From Camellia lanceoleosa (lineage: Eukaryota > Streptophyta > Magnoliopsida > Ericales > Theaceae): a DNA stretch of 64,000 nt. How positions within the stretch are numbered: the stretch's first letter is position 1; every line of letters starts with the position of its first letter. The notes beneath the pieces are model-generated. The model saw only the letters and a program-made list of their open reading frames with translations. It did no database searches and was not told where the DNA came from. The stretch is from assembly GCA_025200525.1 (NCBI GenBank), contig CM045770.1, forward strand, positions 135,932,200-135,996,199, given 5' to 3'. Both the position numbers and the translations under genes were made by a program. Of this stretch, positions 1-64,000 are shown one piece after another.

Positions 1-530
1 GGCAAGCAGAGCTGGGTAATGAAGGGATTGTTCAAGCTCCTTAGGAGAATTGAAATCAATCATGTGATACTATCACCAACATGCCTTAGGAGCCAAGTTA
101 GCTAGCATCTTCAGCCAATAAGTTACTTTTCTATTTCAGAAGGAAGACCAACGAGTCTGTATATACTGTGATCTAACACAATACTGTTCAAATAAAAACA
201 AAAAAAATAAAATGAAGAGATATGCCAGTTTGAAAGGTGGTAGACAATGAAATCTAGATTCTCTTTTTAATTCATAAACTGGACACAATCACTCAAGTGC
301 AAGGCTGCAGAATTGTTAACCAAAGAGCCAAAGCATCGCACAGGCAGTTTTCGAATTTAAATCTAGATTTTCTCTTTTTAATTCAGACACGCTCACACAG
401 GTGAAATGTGGCAGCGTGTTAACTAAAGAATCTTCAGGCTCATGCCCAAGACAGCTTTTCCATTTTTGAGCTGTTAATTTCAACTTGCAAAATGAATTAC
501 TATCAGAAAAAAGCAATAATGAGCTGCCTG
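1..530. other. 3' flank of the coiled-coil gene with a diverged local duplication
   Basis: Two related blocks of about 85 bp lie at 239-325 and 354-440. Both contain ATCTAGATT followed by TCTCTTTTTAATTCA, and both end in a GTTAAC-containing stretch. On the minus strand the 354-440 copy reads as an open continuation of a possible last exon, while the other copy carries a stop. This may be a duplicated exon end. No other gene is visible here. Confidence 0.3.
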
Positions 531-3500
531 ATACTTAACTGGTTCTTCATTTCTTCTCTTCACTGGAGTCTTTGGAGATGACTTCTGGGTCATGCAGTAG
601 TCTGCCGCAGTCATATCATATTTACTCGCTTCCAATTTTGAATTGCTTACTGAATCCAATTTGTTCAATATTTTCTTCCCATTGGTGAGGCGAGCTGCAG
701 TTGCTGGAGAATCTAGGCTAGAAGTTTTGATGAAAGAATTTGCATGCTGTTTATTACAAAAGAAATTAAATCAAGTAACGAAGTGCGTTTCTATTTTTCT
801 GGAGGTACACCCTAGAAACATGCAGAAAGGACGAATTTTTCATATATAAAGCAAAGAGATGACCTCAACTCTAAACACTTATTTGTGTTCTAGTATCACC
901 AACAGATATGGAAAAAGTGCTCATACAACAGCAAGAATGTGGTAACAGAAGAAATTTATATATATTTCTGCACACTATAACCTTTATGCACAAAATACAT
1001 AAGGTTTCATTAGTGTTTCTAATCTTCTCTTTTCATTTTTATTTTGTCTTTCGATTTATTTTTTTTTTGGTGTCTTTTTTAGCATTGGTTGCTGAACATT
1101 ACAGTTCTTATTTTCATAGCATCCTCTCACTTAAACAGAAGTCAGAATTTAGAGAAGAGCAATCACCTGAAAGTTTTTTAATCCCAAATTACCAAATTAA
1201 CTTAATTTTTTGCAAGTCTAATTTACATTACCTCATTCCATCTCAAACTCATTCTGTAAAACTAACACTAAAGTGTCTTTCTAGGAGTCAAAGTTAAAAC
1301 CAAGAGAGACCTCCACCTCCCGAATTCTACCCCAGATTCTATCATACCCACACTTTAGCCAAAAACAATGGACGCTTGCCCTTCTCTCGACAATGTTTTT
1401 ATGAGTCCCGCATTGAACCAAAAAATAAATAACAATAATAATAAGTATGCAATGGAGCCCAACGTGAAAATTAAGCAGTATAAATTGGTCATAATTGCTA
1501 TCAAATCCAAGTAAAAATAGGAATTTTTCGAAATTTGAGTTAGGTTTTTACAGCTGAGGCAGGTTTTGAAAAATAAATTTCCAGTCAGAGTAGTGCAAAT
1601 AGCTTATGTAATTCTTCAGTTAAATCAATTGAACGTGAATGTTTTAATCCAAGCAGATGAAAATCATATTTATCAATGTTGATTAACCAATCTAACTATG
1701 TAGAATAAGATACTTTAAAAAATATGTGTAGAATAACATAGAGTGATCACAAAAGAGACAAGGTTTTAACACGGAAAATCCAAACTCGGTAAAAACCATG
1801 AACCTAGGGCATCCACTAGTATCCAAAGTTCAAGTACAACTTAAAACATTAGATGCTGAGATCCTACCTACTAACACTAAGAGCAATTCCATGGAAAATC
1901 TTTGCACATTCACTATTAGCATCCACCAAATGAACCTCATCATGCTCCAAACGGTGATCAATGCACATGACCTAAATCTATATGCTATATGAGCTATACC
2001 TAACCAACCTATTCCAAAACTCACACTCATAATAGATCTAGCAAGTCCTCTTAGGACTATAAAAGATAGAAACCTAAGTAACTAAAGAATATAAAATCAC
2101 CAAGATATGTGTTCAAACAGTCAGTTACTGAGTTTGAATGGTGAACAAACTGGTCAAGAACAATATGCAACGCATATTATTCTGAAACAGTCTGCCCTGT
2201 GTTCAAACAGACAATACACTGGTATTGTTACCACACACACACCACAAAAAACCAAAAAAAAGGAAAAAACCTCAAAGGGTGGGCATTCTCCCTTTTGTGT
2301 GTGCATAAAGATTCAAGAGTATTCTCCCTTTTGTGTGTGCATATTTCTTTTGGGTATTGTTTTCACTGGTACATGGGTTTATTTCTCCACAAAGGGTATC
2401 AGACTTCAGGACCAACAACCTCAAAGGGAAAAAGTAAGAAGTCAGACACCATAGAAAATAACGATTTCTAGTGTACTGAAGAGAAAGAGACAAGTCAAAA
2501 TCAAGATCAATATGTTTGTACTTTTAAACTTTTAAGGGTAGTTGTAAAAGTATGAGCAGGGCAATTTTGCTTCGAACATTGTTTGATAATGAAGCTTAGT
2601 GACAGTTCAACTGTGCATGTCCTTAGATTTTCCAAGCTAGTTTATCTCTGTTTGTATACGTGTTTGCAAGAGAAGTTGGGGTCATACGTACACATACATG
2701 ACAGTGACACGCACAGAGAGTTCATAATGGTCACACGTATGACAAGTTGACACCCACTCACATTTACAGAAGATAATATGAGCACCACAAAGGTTTTAGT
2801 ACTCAAATAAGTAAAAATATCCGATATCTGAGGCAGGCATTTTGACATGAAGACATGATTTTATAGTTGAGATGTAACATGTCAACATTTCATGCAAAAA
2901 GTAAAACCCAGGATTGCTTCAACTTGAATATCTTTTAACTTTCAGTTCAAATTAGCAGAAGAATTATTTACTAACAAAACAAAGCAATAAGCAATAAGCA
3001 ATAAAGCACCAAGGACCTTAAGAGTTTCCGGAAAACATGTTTTTGTTCCCCGAGACTGCAAAGATGAATTGAAGATCACATGTCTTTGTCTTGAGAATAA
3101 TATTGGCCTCTTGAATTCCTCCTTTATGATAGGCTCTGAAGCAGAGCAGCCCAACCTTTTCTTTTGCACCATAAGGTCACTTCCATGTTGCAAACCAGCC
3201 GAGCTTGATTCTTTGACAATTACCTCAATGGACTATCCGATTGCCATGGAAAAATAAAAGAAATCATTTAGTTTATCAAGCATTATTTTCTCAAATGCAT
3301 TCTTCAAAATAACTTATACAACAGTGAAGTATTTACGTATGCTTGATAAACAGAAGGCAATTTTGTTCACTGTAAATCCTCACCGAAAATTTTCAAAATA
3401 GAAGTCAAAAAGATTGAAGGCCAGCCAGAACAATAATTTCTTTGACACATCATTTATCCAAAGTTTGGAGGGTGACTGACAAAGGGTGGCTATTTATACT

Positions 3501-6155
3501 GTTGCACTATAATTCACATCTGCATGGGGGTGACAGGTCATAAGAGTTTCCAGTTTCACCCTCTATCAGTTAGATAAAACCTTAACAGGGATGATTTCAA
3601 TCAATGAAGAGAAGCTGGGATTTGTGGTGATCTCTTCATTAGATATGTGCCCAGTCGACCCCTCCCAAGCATCCTCTGTAAACGGGGAAAAGCATGAGTA
3701 AGGGGGAGTCACTAGCATTTTCTGGGGGTGCAGGGGGACGTGTGGTGAAGTAGTGCACTTGTGTTTACTGTCATTATTACTCCTTAGTAGCCTTTTTTCC
3801 TACTCATTTGTGTACTTCACTGCAGGTCACATGACCTGTTATTGACCATCAACTGGACATGCTCAAATTTCACTCTACTGATTCTATATTATAAGGGATT
3901 ACAACAAAATGTTAGAGAGTACCAGGCCTAAGAAGCTAGATACTTCTTCAATAACAGTTTATGCAATAAGTGTTATGCTTGCTTACTAAATCATGTAACC
4001 AGTATGAGCTACCTTAACTTTTATTGTGCAAAATATATAGTTCCCCAGGAAGCAAAAATTGCAAGAAGAGGAAATGACCTTATAGTAATGACTTGAGTCC
4101 AACACATTACATTACTTTTTTGTTGGCCAACTAGGACATGATAAAGTTTGTTACAGTAAAATACTCCAACGTGGAAAACATAGAGGGATTAGAAACTGAT
4201 GGTAGACCACTTCCTTGTGTAAGAGAGAAGGTTGAGAAAGTTAGTTAAGTTCGACATACAGGGTAGTTTGTAGGTCAGTTATACAGAGTGTTGAGCATGT
4301 TAGTGAGTGGGGTTTGTCAGCGGTGTGTTTGTAACAGTAGTTAGTTAGGGAACGTACTGAGGTGGAATTGGCAGGTGCATAAATAGAGAGGTTGTGTGTT
4401 TTTATCAATTGAGCAAGAATGGAATAAACACAAACATTTTCCAGAATCTTCTCTTCTTTTCTTCTTTATGATTTCATTTTCTGAGATGCCTAATAACTTC
4501 TACACTTTGAAAATATATAAAACCTTCAAGCTCCTTCAAAGGTTTCAATATCGAATAGGAAGCACGGAGACTTATAAGGAAGTGATGTGTCTATGTTGGA
4601 CACCGACACTCAGACACGTGTCTAATACTCTTTTTTTGTGTCCATAATTAAAAAATAAAAATCTTAATTTCAAACACATGTCCGACACTTTCGTTTTGTG
4701 GCAGTCCATCACTGCAAGGCCATGGCTATCACTAAAACATAAACATGAGACCGACACTTTGAACATTTGCTAACACATGATTTTCAAAGTTTGAGAATTT
4801 GACATAATATCTTACATCTTTAAATATGTATAATTATTAAGAATGATCATCCTGTAGAATTTCACGTAAAAATAAGTGAAAAATGAAAAAGATATGTAAA
4901 TGTATTAGAAGATAGCTTAGGAAGATGGGATATGTATACTATAATTTGTTTGATTTTTAACTACAATGGTCCAGTAGTCTATAAATTCATGTCAGAGAAT
5001 TCGATACAAGATTTATTTAGTATAAATTAATTATTTAATTTTGCATATGTTATGCACATAATTATTTGTGGCGATGTCTAAACCGTGTCTATGTCCTACT
5101 TTTTGGGACTTGTTCTATCGATGTGTCCGTGTTTGTGTCTTATGTCCGTGTCTATGCTTCATAGGGTATCAACAACGGCTTAATTGTTGTATCCATTGAT
5201 AACTTTTCTTTGATTTGGTGCTTTTGTATGTGAATATGCCTAGCATGTTCTCAACCTTGTTCCTTCGTTTTCTTTTAGTTAGTAAAATTATCAAGGGAAA
5301 AAGAGGAGGTGACTCTGCTTATGCATAACATCAACCTGATAAAAAAAACAATTGAATGTCAGAGCCCAAAAAAATAACTGACTAAAATCAACAGAAAGCC
5401 AGAAGAAAAATGTGAAAAATTCAAGAGTGAACCTGCTCATCTTTCTGGTGAAAGTATTTCTCGAGCATAGCCTTTACTATTTCATGCATTCTCTCAGCCG
5501 GTTCTCTGTGCAATAGTAAACAACCCCCAAAATCATGCTCATCTTGTACATTTGTGTTCTTCAAGCTCTGTATTGAAATATCGAGACAGTTGATTTTCTC
5601 TCTCAAAGAAGCAGAGCATATTTCAGACCATGATTCATCAGTCCAAGCTAGTTGGCTTTGAAGGGTGACTAAATCTTCTTCAAGTTCAAGAATTTCATTA
5701 TTTGCTTTTGTTATCAATATCCTTAGCACTTGGGTACAAGATTTCTCGTTCAAAGCATTTTCTTCTATCACATCTACAATAGGAAAGTAAATATTTAAGA
5801 TAGGAGCCTACATTAGTCACAATAAGTTACATAACCAATTACAATTGCAAAGTTCAAAAGCTAAGGGACATCACATTACCAAACCCATAACCAAAGTAAA
5901 AGTCAAACTGCCATTCACGTCCCATATAACTGCTTTCTTGTGCAACTGAGAACGACCATTTTAACCGACAACCAGGTTTATAGATGAAAGCAATAATATT
6001 TATGCATCAATTTATAGCACTAAGATTATTGCACTCCCTTTTTTTTTTTTGGGGGGGGGGCAATGTTAAAGGCATAACAAAAGCAAAAGACATTCAATTA
6101 GAGAACAGGGAAGGAAACCTTGACCATGTGTTCCATCCCAAACAGCCCAATCCAT
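531..6155 (-). CDS. Multi-exon coiled-coil protein gene, product unrecognised (3' end uncertain)
   Basis: Four coding exons on the minus strand fit together by splice sites and phase: 6173-6119 (ATG at 6155-6153), 5773-5433, 3232-3017 and 746-about 531. The first ends one base into a codon and the second starts with the two missing bases; the later junctions are phase 0. The product is about 270 residues. Residues about 12-125 are rich in Leu, Glu and Lys and look like a coiled coil (ILITKANNEILELEEDLVTL), followed by a conserved-looking block with EICSASLREKINCLDISI. The third exon is basic and contains RQRHVIFNSS. The last is Ser/Lys rich (KSSPKTPVKRR), as in nuclear proteins. I do not recognise the family. 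The 3' end is unclear: reading on past 540 reaches a stop at about 480, and a further open stretch lies at 467-316 but its phase does not join cleanly. Introns hold TE debris. Exon structure is fairly sure; function is unknown. Confidence 0.65.
747..3016. other. Intron-like stretch between exons of the coiled-coil gene
   Basis: AT-rich, no convincing exon on either strand. The open frame 908-1297 on the plus strand is low-complexity and Phe-rich. A short direct repeat, TTCTCCCTTTTGTGTGTGCA, occurs twice near 2287 and 2325. CA/GT-rich stretches surround it. Confidence 0.4.
4140..4500 (+). mobile_element. Probable Ty1-copia-like LTR fragment
   Basis: The stretch has the text of a plant copia LTR: repeated GTTAGTTAG, a TATA-like GCATAAATA at about 4377, then AATGGAATAAACACAAACA and a pyrimidine-rich tail (TCTTCTCTTCTTTTCTTC). 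No TG...CA ends or target duplication could be fixed, so boundaries are approximate. It lies in the intron between exons 3232 and 5433 of the coiled-coil gene. Confidence 0.35.
4555..5167. mobile_element. Probable MITE with degenerate terminal inverted repeats
   Basis: The left end reads ATAGGAAGCACGGAGAC and the right end, reverse-complemented, reads CTATGAAGCATAGACAC. Both continue into GTGTC/GACAC-rich subterminal sequence; for example GTGTCCGTGTTTGTGTC lies near the right end. The interior is AT-rich with no coding. Target duplication not resolved. It lies in the same intron as the copia-like fragment. Confidence 0.4.
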
Positions 6156-6535
6156 AACTTGGAAAAATTTACCCTGAAAAGCAAACAATGACAGCATTGT
6201 AATTCTTCCATGAAATCAACAGAAAATAAAGATGGTCAAATAGTAATCTTTTCTGACAGTGAAAAACGAAGGTAACTTATGTAAACAAAAAAGAAAAAAA
6301 GGAAAAAAAAGAAAAAAGAAAAGTGAATTGGAATATATATCTTTATATAAATTCATCAATCTGAAAGACGAACGAATACTATAAAGACTGTTGAACACTG
6401 ATACTGGAAATTGGACTAAATTATCTATTATCAATTTTAATCATCACGGTAAAGGGTTTATAACCTAGACTTGTCATATTTTACAACTATACATCTCTGT
6501 GTCAACATACACAGCAATCTGTAAATTTATGAAAA

Positions 6536-7298
6536 CAGAGTCGGCCCTGACTTTTTTAGAGCTCAAGGCAAACTCAAAAAATGGAGCCCGACTTTCGTAC
6601 ATATTTTAATATTGAGATAAATTTTGAATATTTTTGATTGTTAACATTATTAGCTTATTCACACTTTTTCGTGACATAGTAGATTGAATTGTAAAATTTG
6701 ATAAATTTCAACTTAAAAAAAAAAAAAAAAAAAAACCTTATTTCTCTAAAGACATTGTAACCGGTATAGTCAAACAATATTCTATAAATAATCATACATT
6801 TGGCAAACAACCATCCGATAATTTTAAATAATTCACCAATTCAATTGTTTAAAACAAATTGTAAAACTTTGTTTTTAAACTATAATGTACTATTTGATTC
6901 ACAGAAATGAAATTAAATTGAATGAAATGACTATTTCTTAGTCTCTTTACAGAATAATTATTTCCTTACAAGGGTGAATGATAATTTTTTAAAATATTTT
7001 TTGATTATTTTTTAGTAAATCAAATGTAAGGATGAACATTATGAAGGAATGAATGTTTCATTCCGCTTTATTTCAATGATCCAAACATAAATTAAAATCG
7101 AAAATTATTTGGAGGGCTTGTTTTTTAGACAGAATGCGGGGGCCCGAGGCAGGGGCCTTGCTTGCCTTGCCTCATGGCCGACATTTCAATGAACCAAACA
7201 TAACTTAAGATTGAAAATTATTTGGAGGGCCTGTTTTTTAGACAGAATTCGGGGCCCTATGCAGCGGCCTTGCTTGCCTTGCCTCATGGCCGGCCCTG
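6536..7298. mobile_element. Non-autonomous hAT-type element with 8-bp TSD
   Basis: The termini are inverted: left CAGAGTCGGCCCTGA, right (reverse complement) CAGGGCCGGCCATGA. It is flanked by a perfect 8-bp duplication TATGAAAA at 6528-6535 and 7299-7306. A terminal CAG and an 8-bp TSD are the hAT superfamily signature. The interior is AT-rich and non-coding. The right-terminal 110 bp or so is tandemly duplicated (about 7069-7181 and 7182-7298), so a near-terminal sequence, CTTGCCTTGCCTCATGGCCG, occurs twice. It sits in the intron upstream of the coding exon 6119-6173. Confidence 0.85.
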
Positions 7299-8336
7299 TA
7301 TGAAAAGAAAAGGTGGCCCGCAAAGTGTAAACCTTACTGGAAGATTATGCAAATTTTCCTCAAAGAGATTTGGAAAAAATTGAAAATAATCTAAAAGTAA
7401 AAGAACAATTACAGGGTTAGGACACATCTGGGCCTTGTGGGACCTGACATGTTACCATTTCATGAAATCTCTCTTTTGATTCAAAATCCTGGTGTGATGT
7501 GTATCCCCCCTGTTCCAGTCATGGAATAGATGAAATAAATAAAAAATTGGAATTTTGTTGAAGAATGAAATTTATTGGAACTGTCCATAGAGGACTTGAA
7601 GCTAAGAAATCATTATCCAGAATGGGGCCATTGAAGAACATGGAGAACAGCCGATACAAGATTACATAAGATGTTGCCATCTCATAATCTTTTCAATCAT
7701 TGCATAACATTTCTCAAATGACCACTCTCTTGTGAGAAAGAATTTGTTCTCAGAAGTACATGAAACGCAATAAACCAATTGGATTTCCAATGATCATCCG
7801 AACACAAGCTTAGACAAAAAACAATTAAAAAAAAAAATTAAAAAAAATTAAGAAAAAAAAGGATTGCAGAAGAACAAAACAGAAGTAAATACCTTAAATT
7901 AGAACATTGAAAGAGCGTTCACAAGCAAACCCACAAAATAAAAATCGAAAGAGAATTAGAACAAGAACAAGAACAAAAAAAGGTCTAATTTCCAATGAGA
8001 TAAATCAAATTACAATAATTGTTTCTCAAGACTTGAAAACACAATTTAGAAACAACATAAGTACTTCTTCGAACACTAAATGGTTGAGAAGCAAAACATA
8101 CATTCACAAATAAACACTTAAAATGAATCATTAGAGAAAGCTAACCAAAGAACCAAAACAGAGTGATTAAAGTTAAGGAAATGCAGTATACAGGAAATTG
8201 GACAAAAGAGAGTGAACATTAAGAATATATCAAGATTCTCTGATACTCAACAGAAAATGAGCGAGAAAACAAGCAAATGCAGCTTTCCCGAGAACCAAAC
8301 AGTGATTTTGAAACAGCCAAGGCCGAGAAACGTTAC

Positions 8337-8600
8337 CAGAAAGCACCGCAAAAAGCACGAGATTCGCAGTGAAAGAGAATTAGAACAAAGCTGCGAATGA
8401 TTTGAGATTTTCGACTCTGACTCCCTAGGGTTTTGAACTCTCCTCGAATTTAGAGAGAGAGCTCTCTGAGGTTTAGAGAGAGAGAGAGAGGGACTGACCA
8501 GACTGAGAGGGACGAGGTTTGAGAGAGAGAAATAGAAAAGGTTAGAGAGAGAGAGAGGGCGGTGTATTAAATACAAGAAGATTGGGGGTACGATTGACGT
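8337..8600 (-). promoter_or_regulatory. Probable promoter and 5' untranslated exon of the coiled-coil gene
   Basis: On the minus strand a TATA-like GTATTTAATAC lies at 8574-8564. A CT-rich leader typical of plant 5' UTRs follows (several CTCTCTCT runs), then AAACCCTAGGG, and a splice donor TCTG|GTAACG with the exon ending at 8337. No ATG occurs in this leader, so it would be a non-coding first exon. A possible second non-coding exon lies at 7390-7338 (acceptor TTTTAG, donor CCA|GTAAGG). The start codon is then the ATG at 6155. Transcription itself is inferred. Confidence 0.5.
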
Positions 8601-9112
8601 GGAGGCTCCGGAGGGACTGTGGACCCACTTTGAGAATAGAGATGGGAAATGCCACAGAAATAATTTATTAAATTGTTTACAATAATCATCAGGACCTTTT
8701 AAAATCTTCATACCACTAATTTTGCATTACTAATACATCACTAATGATGTGATATTATATAAACTCTATCACGATGTGAAAGTTTAACCTTTGTTTTGTT
8801 TTATTTTTTTTCTTTACATTACCGCCTCTTTAGTGATGTTTTAGAACTTCAAATTTAATGCTTTAAATCACTACTCTTTTTTAGACTTTAGAATCCTTTT
8901 GATTTCAATTATTGATAGTGTGAGTTTTATATATACATAAATAGGTTCTATATATACATCGATGGTTGAGATCCTAAAGGAGTTATAGAGTCTCTAACAA
9001 AAAGGGTCCCAAGTATTTTTCAATTATTTATATAACTAGAGAAACTACATAAATCTATGTTTATATTCATATTAGACATTTGATAAAAAAAATTGATAGA
9101 TTATTTGATTCC

Positions 9113-9550
9113 TTAGAGTATCTCCAACGGTGAATCAAATTTTTCACTAAATTTAAATAAAAAAACTAATTTTCTCAATTTGATACGGCTTGCTCAAATC
9201 ATGCATCAAAAGTGAAGTGGTCGACCGGTTGATTGATTGGCTGGTTGACCGGTAAGGTAATTTTTTTTTTTATTTTTTATAACCTGTTTGAACCTACCTA
9301 TTTGAAAGGGAACCAGTCAACCGGTTGGTCAATCGGCCGAACAACTGGTTGGTTGACCGGTTGGCCCACCTCAACGGTAACGCACAGTGAAATGGTAAAA
9401 ATCTGGAGCCTGTTCTCACTTTGATGAATTTTTTGTTCTATTCTCATTTTGATACCAATTTGGTGAAACCATTAGAACTCCAAAAAGTGACATTTTTCAC
9501 CAAATTTCAAATCTGATGCAAAGTTTGGTTCACCGTTGGAGATGATCTTA
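9113..9550. mobile_element. MITE with TATCTCCAACGGTGAA-type inverted ends
   Basis: Left end TTAGAGTATCTCCAACGGTG; the right end, reverse-complemented, is TAAGATCATCTCCAACGGTG. The interior is non-coding and contains a short GC-richer block of repeated, partly palindromic TTGACCGGTTGG-like motifs (about 9221-9375), including CGGCCGAACAACTG. The family resembles the common plant CATCTCCAACGG MITEs. Superfamily not assigned because the TSD is unclear. Confidence 0.7.
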
Positions 9551-10092
9551 GACCATCTTTAATGGTTACTTAAACATTTCATCAAATTTAAATTTGATGA
9601 ACAATAACTATTTTTCTTACTCTAACGATTTTATCAAATAGTTATCAAATTGAGAATTTCACTTTTCTTTCATCAAACTGAAAATCAATGTGTCTTTCAT
9701 CAAATCATTATTAATTATCGTTGCCGAATGTCCTCCTAATATCTTTCTAGTCGTCCCTCGGATGACCATCTGAAGGCAAAAATTTGTAAAAAACAGTACA
9801 CTACCCGGTCGATCAGCAAATCATCTATTCAATTGACCGATAGTTTGATAAAACTTCAAAATCATTCCTTGAAATACTAGATATCAAAATAAATTTGTAC
9901 TTAAAGGGCTTGTGTTACATAGACTAAATAAGTCTATCTTTTTATATTTTTTGAGTCACATCAATTAACATTTCTTCTTTATTTTTCTACACATCTTTTT
10001 ATAAAAAGTTAAAAAATATATTTATTTAAAATATCTCAAACTATACTTTAATAAATAAATGAAAAATTGATACACCATTAAAGATACTCCTA
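9551..10092. mobile_element. Second MITE abutting the first
   Basis: Left end GACCATCTTTAATGGTTAC begins exactly where the previous MITE ends. The right end, reverse-complemented, is GAGTATCTTTAATGGTGTATC minus its last base. Subterminal ATCAAATTTAAATTTGAT is palindromic. No coding. The element includes a CCGGTCGATCAGC block near 9806, echoing the neighbouring MITE. Confidence 0.6.
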
Positions 10093-12000
10093 GCATAACT
10101 CTCCTTGAGACCCCATCTCCATGATGAATTCATTTGATGTGAAAATCAACGGCCCATATTCTCTGATCACATCACATCCAGGGTTTAGAGATTAATATTT
10201 CATGTGGGGTCCACGTAAACAGACGGCTTTTGTGGGTGTGTAGTGTTGATATGATTTTTTTCATGATACGGTGTGAGTGGGTTGTAGTAGATAATTTGCT
10301 CGAAGTTGGGCATGTGGTAAGAGTGTAAATAGTGGTGAAAGGACGTGCATTTGAGATAGTACGAAACTTCAGTTGGTTCCTCCATTTGGAAATTTGCTAA
10401 CGTGTCGTACTGTGGACCTTGCGACGACTATTTTCCCTGAAGCGTTACGCGCAGACGCTGGTGGTAATGAATACGAGTTGGTATCTGCTGCAACACCTTT
10501 TCCATTGTGCCTTCATTTGTTTGGACCGACTAAATGAAAGTTAATTACAATTTATTGACCAGAATTGTTTGATTGGATTATGATTCGTCTTGTTTTTTTT
10601 GAAAATTCAATTTTTCATTTTTTTATTTTTTATTTTTAGTAATTTTTTTAATACTTTTTAGATAGACAATATGGGTACAATTGAAAGTATAATATTTGTG
10701 AAAATAATATTTTAAAAAATTACTAAATACTAAAAATACAAAAAAAATAAAAATAAAATTTAGTATATTTTCCTATTTTTGTATATTTATTGATTTTTTA
10801 AAATATTTTACTTTTTAGGTACATTCAAGTTAGGTGTATCTAAAATATAAAAAATTTGTTTAAAATATTAAAAAAATTTACCAAAAATTAAATAAATAAA
10901 TAAATAATTCAATTTCAGAAAATTAAATTTAAAAAATTAAAGCTAAACAAAGTGATTTGCATCCTAGGGCAGTGATTCGCGTCTGAATGGGGGGGGCGAA
11001 ATCCCTACTTTAAACTAAAAAAAAAAAAAAAAAAATTAATTAAAAAAAATTAGGATTAGGGAGAATTTTTTTTTTTTTTTTTTTTTTTTCCTTGCATCCT
11101 ATGTGGCCTTTTGGGAACACCAGCAGAACGCTGCGTTTTTGCAGCTTGGGGTAAAAAGCTAAATTAACTTTTTAGGAAGAAGTGATTTGGAAAGTTCAAA
11201 AAGTTTGTGAACGCTACAATTATATCTTTATGTTATTTAGGGTTATACATATGTAAAAATATAAATTTACTAAATTGGGTAGGGGTAATTTGATTATTCT
11301 ATTGTGATGTGACATTATAAGTAAATATTAATAAAATAAAAAGTCAAAAATAATTTTTTTTCAACTTTTTAAATCATTTTCTAAAAAGTCAGATAACTTG
11401 ATAAAAAATCAAAAGTTAACTTTTTACCATCTTTCTAAAATACCCCTATGTTTGTTTTGTTATAAAATTAGATGTCTAAAAATAATTATTATAATATATT
11501 TCATTTTCAATCTAAAAAAAAAATATGAATTTCATTTTAGTTGACAAATTATTAAAAAGATGTTCAAAAGGCTAATTTCTTCTTTTCAAATATAGTGTTT
11601 GTTGAAAAAGCAAAAGGTGCTTTAGGTCATTAAGGACTTGTTTCGATGTATGTCAGGACAAAATTTCAGGAAATCTTATAAAAACTCGTAATTAATGTGA
11701 TAAAAACAAATATTAAAAAAATATTATTAAATTTTTAAAAATTATTTGTGACCTTCCTAAAGATAAAATTATGTAAAAATGATAAGTATTTTTGATTTTT
11801 TTCATTTCTTTCACCAAATTAATTTTTAACTTTCTACAAAAAAAAAATAAAAAAATAAAAAAAATACTGAACACGTTTTTGAAAATCAAACCAAATATGC
11901 GTCTTTCCAAAGATTTGTAAGTAATGGTAATCCGATTTCTAAATTTTCTTTCTTTATTTTTCTGAATGGGACTTGTAACATATTTTAAACATTACTAATT
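10093..12000. other. AT-rich intergenic DNA, no gene seen
   Basis: Low-complexity A/T sequence. A run of about 20 A (11,016-11,036) and a run of about 23 T (11,067-11,090) lie some 30 bp apart in inverted order and could fold back. Several AACTTTTTGACTTTT-like words suggest old MITE debris near 11,150-11,430. No coding potential was found. Confidence 0.5.
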
Positions 12001-12450
12001 TTTTTTATTAATGGGCAAAAATTAAATTTTATTAATGAAGCAATATTTAAATAATGAAAAATTTATTATGAAATCCCTTTTTAAGTACTTGTTTCCCAAT
12101 TAGTCCATAACATATTCTTTTATTTTAATAAGTTCATATTATTTGGATATTGATGTATCAAATCTTAATTATCATATTTAAGATATTTTATAAATAATTT
12201 TACCCTTACAAATATTTTTTGAACCTTTAGTGATTTAGTGATGTGAACATTCATATTTGACAACGTGAATATTCACATCACGTTACATAATCAATGTGAA
12301 CATTAATGTGCTATTTAACCTATTATCACTAGAGATATTTTAATAATTATGTTACTCATAAGACTTATTGAAATATAAAAAAATAATTTGAATTAAGTAA
12401 AATATCAATAGGAAAAAATAGATTTATTAATAAATGCCCGAATAATAATA
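12000..12450. repeat. Dispersed repeat, copy 1 (partner at 26,360-26,830)
   Basis: Matches 26,360-26,830 by eye in the same order: ATCAAATCTTAATT, then a TAATTTTACC stretch, then AAATATTTTTGAA, then GTGAACATTCA/GTGAATATTCACA inverted words, then TTTGATAAC/TTTAATAATTAT followed by CTCATA. Non-coding, old and diverged. The family is not recognised. Confidence 0.45.
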
Positions 12451-12647
12451 TAGTAGCCTCCCATGTAACAGTTACCAAATATGTTTGGTTGGTGTCTCAA
12501 ATGTATAATATATTTAGCAAACCTGTATATTATATAAGTAAAATGGAATTTTTGGTAAGAAACTTTAGTTTTAATATCTCATACTAATTTTTTAAATTTT
12601 CTTAATTTTAAATAATTAATAAAATTTTCATTAGCTAGCTTCCATTT

Positions 12648-13836
12648 AACTTTTATTTTACAATCGCACATCGAAAAAAGAAGAAAAAAATGAATTGTGT
12701 CACTTACATAAAATGAATCTTATGCTCCCATTTAATATTATAGTATTGTACATATTTCAGTTCAAGACACTTTAAATTTTAATAAAATAAAATTTAAAAT
12801 TTTAATTAATTAATTTTTGTGTAAACCGATTAGTTTTTGGACCTAACTGATTAAGTTGAACCGTTTTCGATTTAAATGATTCCTTAGTTTAATCGTGATT
12901 TTAGTGGTTTTATCAAAATATATTGGTTAGATTTGTTTGATTCGAAATAAACTGAAGATTGACCTAATTAAATATTGAACGGCTAAGATTGTTTGATTAG
13001 AAATAAACTTTCTACTTGAACAGTTATTAACTTTTATTTTACAATCCCATTTCAGGAAAAGAAACAAAAAGTAAGTTGTTTCACTTATATAAATTGAATC
13101 TTATACTTTCATTTAATATTGTGGTATTGTGCATGTTTCGGTTAAAGACCGTTTAAATTTTAAAATAAAATTTAAAAGTTTTAATTAATTGATTTTTGTG
13201 TAAATTGGTTGGTTTTTTGACTTAGCCGATTAGACTAAATCATTTTCGCTTTAGTGATTCACTATTTAACCGCGATTTTAGTGGTTTTATCAAAATATAT
13301 TGGTTAGATTTGTTTGATTCGATAACCTGATTAAAAATTGAATGACTGAAATTGCTTAATTAAAAATGAATTTCCCACTCAAACAATTATTAAATTTTAT
13401 TTTATAATCCTACATCGAGAAAAGAAGAAAAAAAAATAAGTTGTTTCACTATATAAACTTTATACTCCCATTTAATATTGTAGTGTTGTGCATATTTCAG
13501 TTCAAGACAGTTTATATTTTAAAATTAAAATAAAATTTAAAAGTTTTAATTAATTAATTTTTGTATAAATTGGTTGGTCTTTTGACCTAGCCGATAGGTT
13601 GAACCATTTTTATTTGACTAAGCTAATTCTGGCTAAATCGCGATTTTAGCGATTTTATCAAAATATATTGGTTAGATTTGTTTAATTCGAAATAAATTAA
13701 AGATTGACCAAATTAAATATTAAACGGGTAAGATTGCCCAAATAAGTGTTAACTTTTATTTTACGCAATTTTCACATTAAGAAAAGAAGGAAAAAGTAAG
13801 TGATTTCACTTATATAAAGCGAATCTTATGATCCTA
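12648..13836. repeat. Tandem array, about 360-380 bp unit, three copies plus a part
   Basis: Units begin with AACTTTTATTTTACAATC-like sequence at 12,648, 13,029, 13,392 and 13,751 (periods 381, 363, 359). Each carries TTTAATATTGTAGTATTGTG, a TTTAATTAATTAATTTTTGT block and TATCAAAATATATTGGTTAG. The fourth unit is cut at 13,836 by LTR E and resumes at 25,166 on its far side. Non-coding. Confidence 0.8.
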
Positions 13837-14236
13837 TGTAACACCGCCAAATAATTAACATAAGAAAACACAGACTTATTCTAACAATATGATCTTGTTT
13901 CCAACTTAATAACTTCCATTGCATAAATGTATACGAGATATAATGCCTCATCGTTAACATCATCATCAAATCTCTAACATTTATATTCATTATACTGTAG
14001 AGATTAACAAAAGTATTCTACATGCAATTATACATTTAACATTTCTTAGAATATGAATCTATAGCATGTGGCATATCAAGTTGAATACAATTTAATGCCC
14101 TCATGGGCTACAAGTTCCAAGGCTTATGCCCGATTACACAAAATGGTTATCGAAATCCATACATGTAAAGCTCTCGGCTTGCCAAAATATCAACAAAAAA
14201 AAAAATAGCCTTATGCCCTCAAAATACACTCCATGC

Positions 14237-17200
14237 TGTGGACACCCCATTTTAACCGCTCTTAAGACTTGGGCACTTCACTCTGAACACTCAATGATGA
14301 AACGTTATGCTATGCAACCGTTCCAAATCTTCAGCAAAAATATTTGGTTTCAAGCTTTAAAACCTAAACCTTGCACCCCTTTTGGACAAAAACCTTTTTT
14401 TTTCTAGCTCGACCACTCAGAGAACAGTTGGCCAATAGATAGCCAGCATGCCATTTTGACCGGACCGGCCGTACACCCTCATGGCCGCTGGGCCTTGTTC
14501 AGCATAGCAGATATTTTGGTAGTTGCCAGCTACTCCCATGCACATGCTTTGGACCAGCTGTATTCTTTACAGATATTTCCGACGTGAGAAGTTGTTTTTT
14601 TGTAAATACAACACCCCCTTTCATGGTTTGGAGTTAGAAAAATTCCGCAAAAGCCTATATAGATACACAATACATACATTTTACAAGCTTAAACTTGAAG
14701 CCTTTGCTGAGATTCTTGAACACAATTTCAGCTCCTTGAGAGTGTTTAGCTTGTGGTTTGTGAACTAAAAAGAACAGCCTCTTTTTCAAGAGGTGATCTT
14801 TGAACTCTTTAACCATCTTTTCTCTCTTTTTTTCTTGGACTTTCATACTGATTTCAGAGTTGTTTTTTAAGCTTAAAATGTAATTAAAGCTTTGTTAAAA
14901 GTAAGTGAGCTAGCCATCCTTCCATTGGCTAGCTTACTAGTTGTGCACCCTTTTGTTTTCTTTCAATTTTTTTTCTTTTCACTTTATTTGGTAAATTTTA
15001 GTACCTTTTTAGCACTGTTTTTAGGTTATTTTTGTGTGATATGAATTGAATATGAGCTTGTCAAATGGTCTTAGTCCTCTCCGCTACTTGTGCTCTTACT
15101 TCCTATGCTTTGAATATCATATTTGTGTTATTGTAAGTCCTCTCGGATTTGGCGTGTTTAGGATATAGGGCCAATTCGTTGAGTTGATTGTTTTTGCTTT
15201 CCTTATGCAACTTGGAACCATATGGTCATGGGAGGAATAGAGCTTAGACTTAGCCACCCCACCACAAGTTTGTTTAACTAGTGTAAATTTCTTACTTTCA
15301 TATTATTGTTGTCCACCTTGAGGCCAGATAGTAGCTTCTGTGGTCAAAGTGTTGAAAAACTCTTTTATCGATCATTTTTCGAAACATGGAAATGAATGTC
15401 TCATCCTTGTTCCATGAAAAAGAGGAGTTGTCAACAACTTTGACAAATTGTGTGTTTAAGCTTTGATAGATAGCTTACTTTTTGTCTTTTTTTCCTTACT
15501 TGCTTTGTCGCTCAAAAAGAGCTCTTTATCAAGAAGTGTTGAAAACTCCCTCCTAGTTCCAATTTGAAGCATGGAAAGGGATGTTTCATCATTATTCCAT
15601 GAGTAAGGAGATGAGTTGACAACACTTTTTGAGTTGTTACTTTTTTTTATTTTTTTTTTATTTTGGTTGCTCTATGATCATCACACACTATCTTGTGACT
15701 TGATGATTTGTGAGTGAAGTATGCCTACCTCTTCCTTGACAAATTTCATGATACGAAGGAGGTAAGGAGAATAGCTTTGTTTTGTGTTTAGCCAAGTCTT
15801 TTCCTTTTGCTCTTATGATCATCATGCAACAAATTTGCAATGATTGATGACTTGGGAAGAAAATCTACTCCCTCATTGACAATCTGCATGATAGGAGGGA
15901 GCATAAAGGCTGAACAGCTTTTGAAAACCCTTTGTCTTGCTCTGTTCCAGTTCTACTGTAGTAGGGTATTCTTCAAAAACAGTGGCCAACCGGCCATTAC
16001 TCTATACGGCTAACCATCTCATCAGGCCTGCCGACCAAGCATGTTGTACGAAGGTGGTTTTTTCCAGCAAAACAGAACATATTTTTTAGAACAAAACAGA
16101 ACTATTTTCTGACTGTAAACAGCGCAGCTTCTGGCAACAAATAGAGAGGTTTCCGGAGGATGTTCTCGCTTGTGCATATGTGACTCGCCACTCATTCAAG
16201 TCCATTTGATTAGCTTTGAGATTCATATTATGTAATTAATTAGTTGCTTTCATTCAGACTTGTAATAATTAATTTGTTCATTCATTTGTGTTTGTAATAA
16301 TTAGTTAATTAAGCCATTTGGACCCTCTTGTGCAATGACAAATTTGTAATATGTGATATATATCTTCCAACCCCATTTCTTTCTGCTTTTTATTTATATG
16401 CTTACCGTGGATTGTATCATATTTTCGTTTCATATCATTGTCATGCTTTGCATTCACTATTGCATACATTAAGATTTGGTTCATCATTTTTTAATATCAT
16501 TGTCATTTCCTACTTGCTTAAATACGTACACTACCACGTGCTTTGAGTTAATCCATATGACATAATAAAACCGAACCTAATAGTTGTATTCTTGCATGTG
16601 TTGCATTAGTCATGTGCATTGATAGGGTCATGCATTTTTCTAGTTGCTTTCTTTTTCTTTGGCTTACCTCGAAGTACTAAGTGAGTATTTTTTTTGCTTT
16701 AGTATATTCATGTGTGTGATTGTTACCATGCTTAGCATCTTACCAGAAGGCTACATGTTTACTCGAAATGAACTGTTTGAATGCACGTGGGTGAAGGTTA
16801 TTTTACTTGTGTTGGAGATGATTTTGATCAATGTATATACGAGCTCATCTCTTTCCTTTTGAGTTGTGTACACTCAAAACTCTTTTAACAAAAATCTCAT
16901 AAAATCAAGTCATTTCCAAAGCAAGAGAAATATTCTATACTTGTGTGTCTCACATAATAAGTTAGTATAATAAAATCAGAACAAAAGCATATAATATTGA
17001 TAAAAATCATATCATGATTAGTAAAAGATGATCTTTGATCGGGTGAGAGAGACGCTTAATTCACGGCTTTCCCCTCTTATACCTAAGCTCCCGAACTGAG
17101 ACAACTTTGGTTACGATGGATAAGTGTCCTTTGGCACAAGTCAAGGGTTTCCTAAATTTTTCAAAAATATTTATGTGGCGACTCTGAAATCTAACAATGC

Positions 17201-17335
17201 AGTCCATTTTTTGCATCTCTGATGATAAACAAATTTTCTAGGATTTGCTGGATTTGAATTGTCATTTGTTTTCTATTTCATATTGCACTTGTGAAACTAG
17301 ATTCAGAACCACCGGAGTCCGAATTGTAGGGCTAT
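14237..17335 (+). mobile_element. Tat-type Ty3-gypsy solo LTR inside LTR E
   Basis: Begins TGTGGACACCCCATTTTAAC, matching the start of the other Tat LTRs here (TGTAGACACCCCATTTTTGA at 53,805). It ends in a stretch parallel to the 3' end of that LTR: GTGGCGACTC, GCAGTCCATT, GGATTTGCTGGATTTGAAT, GAGTCCGAATTGTAG. Flanking 5-mers are CATGC (14,232-14,236) and CATAC (17,336-17,340). LTR E sequence continues across it. Length about 3.1 kb, much diverged, hence old. No PBS follows, so it is a solo LTR. Confidence 0.75.
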
Positions 17336-18871
17336 CATACCTGAGAAGACTAAACCCTTCCAAAGAGCACGAAAAACTAGCTACACTCGCTTTTAACTCG
17401 ACAGAATCACCGCATCTTTTTCTACACAAAATCCACTAGGGTGAGCACGAAGCCCAATAGGAAGATCTTAACAAAGTATTTAAGATTTATATAGTCTCTT
17501 ACGATGAATGTATATGTCATGTTTGCTCAAAATATATTTCTTTATCTTTTGGAAATCTTGTGTACGACGCAAATTTAAAAACACAACAATTCAATAATTT
17601 CAATATAATTCAACGGGTGGTAAATACAACTCATGTAATGCCTAGGTTGGTGTCTGTAAGTAGGCATATCAAGCACTATCAATCGCCACTTTATCGGTTT
17701 CTAAAAGGTAGGCACGTGATACCTCCTCTGTGCTTGTTTTCGGTCTTTCACCATGGAAACTTAGGCCAACTTAACCAGTACCAAACTACACCCCCTATCT
17801 AGACTTACCAACGTATTTACCCCAAAACAATTCAAAATGGTCTTGTTTCACAAAACAATTCCTTTCTCAAAACAATAATTTTCAAAATGCAAATTTGATA
17901 TCAATGATAACGAAGATGAAATGGAATGACAATGCAACATGTTACAATGCATTATAATAGTTCCATTTTCAATTCTACCACACAATCTTCCATTGTGATT
18001 AAAATTTTCACATCTTTTTACAATGTGATTTCACAATATATCATCCGAGGGATAAATAACAATACCATATTACATGCATTCTCCACATGTTAATCACCAT
18101 TTTCAACTTGGTCTTTTCAGGATAAACCAACAATAAGCTATTCATCAAGCTTTAAAATTAATCATTTCTCATTTTTTCATGGAATCCTTCATTATATACA
18201 ATTATAGAATTCTCTCCATCAATTATTCACCATAATAATTTATCAAGCATGAATTTCATAATAACTCAACATTTTTCCCAAAATCTCCAATTTTTCTAGG
18301 ATTTCCACCAAAATTAGATTTTTTTCCCACTTTCAAAAGGATTTTTCCAAGACAACACTCACACTTAACAACATAGCTCATACTCTCAAAGTTTGGGAGA
18401 AATATAGAGACAATCCACTTTTAAAAACATCTAGAGTTCAAGAACCAAAAATTATAGTTCAAATATGAGAGAAAGGTTGCAAACAAGCATAGACTTGCAA
18501 AAATATAAATATAACTCTAAGAATATCCCTACCTCCAGTTTGGGAGAGGAAGGAGAGAAGAACTCTAAAATCCAACGTTGACGAAATCTTGATTCGATTG
18601 GTGAAAATGTAGCCCTTTTTGCCATCTTCAATTTGGTGTAAAAAGCCCTATCAAAATCTAGATAGTTTTTGCTAAATTATAACGATTTTGGTTTAGACCC
18701 GACTCATTTGTTGTTTTTGGATCCGAAAGCCCATGTATTTAATTGTTGTTCAGCTCATTTCCATCTTATTGTTTGTTGAGTTTAGCTATTGAAAGTTTTG
18801 GTTGTGTTTGAAACTGTTTAGGGAGTTAGTTTTTCAAGGAGTTGTTGCGCAGAATTTTACTTGTTTGCTTG

Positions 18872-19095
18872 AGTGACCATTCCTACGCTCGAGCTAACTT
18901 TTAAGGTCTGCAAAACTATTGAGAGTTTGATATCTTCACTCGAGCGGTCCTTCTTATGCTCGAGTGATCTTTTACAGGTTTGAACTATTGGGACGGGGTG
19001 ATTGTGTGCTCAAGTAGTGGTTTTGGTCGCTCAAGTAGTGTCATTTATTGTGTCTGTCGCTTGAGCAACCATTCCTTCGCTCGAGCGGTCTGTGC
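18872..19095. repeat. CTCGAG motif cluster in LTR C
   Basis: About six variants of the palindrome CGCTCGAGCG at roughly 25-50 bp spacing, among them CTCGAGCTAAC, CACTCGAGCGGTCC, CGCTTGAGCAACC and CGCTCGAGCGGTC. Not coding. Confidence 0.7.
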
Positions 19096-21253
19096 GTATA
19101 TTAGTTCGAGAGGAAGCCATTTTCAATCACTTTTTCATCTTATTCTCTCTCTGAACTTTCCAAAACCCTAGATCTACTTTCTCTCTCTCTAGTTCTTGAA
19201 CTCTTCCACCAAATACTCTCAATTTATGTGTTTTCTCACCCTAGTCCTTTGAAGGAAAACGTTGAGCACGTTGAGGGCTTCGTTTTAATCGGAGCATCTA
19301 GTGTTTTCAGTTCTATCAAGCTCTACCCATCTTTTCTTTGTGTCTACTACTTTGAGGTAGGGATTTCTTTGACACTTTTATATGATTTTTAGCTTAATTA
19401 TTTGCTCTTTGAAAAGGGTTATTTATTTGGAATTTTTTTTGTAAAACCTAGGGTTTGGTATGAAATGAAAAGAGGGATTTTCCAAATTGACTGTTGAAAA
19501 TGGTTGTGGGAATATGGTTATGGATGAGTTGTGTTGAAATGATGGAAAGAAATCTTTTCCTAAAATTGATTTTGAAAGAAAATATGATTTTAGCCCTACT
19601 TATGGATATTGGGAATTTTGAAAGGGAAATGGAAAATGATGTTGGATATTGTGAAATTGGAATAATGGTTATGATGATGATGGTGGAGTTGGATATATAA
19701 TATCACTCTCATTGTAATTGATGGAAATGTATTTTTCTTTAATTGGAATTTATCTATTGAATAGAAATATCTGTTTTGGGCTATCAGTGGAGAAATAGTC
19801 TTGATTGTTGTTGACATTACATGAGAATTAGGTTGAATTAAAACTAATTTCTCATCCATTGTGCATTATGTATCATTATGCATTGAACATTGCAAATGTG
19901 ATTTTTGAGAAAAATGTATGAATACCTTGGTGAATCTGGTTAGGGAGTGTGGTTGTTGTTTTATTATATTGGCCTGTGTGTCCTTGGTAAAAGTCTAGAA
20001 ACCTGCGCGGTTAGGTGCCGATCCTTTCGATTAGTACTGGTAAATGGCTTTGGTAATGCTTGTATAGCCTACTGGCAGACACGTACCTAAAGATTCCCAG
20101 TGTGTTGTATTGACTGCCCTGTTTTCTGTACAAAAGGATTATTTTAATGAATTGATATATAATCTGGCATTATATTGTTTTGAGATGAAAACGAGAAATG
20201 TTTGGAAAATGGCATGCATTTTGCATTCACTTTATAAATTTGCTAAGATTCATATACTGTATTAGAGTATCTCTACTGGGCTTTAGCTCACCTTATGTGG
20301 AAAATAACTTTCAAGCACTGATGATATATGCCTTTGTCAAGGACATAGCTTGGGAGGACTCGGAGCTTAAGGTTCCTTTTTGGTCTCTTTGTGTAATTAT
20401 TTTTTATTAAGCCTTGGGCTTTACATGTATTGAGTTTAAACTTATTTTGTTGTAACCAAGTATTGTCTTTAGGAAAGGTAATTTGAACCTGGCCCGATGG
20501 GGACTCGAACTACCCTACCCCGATAAGTCGGGTTTTCCTAAAAATTACCCTCATAGGGCCGGGCCTGGTATTGAAAAATGGATCCCCAATGGTTTTCGGG
20601 CCGAGGACGGTGATAGGTTCGCTCGGCCTTAGCCCCGCTTCCACCTCCATCTCTGTCCCGTCCTCGTCCCTGTCCCCGTCCTTGTCCCTGCCTCTGCCTC
20701 TGCCCCGAATCTATTCCCGAACCATCCCCGTATAGATGTATATATGTTTAGATCCATTACTATTCACTTACTTCTCTTCTCTCAGTCTCTCTCATCTCCC
20801 CATTCTTATTCACATTCTACCTCCGATTAGAGAAGAAGAGGATGTTGCCGCCTTATCGCCTCACCGCTTCATCACCCGTCTCTCTTTCTCTCTCTCTGTC
20901 TCTCTGTCTCTCTCTCACTCACTCACACAGCTCAATTACCTCTTAATCTCCTCCGTCACCGATTTACCACTACCTCTACTTCTATCTTTACCTCCGATCT
21001 GAGTTGAAACCATAGGTCAAAACCTTAGCCGTCGCCGATCTACCACCACCTCTACCTCCTTTGATTTGACTTGAAACCTTAGGTTGAAACCCTAGGTGAA
21101 ACAGATCTGCTCTCTTCTCTCTTCTCTTTCTTCTTTATATTCGTTACTGAATTTGGGTTTATAGATTTTATTGAGAATGAAGTGAATTTTTAGGGAATAA
21201 AGAAAGTTGGAGATTCATTTTCTCTCCCAAGTTTGCGATCTGTGTGCAGAAAA

Positions 21254-21547
21254 ATGTCTAGTTTTGTGGGTGTTCTTGTTTCTGATCAATGGCTTTAAAG
21301 CTAGTTCACAGAAGTTGAACTTCGCAGCCTCAAATCCAAGGTATTATTAGAGTATACTTGAATTTTATTGTTGATTTGATTTGAGGAAGTTAGTTGATGG
21401 TTTCTGTGGCAGAGCAATTATATTAATTGTGTTATTGTTTTTGTTTAATTTGTAGTTTATTTCAATAAAGAATCAGAATGGTAAAGTTAAAATTGGGGAT
21501 TTGCCACCTTTAATGGTGAAACTGCAAGCTTTGAATGAGATGTTCAG
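21254..21547 (+). pseudogene. Fimbrin (actin-bundling protein) N-terminal fragment, transposon-captured
   Basis: Two exons with an intact-looking intron: 21,254-21,340 (ATG; donor CAAG|GTATTA) and 21,456-21,547 (acceptor TTTGTAG; donor TTCAG|GTACCC). The first reads MSSFVGVLVSDQWL, then a stop, Ser, a stop, then FTEVELRSLKSK. The second reads [18 protein letters not shown] and continues [11 protein letters not shown]. This is the start of plant fimbrin, an actin filament cross-linker with EF-hand-like and calponin-homology domains. Only about the first 60 of some 700 residues are present. The two stops, TAA and TAG, fit Gln codons changed by C-to-T, and the frame is otherwise kept. The actin-binding domains are absent, so no function is expected. 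The downstream part (24,075-24,170) is not recognisably fimbrin. Confidence 0.85.
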
Positions 21548-21557
21548 GTACCCGAAT

Positions 21558-24069
21558 TGTCACGACCCAAACCGCCCCTATAGGTTTAGTGTCATAACCA
21601 GCTAGTAATCCTTGGATTACCAAAGGCATCTTGATAGATTAACATATAGATAGGGGCTGCGGAAGCAATTATACAAAATATACGAGGTCCAATGAGCTGT
21701 GATGACATACATGGGACAGAAGAGTTCAAAACTTTTATAGACTTAAGCGAAGTCAAAAGATATAATATTTACATATCACACTTACGCATATAAGCCAAAA
21801 GTCTCACCCACATCATAACACACAAACATAGTCTAATATGATTACAAAATTAGCCACAAAGCTTGACTTCATTCGGAACCTCCTCGGGAGGCGCAAAGGT
21901 TGGCTGACAAAACCGAAACATAGGCCGTTAACTCTGGGCCTGGTCATGTGCTTGCCCACCTACATACATAATATAAATAGTGCAAAAACCCAGTGAATAA
22001 TAATAGAGTAAAGGGTTTACTAAATGAAGTCCATACAGATTCAGAAACCACAATTCAGATTCATAAACATAGTTAGATTCATATTTACATTCGTATTCTT
22101 GTTCGAATCATATACAGAAATCAGATTTCATGCTTAATCATACATGGTACATCCATTAGCGTTAATAGAACATATGGTGGTTATAAATAACCAGTTCCAT
22201 AAAGGAACCTCCGGATTTGGGTAACAGAGAATAGATATGCTGAGCCCCATAATGGAGCCTTCGATACGGGTAACAGAGTGCAGACATATTAAGTTCCATA
22301 ATGGAACCTCCGATACCGGGTAACAGCTAACAGATATCACATAATGCTAAGAATGCCACGAATACATTGTCAAAAATTAGACAATCATTCATTGCACAGA
22401 ACATAACATTTTAGAAAAGGGATCTTATTTTATCACACAGAAAGTAAATAAAATTGAACATAGCTTTACTAAGTTATTACTCACAGTTGGCTTCGAGTGA
22501 AGACAGACAGAGCAGACTAATCAAACAGTCTACCGCACGTGACCTACAATAACACATAACAAACACCCACCTGAAACACACGTTTGAATTGCACATAACT
22601 TACTTAATTTGTTCTTAGTGTATTTCTACCCTTTAACCTCATTATGGAGTCTTAATCATGACCTAGGGATGCCTAGGATGAAATGAGAATGCAAAAATGC
22701 ACTAGAAAACATTTTTCAAAACTTGCTGAAAATAGGGTCCACGCTTAAGCGTGGCTTTTCTCGCTCGAGCGGATATGAAAAATGTGAAGGTTCACTCGAG
22801 CGGACTGTAAACTTTGGAAAAAGTACTGGTTGCATGTTTTTCACGCTCGATGGACGCTCGATTCCCGTTCGAGCTTGAGACTCAAACCCTCGCTCGAGCG
22901 TGACTTTCCTTGCTCGAGCGTGCTGCAAAACATATGAACTTTTGGGTACATGCATTTCACGTTCGAGCGAGCTTCCGGTCGCTCGAGCAAAAGTGCACGC
23001 ACTCAGAGTGCTCGCTCGAGTGTGAACTTCCACGCTTGAGCGTGGATGCAAAATCTAGAATTTCCAAATTTGATCTCCAAGCTTCAAGCTCAAACCCAAA
23101 CACCTCAAACTCAACATTTTGGGGCCAAAACTTTAGGAAACTCATAAAACAACATGTTTTAAGGATAATTTCAAGAAATCATGGCCCTATGACATGCCAA
23201 TTGTACAAAATTTCAACTCAAACCTATGAATGTTTCAAGAGCATAACATACATGAATTCTCTTGAACTCAAACACTTCAAAACATGATCAAATTTGGCAA
23301 TTTGATAGAACACATGACAAATTCTCAAAACATAGATGAGATGAACACATGCATGGAAGAATTTTTTTGAAACCATGCTCATTTTGTGAAGAAATGGACA
23401 TGCATGCATGGTATGGCCTAATTCTCTCCAACACTAACTCAAATCCTACATAAACTCATCTAATTTGCTTGAAATCTTGTAAGGTCTAACTCAATTACAC
23501 AACTAAGAGTTTGATTCCTTACCTAGAGGCTTGAATTCACTAGTGTTGAAGTTGAGACTCTCAAATCCTCTTCAAATGTCAACAATTCCACTTAATTAAG
23601 CTTAAGACTCACCAAATTCTCAAACTTAGGACTAAATCCTCCTACTCTCTCTCCCTCTCACGTTTTTGGGTCTTAGAGAGTTCAAAGATGCATGTAAGAT
23701 GAAGAAAAGAGTGAGTGGGGAATTAAAAATGTGCTTTATATAGGCTTAGATCAAAATAACATTAGCTAGGCTTAATTGGGCATTAATTACTCTAATTTAA
23801 TCGTTCCGAATCGAATTTCAATTAAGTCTGCCATAAAATTCTAAAAATCCTAATTAACACGTAAATCAAGTCAATTTCTGATTCAGATGCCGATAAGGCC
23901 TTCAATTCGCAAATCGAAAGAAAAACATGAACAGATCTTCCTACGCTAAATAGATATAGACACAATTAATGCAATACACACATGCAATTTAATTCAGAAT
24001 TTTACCTTAATTACCAATTAGACATCATTAACCATGGATTAACATTAATCAGGGATCGGGGTTGTTACA
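21558..24069. mobile_element. Solo LTR D inside the fimbrin-carrying element
   Basis: Starts TGTCACGACCCAAACCGCCC, ends GATCGGGGTTGTTACA, and is flanked by a perfect CGAAT (21,553-21,557 and 24,070-24,074). It is 2,512 bp, the youngest insertion of this nest, and uninterrupted. It contains three tandem copies of an approximately 65-bp block (22,185-22,340) built around inverted words such as GTTCCATAATGGAAC, and a CTCGAG cluster at 22,741-23,045. No coding. It lies just after the second fimbrin donor site, in the fimbrin intron. Confidence 0.85.
22741..23045. repeat. CTCGAG motif cluster in LTR D
   Basis: About twelve CGCTCGAGCG variants in 300 bp, commonly 15-35 bp apart, for example TCGCTCGAGCGGAT, CGCTCGAGCGTGAC, TGCTCGAGCGTGC and CGTTCGAGCGAGC. 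Open frames across it on both strands are by-products of the repeat. Confidence 0.75.
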
Positions 24070-24789
24070 CGAATCTTCATCATCCTTCTCTCCAATCTCT
24101 CTCATCTTTCTTTCTCTAGATATGAGCTATGTATCACTCTCTAATGGCTACTGCCACTTTGAAAGCTACAGATGCAAAAAAGATCTCACGGCAAGGAATT
24201 TTCGGGGTTAGGAAAACCCGATCCTTGTTAGGGGGTAGGGGCAGGGACGATAATAAGTTCTCTGTCGAGAATTGGGGCCGGAGACGGAGAAATTTTTACC
24301 ATCGGGGATCGGGGACGGGAGTGTGATCCCTAGCCCCGTCCCGACCCGTTGCCATTCCTAATCGTCTTGAAAATTTGTAGCAATTAGGGCATTTTATTAT
24401 TTGGTTTTATTTTCCTTTTTACTTTTGTATCCATGCCATATGTTATAGATTCAGAATCTAGAATTTGTGAATATATATTGCATATGTCATCTTTTGTCAT
24501 CAGAGGTAAAATAAATAGAAGGTATGAGATTGTTGATTAATTGTAGCACTGTTAACAAATGGGTTATTGTTATTTATTTCAGGGCGTTACATAAATCTTA
24601 GAGAGAAGTTTGAGTTTGGTTGGGTTATAGAGAGATGTAGGAGAAAAGATGAATATATATAGAGAGAGAGATATGAAAAAGTGTGTAAAACACGTTTTTG
24701 GCATCAGATTTGAGGAAAAGAGCACAAAATTTGAAATAGCCGCATTGAAAACCACACAAGTGGTTCGAATTCTGCATCAGCAGAAATCT

Positions 24790-24970
24790 AAATTTGCACG
24801 AGCGGATTCACACTCCTCTCACGAGCAGTTTGAGCCACAAAAAATCCTAGAATTTCTACCAAATCCGCTCAAGCGGTTTTCAAATCCGCATGAGCGATTT
24901 TTCTATCTAGAATTTTCAAAAATCCCTGAGTGATTTCACTCGAGTGGTTACCAAATCCGTACGAGTAGTT
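24790..24970. repeat. Decayed CTCGAG motif cluster in LTR E
   Basis: About six degenerate copies (CACGAGCGG, CGCTCAAGCGG, CGCATGAGCG, CACTCGAGTGG, TACGAGTAG). Most differ from CGCTCGAGCG by C-to-T or G-to-A changes at CpG sites. This is the oldest of the four clusters by nesting order. Confidence 0.6.
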
Positions 24971-25165
24971 CTGCCAGCCAAAGCCAAAAATTTGATTTCG
25001 CCCCCGATACAAGTTCCAACGCCCAAAACTTAGAATTTTAACCCAAAAACGTTAAGAGAGGTTAATTGAAATCTCAATAACCCAATACAATAATCAAAAT
25101 GCCGAAAATAAAATAAACCATCTGAGTGCGCAATACTGGTCAAGTCTAAGACCCGGGACATCACA

Positions 25166-25310
25166 TTTTATTTAATATTGTAATGTTGTGCAAGTTTTAG
25201 TTGAAAACAGTTTAAATTTTAAAATAAAATAAAATTTAAGAGTTTTAATTAATTAATTTTTGTGTAAATTGGTTAGTCTTTTAACTGATTTTAGCGATTT
25301 TATCAAAAAA
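25166..25310. repeat. Continuation of the interrupted tandem unit
   Basis: TTTTATTTAATATTGTAATG followed by AATTAATTAATTTTTGTG and TTTTAGCGATTTTATCAAAA resumes the fourth tandem unit exactly where it stopped at 13,836. This independently confirms that everything between is inserted. Confidence 0.75.
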
Positions 25311-26194
25311 TATATATTGCTTTATTTCTAAAATGTATGTTTAAGTTTTATGAGAAATTTTAACATAGAATGAACTAAAACTAAAAAAAATTATAAAATG
25401 AAATATATTTTTATTTCATCGTGAATATAAATTTTTTTTTTAAATTTATTCTATTTTTTTCATCTTTACCAATTAAATTATGGTATCCATTTCTTATTGT
25501 GAACTTAAAATACACAATTAATGACATAACAACCACAATATATATTCTAATAAAATGATTAAAATTTAATTCATTTTGAATGATTTTTCTATACTTTTTA
25601 AATAAATATTAAGTTATTATTTAATTTTATAATTATTTTTAATTATTTGTTTACCATGTGCATAGCACAAGTTCATATGTTTATAATACTTAGGACAAAA
25701 CATTAATAGCAACAAAAAATAAAATAAAATAAAATTTGTGTAATTCATGCCATGTTTGGGATGTTATCATTGTTATTAAAAGTCAAGAAATTAAATAGTT
25801 CTAAAATATGTTTGGCATTCATCACCAAAAAAAAAAAAAAAAAAAAAATTAAAAATTTTGTTTTTTTAAAAAAAGTTATAAAATCTTTTTTCCAGTTTGA
25901 AAAGACTAAACAATTCTTGTGAGTGAGTGCATAGGTGTTTACACATTTGGAAGGATAAAATGGGAAATTTAAGTAACAAACAAAAATATTTGCATTTTTC
26001 TATATAATTAAAAAATTCATTCCTAAATACATTAACTTTATTTTATCTCTTAAAAAATCCAAAAAGTCACTTAAAAAGTTAATTTCAAACACTCTTTTTG
26101 TTAAAATAAAATAAAATTAAAGCTTACTTAATATAATTTTTTTCTGAAATTATTTTAATTAATTTAAAAATAAATTTATCAATAATTATTTAAT
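25311..26194. other. AT-rich DNA, no gene seen
   Basis: Low-complexity A/T with an A run of about 21 at 25,828-25,848. A perfect small hairpin, TGTGCATAGCACA, lies at 25,657-25,669. No coding. Confidence 0.4.
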
Positions 26195-26223
26195 CTCGTG
26201 TATAGCACATGTGACATACTAGT
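26195..26223 (+). mobile_element. Possible Helitron 3' terminus
   Basis: CTCGTGTATAGCACATGTG (a weak hairpin around ATAG) lies ten bases before CTAG followed by T. Plant Helitron 3' ends typically have a hairpin of the type GTGC-ATA-GCAC shortly before CTRR, inserted between A and T. The 5' end was not found, so this is a weak call. Confidence 0.3.
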
Positions 26224-26359
26224 ATTTTATAGTTACCAAATGTATTTAGCAAATATATTAGTTTGGTGTAATCCCCTTTTAATCAGCAAAATCCCCTGTA
26301 ATAATTAGTTGGTGTTTTCAAAAGACTTTTGCTGATTTCCTTTTTCTTGCTTACATCTT

Positions 26360-26830
26360 ACTATATATTTAAGGAAAGTTTATTAGAAAATCATCTTTTA
26401 AGTATTTATATTCTAATTAATTCATCAAATATTTTTGAATTTTAATAAATTTTATTATTTTGAACATTTGATTTATCAAATCTTAATTCCCATATATTAA
26501 GGTAATTTATGGACAATTTTACCGTTATAAATATTTTTGAAATCTTAGTAACTTAGTGTACATTATTTTGGACTATTTTGAATGTTCCATGATGTGAACA
26601 TTCACATTAAATAAATTTGATAGTGTCAATTTGATAGTGTGAATGTTCATATCATAGAACATTCACACTATCAATGTGAATATTGATGTATGCTTTATCC
26701 TATTATTATTATAAGTATTTTGATAACTATTTCACTCATAGAATTTATTAGAATATAAGAAAATAATTTAAAATAACTGAAACATAAGTCGGTGAAGAAA
26801 AATTAATGAATAAATATCTCTTCCATTAAC
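26360..26830. repeat. Dispersed repeat, copy 2 (partner at 12,000-12,450)
   Basis: Same order of words as the copy near 12 kb. This copy also has a strong local inverted repeat: GATAGTGTGAATGTTC at about 26,631 and GAACATTCACACTATC at about 26,657, only some 10 bp apart. This would form a 16-bp-stem hairpin. Confidence 0.45.
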
Positions 26831-27842
26831 TATTTTTAATATTTTGTAACTAAACCATAATGACTAGCAGCTTATAAAAGTAATGTGCACAATGTGGTTT
26901 GGTATGGTTTGAGAATAAAATTAAAACTAAATAGTGGATGATGAATTTGGGCATTTTAACATATTAGTTTATTGCAAAATAATCTTAGACAATTGTTAAA
27001 TATTTACATTATATATAAAATTAATTTATATAACATTTATATATATAACACTAATTGATTTTACATAATATTTTTAATATATGTAACATTAATTTGCATC
27101 AAATTGTACATCTCATATTTCTCTCAATCCTTGTCCAGCCTTTTTATGCCCCTCTCTCCTCCTTACTTATAACAGATTTGTCCCACATGTAACTATTAGT
27201 CTTACCCTCAATTTTTAAATCAAACAACGGACTAATTGATATATGAGTTATTTAGATGGAGACCCCAAATTATTGAGAATATCAATTTGATCTCATAAAC
27301 TATAAAAGCATACAAATAGATCTCTAAACTATTAAGAAGTATCACTTTGATCCCTTCCGTTACTATATCGTCAGTTAAACCAAACTTTGGACATTTATTA
27401 TACGAAAATACCCTTCGACACTAATTTATTATATATATATTTTATATTATGAGTTTTTTTTGTTCTATTATTATTTTCTTGAATATTATTTCTAGAAAAT
27501 GTAACCCCCTCAAAATAAGACATAATTCATTCATTCGTAAGATCCATAAAACATAGAAGAAGTATTATATTCTATACATTAGAGTGCTCTTTACAAAAGA
27601 TGTTACATGCTTGACAACAAAAATAGATACCCATCGGCTTACAACCTCCCAAGAAAATACTTGATGACACTAAAGAAGAGTTCTAACTCTGTTACATATA
27701 AAGCCCTTGGCTTGAATTACACATAACATAAAAAGGTAACAACAAAAAGAAGCCTTCAGCCACTAAACCTCCCAAGCTATGTCCTTGAAGGCGACATATC
27801 ACCTGTACCTGAAAATGGTGTCCCAAGTAGGGTGAGCCACAG

Positions 27843-30800
27843 TGTAATAAGCCCGCGAGGGGACCTCACCGGGGTTACAGTTCGGACTCAATTTTGTCAT
27901 AGTTCTTAATCTTGAATCGAAGAGTCCAAATCTAGCAAATCGTTTTGAGAAAAACAGATTTTGAAAGAAGTGCCAAACATGGACTGCTTCGCCAGATATA
28001 GAGTCGCCACCTAAATATTTTTTATGGGGGAATTTAGGAAACCCTGACTCGGTACCAAAGGCCACGTGTCCGTCATCACCAAAGTTGCCTCAGCTCGGGA
28101 GCTTGGGTACGATTGGGGAAGGTCAGCTATGAGCACCCCCTCTCCCCCGATCCGAAGATTGGCCTCTACTAACCGTGATATCCTATTTTGAAAACGTTAT
28201 GTGTTCTTATCTCAGTTATTAGCCTAGAATTACTATGTTATGCGCACAACAAACAAGTATAGACTAAGTCGCCTAAATTGGAACAAAACATTTCATGTTT
28301 GTTTATTTTGAAAATGGTTTGATGGTGCTACCCGCAAGTAGGCTAAGACATGAATTTTGCCACCCTCAAGTGGGCTTAAAACTTGCATTCAATGCATTGC
28401 TCCAATTTAAGTAACCTAACCTCCACCCACAGGCATTCAGGCAGTTATGTCACATAAGCATCTAGCCTCATGGTAAGTATGCTGTCATGGTAGCATTCAC
28501 ACACATGTGGCATGCTAAAACATAAAAACTTACCTAGTACTCCAAGCCAAAATAGAAACTAGTTAGTAATCATATGCATGCAAGACAAAATAGTAAACTA
28601 GTTAGAAATTAAGGGGTTGTTTTGGGTGTCCTAAATAAGTGTACTTTTTGTCTTTTTGAACTAAAAAGTTGAGGGAAAAAATATGGATATTTGGATTAAC
28701 TTTTTAACTTTTTATGAAAAAATGTGTATTAAAAAATTGTATAAATTAGTATGCAGGGAAAAATTAGGATTGGGAGTTGTATAGCCGTACTTTTTGACTT
28801 TTGGTGAATAGTGATAGCTTTTTAACTTTTTGAGTAACTTTTTAACTTTTTGACTTTTTTTCAACTTGCCAAACTTGAACTAAAACTTAAAACCTCACAC
28901 TTACGTGAGTGTTCTCTAAAGACCACTTGTCTTCAACACAACTACTTCTAACCGAATAATTTCAACAACTCAGTTGTAAGTTTTCTTATATACCCTAATA
29001 TTTAAAGGAGTTCAATTTTTCTACAGAATCTGTGTTTGACAGCAGCAAAGGGAAAAACTTGGCATGGCAATGCATTTCAAGCAAATTTGTGTACCAACAC
29101 ATCCCTTATCATGTTTATGACTCAAAGGGACATGAACCTTGGTTCTCGAACTACCAATCGCGCATTTCAATGCGTGATGGCCCAAGAGACCAAGCATGCA
29201 ACTTCAATTTCAAATGAAATGCAAACCAAATAAACACACAAGAAGGCCCAACCTCTATCATACTCACTTTAAGAGGTCTAGCATGCATGCTCACGCAATG
29301 CAATCCTAAGCATGTTGACTAGTATGCAACATGAACATGCGAACAAGCATATAAGGCATGCAAGGCATGAGACAGTGCAACCAACAAGTATGCAAGGCAT
29401 AATGTGGGTATTCAAGCATGCAAGCCAACATGTGACTTCATTCAATCATGCAATTTCAATCATGCAACAACTCACCAATATGTTACAACATACAAGGAGT
29501 GCATGCAACAAACAAAGGGATGGACTTAAACTAATTTAGGCAACTCTCAAACAAGCCTAAAACAGTGGCCAAGATGCTATGGAAGTGAGATCCAACACAC
29601 AAACATGTATGAAAACATGGACCAACATTCAAGCATAAAGAGCAACTTCTAAGCACACTTAAGAAGATGCAAACACGGACAATTAGCATGCAATGGAAAG
29701 CTCTGAAATCATGCTAAAATAGTGCCAAACCAAATGAACAACACAAGCATGGCATGCAATTAAGGTTCAAATATTTGAGGCAAGCCAAGAAGACTTAAAC
29801 CATGACTAAGTCAACCAAGCCTCACAAGGCCAAGAGGACTTAAAATAGGTTCAAGGCAGACCTAGACAATACCAAAGGAACACCTAGATGGCATCTAAGT
29901 GACTCAAATCTAAAAGTATGCATAATTGCCCAAAACATGGAGCATACAACACAAGCTTCCAAAGCATCCAAGAGGCATTAAAGGCAAGCATACAAGCATG
30001 TTAAATGGACTGAAATGGCATGTTAAGTGGTTCCAAACCACTAAAATAATGCAAGCAATGCATGCTACACGCTCACACACTTAAGGCTACAAGCTAGCAA
30101 TGCAAAGGAGCTATGCAATACATGTCATGATTGACCAAAACAGCCAAGGACAGGCCTTAAACATGGCAAAATAAACATAAAGGCTTCACAAAGCTAGGCC
30201 TAAATATGCTTGGGTAAGGACTCAAAGCATAAGACATGTTAAGGCTAAAACAAGGCATTACAAGGCATGTATGCTAAGCAAGCATGGTGTACCAAAACCA
30301 ACATACAACAATGCTATATTATGACATGATAAGCATGAAAAACAGCTAAGACATGGTCAACATACACTTAAACATGGTGCTCTCTCAAGAGGCAAAAAAT
30401 GGCCCTTTTCAAGGACAACAAGGAGAGGGGGTGGCCCTCTCCTTCCTAGGACCTCAAGGCACCATCCTCACCTTTGAAATCCCTCAAGATTTCAGTGGTG
30501 AAGAGGCCCAAACACTATGGTCCCGGAGCTCAACCAAAAATGGCACAAAATGGAGCCTTTCAAGGCTTAAGAGGGGTCAAACAACCCCAAATGCCAAAGC
30601 ACCCTTAACCAACTATTTAAAGGGATAAAAAATAGAACTTTTTTATGTTATACACTAAGCCCAAAAACAGTTTTAAGGTAGGCAAAAATACAATGCAAAA
30701 ATGGGGAATAAAGGGACAAGTTTCTTACCCTTGAAGACCCTCTTCACCAATGGAGCTCCAACAGCTTCTTTAGGTTGAAATCAGTCTAAAACCTTCAAAA

Positions 30801-31468
30801 ATAACCCTCAAGGGCCTCAGTTCCAAGGGATGGTGTGATGGTGGGTGTTTGTGAGCAATATTAAGCCTAAATACACACAAGACAAAGAGAGGGGGGAAAT
30901 AGAGATAGGATACACACAATATTCAAACCCTAGAACTCAAACCCTAAAAAAAGCTATCTAAAAATGTCTAACCCCTCAACAAAAGAGAAGAGATCCTCTT
31001 TTATAGACAATTGTGTCTTGTAAAGCTTCCAAAGGAAGCTAACAAGAGGGAAATCCCTCCATATACGTGTATGGAGGGGGTAACAGTGTATGCCAGCTGC
31101 CAAAAAAATATCTACAAAAGTAGATGCACAGTAGTCGGCCGGCCAAAAATGCAATTGACCAAAGAAAGATAGCCGGCCGGCCATCTATAGTGCCGGCCGG
31201 CCAAACATTTGGCTGGTGGTTGCAAAACACAGCCGGTGGCTTCAAGCCATGGCCGGTGGAGTGTGGGGATGGCCCACAAGCCATTCCTTGCCCCTTCAAG
31301 GCAAAACACGTGCAAAACCAGACACGAAGCAGTCGAGTCGAGAGATCCTGAGGCAAGGCGTGTAGCCAAGACCTCGGGAACTCAAGACGAACACAGACAT
31401 GGATGATTACCGAGTGTTCAAGCGGTGACGTCCAAGTCTTGAGGACGGTCAAAAATGGGATGTCTATA
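27843..31468 (-). repeat. 3' LTR of Tat element 1
   Basis: Plus-strand sequence runs TGTAATAAGCCCGC to GGGATGTCTATA; the terminal CA has decayed to TA. It is 3,626 bp and aligns with 43,043-46,913 nearly base for base in 27,843-28,576 and 29,020-31,468. Between these, about 445 bp of AT-rich sequence (starting near GGGGTTGTTTTGGGTG, ending near CTTGCCAAAC, perhaps a MITE with flanking filler) replaces about 680 bp of the other LTR. GGCCGGCC motifs cluster near 31,136-31,202. Open frames here are not genes. Confidence 0.88.
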
Positions 31469-31484
31469 GTTGCCCCTCTTTGAC
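31469..31484 (-). other. Polypurine tract of Tat element 1
   Basis: In the element's sense GTCAAAGAGGGGCAAC directly precedes the 3' LTR. A purine-rich tract at this position primes plus-strand DNA synthesis. It agrees with the orientation given by the PBS. Confidence 0.75.
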
Positions 31485-32069
31485 AGAACTCGAAAGTCAT
31501 AACAATGACGGGAGTGAATGTCAAAGCCCAGAGACGACCCATTTTTGACAAGGCCAAAGACTTAGACAAAGCATGCAAGACAAACAAGATATGCGCCCGA
31601 AGGCAGGGGCAAAATGCAAGACAATGCACAAAGCCGAACATAACTTATGATCATGCAAAGAAAGCAGTAACGAGGCATAACATGCGACAGTTTTAAGCTA
31701 GCATACACCAAACTACACTACAATGCAGAAAGGATGTAAGAGAATTATGCAATTCTCAATACATCTCACGCGGAGGATACAATAACTGTGCGGTTCGTCT
31801 GGTTGCACCAGCCTCAAATGAACCGTACATACAATATCGTGCCTGAAAGGAAAGCAAACTTAACAGGTACCATATTGTTAGCAACATGCATAACAATGCA
31901 AAATAAATGCAAAATGATATGTAATATATACAAAACTATGTATAATAATGATGCAAGTGAAAATGTAATGTAATTGAAATGACGTAAACGAAATGCAATG
32001 CAATTGAATCATGATCCAATCATGAGCAGTTCGAAACCACACAAATGTCAAATAGATTGATGGAAGTAA

Positions 32070-32790
32070 CAAGTCCGTCTACCATAGAAAAGGTGCCGTA
32101 ACCCTCAAAGTGCATATACATGTAGAACTATGAGTGATGTAGACAGACACAAGAACAAGTATTGGGTGGAATGACATAAGTGGGGAAACAACCCGCTAAC
32201 GAAAGAACAATGATCCTAATGCTAGATGCAAAAATTACACTACAATGCAATATATACAGTGGATATGGCATGTAACCAAACCGAATCTTGCCTAGGAAGG
32301 GCATGTACACATACAAGCCATGTCTGACACAGAAAAGGTGCCGCTACCCTCAAACCAAGTTCATCAAGGAATAGGCACGTACACATGCAGAACTGTGCTT
32401 CGAAGTAAAAAGTACGAGTACATACCAAACCAAGCTCAACAAGGGAAGGTGCGAGCCAAAGATGGAAGGGGTGATGCAGTGAATGCATGCAAGCTACAAT
32501 ATGATATTTACAATATGCAGTGGAATGAAATAGATACGATGGATAAGGCATGCAAGCCAAACCAAATCTTGCCTAGGAAAGGCATGTACACAAACTAACC
32601 GTGTCTAACACAGAAAAGGTGCCGCCACCCTCAAACTAAGTTCATCAAGGAATAGGCGCGTACATATGCAGAACTGTGCTTTAACGTGAAAAGTATGAGC
32701 ACATACCAAACCAAGCTCAACAAGGAAAGGTGCAAGCCAAAGATGGAGGTGATGATGCAATGAATGCATGCAAGCTACAATGCGACATGC
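32070..32790. repeat. Tandem duplication of about 281 bp in the 3' region of element 1
   Basis: Copies start at TGTCTGACACAGAAAAGGTG (32,321) and TGTCTAACACAGAAAAGGTG (32,602). A more diverged copy containing AGAAAAGGTGCCG lies near 32,085. Each includes GTTCATCAAGGAATAGGC and GCAGAACTGTGCTT. Non-coding. Confidence 0.75.
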
Positions 32791-32870
32791 ACTGGAATGG
32801 ACATTTACGACGGAAATGCATGACATATGCACTATATTACGATGATATGCATGACAATGCATGTGTTTTT

Positions 32871-33180
32871 TTTTTGTTTTGTTTTGTTTTTTGAAATGCA
32901 TGACATATGCAGTATTTACAATGATGCATGACATATGCATGTGTGGTGCTTTTTTTTGCGTTTTTGTTTTTTGAAATGCATGACATATGTAGTATTTACA
33001 ATGATGCATGACATATGCATGTGTGGTGCTTTTTTTGTGTTTTTGTTTTTTGAAATGCATGACATATGCAGTATTTACAATGATGCATGACATATGCATT
33101 ATTTACAATGATGATGCATGACATATGCATGATATTTACGATGATGCATGACATATGCAATATTTGCTTTGAAATGCATG
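32871..33180. repeat. 80-bp tandem repeats rich in ATGCATGACATATGCA
   Basis: TTGAAATGCATGACATATGC recurs at 32,891, 32,971 and 33,050 (periods 80 and 79), each followed by TATTTACAATGATGCATGAC and a T-rich spacer; a shorter form continues to 33,180. Tandem repeats upstream of the 3' LTR are typical of Tat-lineage elements. Confidence 0.8.
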
Positions 33181-33219
33181 GTAACGCGAATGAACTGTGC
33201 ACATCAATGCACCGAAGGT

Positions 33220-33730
33220 CTTGCACCTTCCAAGGATTTAAGGTCTCCTAGATCGTATGCTGGGGAAATGCATAACAATGCAAATGAACTTAGAACGCGT
33301 GACAACGCGTGAGTTTAAAATTCATGACAATGCATGCGAGTTTGAAATGCATGACAATGCATGAATTTTTTAATGCGCGACGACGCGCGGCTTGAAATGC
33401 ATGACAATGCACGTGAGCAACATTCACATCAATGCAAGTTGTACGTGTTACGATGCGTGTCTGCATGCATAACGATTTAGGGGATGATGAGCGTTACAAC
33501 ATATGCAGACATGCAAGCACCAAAGGTTTTGCACCTTTCGAGGATTTAAGGTCTCCTAGACCGTACGCTGGGGAAATGCATAATAATGCAAGTGAACTTA
33601 GAACGCGTGACAACGCGTGACTTTGAAATGCATAACAACGCATGTGAGTTTGAAATGCATGACAATGCAACCGAGCGGTCTTAAGGTCTCGCCAGACCAA
33701 GCGGGTTTAAGGTCTCGCTAGACCGTGAAG
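33220..33730. repeat. Duplicated block with GCGTGACAACGCGTGA motifs
   Basis: About 100 bp at 33,225-33,325 (CACCTTCCAAGGATTTAAGG through AACGCGTGACAACGCGTGA) recurs at 33,529-33,625 with few changes. Around both, short ATGCATGACAATGCATG words alternate with ACGCGT-containing ones. Non-coding. Confidence 0.65.
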
Positions 33731-33739
33731 TACACAGGA

Positions 33740-33985
33740 CGGTGTGATGCACAAAATAGCGCGATTGAATGCATGCAAAATGCAATGAGATGCGCAAAAT
33801 AGCGCGATTGAATGTATGCAAAATGCAATGAGATGTGCAAAATAGCGCGATGCGTTAGACAACGCGATTGAATGCATGCAACATGCAATGAGATGCGCAA
33901 AACAATGCGATTGAATGCATGCAAAATGCAATAAGATGCAAAATAGCGCGATACGTTGGACAACGTGAGCGCACAAGATAGTGCG
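33740..33985. repeat. 43-bp tandem repeats, GCGCGATTGAATGCATGCAA core
   Basis: Five or so copies of a unit containing AAAATAGCGCGATTGAATG, with a spacing of about 43 bp, some enlarged by a GCGTTAGACAAC insert. It lies next to the promoter side of the PMD gene. Long open frames across it are by-products of the repeat. Confidence 0.75.
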
Positions 33986-34199
33986 ATGACATGATACATG
34001 CACAAGGGGCAACTTTCGGGTTTTGTAAGAGACAAAAGGATACGAGAAGGATACACCTTGCACAAATTCAAATGCCGCGCACAGAAGACATGGTCCGAGG
34101 TCAAAACGGAGGCCGGTTGAGCTTCGGAGATGCCATTTCTTGTACTATCTTGAGCAATGAAGACCCCAAACCACTTATCTGACCTAAACAAGGTTGTAG

Positions 34200-34718
34200 G
34201 AGCCTCACCGGTCACATGGGGAGGTCACCGGCCATCCACCGGCCACCAAAAAACATCACCGGCCAAATATTTGGCCGGCCGGCCAAAAATGTAGCCGACC
34301 GGCTAAAAATGCCTTATTCAGGGTAGTTTTGACTTTTCGCCTTGTGTCTTTTAAAATAGGGTTTCAAACCCTATTTTTCTCATTCCCCTTAGCCGAAATC
34401 TCACACTCTCTCTCTCTAGAGCTTTTTTCTTCTCCCATTCTCCCGTTTTCTCACGTTTTAGCCTCCGTTCCATCGTCCGATTCACGATCTCCTTCGCGTT
34501 TCGAACATTTAAAACCGATCGAAACTTCATTTCAGTGTTTCCTTTTTGATTTTTGCTTCTTGGGGTTTGTTTCCCCCAAGTTTTCCTTGATTTTCCCATA
34601 TTTTCCACATTTCGGCTTTTCCGGCCATTTTCCACCCTCTCGAGGGTTGACTTTTCGTTTGACCCTTCACATTCTAGCTTTATTTTCCTTTTCCGACCAT
34701 TTTCTCATCATCTTTGAT
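34200..34718 (+). promoter_or_regulatory. Probable promoter and 5' UTR of the PMD gene
   Basis: A cluster of CACCGGCC/GGCCGGCC motifs (34,208-34,310) precedes a TATA-like TTTTAAAATAGGG (about 34,350), a CTCTCTCTCT leader (34,405-34,416) and a C/T-rich stretch up to the ATG at 34,719. This is the layout of a plant promoter and leader. The same GGCCGGCC words occur in the element's LTRs, so the gene may use LTR-like regulatory sequence. Confidence 0.45.
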
Positions 34719-37700
34719 ATGGCAGATGACATTCCACAGGGCGGGACTCCCCTGGATCACGAGATGGATCCCAGGGTCGAGCTTCTCCCTCTGAGTGTCC
34801 GTCCATAAGACCCGGCGACCTACCCGCCGGCAATCCATGTCTTGCCTCCCGATGGACTTTGCCAGTTTCGGAGCTTTGATAGGGCGATGCCTCCAGAGCT
34901 TCTTTTGCGTGAGCCTGCATCTCACCTGTCCTTTGTTGCTTCCGAGGTAACATTTCCTCATCTGTTTTTATTTTCTGTGACATAGAACACTTAACTGCCA
35001 TAGTTGATTATGTTCTTTAACTGCTTAGCTCAGATACACTGATGCACTGTACACTGTAGTTGATCGCAACCACATTTGCAACTGATATCTGTTTGAGACC
35101 GACACGTGCACACATACTGCGCTGGCTCTGAATCACTCAAATACACCGACACAGTACACACTACACACACTGTAGTTTATTGCAATCTCACCGGTACCTG
35201 ATACCTGTTTGAATCTGAAAAACTTGCACACATGCTATATTTGTACTGAACCATGCAAACACACTGACACATTACACGTTGTAGTTCATTGTAAGCACAC
35301 CGGCACCCGGCATCTGTTTGAATCTGAAAATATGCACACATGCTATATCTGTAATGAACCACTCAAACATGCTGACACATCACACGTTGCAGTTCACTGT
35401 AAGCACACCGGCACCCGGCATCTGTTTGAATCTGAAAACATGCACACATGCTATATCTGTCTCAATTCTGAATGCCTTTCAAAACTAGTATATTCAGCAT
35501 TGCTTCGCAATTGTTTGCCTGAAAACAGGGGGATTCCCACATCGTCCGAGGGTATGGGAACATCGCCGCTCATGATTGGTACGCAGAGCTACCCGATGCG
35601 GTCCGCCACATTGTGGACCAGGCCGGTTTTGGTGCATTCTGCAGAGGGCTGTCCAGACTCACCACGAGTAGGCCTCTCCTCGCTGCTCTAGCGGAGAGGT
35701 GGTGGGACACCACCAACTCGTTCCATCTTTCTGCAATGGGAGACATGACGATGACTCCGTATGATTTCTCGATGCTCACAGGCATCAGGGTAGGGGGTGA
35801 TCCGATCCCCTTTGACACTGATATGGACGAGTGGACGGCTGCTCAGATATATCTGCTTGGCGAGGTGCCACCTCTCGCCCGTCCAGGCTTCGTTCGTTAT
35901 TCCTGGTTCGAGGTCCAGTTCAGGGTTCAGCCAGCCCTAGTGGAGGAGGCTCCGATGACTCAGGAGGCTGTGGAGCGATATGCGCGCGGTTTTCTGATGT
36001 TTCTACTGGGGACCACTATTTTCGCCGACCGGGCGAATACCGTGCCCTTCTGCTTGCTTGGCGCCTTAGTGGATGTCACTCAGATCCTGTACTATGACTG
36101 GGGTGGCGCCGCTCTGGCTACGCTCTACGGATACATGAGCTCGGCTTCCTGTGGCAGCGGACAGTTGCTTGGGGGCTATTGGCGTGCTTGGGAGGTACAT
36201 TTCTTTTTCTGCTTTATTTTCCTGCTTTCTACTATCTGTACTCTATACTGTATTCTGTACACTGCATACACTGTAGTCTGCTTTTCACTAACTGTATACG
36301 GTACACACGGCACACATACACTCTGCTTTTCACACCAACATCGCCGCTTACATGCTCTGCATCTGCAATACACGCACTTTTTTATTTACGCTTGATAGAT
36401 TCGCTTCTCTTTATCTGATCAACATATTGGTATTTACTCTGCAGTTGTGGGTCTACGCCTACTTTTCCAGACTAGCCCCGGTGCCAGACGTGGAGACCTC
36501 TCTCGTCGTCCCGTTCTCGCGCCGCTTTGACGGGAGATGCGTGCAGAGACCCCGGGAGACATTTAGCTTCTTCCACCGCTACTTTGACACCATCACCCCC
36601 GCGGAGGTATGTTTATCTTTAGGGTTTATTTAAGCTTTGCTTTTCACTGTATATTTTTAATAACAGTAGATAACAAACCGTATTTCATTTTCAAATCACC
36701 TGGCAGCCTTGGGCTCCGTTGCCAGCGACGATTCGGGACCGATTTGCCGGTGCTGAGGAGACCTCGCGTTTCCAGATTTTGCTGGAGGGCCCGGTCTGTC
36801 GGGCTTGGTACCTAGGTGAGCGTTTCCTACGCCAGACCTTAGGGTTACCAGAGCAGATAGTCTCGGTTTATCCTCCTGAGGATATGAGGGAGACCGAGAG
36901 ACTCACTGCCGAGCAGATGGCCGATTATATGATTGGCTGGGAGGCGACCTGCTTCAGAGGCATCGACGACTACAGAGAGTACGTGCAGACGTACATCATG
37001 CGGCCTTTGAGCGGTGGCCGTCGGGTTGAGAGAGAGAGACCCGTGGCACCAGCAGCTAGGGCGGGAGTGGGGGCTGGAGCAGGAGCGTCACGGAGAGCTT
37101 GGGTGCATGGCGGGGTGAAGCTTCAGAGGCGGGGGGTTGGCTGACCGCCCACCTCCGACACATGAGGAGGAGGTGGGGCGACCTACCAGATCCCCTTTGC
37201 CCCTCCTCCGGCTGATCACGAGTTGGTCGGTGTCCCCGACTTGCCTCCGGTATGTATTATTGCATTTTGCATCTTGCATTATCATTTCATTTCATTTCTT
37301 TGATATTCCGCAGAATACTGATGCATCTAATGCTTTTGCAGGCTTCCTCCGAGTACACTCGGAAGTCTTTGGAGTTGAATGCCTCCATGATGGGGATGTT
37401 GCAGCGGACTTTCGACCTCCTGGCCCTCTACAGTATTTCGGTATGTTCTTCAACTACGGTCTCAAACCATACATAAACTGCTTCACATAATCCGATGCAC
37501 AACACAACTTCTGATAAACTGATCTCACAAAGATTCATACATCAGACTTATACATCGTGATTCTCATTACGCGATAAATCGCTTCACAAAGATTCGCGAC
37601 ATCAGACTCATACATTGCATTCTCGCGACTGATAAACCGCTCACAAGATTCACACATCAGACTCATACATTGCATTCTGCACTGATAAACTGCTCACAGT

Positions 37701-38017
37701 ATAATGATGCATTTGCCTTTTGTACTTTTCAGCCTCCCTTCTAGATTTCCACTGTAAGAGGTGTTCCAGCCAGGCCTTCTGTTCCTGCCGGAGGAGATGG
37801 AGAGGGTAGAGTATTCCCCCGCACCAAGGCGGGGCGCACTCACGTCGTAAGTAGCTCTCGGGCGCTAGTTCCGGATGATGATGACGAGGAGTCGTCTGAG
37901 GCGGAGGCAGAGTCGTCGAAGGAGGAGACCGGGGATGGCTCGGACTCGGGCTCAGATGACAGTGCTGATGATGCTCCTGGACCTTCGTCCAGGAAGAGGA
38001 CTAGGACAGACCGATAG
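34719..38017 (+). pseudogene. Plant mobile domain (PMD, aminotransferase-like) gene, six exons, four stop codons
   Basis: Exons 34,719-34,946, 35,529-36,194, 36,445-36,606, 36,707-37,249, 37,342-37,440 and 37,733-38,017 all have GT-AG borders, and every exon is a multiple of three, so all introns are phase 0. The product would be 660 residues. Exon 2 holds the PMD core (MTMTPYDFSMLTGIRVGGD, then RGFLMFLLGTTIFAD and YYDWGGAALATLYGYMS), and exon 3 LWVYAYFSRLAPVPD. This is the family of Arabidopsis MAIN/MAIL1, nuclear proteins linked to transposon silencing, and is also found inside plant transposons. The C-terminus is acidic (DDDDEESSEAEAE) and ends in basic KRTRTDR. Stops lie in frame at 34,806 (TAA), 37,142 and 37,163 (TGA), and 37,742 (TAG), each one C-to-T from Gln or Arg; there are no frameshifts. 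It lies antisense inside Tat element 1. Confidence 0.88.
35110..35465 (+). repeat. 108-bp tandem repeats in intron 1 of the PMD gene
   Basis: GCACACATGCTATAT recurs at 35,226, 35,334 and 35,442 (period 108, that is 36 codons), with CACCGGCACCCGGCATCTGT in each full unit and a more diverged copy upstream. One frame stays open across the units and repeats a Cys/His-bearing peptide (HTCYICNEP, CKHTGTRHLFESEN). Treated as intronic because the gene splices cleanly around it. Confidence 0.7.
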
Positions 38018-38159
38018 CCCTGGAGCCACTTTGACATTTGATGCAGATTTTTGCTGTTTTTCTTCTTTTCTTTGTACTTTTTCCTTTTTGTTGGTAGCTA
38101 GGATAGTTCGTACTTTCGCAGGCAGATTTTGTTTCCAAAACTTATGTACTTGAAAAGAT

Positions 38160-41100
38160 GATGGAATGAAACAAACTTTTTGTCTGAAAAAGTGTTTACT
38201 TCTTTATATTTCATACTTTGCATTGCATTGCATCATGTTATACCTCAATGTAAATGAAATTGATTTGTTGACTGAAAATTGAACACTTGTACTGTAATAA
38301 TCAGATAACTAACCAACCAACTGTAAAACAACCCAAGCAAACCACTGCTTAACCTGAACACATAGCCCTTACTCTACTGAGGACGAATCTGCACACAGCC
38401 CATAACACAGCATTCGGTCCATTCTGCACACGGCAAATCCTGAACAAACGGCCCAATCTGACAAGACGGAATATAAAGGCGGAATCGGCTGAGACTGAAA
38501 CACACTCAGATACCCTAAATTTTCCTTTTCTCCTTTTGGTTTGCACAAATGTAGAGAATGACACAGCACTCTGAGCATAAGCGATTTTTGAAATTGGAAA
38601 AGAGTTCTTCAACTTGGGTATTGAGCCTACAACTGAACACAGCGGAGAAAGACTCAAACGAAAGGCACACGACCTAATCACAACGAGACATGCTCGGAAA
38701 AGACCCAAAATGAAAGTTGGGCTAGACAGGACAACCGACACGATACATGGACGTGTTTACAAAATGAAAGACCTCTCAGTGCACAAGGAGCCAGTTTCTC
38801 TGGGTATTATTTCCACCCTTTCTTATTTGTGATTCTCACATCACTCGGCCCTCAGGCTCGGTTTTTCTCTCAAAACCTTTTTTTCTTACTTTTCTCTCAA
38901 CTTAAACCTCTCTATTCTTTATTCTCTCATTTTTCATCCCTCCCCAGGGTGATTGATGGATGAATAGGAAGTTGCGGGTTCACGGCCAACACTATTGGCT
39001 CGCAGCTATTTCTTCCAGTGACGTCTAGCCGGTGTTCCAGACAGGGAATGGTGTATCTTGATCTGTCCCAATTTGTGCTTCGCACTTGGCTTCATACCTC
39101 GTTATTTGGAGTATGTTGAGAGCTTTCACCCTTCTTGACGATTGATGCCTTCTCCGAATAGAGTGCCGTTCTGGCAAGTATGTTGATGACAGGGAAAAGA
39201 CAGAACACCTGACTCGACTGTGCCCCTAGTTCATCACTTTGACCATTTTTGTTTTGGTTTTATACTAAAACAGTTTTGACCAAAAATGAGAGTTAGATTA
39301 ACATACTTATTCAATTTTTGATTTGAAATCATGCAAGTCGGGCCATAAGCACTGAAAATTTTCCCTTTTGGGTCCTAGAAATGGTCTAGTTTTGAAAAAT
39401 GAAATGGTTTTCAAGAAAATAGTCAACCTCAGTAAAAATTTTCAAAAACCATTCTTGCAAACGACCCATGCTAAGCGAGCATGGAACCTACCCTCGAGAT
39501 GCGCAACCTCGGATCGGAGGCAATGGAAAATTGCCCCTTGCTTGAAAGGGGTGCATGGCAACGGGAAGTTGCGCCTGGTTTGAACGGTGACTCGCAGCAA
39601 CTCATGGCAACAGAAAGTTGCCCCTTGTTTGGATGATGCCGTAGTATGCTGAAAACCAGTCCTTATCGGTGATGATTGCAAACGAACTCTTGGACACGGA
39701 GAAAACGGAGATGGTCTGGATCAATATATGGACACAGTCACTGTGAGAGCATTGGTGGCTGGACTTCAAGAGGAAGTTGACTGCGTGGTTCCGGTTGTCA
39801 CAACCAAACTATCGGATTCAGAGGAGGCAAAGGTAATCAAAACCATTACATAGACGAGACGGGGGTTGGACTTCAGGATGAAGTTGCCTACGTATCCCGA
39901 ACATGGGAATCAAGCCTTACGTAGTTTCGGCTATGGTACACTCGGGTATTTTAACCTTCACTTTTTAGGCTCTAACTTTTGCCAAGGTGCCCGATGAGGG
40001 TTTTCGACCTTGCGAGCTTCTATTTTTTTTTTTTTTTCTCTTTCTCTTCGTTGCATATATTTTTTGCTTTTGTATTTTTTTGTATTTTTTGTATGTTTCT
40101 TCTCTTTTTTTCTTTTTGCTTTTCTCTTTTTTTCTTTTGTATATTTTTTCTTGCTTTAACTTTTGCCTGGGTCGCCCTTCCGGGTTTTCATCCCAACGAG
40201 CATCTCAGAGGGTAAAAGTGTAACAAGTCCATGCCAAATGGTTTTGAAATTGAAGCCCCTCTGTATTCAGGAGAATGGCTGTTGTATTCGGCTATTCGAG
40301 CATGTCCAACATTTGGTTGCCCCTAGTTCGAGGGGTGCTTCTGATATGGTTTTGCTGGCTTTCGTTGACGACGTCTGACCTCTTGATCTGACTTTGGTGC
40401 CTCTTGCTCGAGGGCTGCTTCAAATCTAGCCACGTGGGCCTTACGTGGCGGTTGACCATTGAACAGTCCGGATTGTGGTCAAGGCTTGAAAACAAATGGA
40501 TTGAATCTTGAGGCTGAGAGCGATCCTAGGCTGCACAATCTTAAGAGCGATTCCACACAGGTCTTCACAGGACCTCGCAAAACATTTTGTTTTTAAAAGT
40601 TTTTAAGAAAGCGACAAATCACTCGCGCTGAAGATAGTGTAGAATCAATCTGGGTCAAGTCAGGGTCCTTCTCAGTACTCATGCTAACAACCACGATTTC
40701 ATTCATTAAAAGGCTTAGCATGCCTCTCTTTCTCTCAAATTAATCAAAGTTTTGCAAAACCCGAGGAATGCCTTCCTGTTTGTTTTTATCACCACAGTGT
40801 TCAAAAAGGCTCTTGGAAAAAACTTAGGTCATTATGATGATTTTCAGGGCACAAGAGCAGGTGGAGGGTACTGCCGTTCGATCCAGATCCTCTGGCCTAA
40901 CGAGCTCAAAAAAGCGATAAGCAAGGAAACATGATAACCGCAGCTGTTTCATTCAGATTTCCTGGTTGTAACTGGCTCCACCGCAGAGACAGACTCAAAA
41001 AGAAATCAAAAGGGGTAATTACAAAACAAAACGGTGTTTGAGGCAACAACCCTGGAATCACTTGGTATTTTATACAAGGGGACTGACTTGCTACAATAAG

Positions 41101-41284
41101 ACAGACCCTAAAGCAAAAAGAACTAACTCACAACAATGAGATAAACTCAAAACAAAACAAAAGACTAACTCGACACCCAAGCCAGAATTTACAAAACTAG
41201 CAATCGCAGATGCTCAAAAATGCATGCCAGACGCCACATCCAAAAATACACCAAGCGCCGCCCGCAGGGGGATTCATTTCCTGA
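38160..41284 (-). other. Non-coding spacer of element 1, shared with element 2
   Basis: No gene seen. In the element's sense it parallels 60,719-63,420 of element 2: GGAGCCAGTTA and GAATGAAACAGC; CTTAGGTCATTATGA against CCTAAGTTTTTC-type text; an A/G-rich stretch of about 130 bp (plus-strand pyrimidines 40,021-40,160 here, 61,858-61,985 there); GCAACTT hairpins; and GTTGTAGGCTCAATACCC. It occupies the place where pol would be expected. Confidence 0.7.
39519..39622 (-). other. Series of three small hairpins with a compensatory change
   Basis: Plus-strand hairpins GGCAATGGAAAATTGCC (39,519-39,535), GGCAACGGGAAGTTGCG (39,557-39,573) and GGCAACAGAAAGTTGCC (39,606-39,622). One stem pair changes from C-G to T-A with both sides altered. 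Element 2 has GGCAACTTTCCGTTGCC at 62,270-62,286 and a weaker copy 49 bp on. This suggests a structured RNA element. Confidence 0.55.
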
Positions 41285-42285
41285 TTACATACTCGCAGTA
41301 TCAGTATCCTCAAAGTCCAATAGCTGGGTAGTAACGGACTTGACTGAGGTAGGCGGGAGGATAACCTCGTTGTCGATCAAGTCTTGCACCTCATGACGGA
41401 GGCGGAAACAATTATCGGTAGCATGACCTGTTTGCTGGTGGTATGCGCAGTACAAGGCAGCATCATGTATGGGAAGAAGATTCTTCGGGAGAGGCCGAGG
41501 CTCCAAGGGTTTAAGGTGCCCTCTTTCGGCCAGGATCTGGAGTGCCCTGGACAGAGGCATGTAAAGAGCGTGAAAGACCCTGCGCCCTCGGGGCAGGTAC
41601 TTTGAAGGCTGTGAATTCTTGCTAGACGCACTAGCGAAAGGGTCGGCAGGCACTGCCTTGACTTTCTGATCTTTCCCATGTGCAGGGTTGGGAGCGGGAG
41701 GAACTATTCTGGCATGACGGGGCCTGTCGGTTTTCGACCGGCTCGGCGCCTTCGCTTGAGCGGGAAAACATCATCCACAGTTTTGATCATTACCGCGAAC
41801 ACCTGTTGTTTATTCATTCCCCCGGCTTTCAAAGCCTCGACTGCCCACAGCAGTTGTTCAATGGGATCGGCATCTGCCTTCACTTTGTCTTTACCTCTGG
41901 CCTTCGCCTGATCGAGGGTTTGGGTTGATGTTGGCATGTCATTGTTATAGTTGGAGGCCATCTCCGGTTGGCTAAGCTCGATCACAATCCGTCCCAGCAA
42001 TGGGGGCTCCCGTGGTACAAAACTTCTGACATATGGTGCGGTTGGTGGCGAAGCTGACATTCCGTAGGCAAGATCCGCCACGGACCTCTGGAGATCACCT
42101 ATCATCCCCATCAACTCGAATGTGGTGGGCTCGCGAGCCTGATACAATTGGGGGGTCCAGATCGGGTGTGCAGCAGGCGACCTGGGTGGATGCGGCACAT
42201 CAACATTGGTCTTACTTTGCAGAGTGATTTCTTGATCTAATGCGGCTGTCATAACCACAATCTCTTCCGAATTCTGCGTCATCAT
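41285..42285 (-). pseudogene. gag remnant of Tat element 1, core apparently deleted
   Basis: The N-terminal part (42,285-41,704) is open for 193 codons, with REPTTFELMGMIGDLQRSVAD and a stretch ending in VDDVFPLK minus any core domain. The C-terminal part (about 41,745-41,285, in another frame) carries a gag tail and a variant zinc knuckle, CAYHQQTGHATDNC (C-X2-H-X4-H-X4-C), typical of Tat-lineage Gag, which packages element RNA. The Retrotrans_gag core present in element 2 (about 59,760-60,240) is not seen. The join between the two parts is frame-shifted. A functional Gag is unlikely. Confidence 0.75.
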
Positions 42286-43019
42286 AGGTCCACTATTCTG
42301 AGCGGTGACCGACGGATCAGATATCTGTCTTGCCTCAGCAAAGAGAGAACACTGACTATTCTAGATCAACTCTCTGAACTGAAAAGAAACACAAGCAGCA
42401 TTTCAGCCCAAACGGAACGAACACAGGTATAGCCGAACGACTGTATTCTATTGCTGATCAGTGTTTCCTAAAATCACTGCCTCAAAATACTGAATCGGAT
42501 ACCCACGGATATAACTGATTCTCCTAAACTGACACTGGTGCCCTCGGGCCCGATACTCAAACTTGCAAACTGATATGCACGTTCCCCTGTAGAGGTACAC
42601 TCTAAAAGCACATAGCATATAAAAGAGAGAAAAAACACCCCTATGTTGGGGTAGGGTTTCCCTGTCCTATTTTGTTAGGAGCTAGGGTTTCACTACGCAC
42701 GCAGCGGTTTCAAACAACCTAACATCGGGTAAGCAACCTGTCCTAGCTTGGAATGGTCACTATGGATTCCGAATATGCACTAGGTCGAATGGTCGAAAAG
42801 GGTGCCCCGGTAAAACCGGGGTTTGTGTTCCCATACTGTAAGAGCCCACAACCGGTCAGCCTTATGGTCACGTCTTGACAAGACAAGCCTCCGGCAAACC
42901 GTTCAGGAATGGCAGATGGCAAACACGGTGTCCTAGGCGCACCAATGCACATGCAATGCAAAGAAACACATAAGTGAAATCAAAACAAGATATCACGAGT
43001 TTGAGTCAAGCTCTCTAAA
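42286..43019 (-). other. Leader between PBS and gag of element 1
   Basis: In the element's sense it starts with GATTTAGAGAGCTTGACTC and includes TTTGCATTGCATGTGCATTG and GTGCGCCTAGGACACCGTGT, both paralleled in element 2 after 58,431. No coding seen. Probably holds packaging signals by position. Confidence 0.6.
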
Positions 43020-43037
43020 TCCCCAGCAGAGTCGCCA
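43020..43037 (-). other. Primer binding site of Tat element 1
   Basis: The plus strand reads TCCCCAGCAGAGTCGCCA, the 3' end of a tRNA including CCA. In the element's sense it starts TGGCGACTCTGC, five bases after the LTR end. Ogre/Tat elements are known to use a tRNA-Arg-type primer of this form. This fixes the minus orientation. Confidence 0.8.
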
Positions 43038-43042
43038 GAAAC

Positions 43043-46000
43043 TGTAACAAGCCCGCAAGGGGACCTCACCAGGGTTACAGTTCGGACTCAATTTTGTCAA
43101 GATTCTTAATCTTGAACCGAAGAGTCCAAATCTGGCAAATCGTTTTGAGAAAAACAGATTTTGAAAGAAGTGCCAAACATGGACTGCTTTGCTAGATACA
43201 GAGTCGCCACCTAAATATTTTTTACGGGGGAATTTAGGAAACCCTGACTCGGTGCCAAAGGCCATGTGTCCGTCATCACCAAAGTTGCCTCGGCTCGGGA
43301 GCTTGGGTACGATTGGGGAAGGTCAGCTATGAGCACCCCCTCTCGCCCGATCCAAAGATCGGCCACTACTAACCGTGATATCCTATTTTGAAAACGTTAT
43401 GTGTTCTTATCTCGGTTATTAGCCTAGAATTACTATGTTATGCACACAGCAAACAAGTATAGACTAAGTCGCCTAAATTTGAACAAAACATTTCATGTTT
43501 GTTTATTTTGAAAATGGTTTGATGGTGCTACCCGCAAGTAGGCTAAGACATGAATTTTGCCACCCTCAAGTGGGCTTAAAACTTGCATTCAATGCATTGC
43601 TCCAATTTAAGTAACCTAACCTCCACCCACAGGCATTCAGGCAGTTATGTCACATAAGCATCTAGCCTCATGGTAAGCATGCTGTCATGGCAACATTCAC
43701 ACACATGTGGCATGCTAAAGCGTAAAAACTTACCTAGTACTCCAAGCCAAAATAGAAACTAGTTAGTAATCATATGCATGATCCTAGTTCATGTTTAAAC
43801 TGGCTAATGCAACACATGCAAAATGTCATTAGAGTAGGCTCGGCTAATCTAAGGATGACATGTGAAAATGCACAGATAGCACGTATTCAAGTTAGATTTG
43901 AAGCACTTATGCAGTTAGCATGATGCGCCGAGCCCGGTGCATGCAATACTGATGAATGATGAACGCATGTATGGCATAAGGTATGCTAAAGTGAACATGT
44001 CCTAATACTAACCATCAAAAGCAGGTAAGTAAAAGGGAGAAAGAAGTGGGGGTTGGAAGACATGCACACACACACCCACACTTATTACAAATTTGCCCTC
44101 GCTCGGAGGGACCAAAAGAATAATACAATTTAACTAACCGACTAGCTAATTAAATATTACAAACAATTAAATTAATTAAGCAAATTAATTAATCTAAGAA
44201 AGTAGTAAACAGCAGCCTCGGGGAGAGGGCTCAATGCATGCGCGCTCGGTTCCGCCCGGAAATCCACTGCCATGCTCAAGATGCCTCTGTTTTCCCTACT
44301 CTGCTCTTCTGATGACTGCCAAAGTCTCAGGGTTTGCTCTCTGGATGCTAGGGAACACCACCGGCTGAAGGGATTGATCACCGACCATGAATTTGATCCA
44401 TCGGCCAACAATGGTGGCCGATCGGCACTGAAGATGGCCGGCCGGCCAAATCTTTCTGCAGAATCTGTGTTTGACAGCAGCAGAGGGCAAAACTTGGCAT
44501 GGCAATGCATTTCAAGCAAATATGTGCACCAACACATCCCTTATCATGTTTATGACTCAAAGGGACATGAACCTTGGTTCTCGAACCACCAATCGCGCAT
44601 TTCAATGCGTGATGGCCCAAGAGACCAAGCATGCAACTTCAATTTCAAATGAAATGCAAACCAAATAAACACACAAGAAGGCCCAACCTCTATCATACTC
44701 ACTTCAAGAGGTCTAGCATGCATGCTCACGCAATGCAATCCTAAGCATGTTGACTAGTATGCAACATGAAAATGCGAACAAGCATATAAGGCATGCAAGG
44801 CATGAGACAGTGCAACCAACAAGTATGCAAGGCATAATGTGGGTATTCAAGCATGCAAGCCAACATGTGACTTCATTCAATCATGCAATTTCAATCATGC
44901 AACAACTCACCAATATGTTACAACATACAAGGAGTGCATGCAACAAACAAAGGGATGGACTTAAACTAATTTAGGCAACTCTCAAACAAGCCTAAAACAG
45001 TGGCCAAGATGCTATGGAAGTGAGATCCAACACACAAACATGCATGAAAACATGGACCAACATTCAAGTGTAAAGAGCAACTTCTAAGCACACTTAAGAA
45101 GATGCAAACACGGACAATTAGCATGCAATGAAAAGCTCTGAAATCATGCTAAAATGGTGCCAAACCAAATGAACAAGACAAGCATGGCATGCAATTAAGG
45201 TTCAAATATTTGAGGCAAGCAAAGAAGACTTAAACCATGACTAAGTCAACCAAGCCTCACAAGGCCAAGAGGACTTAAAATAGGTTCAAGGCAGACCTAG
45301 ACAATACCAAAGGAACACCTAGATGGCATCTAAGTGACTCAAATCTAAAAGTATGCATAATTGCCCAAAACATAGAGCATACAACACAAGCTTCCAAAGC
45401 ATCCAAGAGGCATTAAAGGCAAGCATACAAGCATGTTAAATGGACTGAAATGGCATGTTAAGTGGTTCCAAACCACTGAAATGATGCAAGCAATGCATGC
45501 TACACGCTCACACACTTAAGGCTACAAGCTAGCAATGCAAAGAAGCTATGCAATACATGTCATGATTGACCAAAACAACCAAGGACAGGCCTTAAACATG
45601 GCAAAATAAACATAAAGGTTTCACAAAGCTAGGCCTAAATATGCTTGGGTAAGAACTCAAAGCATAAGACATGTTAAGGCTAAAACAAGGCATTACAAGG
45701 CATGTATGCTAAGCAAGCATGGTGTACCAAAACCAACATACAACAATGCTATATTATGACATAATAAGCATGAAAAACAGCTAAGACATGGTCAACATAC
45801 ACTTAAACATGGTGCTCCCTCAAGAGGCAAAAAATGGCCCTTTTCAAGGACAACAAGGAGAGGGGGTGGCCCTCTCCTTCCTAGGACCTCAAGGTACCAT
45901 CCTCACCTCTGAAATCTCTCAAGATTTCAGTGGTGAAGAGGCCCAAACACTATGGTTCCAGAGCTCAACCAAAAATGGCACAAAATGGAGCCTTTCAAGG

Positions 46001-46913
46001 CTTAACAGGGGTCAAACAACCCCAAATGCCAAAGTACCCTCAACCAACTATTTAGAGGGCAAAAAAATAGAACTTTTTTATGTTATACACTAAGCCCAAA
46101 AACAGTTGTAAGGTAGGAAAAAATACAATGCAAAAATGGAGAATAAAGGGACAAGTTTCTTATCCTTGAAGACCCTCTTCACCAATGGAGCTCCAGTAGC
46201 TTCTTTAGGTTGAAATCAGTCTAAAACCTCCAAAAATAACCCTCAAGGGCCTCAGTTCCGAGGGATGGTGTGATGGTGGTTGTTTGTGAGCAATACTAAG
46301 CCTAAACACACACAAGACAAAGAGAGGGGGGAAATAGAGATAGGATACACACAATATTCAAACCCTAGAACTCAAACCCTAAAAAAAGCTGTCTAAAAAT
46401 GTCTAACCCCTCAACAAGAGAGAAGAGATTCTCTTTTATAGACAATTGTGTCTTGTAAAGCTTCCAAAGGAAGCTAACAAGAGGGAAATCGCTCCATACA
46501 CGTGTATGGAGGTGGTGATAGTGTATGCCAGCTGCCAAAAAAATATCTACAAAAGCAGATACACAGTAGTTGGCCAGCCAAAAATGCAATTGACCAAAGA
46601 AAGATAGCCGGCCGGCCATCTATAGTGCCGGCCAGCCAAACATTTGGCCGGTGGCTACAAAACACAGCCGGTGGCTTGAAGCCATGGCCAGTGGAGTGTG
46701 GGGATGGCCCACAAGCCATTCCCTGCCCCTCCAAGGCAAAACACAAGTGTTTGCTGCAAAACCAGACACGAAACAGTCGAGTCGAGAGATCCTGAGGCAA
46801 GGCGCGTAGCCAAGACCTCTGGGAACTCAAGACGAACACAGACATGGATGATCACCGAGTGTTCAAGCGTTGACGTCCAAGTCTTGAGGACGGTCAAAAA
46901 TGGGGTGTCTACA
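43043..46913 (-). repeat. 5' LTR of Tat element 1
   Basis: Plus-strand sequence runs TGTAACAAGCCCGC to GGGGTGTCTACA, 3,871 bp. In the element's sense it begins TGTAGACACCCC like the LTR at 53,805. It retains 43,780-44,460, which the other LTR has lost and which also matches element 2 at about 57,480-57,690, so this is the ancestral form. GGCCGGCC-like motifs are near 46,605-46,640 and 44,441. Confidence 0.88.
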
Positions 46914-48149
46914 CACAGTCCAGTAGAGATATGCTAAACAGTATATGAGAATTAACTAAAACATTATCATTTGATAAATGTTTAACACTTATAAGCCAAC
47001 TTACATTCTTTCCATAACCAATCAACATTTACAAACCGCTTCCTTTCATGTATCCAAATCAATCCACTTGCATTATTCAATATTATCCAAAAAATTTAAA
47101 ATGAGACTACAACTCATATATCAACACTTCAATAATCAACAACATTCAACACTTTCATTTTCTTGCCATTTTACGAAACTACGTCTGAAGGAACCAGCAC
47201 CCAAATATATAAAAGATTTCGAGACTTTCACCCTGGACACTCTAGCTAACTTAATTATCAATGGAATCCATCCCCCATCTCCTCCTAAACAAATGGAGTA
47301 CATCCCCTATCTCCTCCCACACAATATACATATACAATGACCCAACAATTTACATATTCAATGTGTTAATTCCACTGTTACATTCAATGACATAATCCCA
47401 TTGATTAGTTTCAATTTACCCAATCATCATGCAGTGTCTACAACAATCAAGACTATTTTCCACCGATAGCCCAAAATAGTTATTTCTAAACAGATAAATA
47501 AATCTATCAAACAAATAATTTATTACATTTTCCATTGATGAGTGATTTATCAATCCAACTACACCATTCAATCACAATTTCCCCAAATTTCAAGATTCTC
47601 AACCCAATTTCACATTCCCATAATTTACCAAATTAATTATTTGAATTCGATTAGGGCATTTTCTCCATTTTCTCAAACATTGATCCTCAGACCAAATTTC
47701 ATCCATTTTACCCAAATATCCCCATTTTGAAGACCTTACACACACAATGAAGTCCAAAGATAGAATACCCCCCTTTCAAACATTTCAAATCTCAAAACCC
47801 TAACTTTCCAAAATTTCCAAATCACACCATTTATACAAAATAACTAACATTTATGTTAAAGCTCATAAAAATGAGTAGATTGTCCCTACCATAAATGAAG
47901 AAGCTCAAATGAGAAGGAGAGAAAAACTCAAGATGCTCCAAACTTGAATTTCTTTGGATCAAAACAAAGCCCACGCAATGCTCTAACTTTCTTACAAAGG
48001 AACTAGGATAAAAAAAACCCCCTAGAACATGGAGTATTTGTAGAGAGAGTGTGCATGTAGACAAAGAAAGGCTATCGATTTTATGGTTTGGAGTGAAAAA
48101 GGGATGAAAAAGTGATGTAAAATCACGCTGCTGTGATCTGATATAAACA

Positions 48150-48495
48150 GGGCTCACTCGAGCGAAGGAGTGGTCGGTCGAGCGACCAGACACAAAAGGA
48201 CCTCGCTCGAGCGAACAATGAGAAGCTTTAGGTTTGAACCAATGCAGACGCACGCTCGAGCGCAAGAAAGCTCGCTCGAGTGAAGAATGCCATCCTTCAG
48301 GTCTAAAAGAGACACAGACGCACGCTTGAGCGCAATACTGCTCGCTCAAGCGAAGAGACACAAAACACAAGGCTCGCTCGAGCGCAAGAAAGCTCACTCG
48401 AGCGGAAACTGCATCTGAAGAAGAAACTTGAAGACCCGCAATACTCGCTCGAGCGCCCAAATCTTCGCTCGAGCGCAAAAAGCCTCGCTCGAGCG
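48150..48495. repeat. CTCGAG motif cluster in LTR F
   Basis: About twelve copies in 345 bp, often in close pairs such as GCTCGAGCGCAAGAAAGCTC followed by a second motif. Variants include CACTCGAGCGAAGG, ACGCTCGAGCGC and TCGCTCGAGCGAAG. The 249-codon open frame on the minus strand across it is a by-product and not called. Confidence 0.75.
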
Positions 48496-49028
48496 AAGAA
48501 GCCAAATCCTGGGCAGCAACCATTTGTTCTAACTTACAACCAACCTGTTCCAAACTCACCCAACACATCCCAAAACTCAATTACAAAGAATCAAAGGATG
48601 GAAATGAGATACAAACAACAACATCCAACCACGGAACTAGAGTCCGGAATATAGTAAATGACAGGGGAAAAGTCGGGATCGCTATAGAAAATATATTTAC
48701 AAAGAGTATTTAAAAAATAATAAAATAATAATAATAATAGATGAACGTTTTATATTTGAAAAAAATTAGAAAACAATAGTAATGGAATTGTAAATCTATA
48801 GAGTGCTAAAGGGCATTTTCATCTCAAAAATGTCAAAAGTTTTATTTAACTCACCATGCAGTAACAAAAGGATCAAAGTGAAATATACAAATAGTTTAGG
48901 AGGTCCATTTGTACGCATTTATACTTTAGTGGGTCAAAGTGAAGTGGTCCATTTGTACGTTTTTTTAGTTTACAAAGTCAAAGTGTGATACTTCTCAGTA
49001 ATTAGAGGGATTCCATATAAATAACCCC

Positions 49029-49989
49029 TTATTAGATATGAAATCCTATTTTACGCCTCAATCCCACCAAACAAACATCTCTTTTTTAAAACATCTTGGG
49101 GCCACAATATGAATCGCAAGTATACATAAATTTAAGAGTAAATTACCTTACCTTTCTTGGATTAAAAGTTCAGTGTAACAGTAATACCACGTCACTAATA
49201 TTATTTAAAAAAGAAAAAGAAAAACATATATTAAGTCTTACAATTTTGGCTGAATTATATTGAGTTTCTTTAAGATTTAATTCAAATAATATTTAGCCTA
49301 ATTTCATTAATAATTCGCTAGTTATATGAATACAAAATAATATTGTCATCTCTTTACACTGATATATATATACTTTGTTTATCTTTCCATCTTCACACCA
49401 TTTGCATTAGTTCTAACTCTTTTAACTTTATTAAAAAAAGATTAATATAATTATATTAAAACTATAAAACTTCCTGTATTTTCTTCAATTTTCAGGGAAA
49501 GTCATTATAAATTGCCTTAAATTTAAAGTTAGAGAAATTTTAATCGTTTGATTTTTTTTAATTTATTTTTTTTTTAAAATGATAAAAAAATCTCAATTTT
49601 TTCATTTTTGTCAAAAATTTGGAATGTTTTTATAGTATGCCAAATAAATTTCATGCTTTCTTTGAAAATTAAAAAGATAAAAACAAAGAAACAAATCCAT
49701 AAGATCATACAAACTTAAAAAATTGCAATTCATTCTTTCCAATAACTACACAGTCTCTCGTTTTTTCTCTTGAAAAAAGAAAAAAGAAAAAAAAAAATCA
49801 CTTTCCCCTCTTTTTCACTCGAGTCCTACATTTTTTGATGAATGAATGAGATTTCTCTAATTTTGTTATTTTGATTGAGACATCCATTAAATAGTGGGGA
49901 TGGCTTTTATGGTTACTGTAAGGTACAAATTATTTAAGAGTATTTTTGATGTAAATAATATGAAAATATAAAATTAATAGGGTTAGTCC
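49029..49989. other. AT-rich intergenic DNA, no gene seen
   Basis: Low-complexity A/T sequence with A and T runs near 49,550-49,620 and 49,770-49,800. No coding, no clear repeat boundary. Confidence 0.4.
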
Positions 49990-50237
49990 TGTAACAAACA
50001 GAAATTCTTGGTGCCTCGAATTGAGCTGTCTCGAATGGCTCAAATTTGTGTTCACCGATCAACCGGCTGGACAACCGGGTGAAGCACTTATTTACCGCGG
50101 TTGTTACCTTGTCAACCGCGGCTATCAGCCTTTTTACTAGACGACCAACCGGATGACCGGCCGAACAACTGACAAAACAAAATTTGAGCCATTTGAGGCA
50201 AGATCAAATTTGAGGTACATAAAATTGTTCCGTAACA
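49990..50237. mobile_element. Small MITE with about 60-bp inverted arms
   Basis: The left arm (TGTAACAAACAGAAATTC ... TCGAATGGCTCAAATTTG) matches the reverse complement of the right arm (TGTTACGGAACAATTTTATG ... TCAAATGGCTCAAATTTTG). The centre is GC-richer, with repeated ACCGG/CCGCGG words and CGGCCGAACAACTG. Target duplication not found. Confidence 0.6.
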
Positions 50238-50272
50238 AAACATGTTTATCATATTAGGAGAGTATGGATTAA

Positions 50273-50291
50273 ACACACACACACACACACA

Positions 50292-50329
<38 letters not shown>
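50273..50329. repeat. Compound microsatellite (AC)n(CT)n
   Basis: About 11 AC dinucleotides run directly into about 18 CT dinucleotides. No gene nearby. The following 370 bp hold nothing recognisable. Confidence 0.95.
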
Positions 50330-50332
<3 letters not shown>

Positions 50333-50710
50333 CTTCTAATGTGTGTCTATATATATAAACCTAAAATTATATCGTGACAGTTACACAATGAAGTTATGAA
50401 TGCATGAATTGTCATCATTCAATACTTCAGAGAAGTTTATGGTGATTAGTTGGCTATGCATAAATCAATTTGAGTTAAAGTTAGTGAATAAAGTTTTGTC
50501 TAAACTTTAGAAACTTGGCTAAAAATGGAAAAGAAAATTTTTAATGCTGTAAATGAAGAAGATGGTAAGAAGCATCATTGGAGAATAAGTTAGTAATTGA
50601 ATCTTACTTACTAAGGTAGTTACAAATGAAGCATTTGATTTCAAACCCTACTTATTGATGTGCAGTAGATGAATACATAATATCTAGTGTTTTGGGACTC
50701 ATAATAAAAA

Positions 50711-51159
50711 GGGCAAATTTTACTTTACCTGCTTGTGATTTGGATCATGTACAGTTTATCCGTTAAAGTTTGCAAATGACCACATAACCCCTATATGATT
50801 TGTGGTTTGAAGTGCACCGTTAGACCTGTTAATAATTTAATTAAAAAAAACTAAAATAGTCATGTATATAAATAACTTAAGTATGTGAACTACAGATGTT
50901 TTCGTCATTTGATTGGAAGGCAAAGTGCACGTTAATCCTATGTACTTTATGCCATGTGCTATTTAGCTCATTGAAATTTAAAAATGAGTATATAACCCTT
51001 ATGTCTATCACGTGTTTCACACTTGCAGTTAAGTTGGATGGAATATTTAATGGTACATTTCAGTTCACAAACCATGTGGGGGTTATGTGGTCATTTCCAA
51101 ACGTTAGGGAGGTAAATTGTACATGGCCCAAACCACAAGAGGTAAAGTGAAGTTTGCCC
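50711..51159. mobile_element. Mutator-type MITE with 9-bp TSD
   Basis: The arms are inverted over about 110 bp: left GGGCAAATTTTACTTTACCT, right (reverse complement) GGGCAAACTTCACTTTACCT, then ATGTACA and AATGACCACATAACCCC in both. Perfect 9-bp duplication TAATAAAAA at 50,702-50,710 and 51,160-51,168. Long TIRs and a 9-bp TSD indicate the Mutator superfamily. Non-coding. Confidence 0.85.
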
Positions 51160-51172
51160 TAATAAAAAAAGA

Positions 51173-51175
<3 letters not shown>

Positions 51176-51211
<36 letters not shown>
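51176..51211. repeat. Microsatellite (GA)n
   Basis: About 18 GA dinucleotides next to the MITE. Confidence 0.95.
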
Positions 51212-51214
<3 letters not shown>

Positions 51215-51609
51215 ACGAACACTTCTAAGAAGGTACACAAAACTCTTCGGATACTTTTTATTTCTTTGAAATACATGAGACACATTCCAAGTTTGAATAA
51301 AATAATTTGAAACCTAAGATAAAATAAAAAATAATATAAATTTATACTTATTCTCTTTGTTAGGTTTTTTTAATTAGCAATCCCATTGGTAAAAAATTCC
51401 ACTCAGTTGTATTTTTATTTGCTTTATTATATCTGTGAGTTATGAGAGTTTAGATGCGAATCCAACCCAAGTTGTGCCTGTGTAGAAGAGTTTGTGCTGA
51501 CATTTCGTATCTTGACTTGAGTATTCCTTGTTTACCACTTTGCTGATTAAATACAGGGATCGAGCTGCCCAGTAATCTCGCAGGAGTCGGGGAGTAGTAC
51601 CCGGGTCGG
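51212..51609. other. Unassigned flank before a Tat-type LTR
   Basis: On the minus strand an open stretch ends at 51,440 with plausible protein-like text (LLRDYWAARSLYLISKVV), but its upstream half lies inside the LTR starting at 51,610, so it cannot be one intact gene. It may be the tail of an older coding fragment. Confidence 0.25.
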
Positions 51610-53804
51610 TGTAGACGCCCCATTTTTTACCAACCTGCTCTTTCTTGGGTACCCAATGATGAAAGCCGAGATGTGTTAATCTTATGAATCCCTTAGCAAG
51701 ACGCCCAGAAGTCAAGCTTTGAAACCAACCAAACACTTGTTTTGGCCAAAATACTTTTTAACCACTGGAAAACATCTTTCAAAATATGTTTGGTTACGCA
51801 GTTCCAAACACTTCCAAAATGTCCCGAGGCTCATCTTTTCAAAATCAAAATATAGTATACTTTCAAATAGACCGAGCAAGGGATATAGGAGGAATGAGTG
51901 GAAGTGGTGAAATCCTCTGAAATACCTATTTTTCCTTTCGATTTGTGCTAACTTTACCTTGTTGATCCAGTGATGTCTTTTCTGACTAGCCGGACAACAT
52001 ATCATAGTCAGCTCAAAATACATTCAGCCGGACACCAAAGGGTACAACCGGCTGAATTGTTCAAATACAAAGAATTTTTGGGAATTTTAGCTTGTTTTGC
52101 ACACTTTCTATAAATATCTTAGATATTAACGTCCAAAATTCTATAAGTAGAGGATGAAAACTCATTTCAAAGGGTTGAACATTTTGCCCAAGGCCTATAA
52201 CAAGGTTAGAGAGATCTCTCTTTCTTCATCACCTTCAACATACTTGCTTCCACTTTCCATCATCCAAACACCATTAAAAATTACTTCTAAGCTTATTGTT
52301 AGGACCTTAGACACTCTAAGACACCTCTAGAGGATCTTGAGGATACCAAAAAGGGTTTAGAAAACCAAAGAACTCACCCTCTTCAAGAGGTGAGTTTTTT
52401 GCATTATTCTTCATCTTTCTCCTTCTTATCCTTCTATTCTTAACTTTATTTTTGTTCTATACTTGCTGTAATTTTGTAATAAGTCCTCATGGATGTGGTT
52501 GGGAGTAGAAAGTAGCCACCAATTCATTGAGTTGATAGTTTTTCTTGTTTTTCAATAGTTTATCTCCATTTTCTTGCTTTCCATAGCTAGAATTTCTTAC
52601 ATCCATTGTTGTTATGCATTTTGGAACCTTGTGGATGTGATTAGGGGTAAAAATCCGTTCACAAGTTTGATATGTAGAATAGATTTCGTTCTTGTTGCAC
52701 ATCTTCTCCACACATATCTCATCATATGATCATGTTAATCCATGTGTTTCAACCTATGCTTAACATTAATGAGTAATAGTGGTTGTTTCATAAGATTACT
52801 TAAATGATTCTTGGGATTTGATGTTGAGAGAGTTTTGATTTTCCATTTCATTGATTATTTTTTTGGAAGTAAAACAAGAGATTCTTTGTCAAGAGTGTTG
52901 AAATCTCTTTTCTCAATCATTCATGAACATGGAAAGGGGTGGAAACATTCTTGTTCCATGAATAGAAGACGAATTCTCAATAGCTTTTGATAAATCCCTT
53001 GTTTTAAAAGTGAAGCTTTTACTAAGAAATGATGTGCATTAATATACTCTCACCAATTAATAACATGGATTTGGGTATTGACTTGCCCTTATTTACAAAT
53101 AGATGATGTAGGTTCCTATCTATTTCTTAGGCGTGAATTTGATCTTGCGTTAATTCATTTATTTCAAGGAATTGTTACAAAATATCTGTTGTACATATCT
53201 ATTCTATCCTATTGTTGAGATTTAAGGCCTACCTACCTTCCGTAAGTAGTCTTTCTAAGTAGGAGAAGTAGAATGGATGAGCACTCTTTAGAAGATGTGC
53301 TCGGTTTCTGTTCTGGATCCCTCTGCACCAAATTAAGTTTCCCTGAAGGAAGTGTTCCGTCTGTCATATTAGTAGCCGATCGTCCTATTTTGTGTTTGAC
53401 CGGATGATTTTGCCTAAGAACAGAGCAGACAATTTCTGGGGAGTGCTCTTCCGGGTGGTTCTGGAGTTACTGATTGAGTCCTTTTGTTTATTTAATATGA
53501 TTGGTTAGATTCAGCAGTAATTTGGCTGAATCTATTCATTGTTGTAATAATTTCTCTAACCCCATGTCTATTCTTTTCATTTATTCATTTAATTATTGTA
53601 ATAATTTCTTCTTCTCCCCTTCTCATTTGAATTGTTGTAATAATCTCTCAACCCCACATCTTTCTATCCCTTTTATTTACATGCCTTCTAAATATACATA
53701 GCATCATGTTTTATTTATCATACTCATGTATTACATCCATGTTTCATGCACTCGGGTTCGGTTGATTTGCATTCGTGGGTTTTATCCTTTCCAAAATTGA
53801 CTAT
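51610..53804 (+). mobile_element. Tat-type LTR G, 5' part, interrupted by element 2
   Basis: Starts TGTAGACGCCCCATTTTTTA. Order and text parallel the solo LTR at 14,237-17,335: AGTCCTC followed by AATTCATTGAGTTGATAG (here about 52,484-52,552, there about 15,126-15,190), the GTTGAAA/CATGGAAAGGG blocks, then TTTTATTTACATGCC. It stops at 53,804 where element 2 begins, at a point equivalent to about 16,440 in the other copy. The rest lies beyond the window. Confidence 0.65.
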
Positions 53805-54154
53805 TGTAGACACCCCATTTTTGACCGACCTTAAGACTCAGACGTCACCGACTGAGCGCTCGGTGATGTTGCATACTGTGCTCGTTCAGAAGTCTCAGAG
53901 TCGCGGCTGTGCGCCCTGCCTCCGTACTTCCGAACTCTCTTCTGTGCCTTGTCTCGGTTTGCGAACGCACTCGGTTTCTCTGCTTTTCTTTCGAGGGAGA
54001 GTGGTCGTAGACTATCTCCGGTGGCCGTGAGCTACTTTTTCGTGGGTCAGAGGCCATTTTGCCCATTTCGAGTCTTGCCTGGACCGTAGGCCGTGTGCCT
54101 CGGCTCGGGACCGCCCAACCATCTCCGAGTTCTCCGGTTTTTGGCTTGCACTAC

Positions 54155-54650
54155 TGTTTTATAGTTCCGAGGAACACTGCAGCCTCTGAGACCCACTTTG
54201 CAGCCAAACACCACTTCCGGTGCCCGGCAGCCCATTTTCGGGATCCCGAACCACGCGGTTTTGGCCCCGCGCATTCATTTCACATCCGTTTTCTCTGGTT
54301 TTTGGAAGGTGCGTCTGTTTTATCATACCGAGGGACACTGGGGCCTCTGATGCCCTCTTCGTGGCCGTATGCCACTTTCGGTGCCTGTAGCCGATTTTCG
54401 GGACCCCGAATCGCGCGGTTTGGGCCCCGAGCATTCATTTTGCATCGGTCTTCTCTGGTTTTTGGCAGGTACCTCTGTTTTGTCATTCCGAGGGACACTG
54501 GGGTCGCAGATACCCACTTCGCTGCTGGACACCACTTCCGGCATCAGATGCTCATTTTCGGGATCCCGAATTGCTCGGTTTTGGCTCCGAGCGTTCATTT
54601 CTCATTAGTTTTTGTTCAAACTTGGCAGGTACCTCTGTTTCAACACTAGG
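54155..54650 (+). repeat. 160-bp tandem repeats in the U3-like part of the element 2 LTR
   Basis: Units begin TGTTTTATAGTTCCGAGG at 54,155 and at equivalent words at 54,316, 54,476 and (start only) 54,636, periods 161, 160 and 160. Each has CATTTTCGGGATCCCGAA or a close variant (a palindromic core) and a CGCGGTTTTGGCCCCG-type stretch. Long open frames here on both strands are by-products. Not found in the LTRs of element 1. Confidence 0.85.
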
Positions 54651-55479
54651 AAGATCACTGGGGGGTGAGAGGCCAGCAATTATCCCAGATAACCAGTTTC
54701 GCTCCTCCGGAGCCCGTTTTTCTCACTTCCGGGCCAATGTTGAACACCCTGGGGGTATTTTCTTCCAACCAAAGCTACATATCTGTGATCAGGGGACATG
54801 GGAGGACCCTAAAAATGTATGGTCGGCCAGCAATTCCTATTTTCATTTTTGAGCCTCTTCTTCAAATGCAATGTTGTGAATCCTGCTTCAATGTTGCCAA
54901 TTTCCGACCTTGGAACCTTGTTCTACACACATGGGAGGACACCAAAAAATGGTGGTCGGCCACTAATTCAACTTTTCATTTTTGAGGGGTGGCTGGCCAT
55001 GGGAGGTGGTGGCGGCCATGAGGGGTGGCGGCCGGCCACTTGCAAAGAAACCACTGTCGACCGCTTCTTGCTTTGCTCCAAATTTGTCCGGATATTTTGT
55101 CAAAATATCTCCCCATCCGGGATATTTTGGGAGGAAAGCTTGATGCTTCTCCTTCCCTTTACACCTTTTGTGCCTACTTACAGGGACCAACAGCTCCTTC
55201 CTCAAGATTACAAAAATTGTCTTCAAGAACACTTAAGCAAAAACCCTAATCTCCATAGCCAAAACCTTCAAAAAAGCTTCAAGTCTTGCTTGATTTCTTC
55301 ACCAACACCTAGCTTCACCATTCCAACTTCGATTCCAGCAGCAAGGAAGTATTCTTCAGAGGTCAAGAGGCTACAAATCCAAGCCAAGAAGCAAAGAAAG
55401 ACAAGTCTTCAAGGGTAAGTCTTCAAAACCAACTTTTAGGGCTTTTTCTTGATTCATTTCTACTCCAATTGGTTGAGAA

Positions 55480-56030
55480 TTGGGGCTCCGACCCCTACTG
55501 GTTTTAGGCTTATTTTGAGCCCCTCTACAACTTTGTAGAAGGGCTCAACTTCATTTGATGCTTCCATAATACACTTGTTTCAATACCTAGCTTATATGTC
55601 ATAATCTTGCATGCTATTTTTAGTCTATTTGCATTTGTTTTTGGGGCTCCGACCCATACTGGTTTTGTGCTTATATTGAGCCCCTCTGCAACATTGTAGA
55701 AGGGCTCAACCTCATTTGGCCATCCCATATACCACCTCCCTTTGAAATCCACTTTGGGCCCTAATTCTTGCATGTTTTGTATCCTTTTGTGCTTTTGGTT
55801 GTAGTCCTTGGTCAGAACTGAAAGGGGTCTTATTTTGACCCCCTCTACATGTTTCATGAATAAATTTTTGTTGTTTGGTGCATGCTTTGCATATCTCTTG
55901 TTATAACCTCTTTTGAGCTCCATTTTGCATGGAATTTATAGCATGTTTATATTCTGTTTTTGGGGCTTCCATCTTCTGTAAATGTGCTTATTTTTAGGCC
56001 CTCTTCAATGTTGTAGAAGCATGTTTGTTC
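55480..56030 (+). repeat. Repeats with a strong hairpin, GAGCCCCTCTACAA
   Basis: TTGGGGCTCCGACCC, then a GCTTAT.TTGAGCCCCTCT block, recurs at about 55,484 and 55,642, and more degenerately at about 55,958. The first two contain inverted arms, GAGCCCCTCTACAA and TTGTAGAAGGGCTC (55,517-55,546; again 55,678-55,707 with one G-T pair). Confidence 0.7.
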
Positions 56031-56374
56031 ATTTGGGGTTTGTATATACTACTTGCTTCAATACCCCTCTTTTGGCCCTTATTCTTGCATGCTAATGTTG
56101 ACCCATCTATGCTTACAATTTGGCCTTGTTTTGTACTGAAAAAATGCCATATTTGGGACTGCCTTGCTACTGTTTTTTTCTGTCGTGTATCATTTTTGCA
56201 TGTTTAGTATGGCTATAGGCCATTTCGGGTGTCTAATTTCACATTTCGGGATGATTGCATGCTTCGGTTGTTATTTCGTATCATTTCGGGCTGTTTTCCC
56301 TTCATTTAGTGGTTTGCATGCTTGCATATCATTTCCCATGTCATTTTATGCCTTAATGCATCGCTCGGGTTATG

Positions 56375-56830
56375 CGTGCCTCACGGCACGCACTTCGAGG
56401 CACCTCCGTTTTATCCGACGGCCTCCTACGTGAGTGAGCTGAGGCTCTCCCATGTTGGTGTAAGCCCATCGCGGCATTCCGTGTGCCATTTCATTGCATT
56501 TCATCATCGCCGACGGCGCGCTGTAGGCACGCTGCTTTGAGACACTTCGGTTTTATCCGATTTTCATCTTTCATCATCGCCTCGATTTGCGCGCCTGTGG
56601 GCACGCGTTTCGAGGCACTTCGGTTTTATCCGATTTTGCATTTCGCATCATCACCGCAGTATGCGTGTCCAGTGGACACGCATTTCGAGGCACCTCCTTT
56701 TATCATTCTGGCATCCTATGTGAGTGCGACTGAGGCCCTCTCATGTTGGTATAAGCCCAACTTGCATTTCGCGTGTCATTCAAGATTCTCGGTTTATGCG
56801 TGCGTGGACACGCATTTCGAGACATCTCAT
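56375..56830 (+). repeat. 71-bp repeats with CGAGGCACTTCGGTTTTATC
   Basis: Near-copies of the word occur at about 56,394, 56,539, 56,610, 56,681 and 56,817 (core period 71), each preceded by a CACGC-type stretch. A larger duplication including CATGTTGGTGTAAGCCC is seen at 56,451 and 56,742. Non-coding, within the LTR. Confidence 0.65.
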
Positions 56831-58413
56831 TTTCATAGCATTGCGCATGCTAGGTTGTATATTAGTTGCATTTCATGCATATCATGCATATTGCACGGGA
56901 AACGAGGCACGTTTCGTACTCCGAGTGACGGAACGGGTCTCAATTCCCAAGTCACCGACACTCCGGATTACCCATGATGGAGTTAAGTTTTGTTGTAGCA
57001 TTCATCCCTATACTGAGTTGTGCAATCTGGTTCCTCGGCCATCATGCATCGGTATGCGTGATTGGTGGCACGAGGATCGTGGCATGCATATATTTGTGAA
57101 AATACATTGCTATGCCCTTTTCCTGCTCTCTGTCACAAAGAAAATAGAGGATCGACTTTTCTAATCCGCGCATTTGAGAAAAGTGCAAACAGAGGCTAAT
57201 CGGCATCGAGGATTTCCGGCCATTTCAAAGATACATCATCTATCGAAGCGAGGCGCCTCGCTTGCATGCCGCTTACTTTTTCTTTTTTTTAATTAATTTG
57301 TTAATTAATTAGAATCGCTTATTCGACCGTATATTCTTTCATTCCGGATCAGACATTATTTATTCGACCTCTGCTTGAGGGCAATGTTGTAATAAGGGTG
57401 TGTGAGTGTGATGTATGTCTTCCAACCCCATTTCTTTCTCCCTTTTATTTATCCGCTTACGATGGTTAGATATAGGGCATATTTCAATTAGCATACAGCA
57501 TGCCAGCATGTTTGCATCATTCATCTGTTTTGCTTTGCACGCGCTTACGATCATACAAACTGTGATCAGATTTCAATTCCAAGTTGAATATATGATAGTT
57601 GCATCTCATATGCCATCTTTAGAATAGCCGAGCTGCTATAGTTGCATTTTGCATGTGTTGCATTAGGCATTTCAAAGATACTTAGGATCATGCATGATTT
57701 CTAATCGGTTTTCTGTTTTGGCTTGGAGTACTCGGTAAGTGGTTATGCTTTAGCATCCTTGCATGCGTGTGAGTGTTGCCATGAATAGCATGCTTACCAT
57801 GAGGCTATGTGCCTATGTGATATAACTGCCTTGAATGCCTGTGGGTGGAGGTTGAGTTATCTGAATTGGAGCAATTCATCAATTGTTTGTTAAGGCCACT
57901 AGATTGTGGCAAAATCAGATTTTAAGCCTACTCGGGTAGCAAACCATCTTTCACAAACAAACATGAGATGTTTATTTCCAATTCAGACGGCCCAGTCTAT
58001 ACTTGTTTGCCGCGAGCATCACATAGTAAACTAGGCTAATAACCGGAATAAGAACTCACAAAGTTTTCAAAAACAGATATCATGGTTAGTAGAGGCCGGT
58101 CTTCGACCGGGCGAGCGGGGGTGCTCACGATGTGACCTTCCCCAATCGTACCCAAGTTCCCGAGCCAGCTTTGGTGATGACGGACACGTGGCCTTTTCGC
58201 ACCGAGTCGGGGTTTCCTAAATTTCCCATTTTAAAATATTTAGGTGGCGACTCATTATCCGCAAAGCAGTCCATGTTTGGCACTTCTTTCAAAAAAATCT
58301 GTTTTCCTTCAAAACGATTTGCCGGATTTCGACTCTTTGGTTCAAGATTGAGAACCGCAACAAAATCGAGTCCGAACTGTAGCGAGGCCCCCCGCGGGCG
58401 TTGTTATAGTTTC

Positions 58414-58431
58414 TGGCAACTCTGCTGGGGA
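58414..58431 (+). other. Primer binding site of Tat element 2
   Basis: TGGCAACTCTGCTGGGGA, five bases (GTTTC) after the LTR end. It differs by one base from element 1's PBS sense sequence and is complementary to a tRNA 3' end of the same type. Confidence 0.8.
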
Positions 58432-59359
58432 TTTAGAGAACTTGACTCGAACTCATGATATCTGGTTTTGACTACACATGTGTGTTTCTTTGCATTGCAT
58501 TTGCATTGGTGCGCCTAGGACACCGTGTTTGCCATCTGCTATTCCCGACGATTTGCTGGAGGCTTGTCTTGTTAAGTCATGTCCGTAAGGCTGATCGGCT
58601 CTGGCTCGACAAGATGGGAACACAAACCCCGGTTTTACCGGCACCCTTTTGACCATTCGACCTAGTGCATATTCGATCCATAGTGACCAATCCAAACTAG
58701 GACGGTTGCTTACCCGTTTATAGGTTGTTTGAAACCGATGCGTAGTGAAATCCCTAGCTCCTAACAAAATAGGACAGGAAACCCTCCCCAACATAGGGGT
58801 GTTTTGGCTCACTTATCTCTATGTGCTTGTTAGAGTCGTCTCACAGGAATGCATGTATCAGTTTACAAGTTTGAGCATTAGGCCTGCGGGCACCAATTCA
58901 GTATTTTGGGTATCAACTGCAGCGGTGATTTGGTGGAATCAGTTTTACCTGAGGGTATCAGATTTGAGGCAGAATTTTTGGGGCAGAATTCAGTAGAGAG
59001 CACACTCATTCAGTTTTGCTCATATCCGTTTTGGTGAAATCAGGCTGAGATGCTGCATTTTTCTCTTTTGCTAGGTAGTCCTGGAACCACAGCTTCAGAA
59101 GGCTCCACTATCCCCCGGGTACATTGGACTAGTGCTGATAGACTTTGTGAGGTCAGAGATTCAATTCAAGGGTAATCAGTGTTTCTTACGAGGCAGGTGA
59201 AAAGGGCCGAGCACAAATCACCGCTCGAAGCTACGGATCGATGGTCTTTATCCACCCCACCGGAACGGTCAGCCGAGGTCTCGATTTCTACTATATAGGA
59301 TAAATACCGGTCGGTTAGATGGATCAGAGAACACATCGTGATGGAGGCGATGATCGCCG

Positions 59360-60718
59360 ATGCAAGAAAGTATGAAGCTCATGCAAAGAAGACGCCATCC
59401 GCCAAGCGAATTTTCCAAGCAAAGAAGTCGCAATCATGGCTCGGCCGAGCTCATCACCAGCCGCAACAAAGAAAGCGCGGCGTCGCTTCACAACAAGTTC
59501 CTCCAAGGAGCTCCAGACTGGGAGACGCCAAATGTCCAAAATATCCAGGAGGACACGGATCTTCCAACGGGGCCAGCCCCGGCCCCGCTTCCGCCACAAC
59601 TGTCCAAGACCCACACACCTGTCAATCACCCGGGCTCTCCCTTCGAGTTTGAGGTAGATCATACCGCTCTGAGATTGAGCAAGCTGGAGAAGCTTTTTAA
59701 GAAATCCCAAGGTGAAAGCCATTCCGCATCGAGGATGGTTATCTTGATGTGGCCGTGACATTACCAGACAGATTCAAAATGCCGCAGATTGATCGCGATG
59801 GGTCCGATGATCCCATGGTCCACCTTCGTTATTTTCAGATGTATTATGCCAATGGGCCTAACCGGATCACAAAAACTTTCACTATTCGCCGAACCTTGTC
59901 AGGGATAGCTTCCAATTGGTATGCGAAACTAGAAGATGAGGTCAAAAGGAATTGGGATGAAATGGCTGAGGCCTTTGTCGCACAATACTCGTACAATACC
60001 CAGATTGAGATCACAACTCGTGATCTCGAAACGACGAGGCAAGAGCCCAAAGAGACTTTCTCTGATTTTGTGACTCGATGGAGGGCAAAGGCAGCAATGA
60101 TGACTTTGAGGCCCACCGACAAAGATCAGATCAGAATGATCGTGCGCAATCTCCAACCAAAGCTGATGCTGAAAATGATTGTAGTCCCCTTTCCCACCTT
60201 TGCAGATCTACACGAGATGGGGATGCAAATCGAGGACGCAATGAAACAGGGCCTTTTTTCGGACCAGGATAGGGAGCAGCCCCGGAGAACCTTCAACCGC
60301 AACAACAACACAGGCACAAGCGGTGATGCGGCTGCAAGATCTTCCGGTGGGCATGGTTACCGCCACCACATCAAAAAGGCTACCCCATTCACCCGGTGCG
60401 TCCGAAGTAGCTCACGAATGGCCAAATATCCACCTCGAGTTAAGAGGGTTTTCACCCCACTTCATATGCCTTTGTCAAAAGCTCTAGAGGTCTTACTCGG
60501 AAGGACATTTGAAACCGTTGGAACAACGGCCCCTACCCGATCCTATCCTCGCAAAGCATGACCGGTTTAAATATCGTGCTACATCAAGAAACCGTCATGA
60601 GACCGATAGCATTGCTTTCGTCTGCGCCATGATGTACAAGATTTGTTTGACAACAACGTCATCGCCGCACCAGTCTCACAAGGTCTATCGGCACTGGATC
60701 GATGAATGTGGGGGATAA
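59360..60718 (+). pseudogene. Tat-lineage gag with Retrotrans_gag core, frameshifted
   Basis: An upstream open frame (59,360-59,758) gives a Gag N-terminal part; a shift near 59,740 moves to the frame 59,749-60,561. That frame carries the Ty3-gypsy Gag core: ITKTFTIRRTLSGIASNWYA, then WDEMAEAFVAQYSYN, ETFSDFVTRWRAKAA and LQPKLMLKMIV. A further shift near 60,540 leads to a C-terminal part related to element 1's tail, but its zinc-knuckle region has lost the cysteines. Gag would form the particle that packages element RNA; at least two frame changes make this copy non-functional. No protease or RT frame follows. Confidence 0.85.
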
Positions 60719-63420
60719 TGCGATATGATCGGGGGATGAACCACCTGCGGGCGGCACTCAGTTTACTCCAGACGTGGGAATGGCACGCACTGTTTTGAGC
60801 AGTATGCAAATACTAGTTTTTGTACTTTCTAGCTTGGGTATTGAGCCAGTTCCGTTGTTTTGTTTAGAGTCTGTCTCTTTGTTTTGAGTCAGTCTTTTTG
60901 GTTAAGGTCTGTCTTGTTGTATCGAGTCAGTCTTGTTACGTAGGAGTCGGGTGATTCCGGGGGTGTTACCTCGAGTGTCACCATTTTGTTTTGCGTTTGT
61001 CCTTTTGTTTTATTTTGAGTCTGTTTCTGCCAGGGAGCCAGTTATGCCAACAGATTTTGAATGAAACAGCAGTGATTTCCACGCTCTCGTATTTGCTTCT
61101 GCCGTGTGCTAGTTGTGCCGGGATTTGAATGAAATGGCAAGGCACTCCACCGCTTCTCTTGTGCCTTGAAGTCATTGTATTGACCTAAGTTTTTCAAAAC
61201 CTTTTTGAACACTGCGGTGAAAACAAAGAGGGAGGAATTCCTCGGGATTTGCAAAACTTTGATCAAATGAGAGAAATAGAGGCATACTAAGCCCTTAATG
61301 AATGAAATCATGCTTGTTAGCGTGAGTACTGAGAAGGACCCTGGCTTTGATCCAGATTGATCCTACACTGTCTTCAGCGTGAGCGATTTGTCGCTTTCTT
61401 AAAAACTTTCAAAAAATATTTTGCGCAGTCCTGCGAAGACATGTGTGGAATCGCTCTTGAGATTGCGCAGCTTAGGATCGCTCTCAGCCTCGAGACTCAA
61501 CCCCTTTGCTTCCAAACCTTGAACTTGAATTCAGAAGGTTCAACGGTCAACTACGATGTGAGGCCTGTGTGGCCAGATTTGAAGCAGCCCTCAAACAAGA
61601 GGCCAGGAAAGTCGGATCAAAAAGATCAGAAGAAGCGTGCAAAGCTAGAACAGAAGCACCCCTCAAACTAGGGGCACAAATGTCCGATGTGCTCGAACAG
61701 CCGAAGATGGGTCCTCCTGCAAATCAATACAACAGCCACTCTCCTGGATACAGAGGGCTTCAATCTCAAAACCATTTGGCATGGATTTGTTACACTTTTA
61801 CCCTTTGAGAGGCTCGCTGGGCCGAAAACCCGGAAGGGCGACCCAGGCAAAAGTTAGAGCGAAGAAAAGAATGAAAAAAAATGAAAAAAGAGAAAAAATG
61901 CAAAGAATGAAAAAGAAAAAACAAAAAAGAAGAAGAGAAAGGAATGAAAAGAATGGAAAAAGAGAAAAGAAACAAAAACAAAGCTCGCAAGGTCGAAAAC
62001 CTGCAACAGGCGCCTTGGCAAAAGTTAGAGCATAAAAAGGAGAGGTTAAATACCCGAGTGTACCTTAACCCCGAACTACGTAAGGCTTGATTCCCATGTT
62101 TGGGATACGTAGGCAACTTCATCTTGAAGTCCAGCCATAAAACACTTCAAATTCGATTGTGTCCATGTAATGGTTTTGATCATCTTTGCCTTTTCTGTAT
62201 CTGAGAGTTCGGTTGTCATCATCACTCTGAGGGTTAATCATAGTGTGCTGCGGCGCCATTCAAACAAGGGGCAACTTTCCGTTGCCATTCAATGCGCCGC
62301 GGTGTCGTTCAAACAAGGGGCACCTTTCCGTTGCCATGCAGCCCTCTTCAAGCACGAGACAGTTTTCCTTTGGGTCCGAGGTTGTGCATCTCGAGAGTGG
62401 GTTCTATGCTCGTTGAAGGGCCGCTTGCAAAAATAGATTTTGAGAATTTTCTTGAGGTGACTAGTTCTCGAAAATTGTTCCATCTTTTCCAAAAGCGAAC
62501 CATTTCTTGGACCCAAAAAGGAAAATTTTCAAGACTCATAGCACGACTTGCATGATTTCAAATCAAAAATCGAACAAGCATGTTAATCTAACTCCCATTT
62601 TGGCCAAATTTTTTAGAAAGCAAAAATAAAAATGGTCAAAATGATGAACTAGGGGCGGTTAGTCAGGAGTTCTGTCTTTCCCCCTTTATCAACATACTCG
62701 CCAAGAAGGGCACTTTACTTGCCAAAAGAAGGCACAACTGAAGGCGACAACAAAATGGTCGAAAAGGCTCTCTCACCCTCCAAGCAGCGAGGTATCAAGC
62801 CAAGTGCGAAGCACGAACTGGAATGGGCCAAGACATTCCACTCCATCATCTGGATAGATCTGCTCACGTCCAAACTCCCCAGCAGGGCATCATCGACCGA
62901 TGTCAGCTGCAGATTTGCTACATACCCATTTGTAGCACAACCCCTCTGTGGGAGGAATTCACTAGTTGTGAGCGGAAGAAAGAGAATCGAGCAGAATGCT
63001 AAGGGGCCCGAGCCCACAACTTGCTGTTTATCCATCAACCACCCGGGGGAGGGATGAAAAATGAGAGATTGAAGAATAGAGAGATGTGCGATGAGAGAAA
63101 AAGTGAGAAAAGGGCTTTTTCAGAAAAAAACAGAGCTTGAGGGCCGAGTGATGTGAGAATCACAAATGAGAAAGGGTGAGAAACACTACCCGGTGAAACA
63201 GGCTCCCTGTGCACGTCTGAGTGTCGTGTCTTTTCGTTTGTCTCGTTTCATCCCGAGCGTGTCTCGTTGTATTTAGGTCGTTTACCTTTTGTTTTTCTGT
63301 GTTGAGTTGTTTTGTCTGTGGTCAGTTGTAGGCTCAATACCCGGTTGAGAATCCTTTTCTCATTTTCAAAAAATCGTTTTGTGCTCCGAGTGCCGTGCCG
63401 TTCTCCACATTTGTGCAAAA
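60719..63420 (+). other. Non-coding spacer of element 2, shared with element 1
   Basis: No gene seen. GAGTCTGT/GAGTCAGTC words repeat near 60,860-61,030. A purine-rich, A/G stretch at 61,858-61,985 and hairpin words GGCAACTTTCCGTTGCC (62,270) and GGCACCTTTCCGTTGCC (62,319) match the spacer of element 1 in opposite orientation. The match ends near CACATTTGTGCAAA at about 63,419. Confidence 0.7.
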
Positions 63421-64000
63421 TAGAATTTGTTCTTTCATAAAACTGCAGGGTTCAACCCAGGTCATGTGAGAACAAAGGAAACCAGACCTATCTCAAGCTA
63501 TGAGTTTCGTGCCAAAGCAAAAAGCAAAAGAGGAAAATGTCGAGCATCGAGTTTGTTCCAACTTCAAGAAGTTCCGAGACTATACTCGTGTGTACCTCTT
63601 GAGTCTTGCCAATGTTCAAGTATGAGTGTGCCTCTACCTCAAGCTCAAGATCAAGTCTACTTCAAGCGAATGGCGATCGAAATGCTCTCTCTGATTCCAT
63701 TCGCCAGATGCATCTTGGCCGTGTTTGCGATGAGTTCCTAGGAGACCAAGCTATGACGGTGGAAATTAGAGTTCGAATGGCCGTGGCCTAGAACGCAAAG
63801 GTTGAGATTTCGAGACTAAAGTCTGGTTTGAATACCCAGGCGTGTCCTCGGCTTGAAATCAGTATGGAAGCCCCATAGGTTGAGATAGCGTGTATGCACC
63901 TCAATGCGATCTTGAACCAACCTAGTCTGTCACCGTTGGAGAATAGGGAAAGTTGTGAATATGATCAAGAAGAAAGGCAAGATCCAAAGTGTTCTACGTG
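63421..64000 (+). other. Element 2 internal sequence not shared with element 1
   Basis: After the shared spacer, element 1 continues toward its PMD gene, but this element has unrelated sequence (CAGGGTTCAACCCAGGTCAT onward). A short open frame (63,427-63,741) has no recognisable domain. The window ends inside it, so whether a PMD gene follows cannot be told. Confidence 0.4.

Follow-up and report, generated by a model that had tools for sequence, protein, structure and literature searches.

The window analysed here, a 64,000-nucleotide stretch of the Camellia lanceoleosa genome, holds an LTR retroelement of 19,071 bp (27843–46913) that reads on the minus strand. Its interior carries a plant mobile domain (PMD) gene of six exons (34719–38017) on the plus strand, in antisense orientation to the element, with all introns in phase 0 (Table 1). 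Along the minus strand, the element runs from the 5' LTR through the primer binding site (PBS) and a gag remnant to the polypurine tract and the 3' LTR, and the same five bases, CACAG, flank it on both sides. A preliminary description of this DNA, made from its letters, had proposed a 19-kb LTR element with an intact 5-bp TSD and with a minus-strand PBS and polypurine tract; all of these features were located. It had also placed gag on the minus strand; the strand is correct, but what remains there is no intact gag, since the open stretches of the remnant gave no Retrotrans_gag match in Pfam.

Table 1 Features of the retroelement and its antisense PMD gene, in positions of the window
Feature	Positions	Strand	Remarks
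TSD CACAG, left	27838..27842		matching pair flanks element
3' LTR	27843..31468	-	LTR comparison; 3.6 kb
Polypurine tract and last bases before 3' LTR	31469..31481	-	read by eye
Several tandem repeat arrays	32244..33965		between 3' LTR and PMD gene
Upstream flank of PMD gene, presumed promoter region	34029..34718	+	found in 29/29 other copies, median identity 85%
PMD exon 1	34719..34946	+	in-frame stop at codon 30
PMD exon 2	35529..36194	+	open; PF10536 match
PMD exon 3	36445..36606	+	open
PMD exon 4	36695..37249	+	acceptor 36693–36694 lost; two in-frame stops
PMD exon 5	37342..37440	+	open
PMD exon 6, acidic tail	37733..38017	+	one premature stop; final TAG 38015–38017
Internal element sequence, gag remnant to PMD gene	38540..41602	-	common to element B and sister copies
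Gag remnant, two open stretches	41288..42360	-	without Retrotrans_gag match
Primer binding site	43019..43037	-	19 bases complementary to tRNA-Arg(ACG) 3' end with CCA
5' LTR	43043..46913	-	LTR comparison; 3.9 kb
TSD CACAG, right	46914..46918		matches left TSD

The primer can be traced to genes of the same genome. The tRNA 3'-end pattern matched 12 places, and three of six pattern loci were identified by ARAGORN as tRNA-Arg(ACG), two of which (L073 and L074, CCA added) are complementary to the PBS at 19 of 19 bases. The two LTRs differ by K2P distances of 0.030 and 0.035 over two alignable parts, which were used because the middle parts do not align and the whole-length distance is 0.091; with plant substitution rates in common use, this corresponds to roughly 1–3 million years. 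No Pfam match to pol was obtained in all 20 minus-strand open stretches of at least 55 amino acids between 38018 and 43042, or in the 4 scanned of the 16 minus-strand open stretches between 31469 and 34718. A pol-sized insert was likewise absent from all four sister copies read, which are collinear with the window there, in agreement with the pol-less state first proposed. A heavily decayed pol could slip past a Pfam scan of open stretches. With LTRs, TSD, PBS and polypurine tract present and pol absent, also from the four sister copies read at this place, the window element has the make-up of a non-autonomous LTR element.

Exon 2 alone matches PF10536 with E=1e-21 and 78 bits, against a curated Pfam cut-off of 34.9, so that the PMD motifs noted earlier are real, and the best protein relatives of the gene are from Camellia. 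An AlphaFold prediction (P0007, 43 sequences) had a mean pLDDT of 42.5, and a PDB sequence search returned three matches, the best at E 0.058. The exon borders of the window are in agreement with the spliced models of its relatives: among the 120 relatives listed of 206 found, 46, 79, 57, 33 and 22 align without gaps across junctions 1 to 5, and phase 0 holds throughout, as first described.

The gene was first read as encoding a 660-codon product, and an intact gene of that length is ruled out in the window copy, whose spliced product has in-frame stops at residues 30, 502, 509 and 574. Residue 30 is F in 56 of 57 aligned relatives and residue 574 is Q in 16 of 29 rows; around residues 502 and 509 the alignment is loose. 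The start of exon 4 reads ITWQ in 42 of 71 relatives (those in the eight commonest classes listed), with a close variant in 12 and gaps in 17, which places the family's intron-3 acceptor at 36694. There the window copy has CAA, as against AG in 25 of the 26 readable sister copies, counted by eye. The AG previously taken as the exon 4 acceptor lies 12 nt downstream of the family site; the six-exon layout stands, but the clean GT-AG borders do not extend to intron 3. The window copy of the PMD gene is dead.

To place this copy among its kin, we searched the genome with exon 2 and scored 40 of 6325 candidates, and 39 copies other than the window aligned over the whole exon, or nearly so, at 89–92%. 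Loci were cut for 30 of the scored matches, one being the window itself. The 29 other copies described here are those nearest to the window and so form a narrow sample of the candidates. The upstream flank and the gene from exon 1 through intron 2 are present in all 29; exon 3 in 28; intron 3 and exon 4 in 27 each; and intron 4, exon 5 and intron 5 in 26 each. Introns are thus retained across copies, with partial matches (median aligned length 419 of 582 bases for intron 1 and 136 of 250 for intron 2). Read by eye, donors 1 to 5 are GT in 24/26, 29/29, 25/26, 24/26 and 17/18 readable copies, and acceptors 1 to 4 are AG in 27/29, 25/26, 25/26 and 24/26, acceptor 5 lying outside the loci.

The surroundings of the gene are shared as well. 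In all four sister copies read there, collinearity with the window extends from about 37000 across the gag remnant, at 81–87% identity; three of them run on through the PBS into the LTR, and the fourth (L047) misses about 0.85 kb at the primer-site side before an LTR match of 67%. Among 12 further copies, a gag-side match in the expected orientation was found in 10, with a displacement of about 3 kb in L064, and none was found in the other two. The gag-side flank therefore stands in the same antisense order in 14 of the 16 copies tested. Matching TSDs flank two of the four sister copies examined (CCCCT and TATAC), whereas none could be located for the remaining two. Gene models from C. sinensis also cross the gene's borders: one (P0028) extends from the PMD into sequence matching 39333–39740, and another (P0013) begins in sequence matching 34084–34320. 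The preliminary description had looked to further copies with the PMD gene in the same antisense position, and such copies exist for every locus cut as regards the gene and for most of those tested as regards the gag-side order.

The coding sequence of these copies was kept by selection on the protein. Exon 2 has a median pairwise dN/dS of 0.145 across 30 copies (dS 0.35, dN 0.05, range 0.06–0.7), even though a stop interrupts the window's frame of this exon in 19 of the 30 and a net frameshift occurs in four. The pN/pS ratio is 0.18 in the real frame, compared with 1.48 and 1.30 in the two alternative plus-strand frames; the reverse frames give 1.27, 0.27 and 1.60, the 0.27 frame sharing its silent positions with the real one. 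Transversions alone give 0.164, and simulations of neutral evolution on a star tree, whether CpG-weighted or not, give means of 0.57–0.85. Mutation bias is ruled out as the source of the low ratio by the other frames, the transversions and the CpG-weighted simulations, and the purifying selection that was to be looked for is borne out by a median that lies far below the neutral simulations. The six closest copy pairs have dN/dS of 0.40–0.77, as against 0.16 in the most distant quartile, indicating decay after insertion and constraint before it. Exon 4 was omitted from this argument, as the window copy's own indels spoil its frame; its dN/dS is 0.373, and 27 of 28 copies carry a stop when read in the frame of the window. 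For the five copies readable in both places, two open stretches of the gag remnant give 0.40 and 0.51, and PMD exon 2 gives 0.165. Judged by these ratios, the PMD stands out as the best preserved of the protein genes tested in the family, with the gag remnant also somewhat constrained. The PMD protein was kept while the element multiplied, despite the stops in present copies.

The introns themselves connect the element gene to a host gene. In a host-type MAIN-LIKE 2 gene at 113.28 Mb of C7 (L015, L016), introns follow ...WEGQ, ...TLLQ and ...KPSD, all in phase 0. When 31 PMD proteins were aligned, the element gene and the MAIN-LIKE 2 gene had introns 2 and 3 in identical columns and phase; their first introns, in a stretch of weak alignment, lay no more than two columns apart. 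No match longer than 150 bases was found between the host-type loci and the element. Our PMD tree places the element-type PMDs on a 100/100 branch of their own, apart from a group of MAIL proteins from many eudicots and three intronless genic PMDs, and so outside the host MAIN/MAIL (PMD-C) clade; the tree is midpoint-rooted, was built without Arabidopsis MAIN and MAIL1 rows, drew a program warning of long branches, and carries an element-type label that is assumed for rows beyond the window's close kin. The element PMDs thus form the clade of their own that was looked for, and their separate branch rules out that the gene was recently copied from a MAIN-LIKE gene of the host. The midpoint-rooted tree does not decide between passage from host to element and from element to host.

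The copies and the constraint bear on what the gene is to its element. Insertion of a host PMD gene, or of some other element, into the window copy alone would accord with element B, a close structural relative whose 5' LTR starts ahead of position 55000 and whose end lies about 6.3 kb past the window: element B has a gag domain, and tandem repeats occupy the place of the PMD gene, which was not found in it. The gene is therefore not indispensable for the wider group, in which it is common, not universal. A single insertion is nevertheless refuted by the copies that share the gene and both flanks, and we give it a negligible chance; the PMD gene is almost certainly family cargo under past constraint. 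The role of that cargo could also lie in RNA, with antisense transcripts pairing with element RNA to yield phased small RNAs that control the family, the protein being a by-product. This would fit the 175 PHAS loci reported at PMD genes of very limited expression in Camellia sinensis var. assamica (PMC10673657), loci that may belong to the window family, as well as the suggestion that antisense extra genes work via dsRNA (PMC7264820). It leaves the amino-acid constraint unexplained, which is seen in the real frame and not in the other plus frames, and we regard such a role as unlikely.

The shared introns invite a similar weighing. The element gene may have gained its introns on its own, their positions matching those of the host by chance or parallel gain, and the looser agreement of intron 1 would suit this. 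The exact match of introns 2 and 3, phase included, speaks against it, as a comparable match arose in none of 200,000 trials under a simple random model. So does a second PMD subfamily (query P0043), about 50% diverged, whose genomic copies break near residues 323 and 377, at its junctions 2 and 3 (59 scored of 44,765 candidates). Independent gain thus appears very improbable, and the matching positions are most simply explained by one intron-bearing ancestor and by transfer as DNA, not via mRNA. From these sequence comparisons, we consider it highly probable that element and host PMD introns are of common descent. The earlier proposal that a host gene was copied with its introns holds in outline, as transfer in the form of DNA supported by the MAIN-LIKE 2 intron positions. 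The passage may have run the other way: an element PMD already equipped with these introns would have been domesticated to give the host MAIN/MAIL genes. Of the two scenarios in PMC5418596, one is domestication from Ty3/gypsy elements, which PMC8616336 favours, and the deep split between element-type PMDs and MAIL proteins would accord with it; such an origin must still supply a source for the introns, for which a host gene is the simpler donor, as retroelement genes are usually intronless. We consider this direction a serious contender that falls somewhat short of even odds.

Taken together, our data suggest the following picture, to which we give, as a whole, a probability of roughly 0.6. 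The window element is a decayed member of a multi-copy, pol-less, Tat-like family that carries a spliced antisense PMD gene as its usual cargo. By what is known of splicing, a gene lying antisense presents no readable splice signals in the genomic RNA of its element, and its introns therefore survive reverse transcription. The PMD gene would be driven by a promoter of its own upstream of 34719 and give rise to a spliced plus-strand mRNA, and the enzymes for movement would be supplied by another element. An intron-bearing PMD gene would have passed as DNA between host and element, in either direction. Its protein may have a nuclear action that benefits its element, most plausibly by interfering with, or substituting for, the host MAIN/MAIL silencing pathway, although we put forward such counter-silencing only tentatively. 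A broader reading joins these strands: antisense orientation would be a general shelter for spliced genes in retroelements; the PMD gene would have borne introns since its split from host MAIN-type genes; a pol-less, trans-mobilised family would have amplified with PMD as its best-constrained gene; and the PMD would counter silencing preferentially for its own copies. As a whole, this combination is conceivable but rather doubtful.

Retrotransposition normally erases introns. Their persistence in retroelement copies, at positions matching those of a host silencing-type gene, points to the passage of a gene between host and element as DNA. The origin of PMD genes, for which both directions are left open in PMC5418596, becomes testable through intron comparison across flowering plants. 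Constraint on a protein in a pol-less family further leads one to ask what benefit a trans-mobilised element draws from encoding one itself. Seen with its sister copies, the window element changes from an isolated curiosity to part of a tested pattern, in which the architecture is real and the window's own gene dead.

Several parts of this picture have precedents. PMD genes occur in Gypsy elements of many species (PMC9289625), pfam10536 is reported in 57% of Ogre elements (PMC6317226), and Ogre elements of the Ty3/gypsy Tat clade use a tRNA-Arg primer (PMC9289625). The window element shares with Ogre the PMD extra gene, here as exon 2 with its PF10536 match, the tRNA-Arg primer, the very large size, the long LTRs and the 5-bp TSD. 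It differs in being without pol and without a recognisable gag domain, and the available text of PMC6317226 does not describe introns in the PMD genes of Ogre. By primer, size, LTRs, TSD and PMD, the window family is putatively Tat-like; the other marks of Ogre elements, namely their place in RT, RH and INT trees, an archaeal RNase H between RH and INT, and a spliced intron between two polyprotein ORFs, belong to pol, which is absent here.

Clades encoded by Gypsy elements only are also known among PMD-A proteins, for which transfer in both directions has been considered (PMC5418596). Like the PMD-A1/A2 proteins, the window PMD is element-encoded and groups separately from host genes; it differs in having introns in common with a host gene, the word intron having no occurrence in the text of PMC5418596 available to us. 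Antisense extra genes of LTR elements have been reviewed (PMC7264820), and in Retand elements they usually lie beside the 3' LTR (PMC11963269). The window family resembles Retand in an antisense extra gene adjoining the 3' LTR, flanking tandem repeats and non-autonomous members, whereas its protein domain is another one, and the portion of PMC11963269 at hand has no occurrence of intron.

The host proteins MAIN and MAIL1-3 (PMC7156037, PMC5418596) share the PMD domain with the element protein, and Camellia MAIN-LIKE 2 shares introns 2 and 3 with its gene; the element protein falls outside the MAIL clade, and its function is putative. A possible parallel is VANC21, the anti-silencing factor of VANDAL21, an element-borne protein that favours its own family (PMC8616336); VANDAL21 is a class II element, and an anti-silencing role of the window PMD is putative. 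That elements use PMD proteins against silencing has been proposed before (PMC8616336), so that both this idea and the presence of PMD in Ogre-like elements are already known. The literature searched, with most subscription journals outside it, yielded no description of introns in element PMD genes or of their sharing with host genes. As far as these searches go, a spliced antisense PMD gene with host-shared introns is the feature that sets the window family apart from the systems described to date.

Element B, a relative of the main element on the opposite strand, extends across window coordinates 55000-64000 and through L010, the stretch running past the window end, to coordinate 70329. It has no plant mobile domain (PMD), no pol was seen in it, and a tandem array lies where the main element carries its PMD gene. 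Introns 1 and 5 of that gene contain tandem repeats.

Positions of features in the main element and element B (window coordinates)
Feature	Position	Remark
LTR middle, main element	28580-29014	435 bases
LTR middle, main element	43780-44449	669 bases
Tandem repeats, PMD gene intron 1	35164-35460	period 108 bases
Tandem repeats, PMD gene intron 5	37511-37698	period 55 bases
Retrotrans_gag domain, element B	59716-60558	
Tandem array, element B	64250-65390	place of the PMD gene in the main element

The middle parts of the main element's two LTRs cannot be aligned with each other, while the remainder is 96-97% identical. Such middles are odd in an LTR pair, and perhaps reflect later replacement or recombination in the main element.

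The source genome as a whole looks very rich in PMD sequences, judging by first-look candidates, few of which were scored: 25,020 for the Pfam family of PMD (117 scored), 44,765 for protein P0043 from a second, ~50% diverged subfamily (59 scored) and 6325 for the main element's PMD-domain exon 2 (40 scored). Two equally scoring MAIN-LIKE 2 type loci (L006 and L007, C5:4.30 Mb and C5:5.71 Mb) lie on opposite strands 1.4 Mb apart, possibly a recent duplication. Three genic PMD loci (L001, L002 and L003) have unbroken frames of 654, 633 and 716 aa, respectively; theirs is a PMD class whose domain stretch lacks introns, distant from element PMDs and host-type MAIL PMDs alike.
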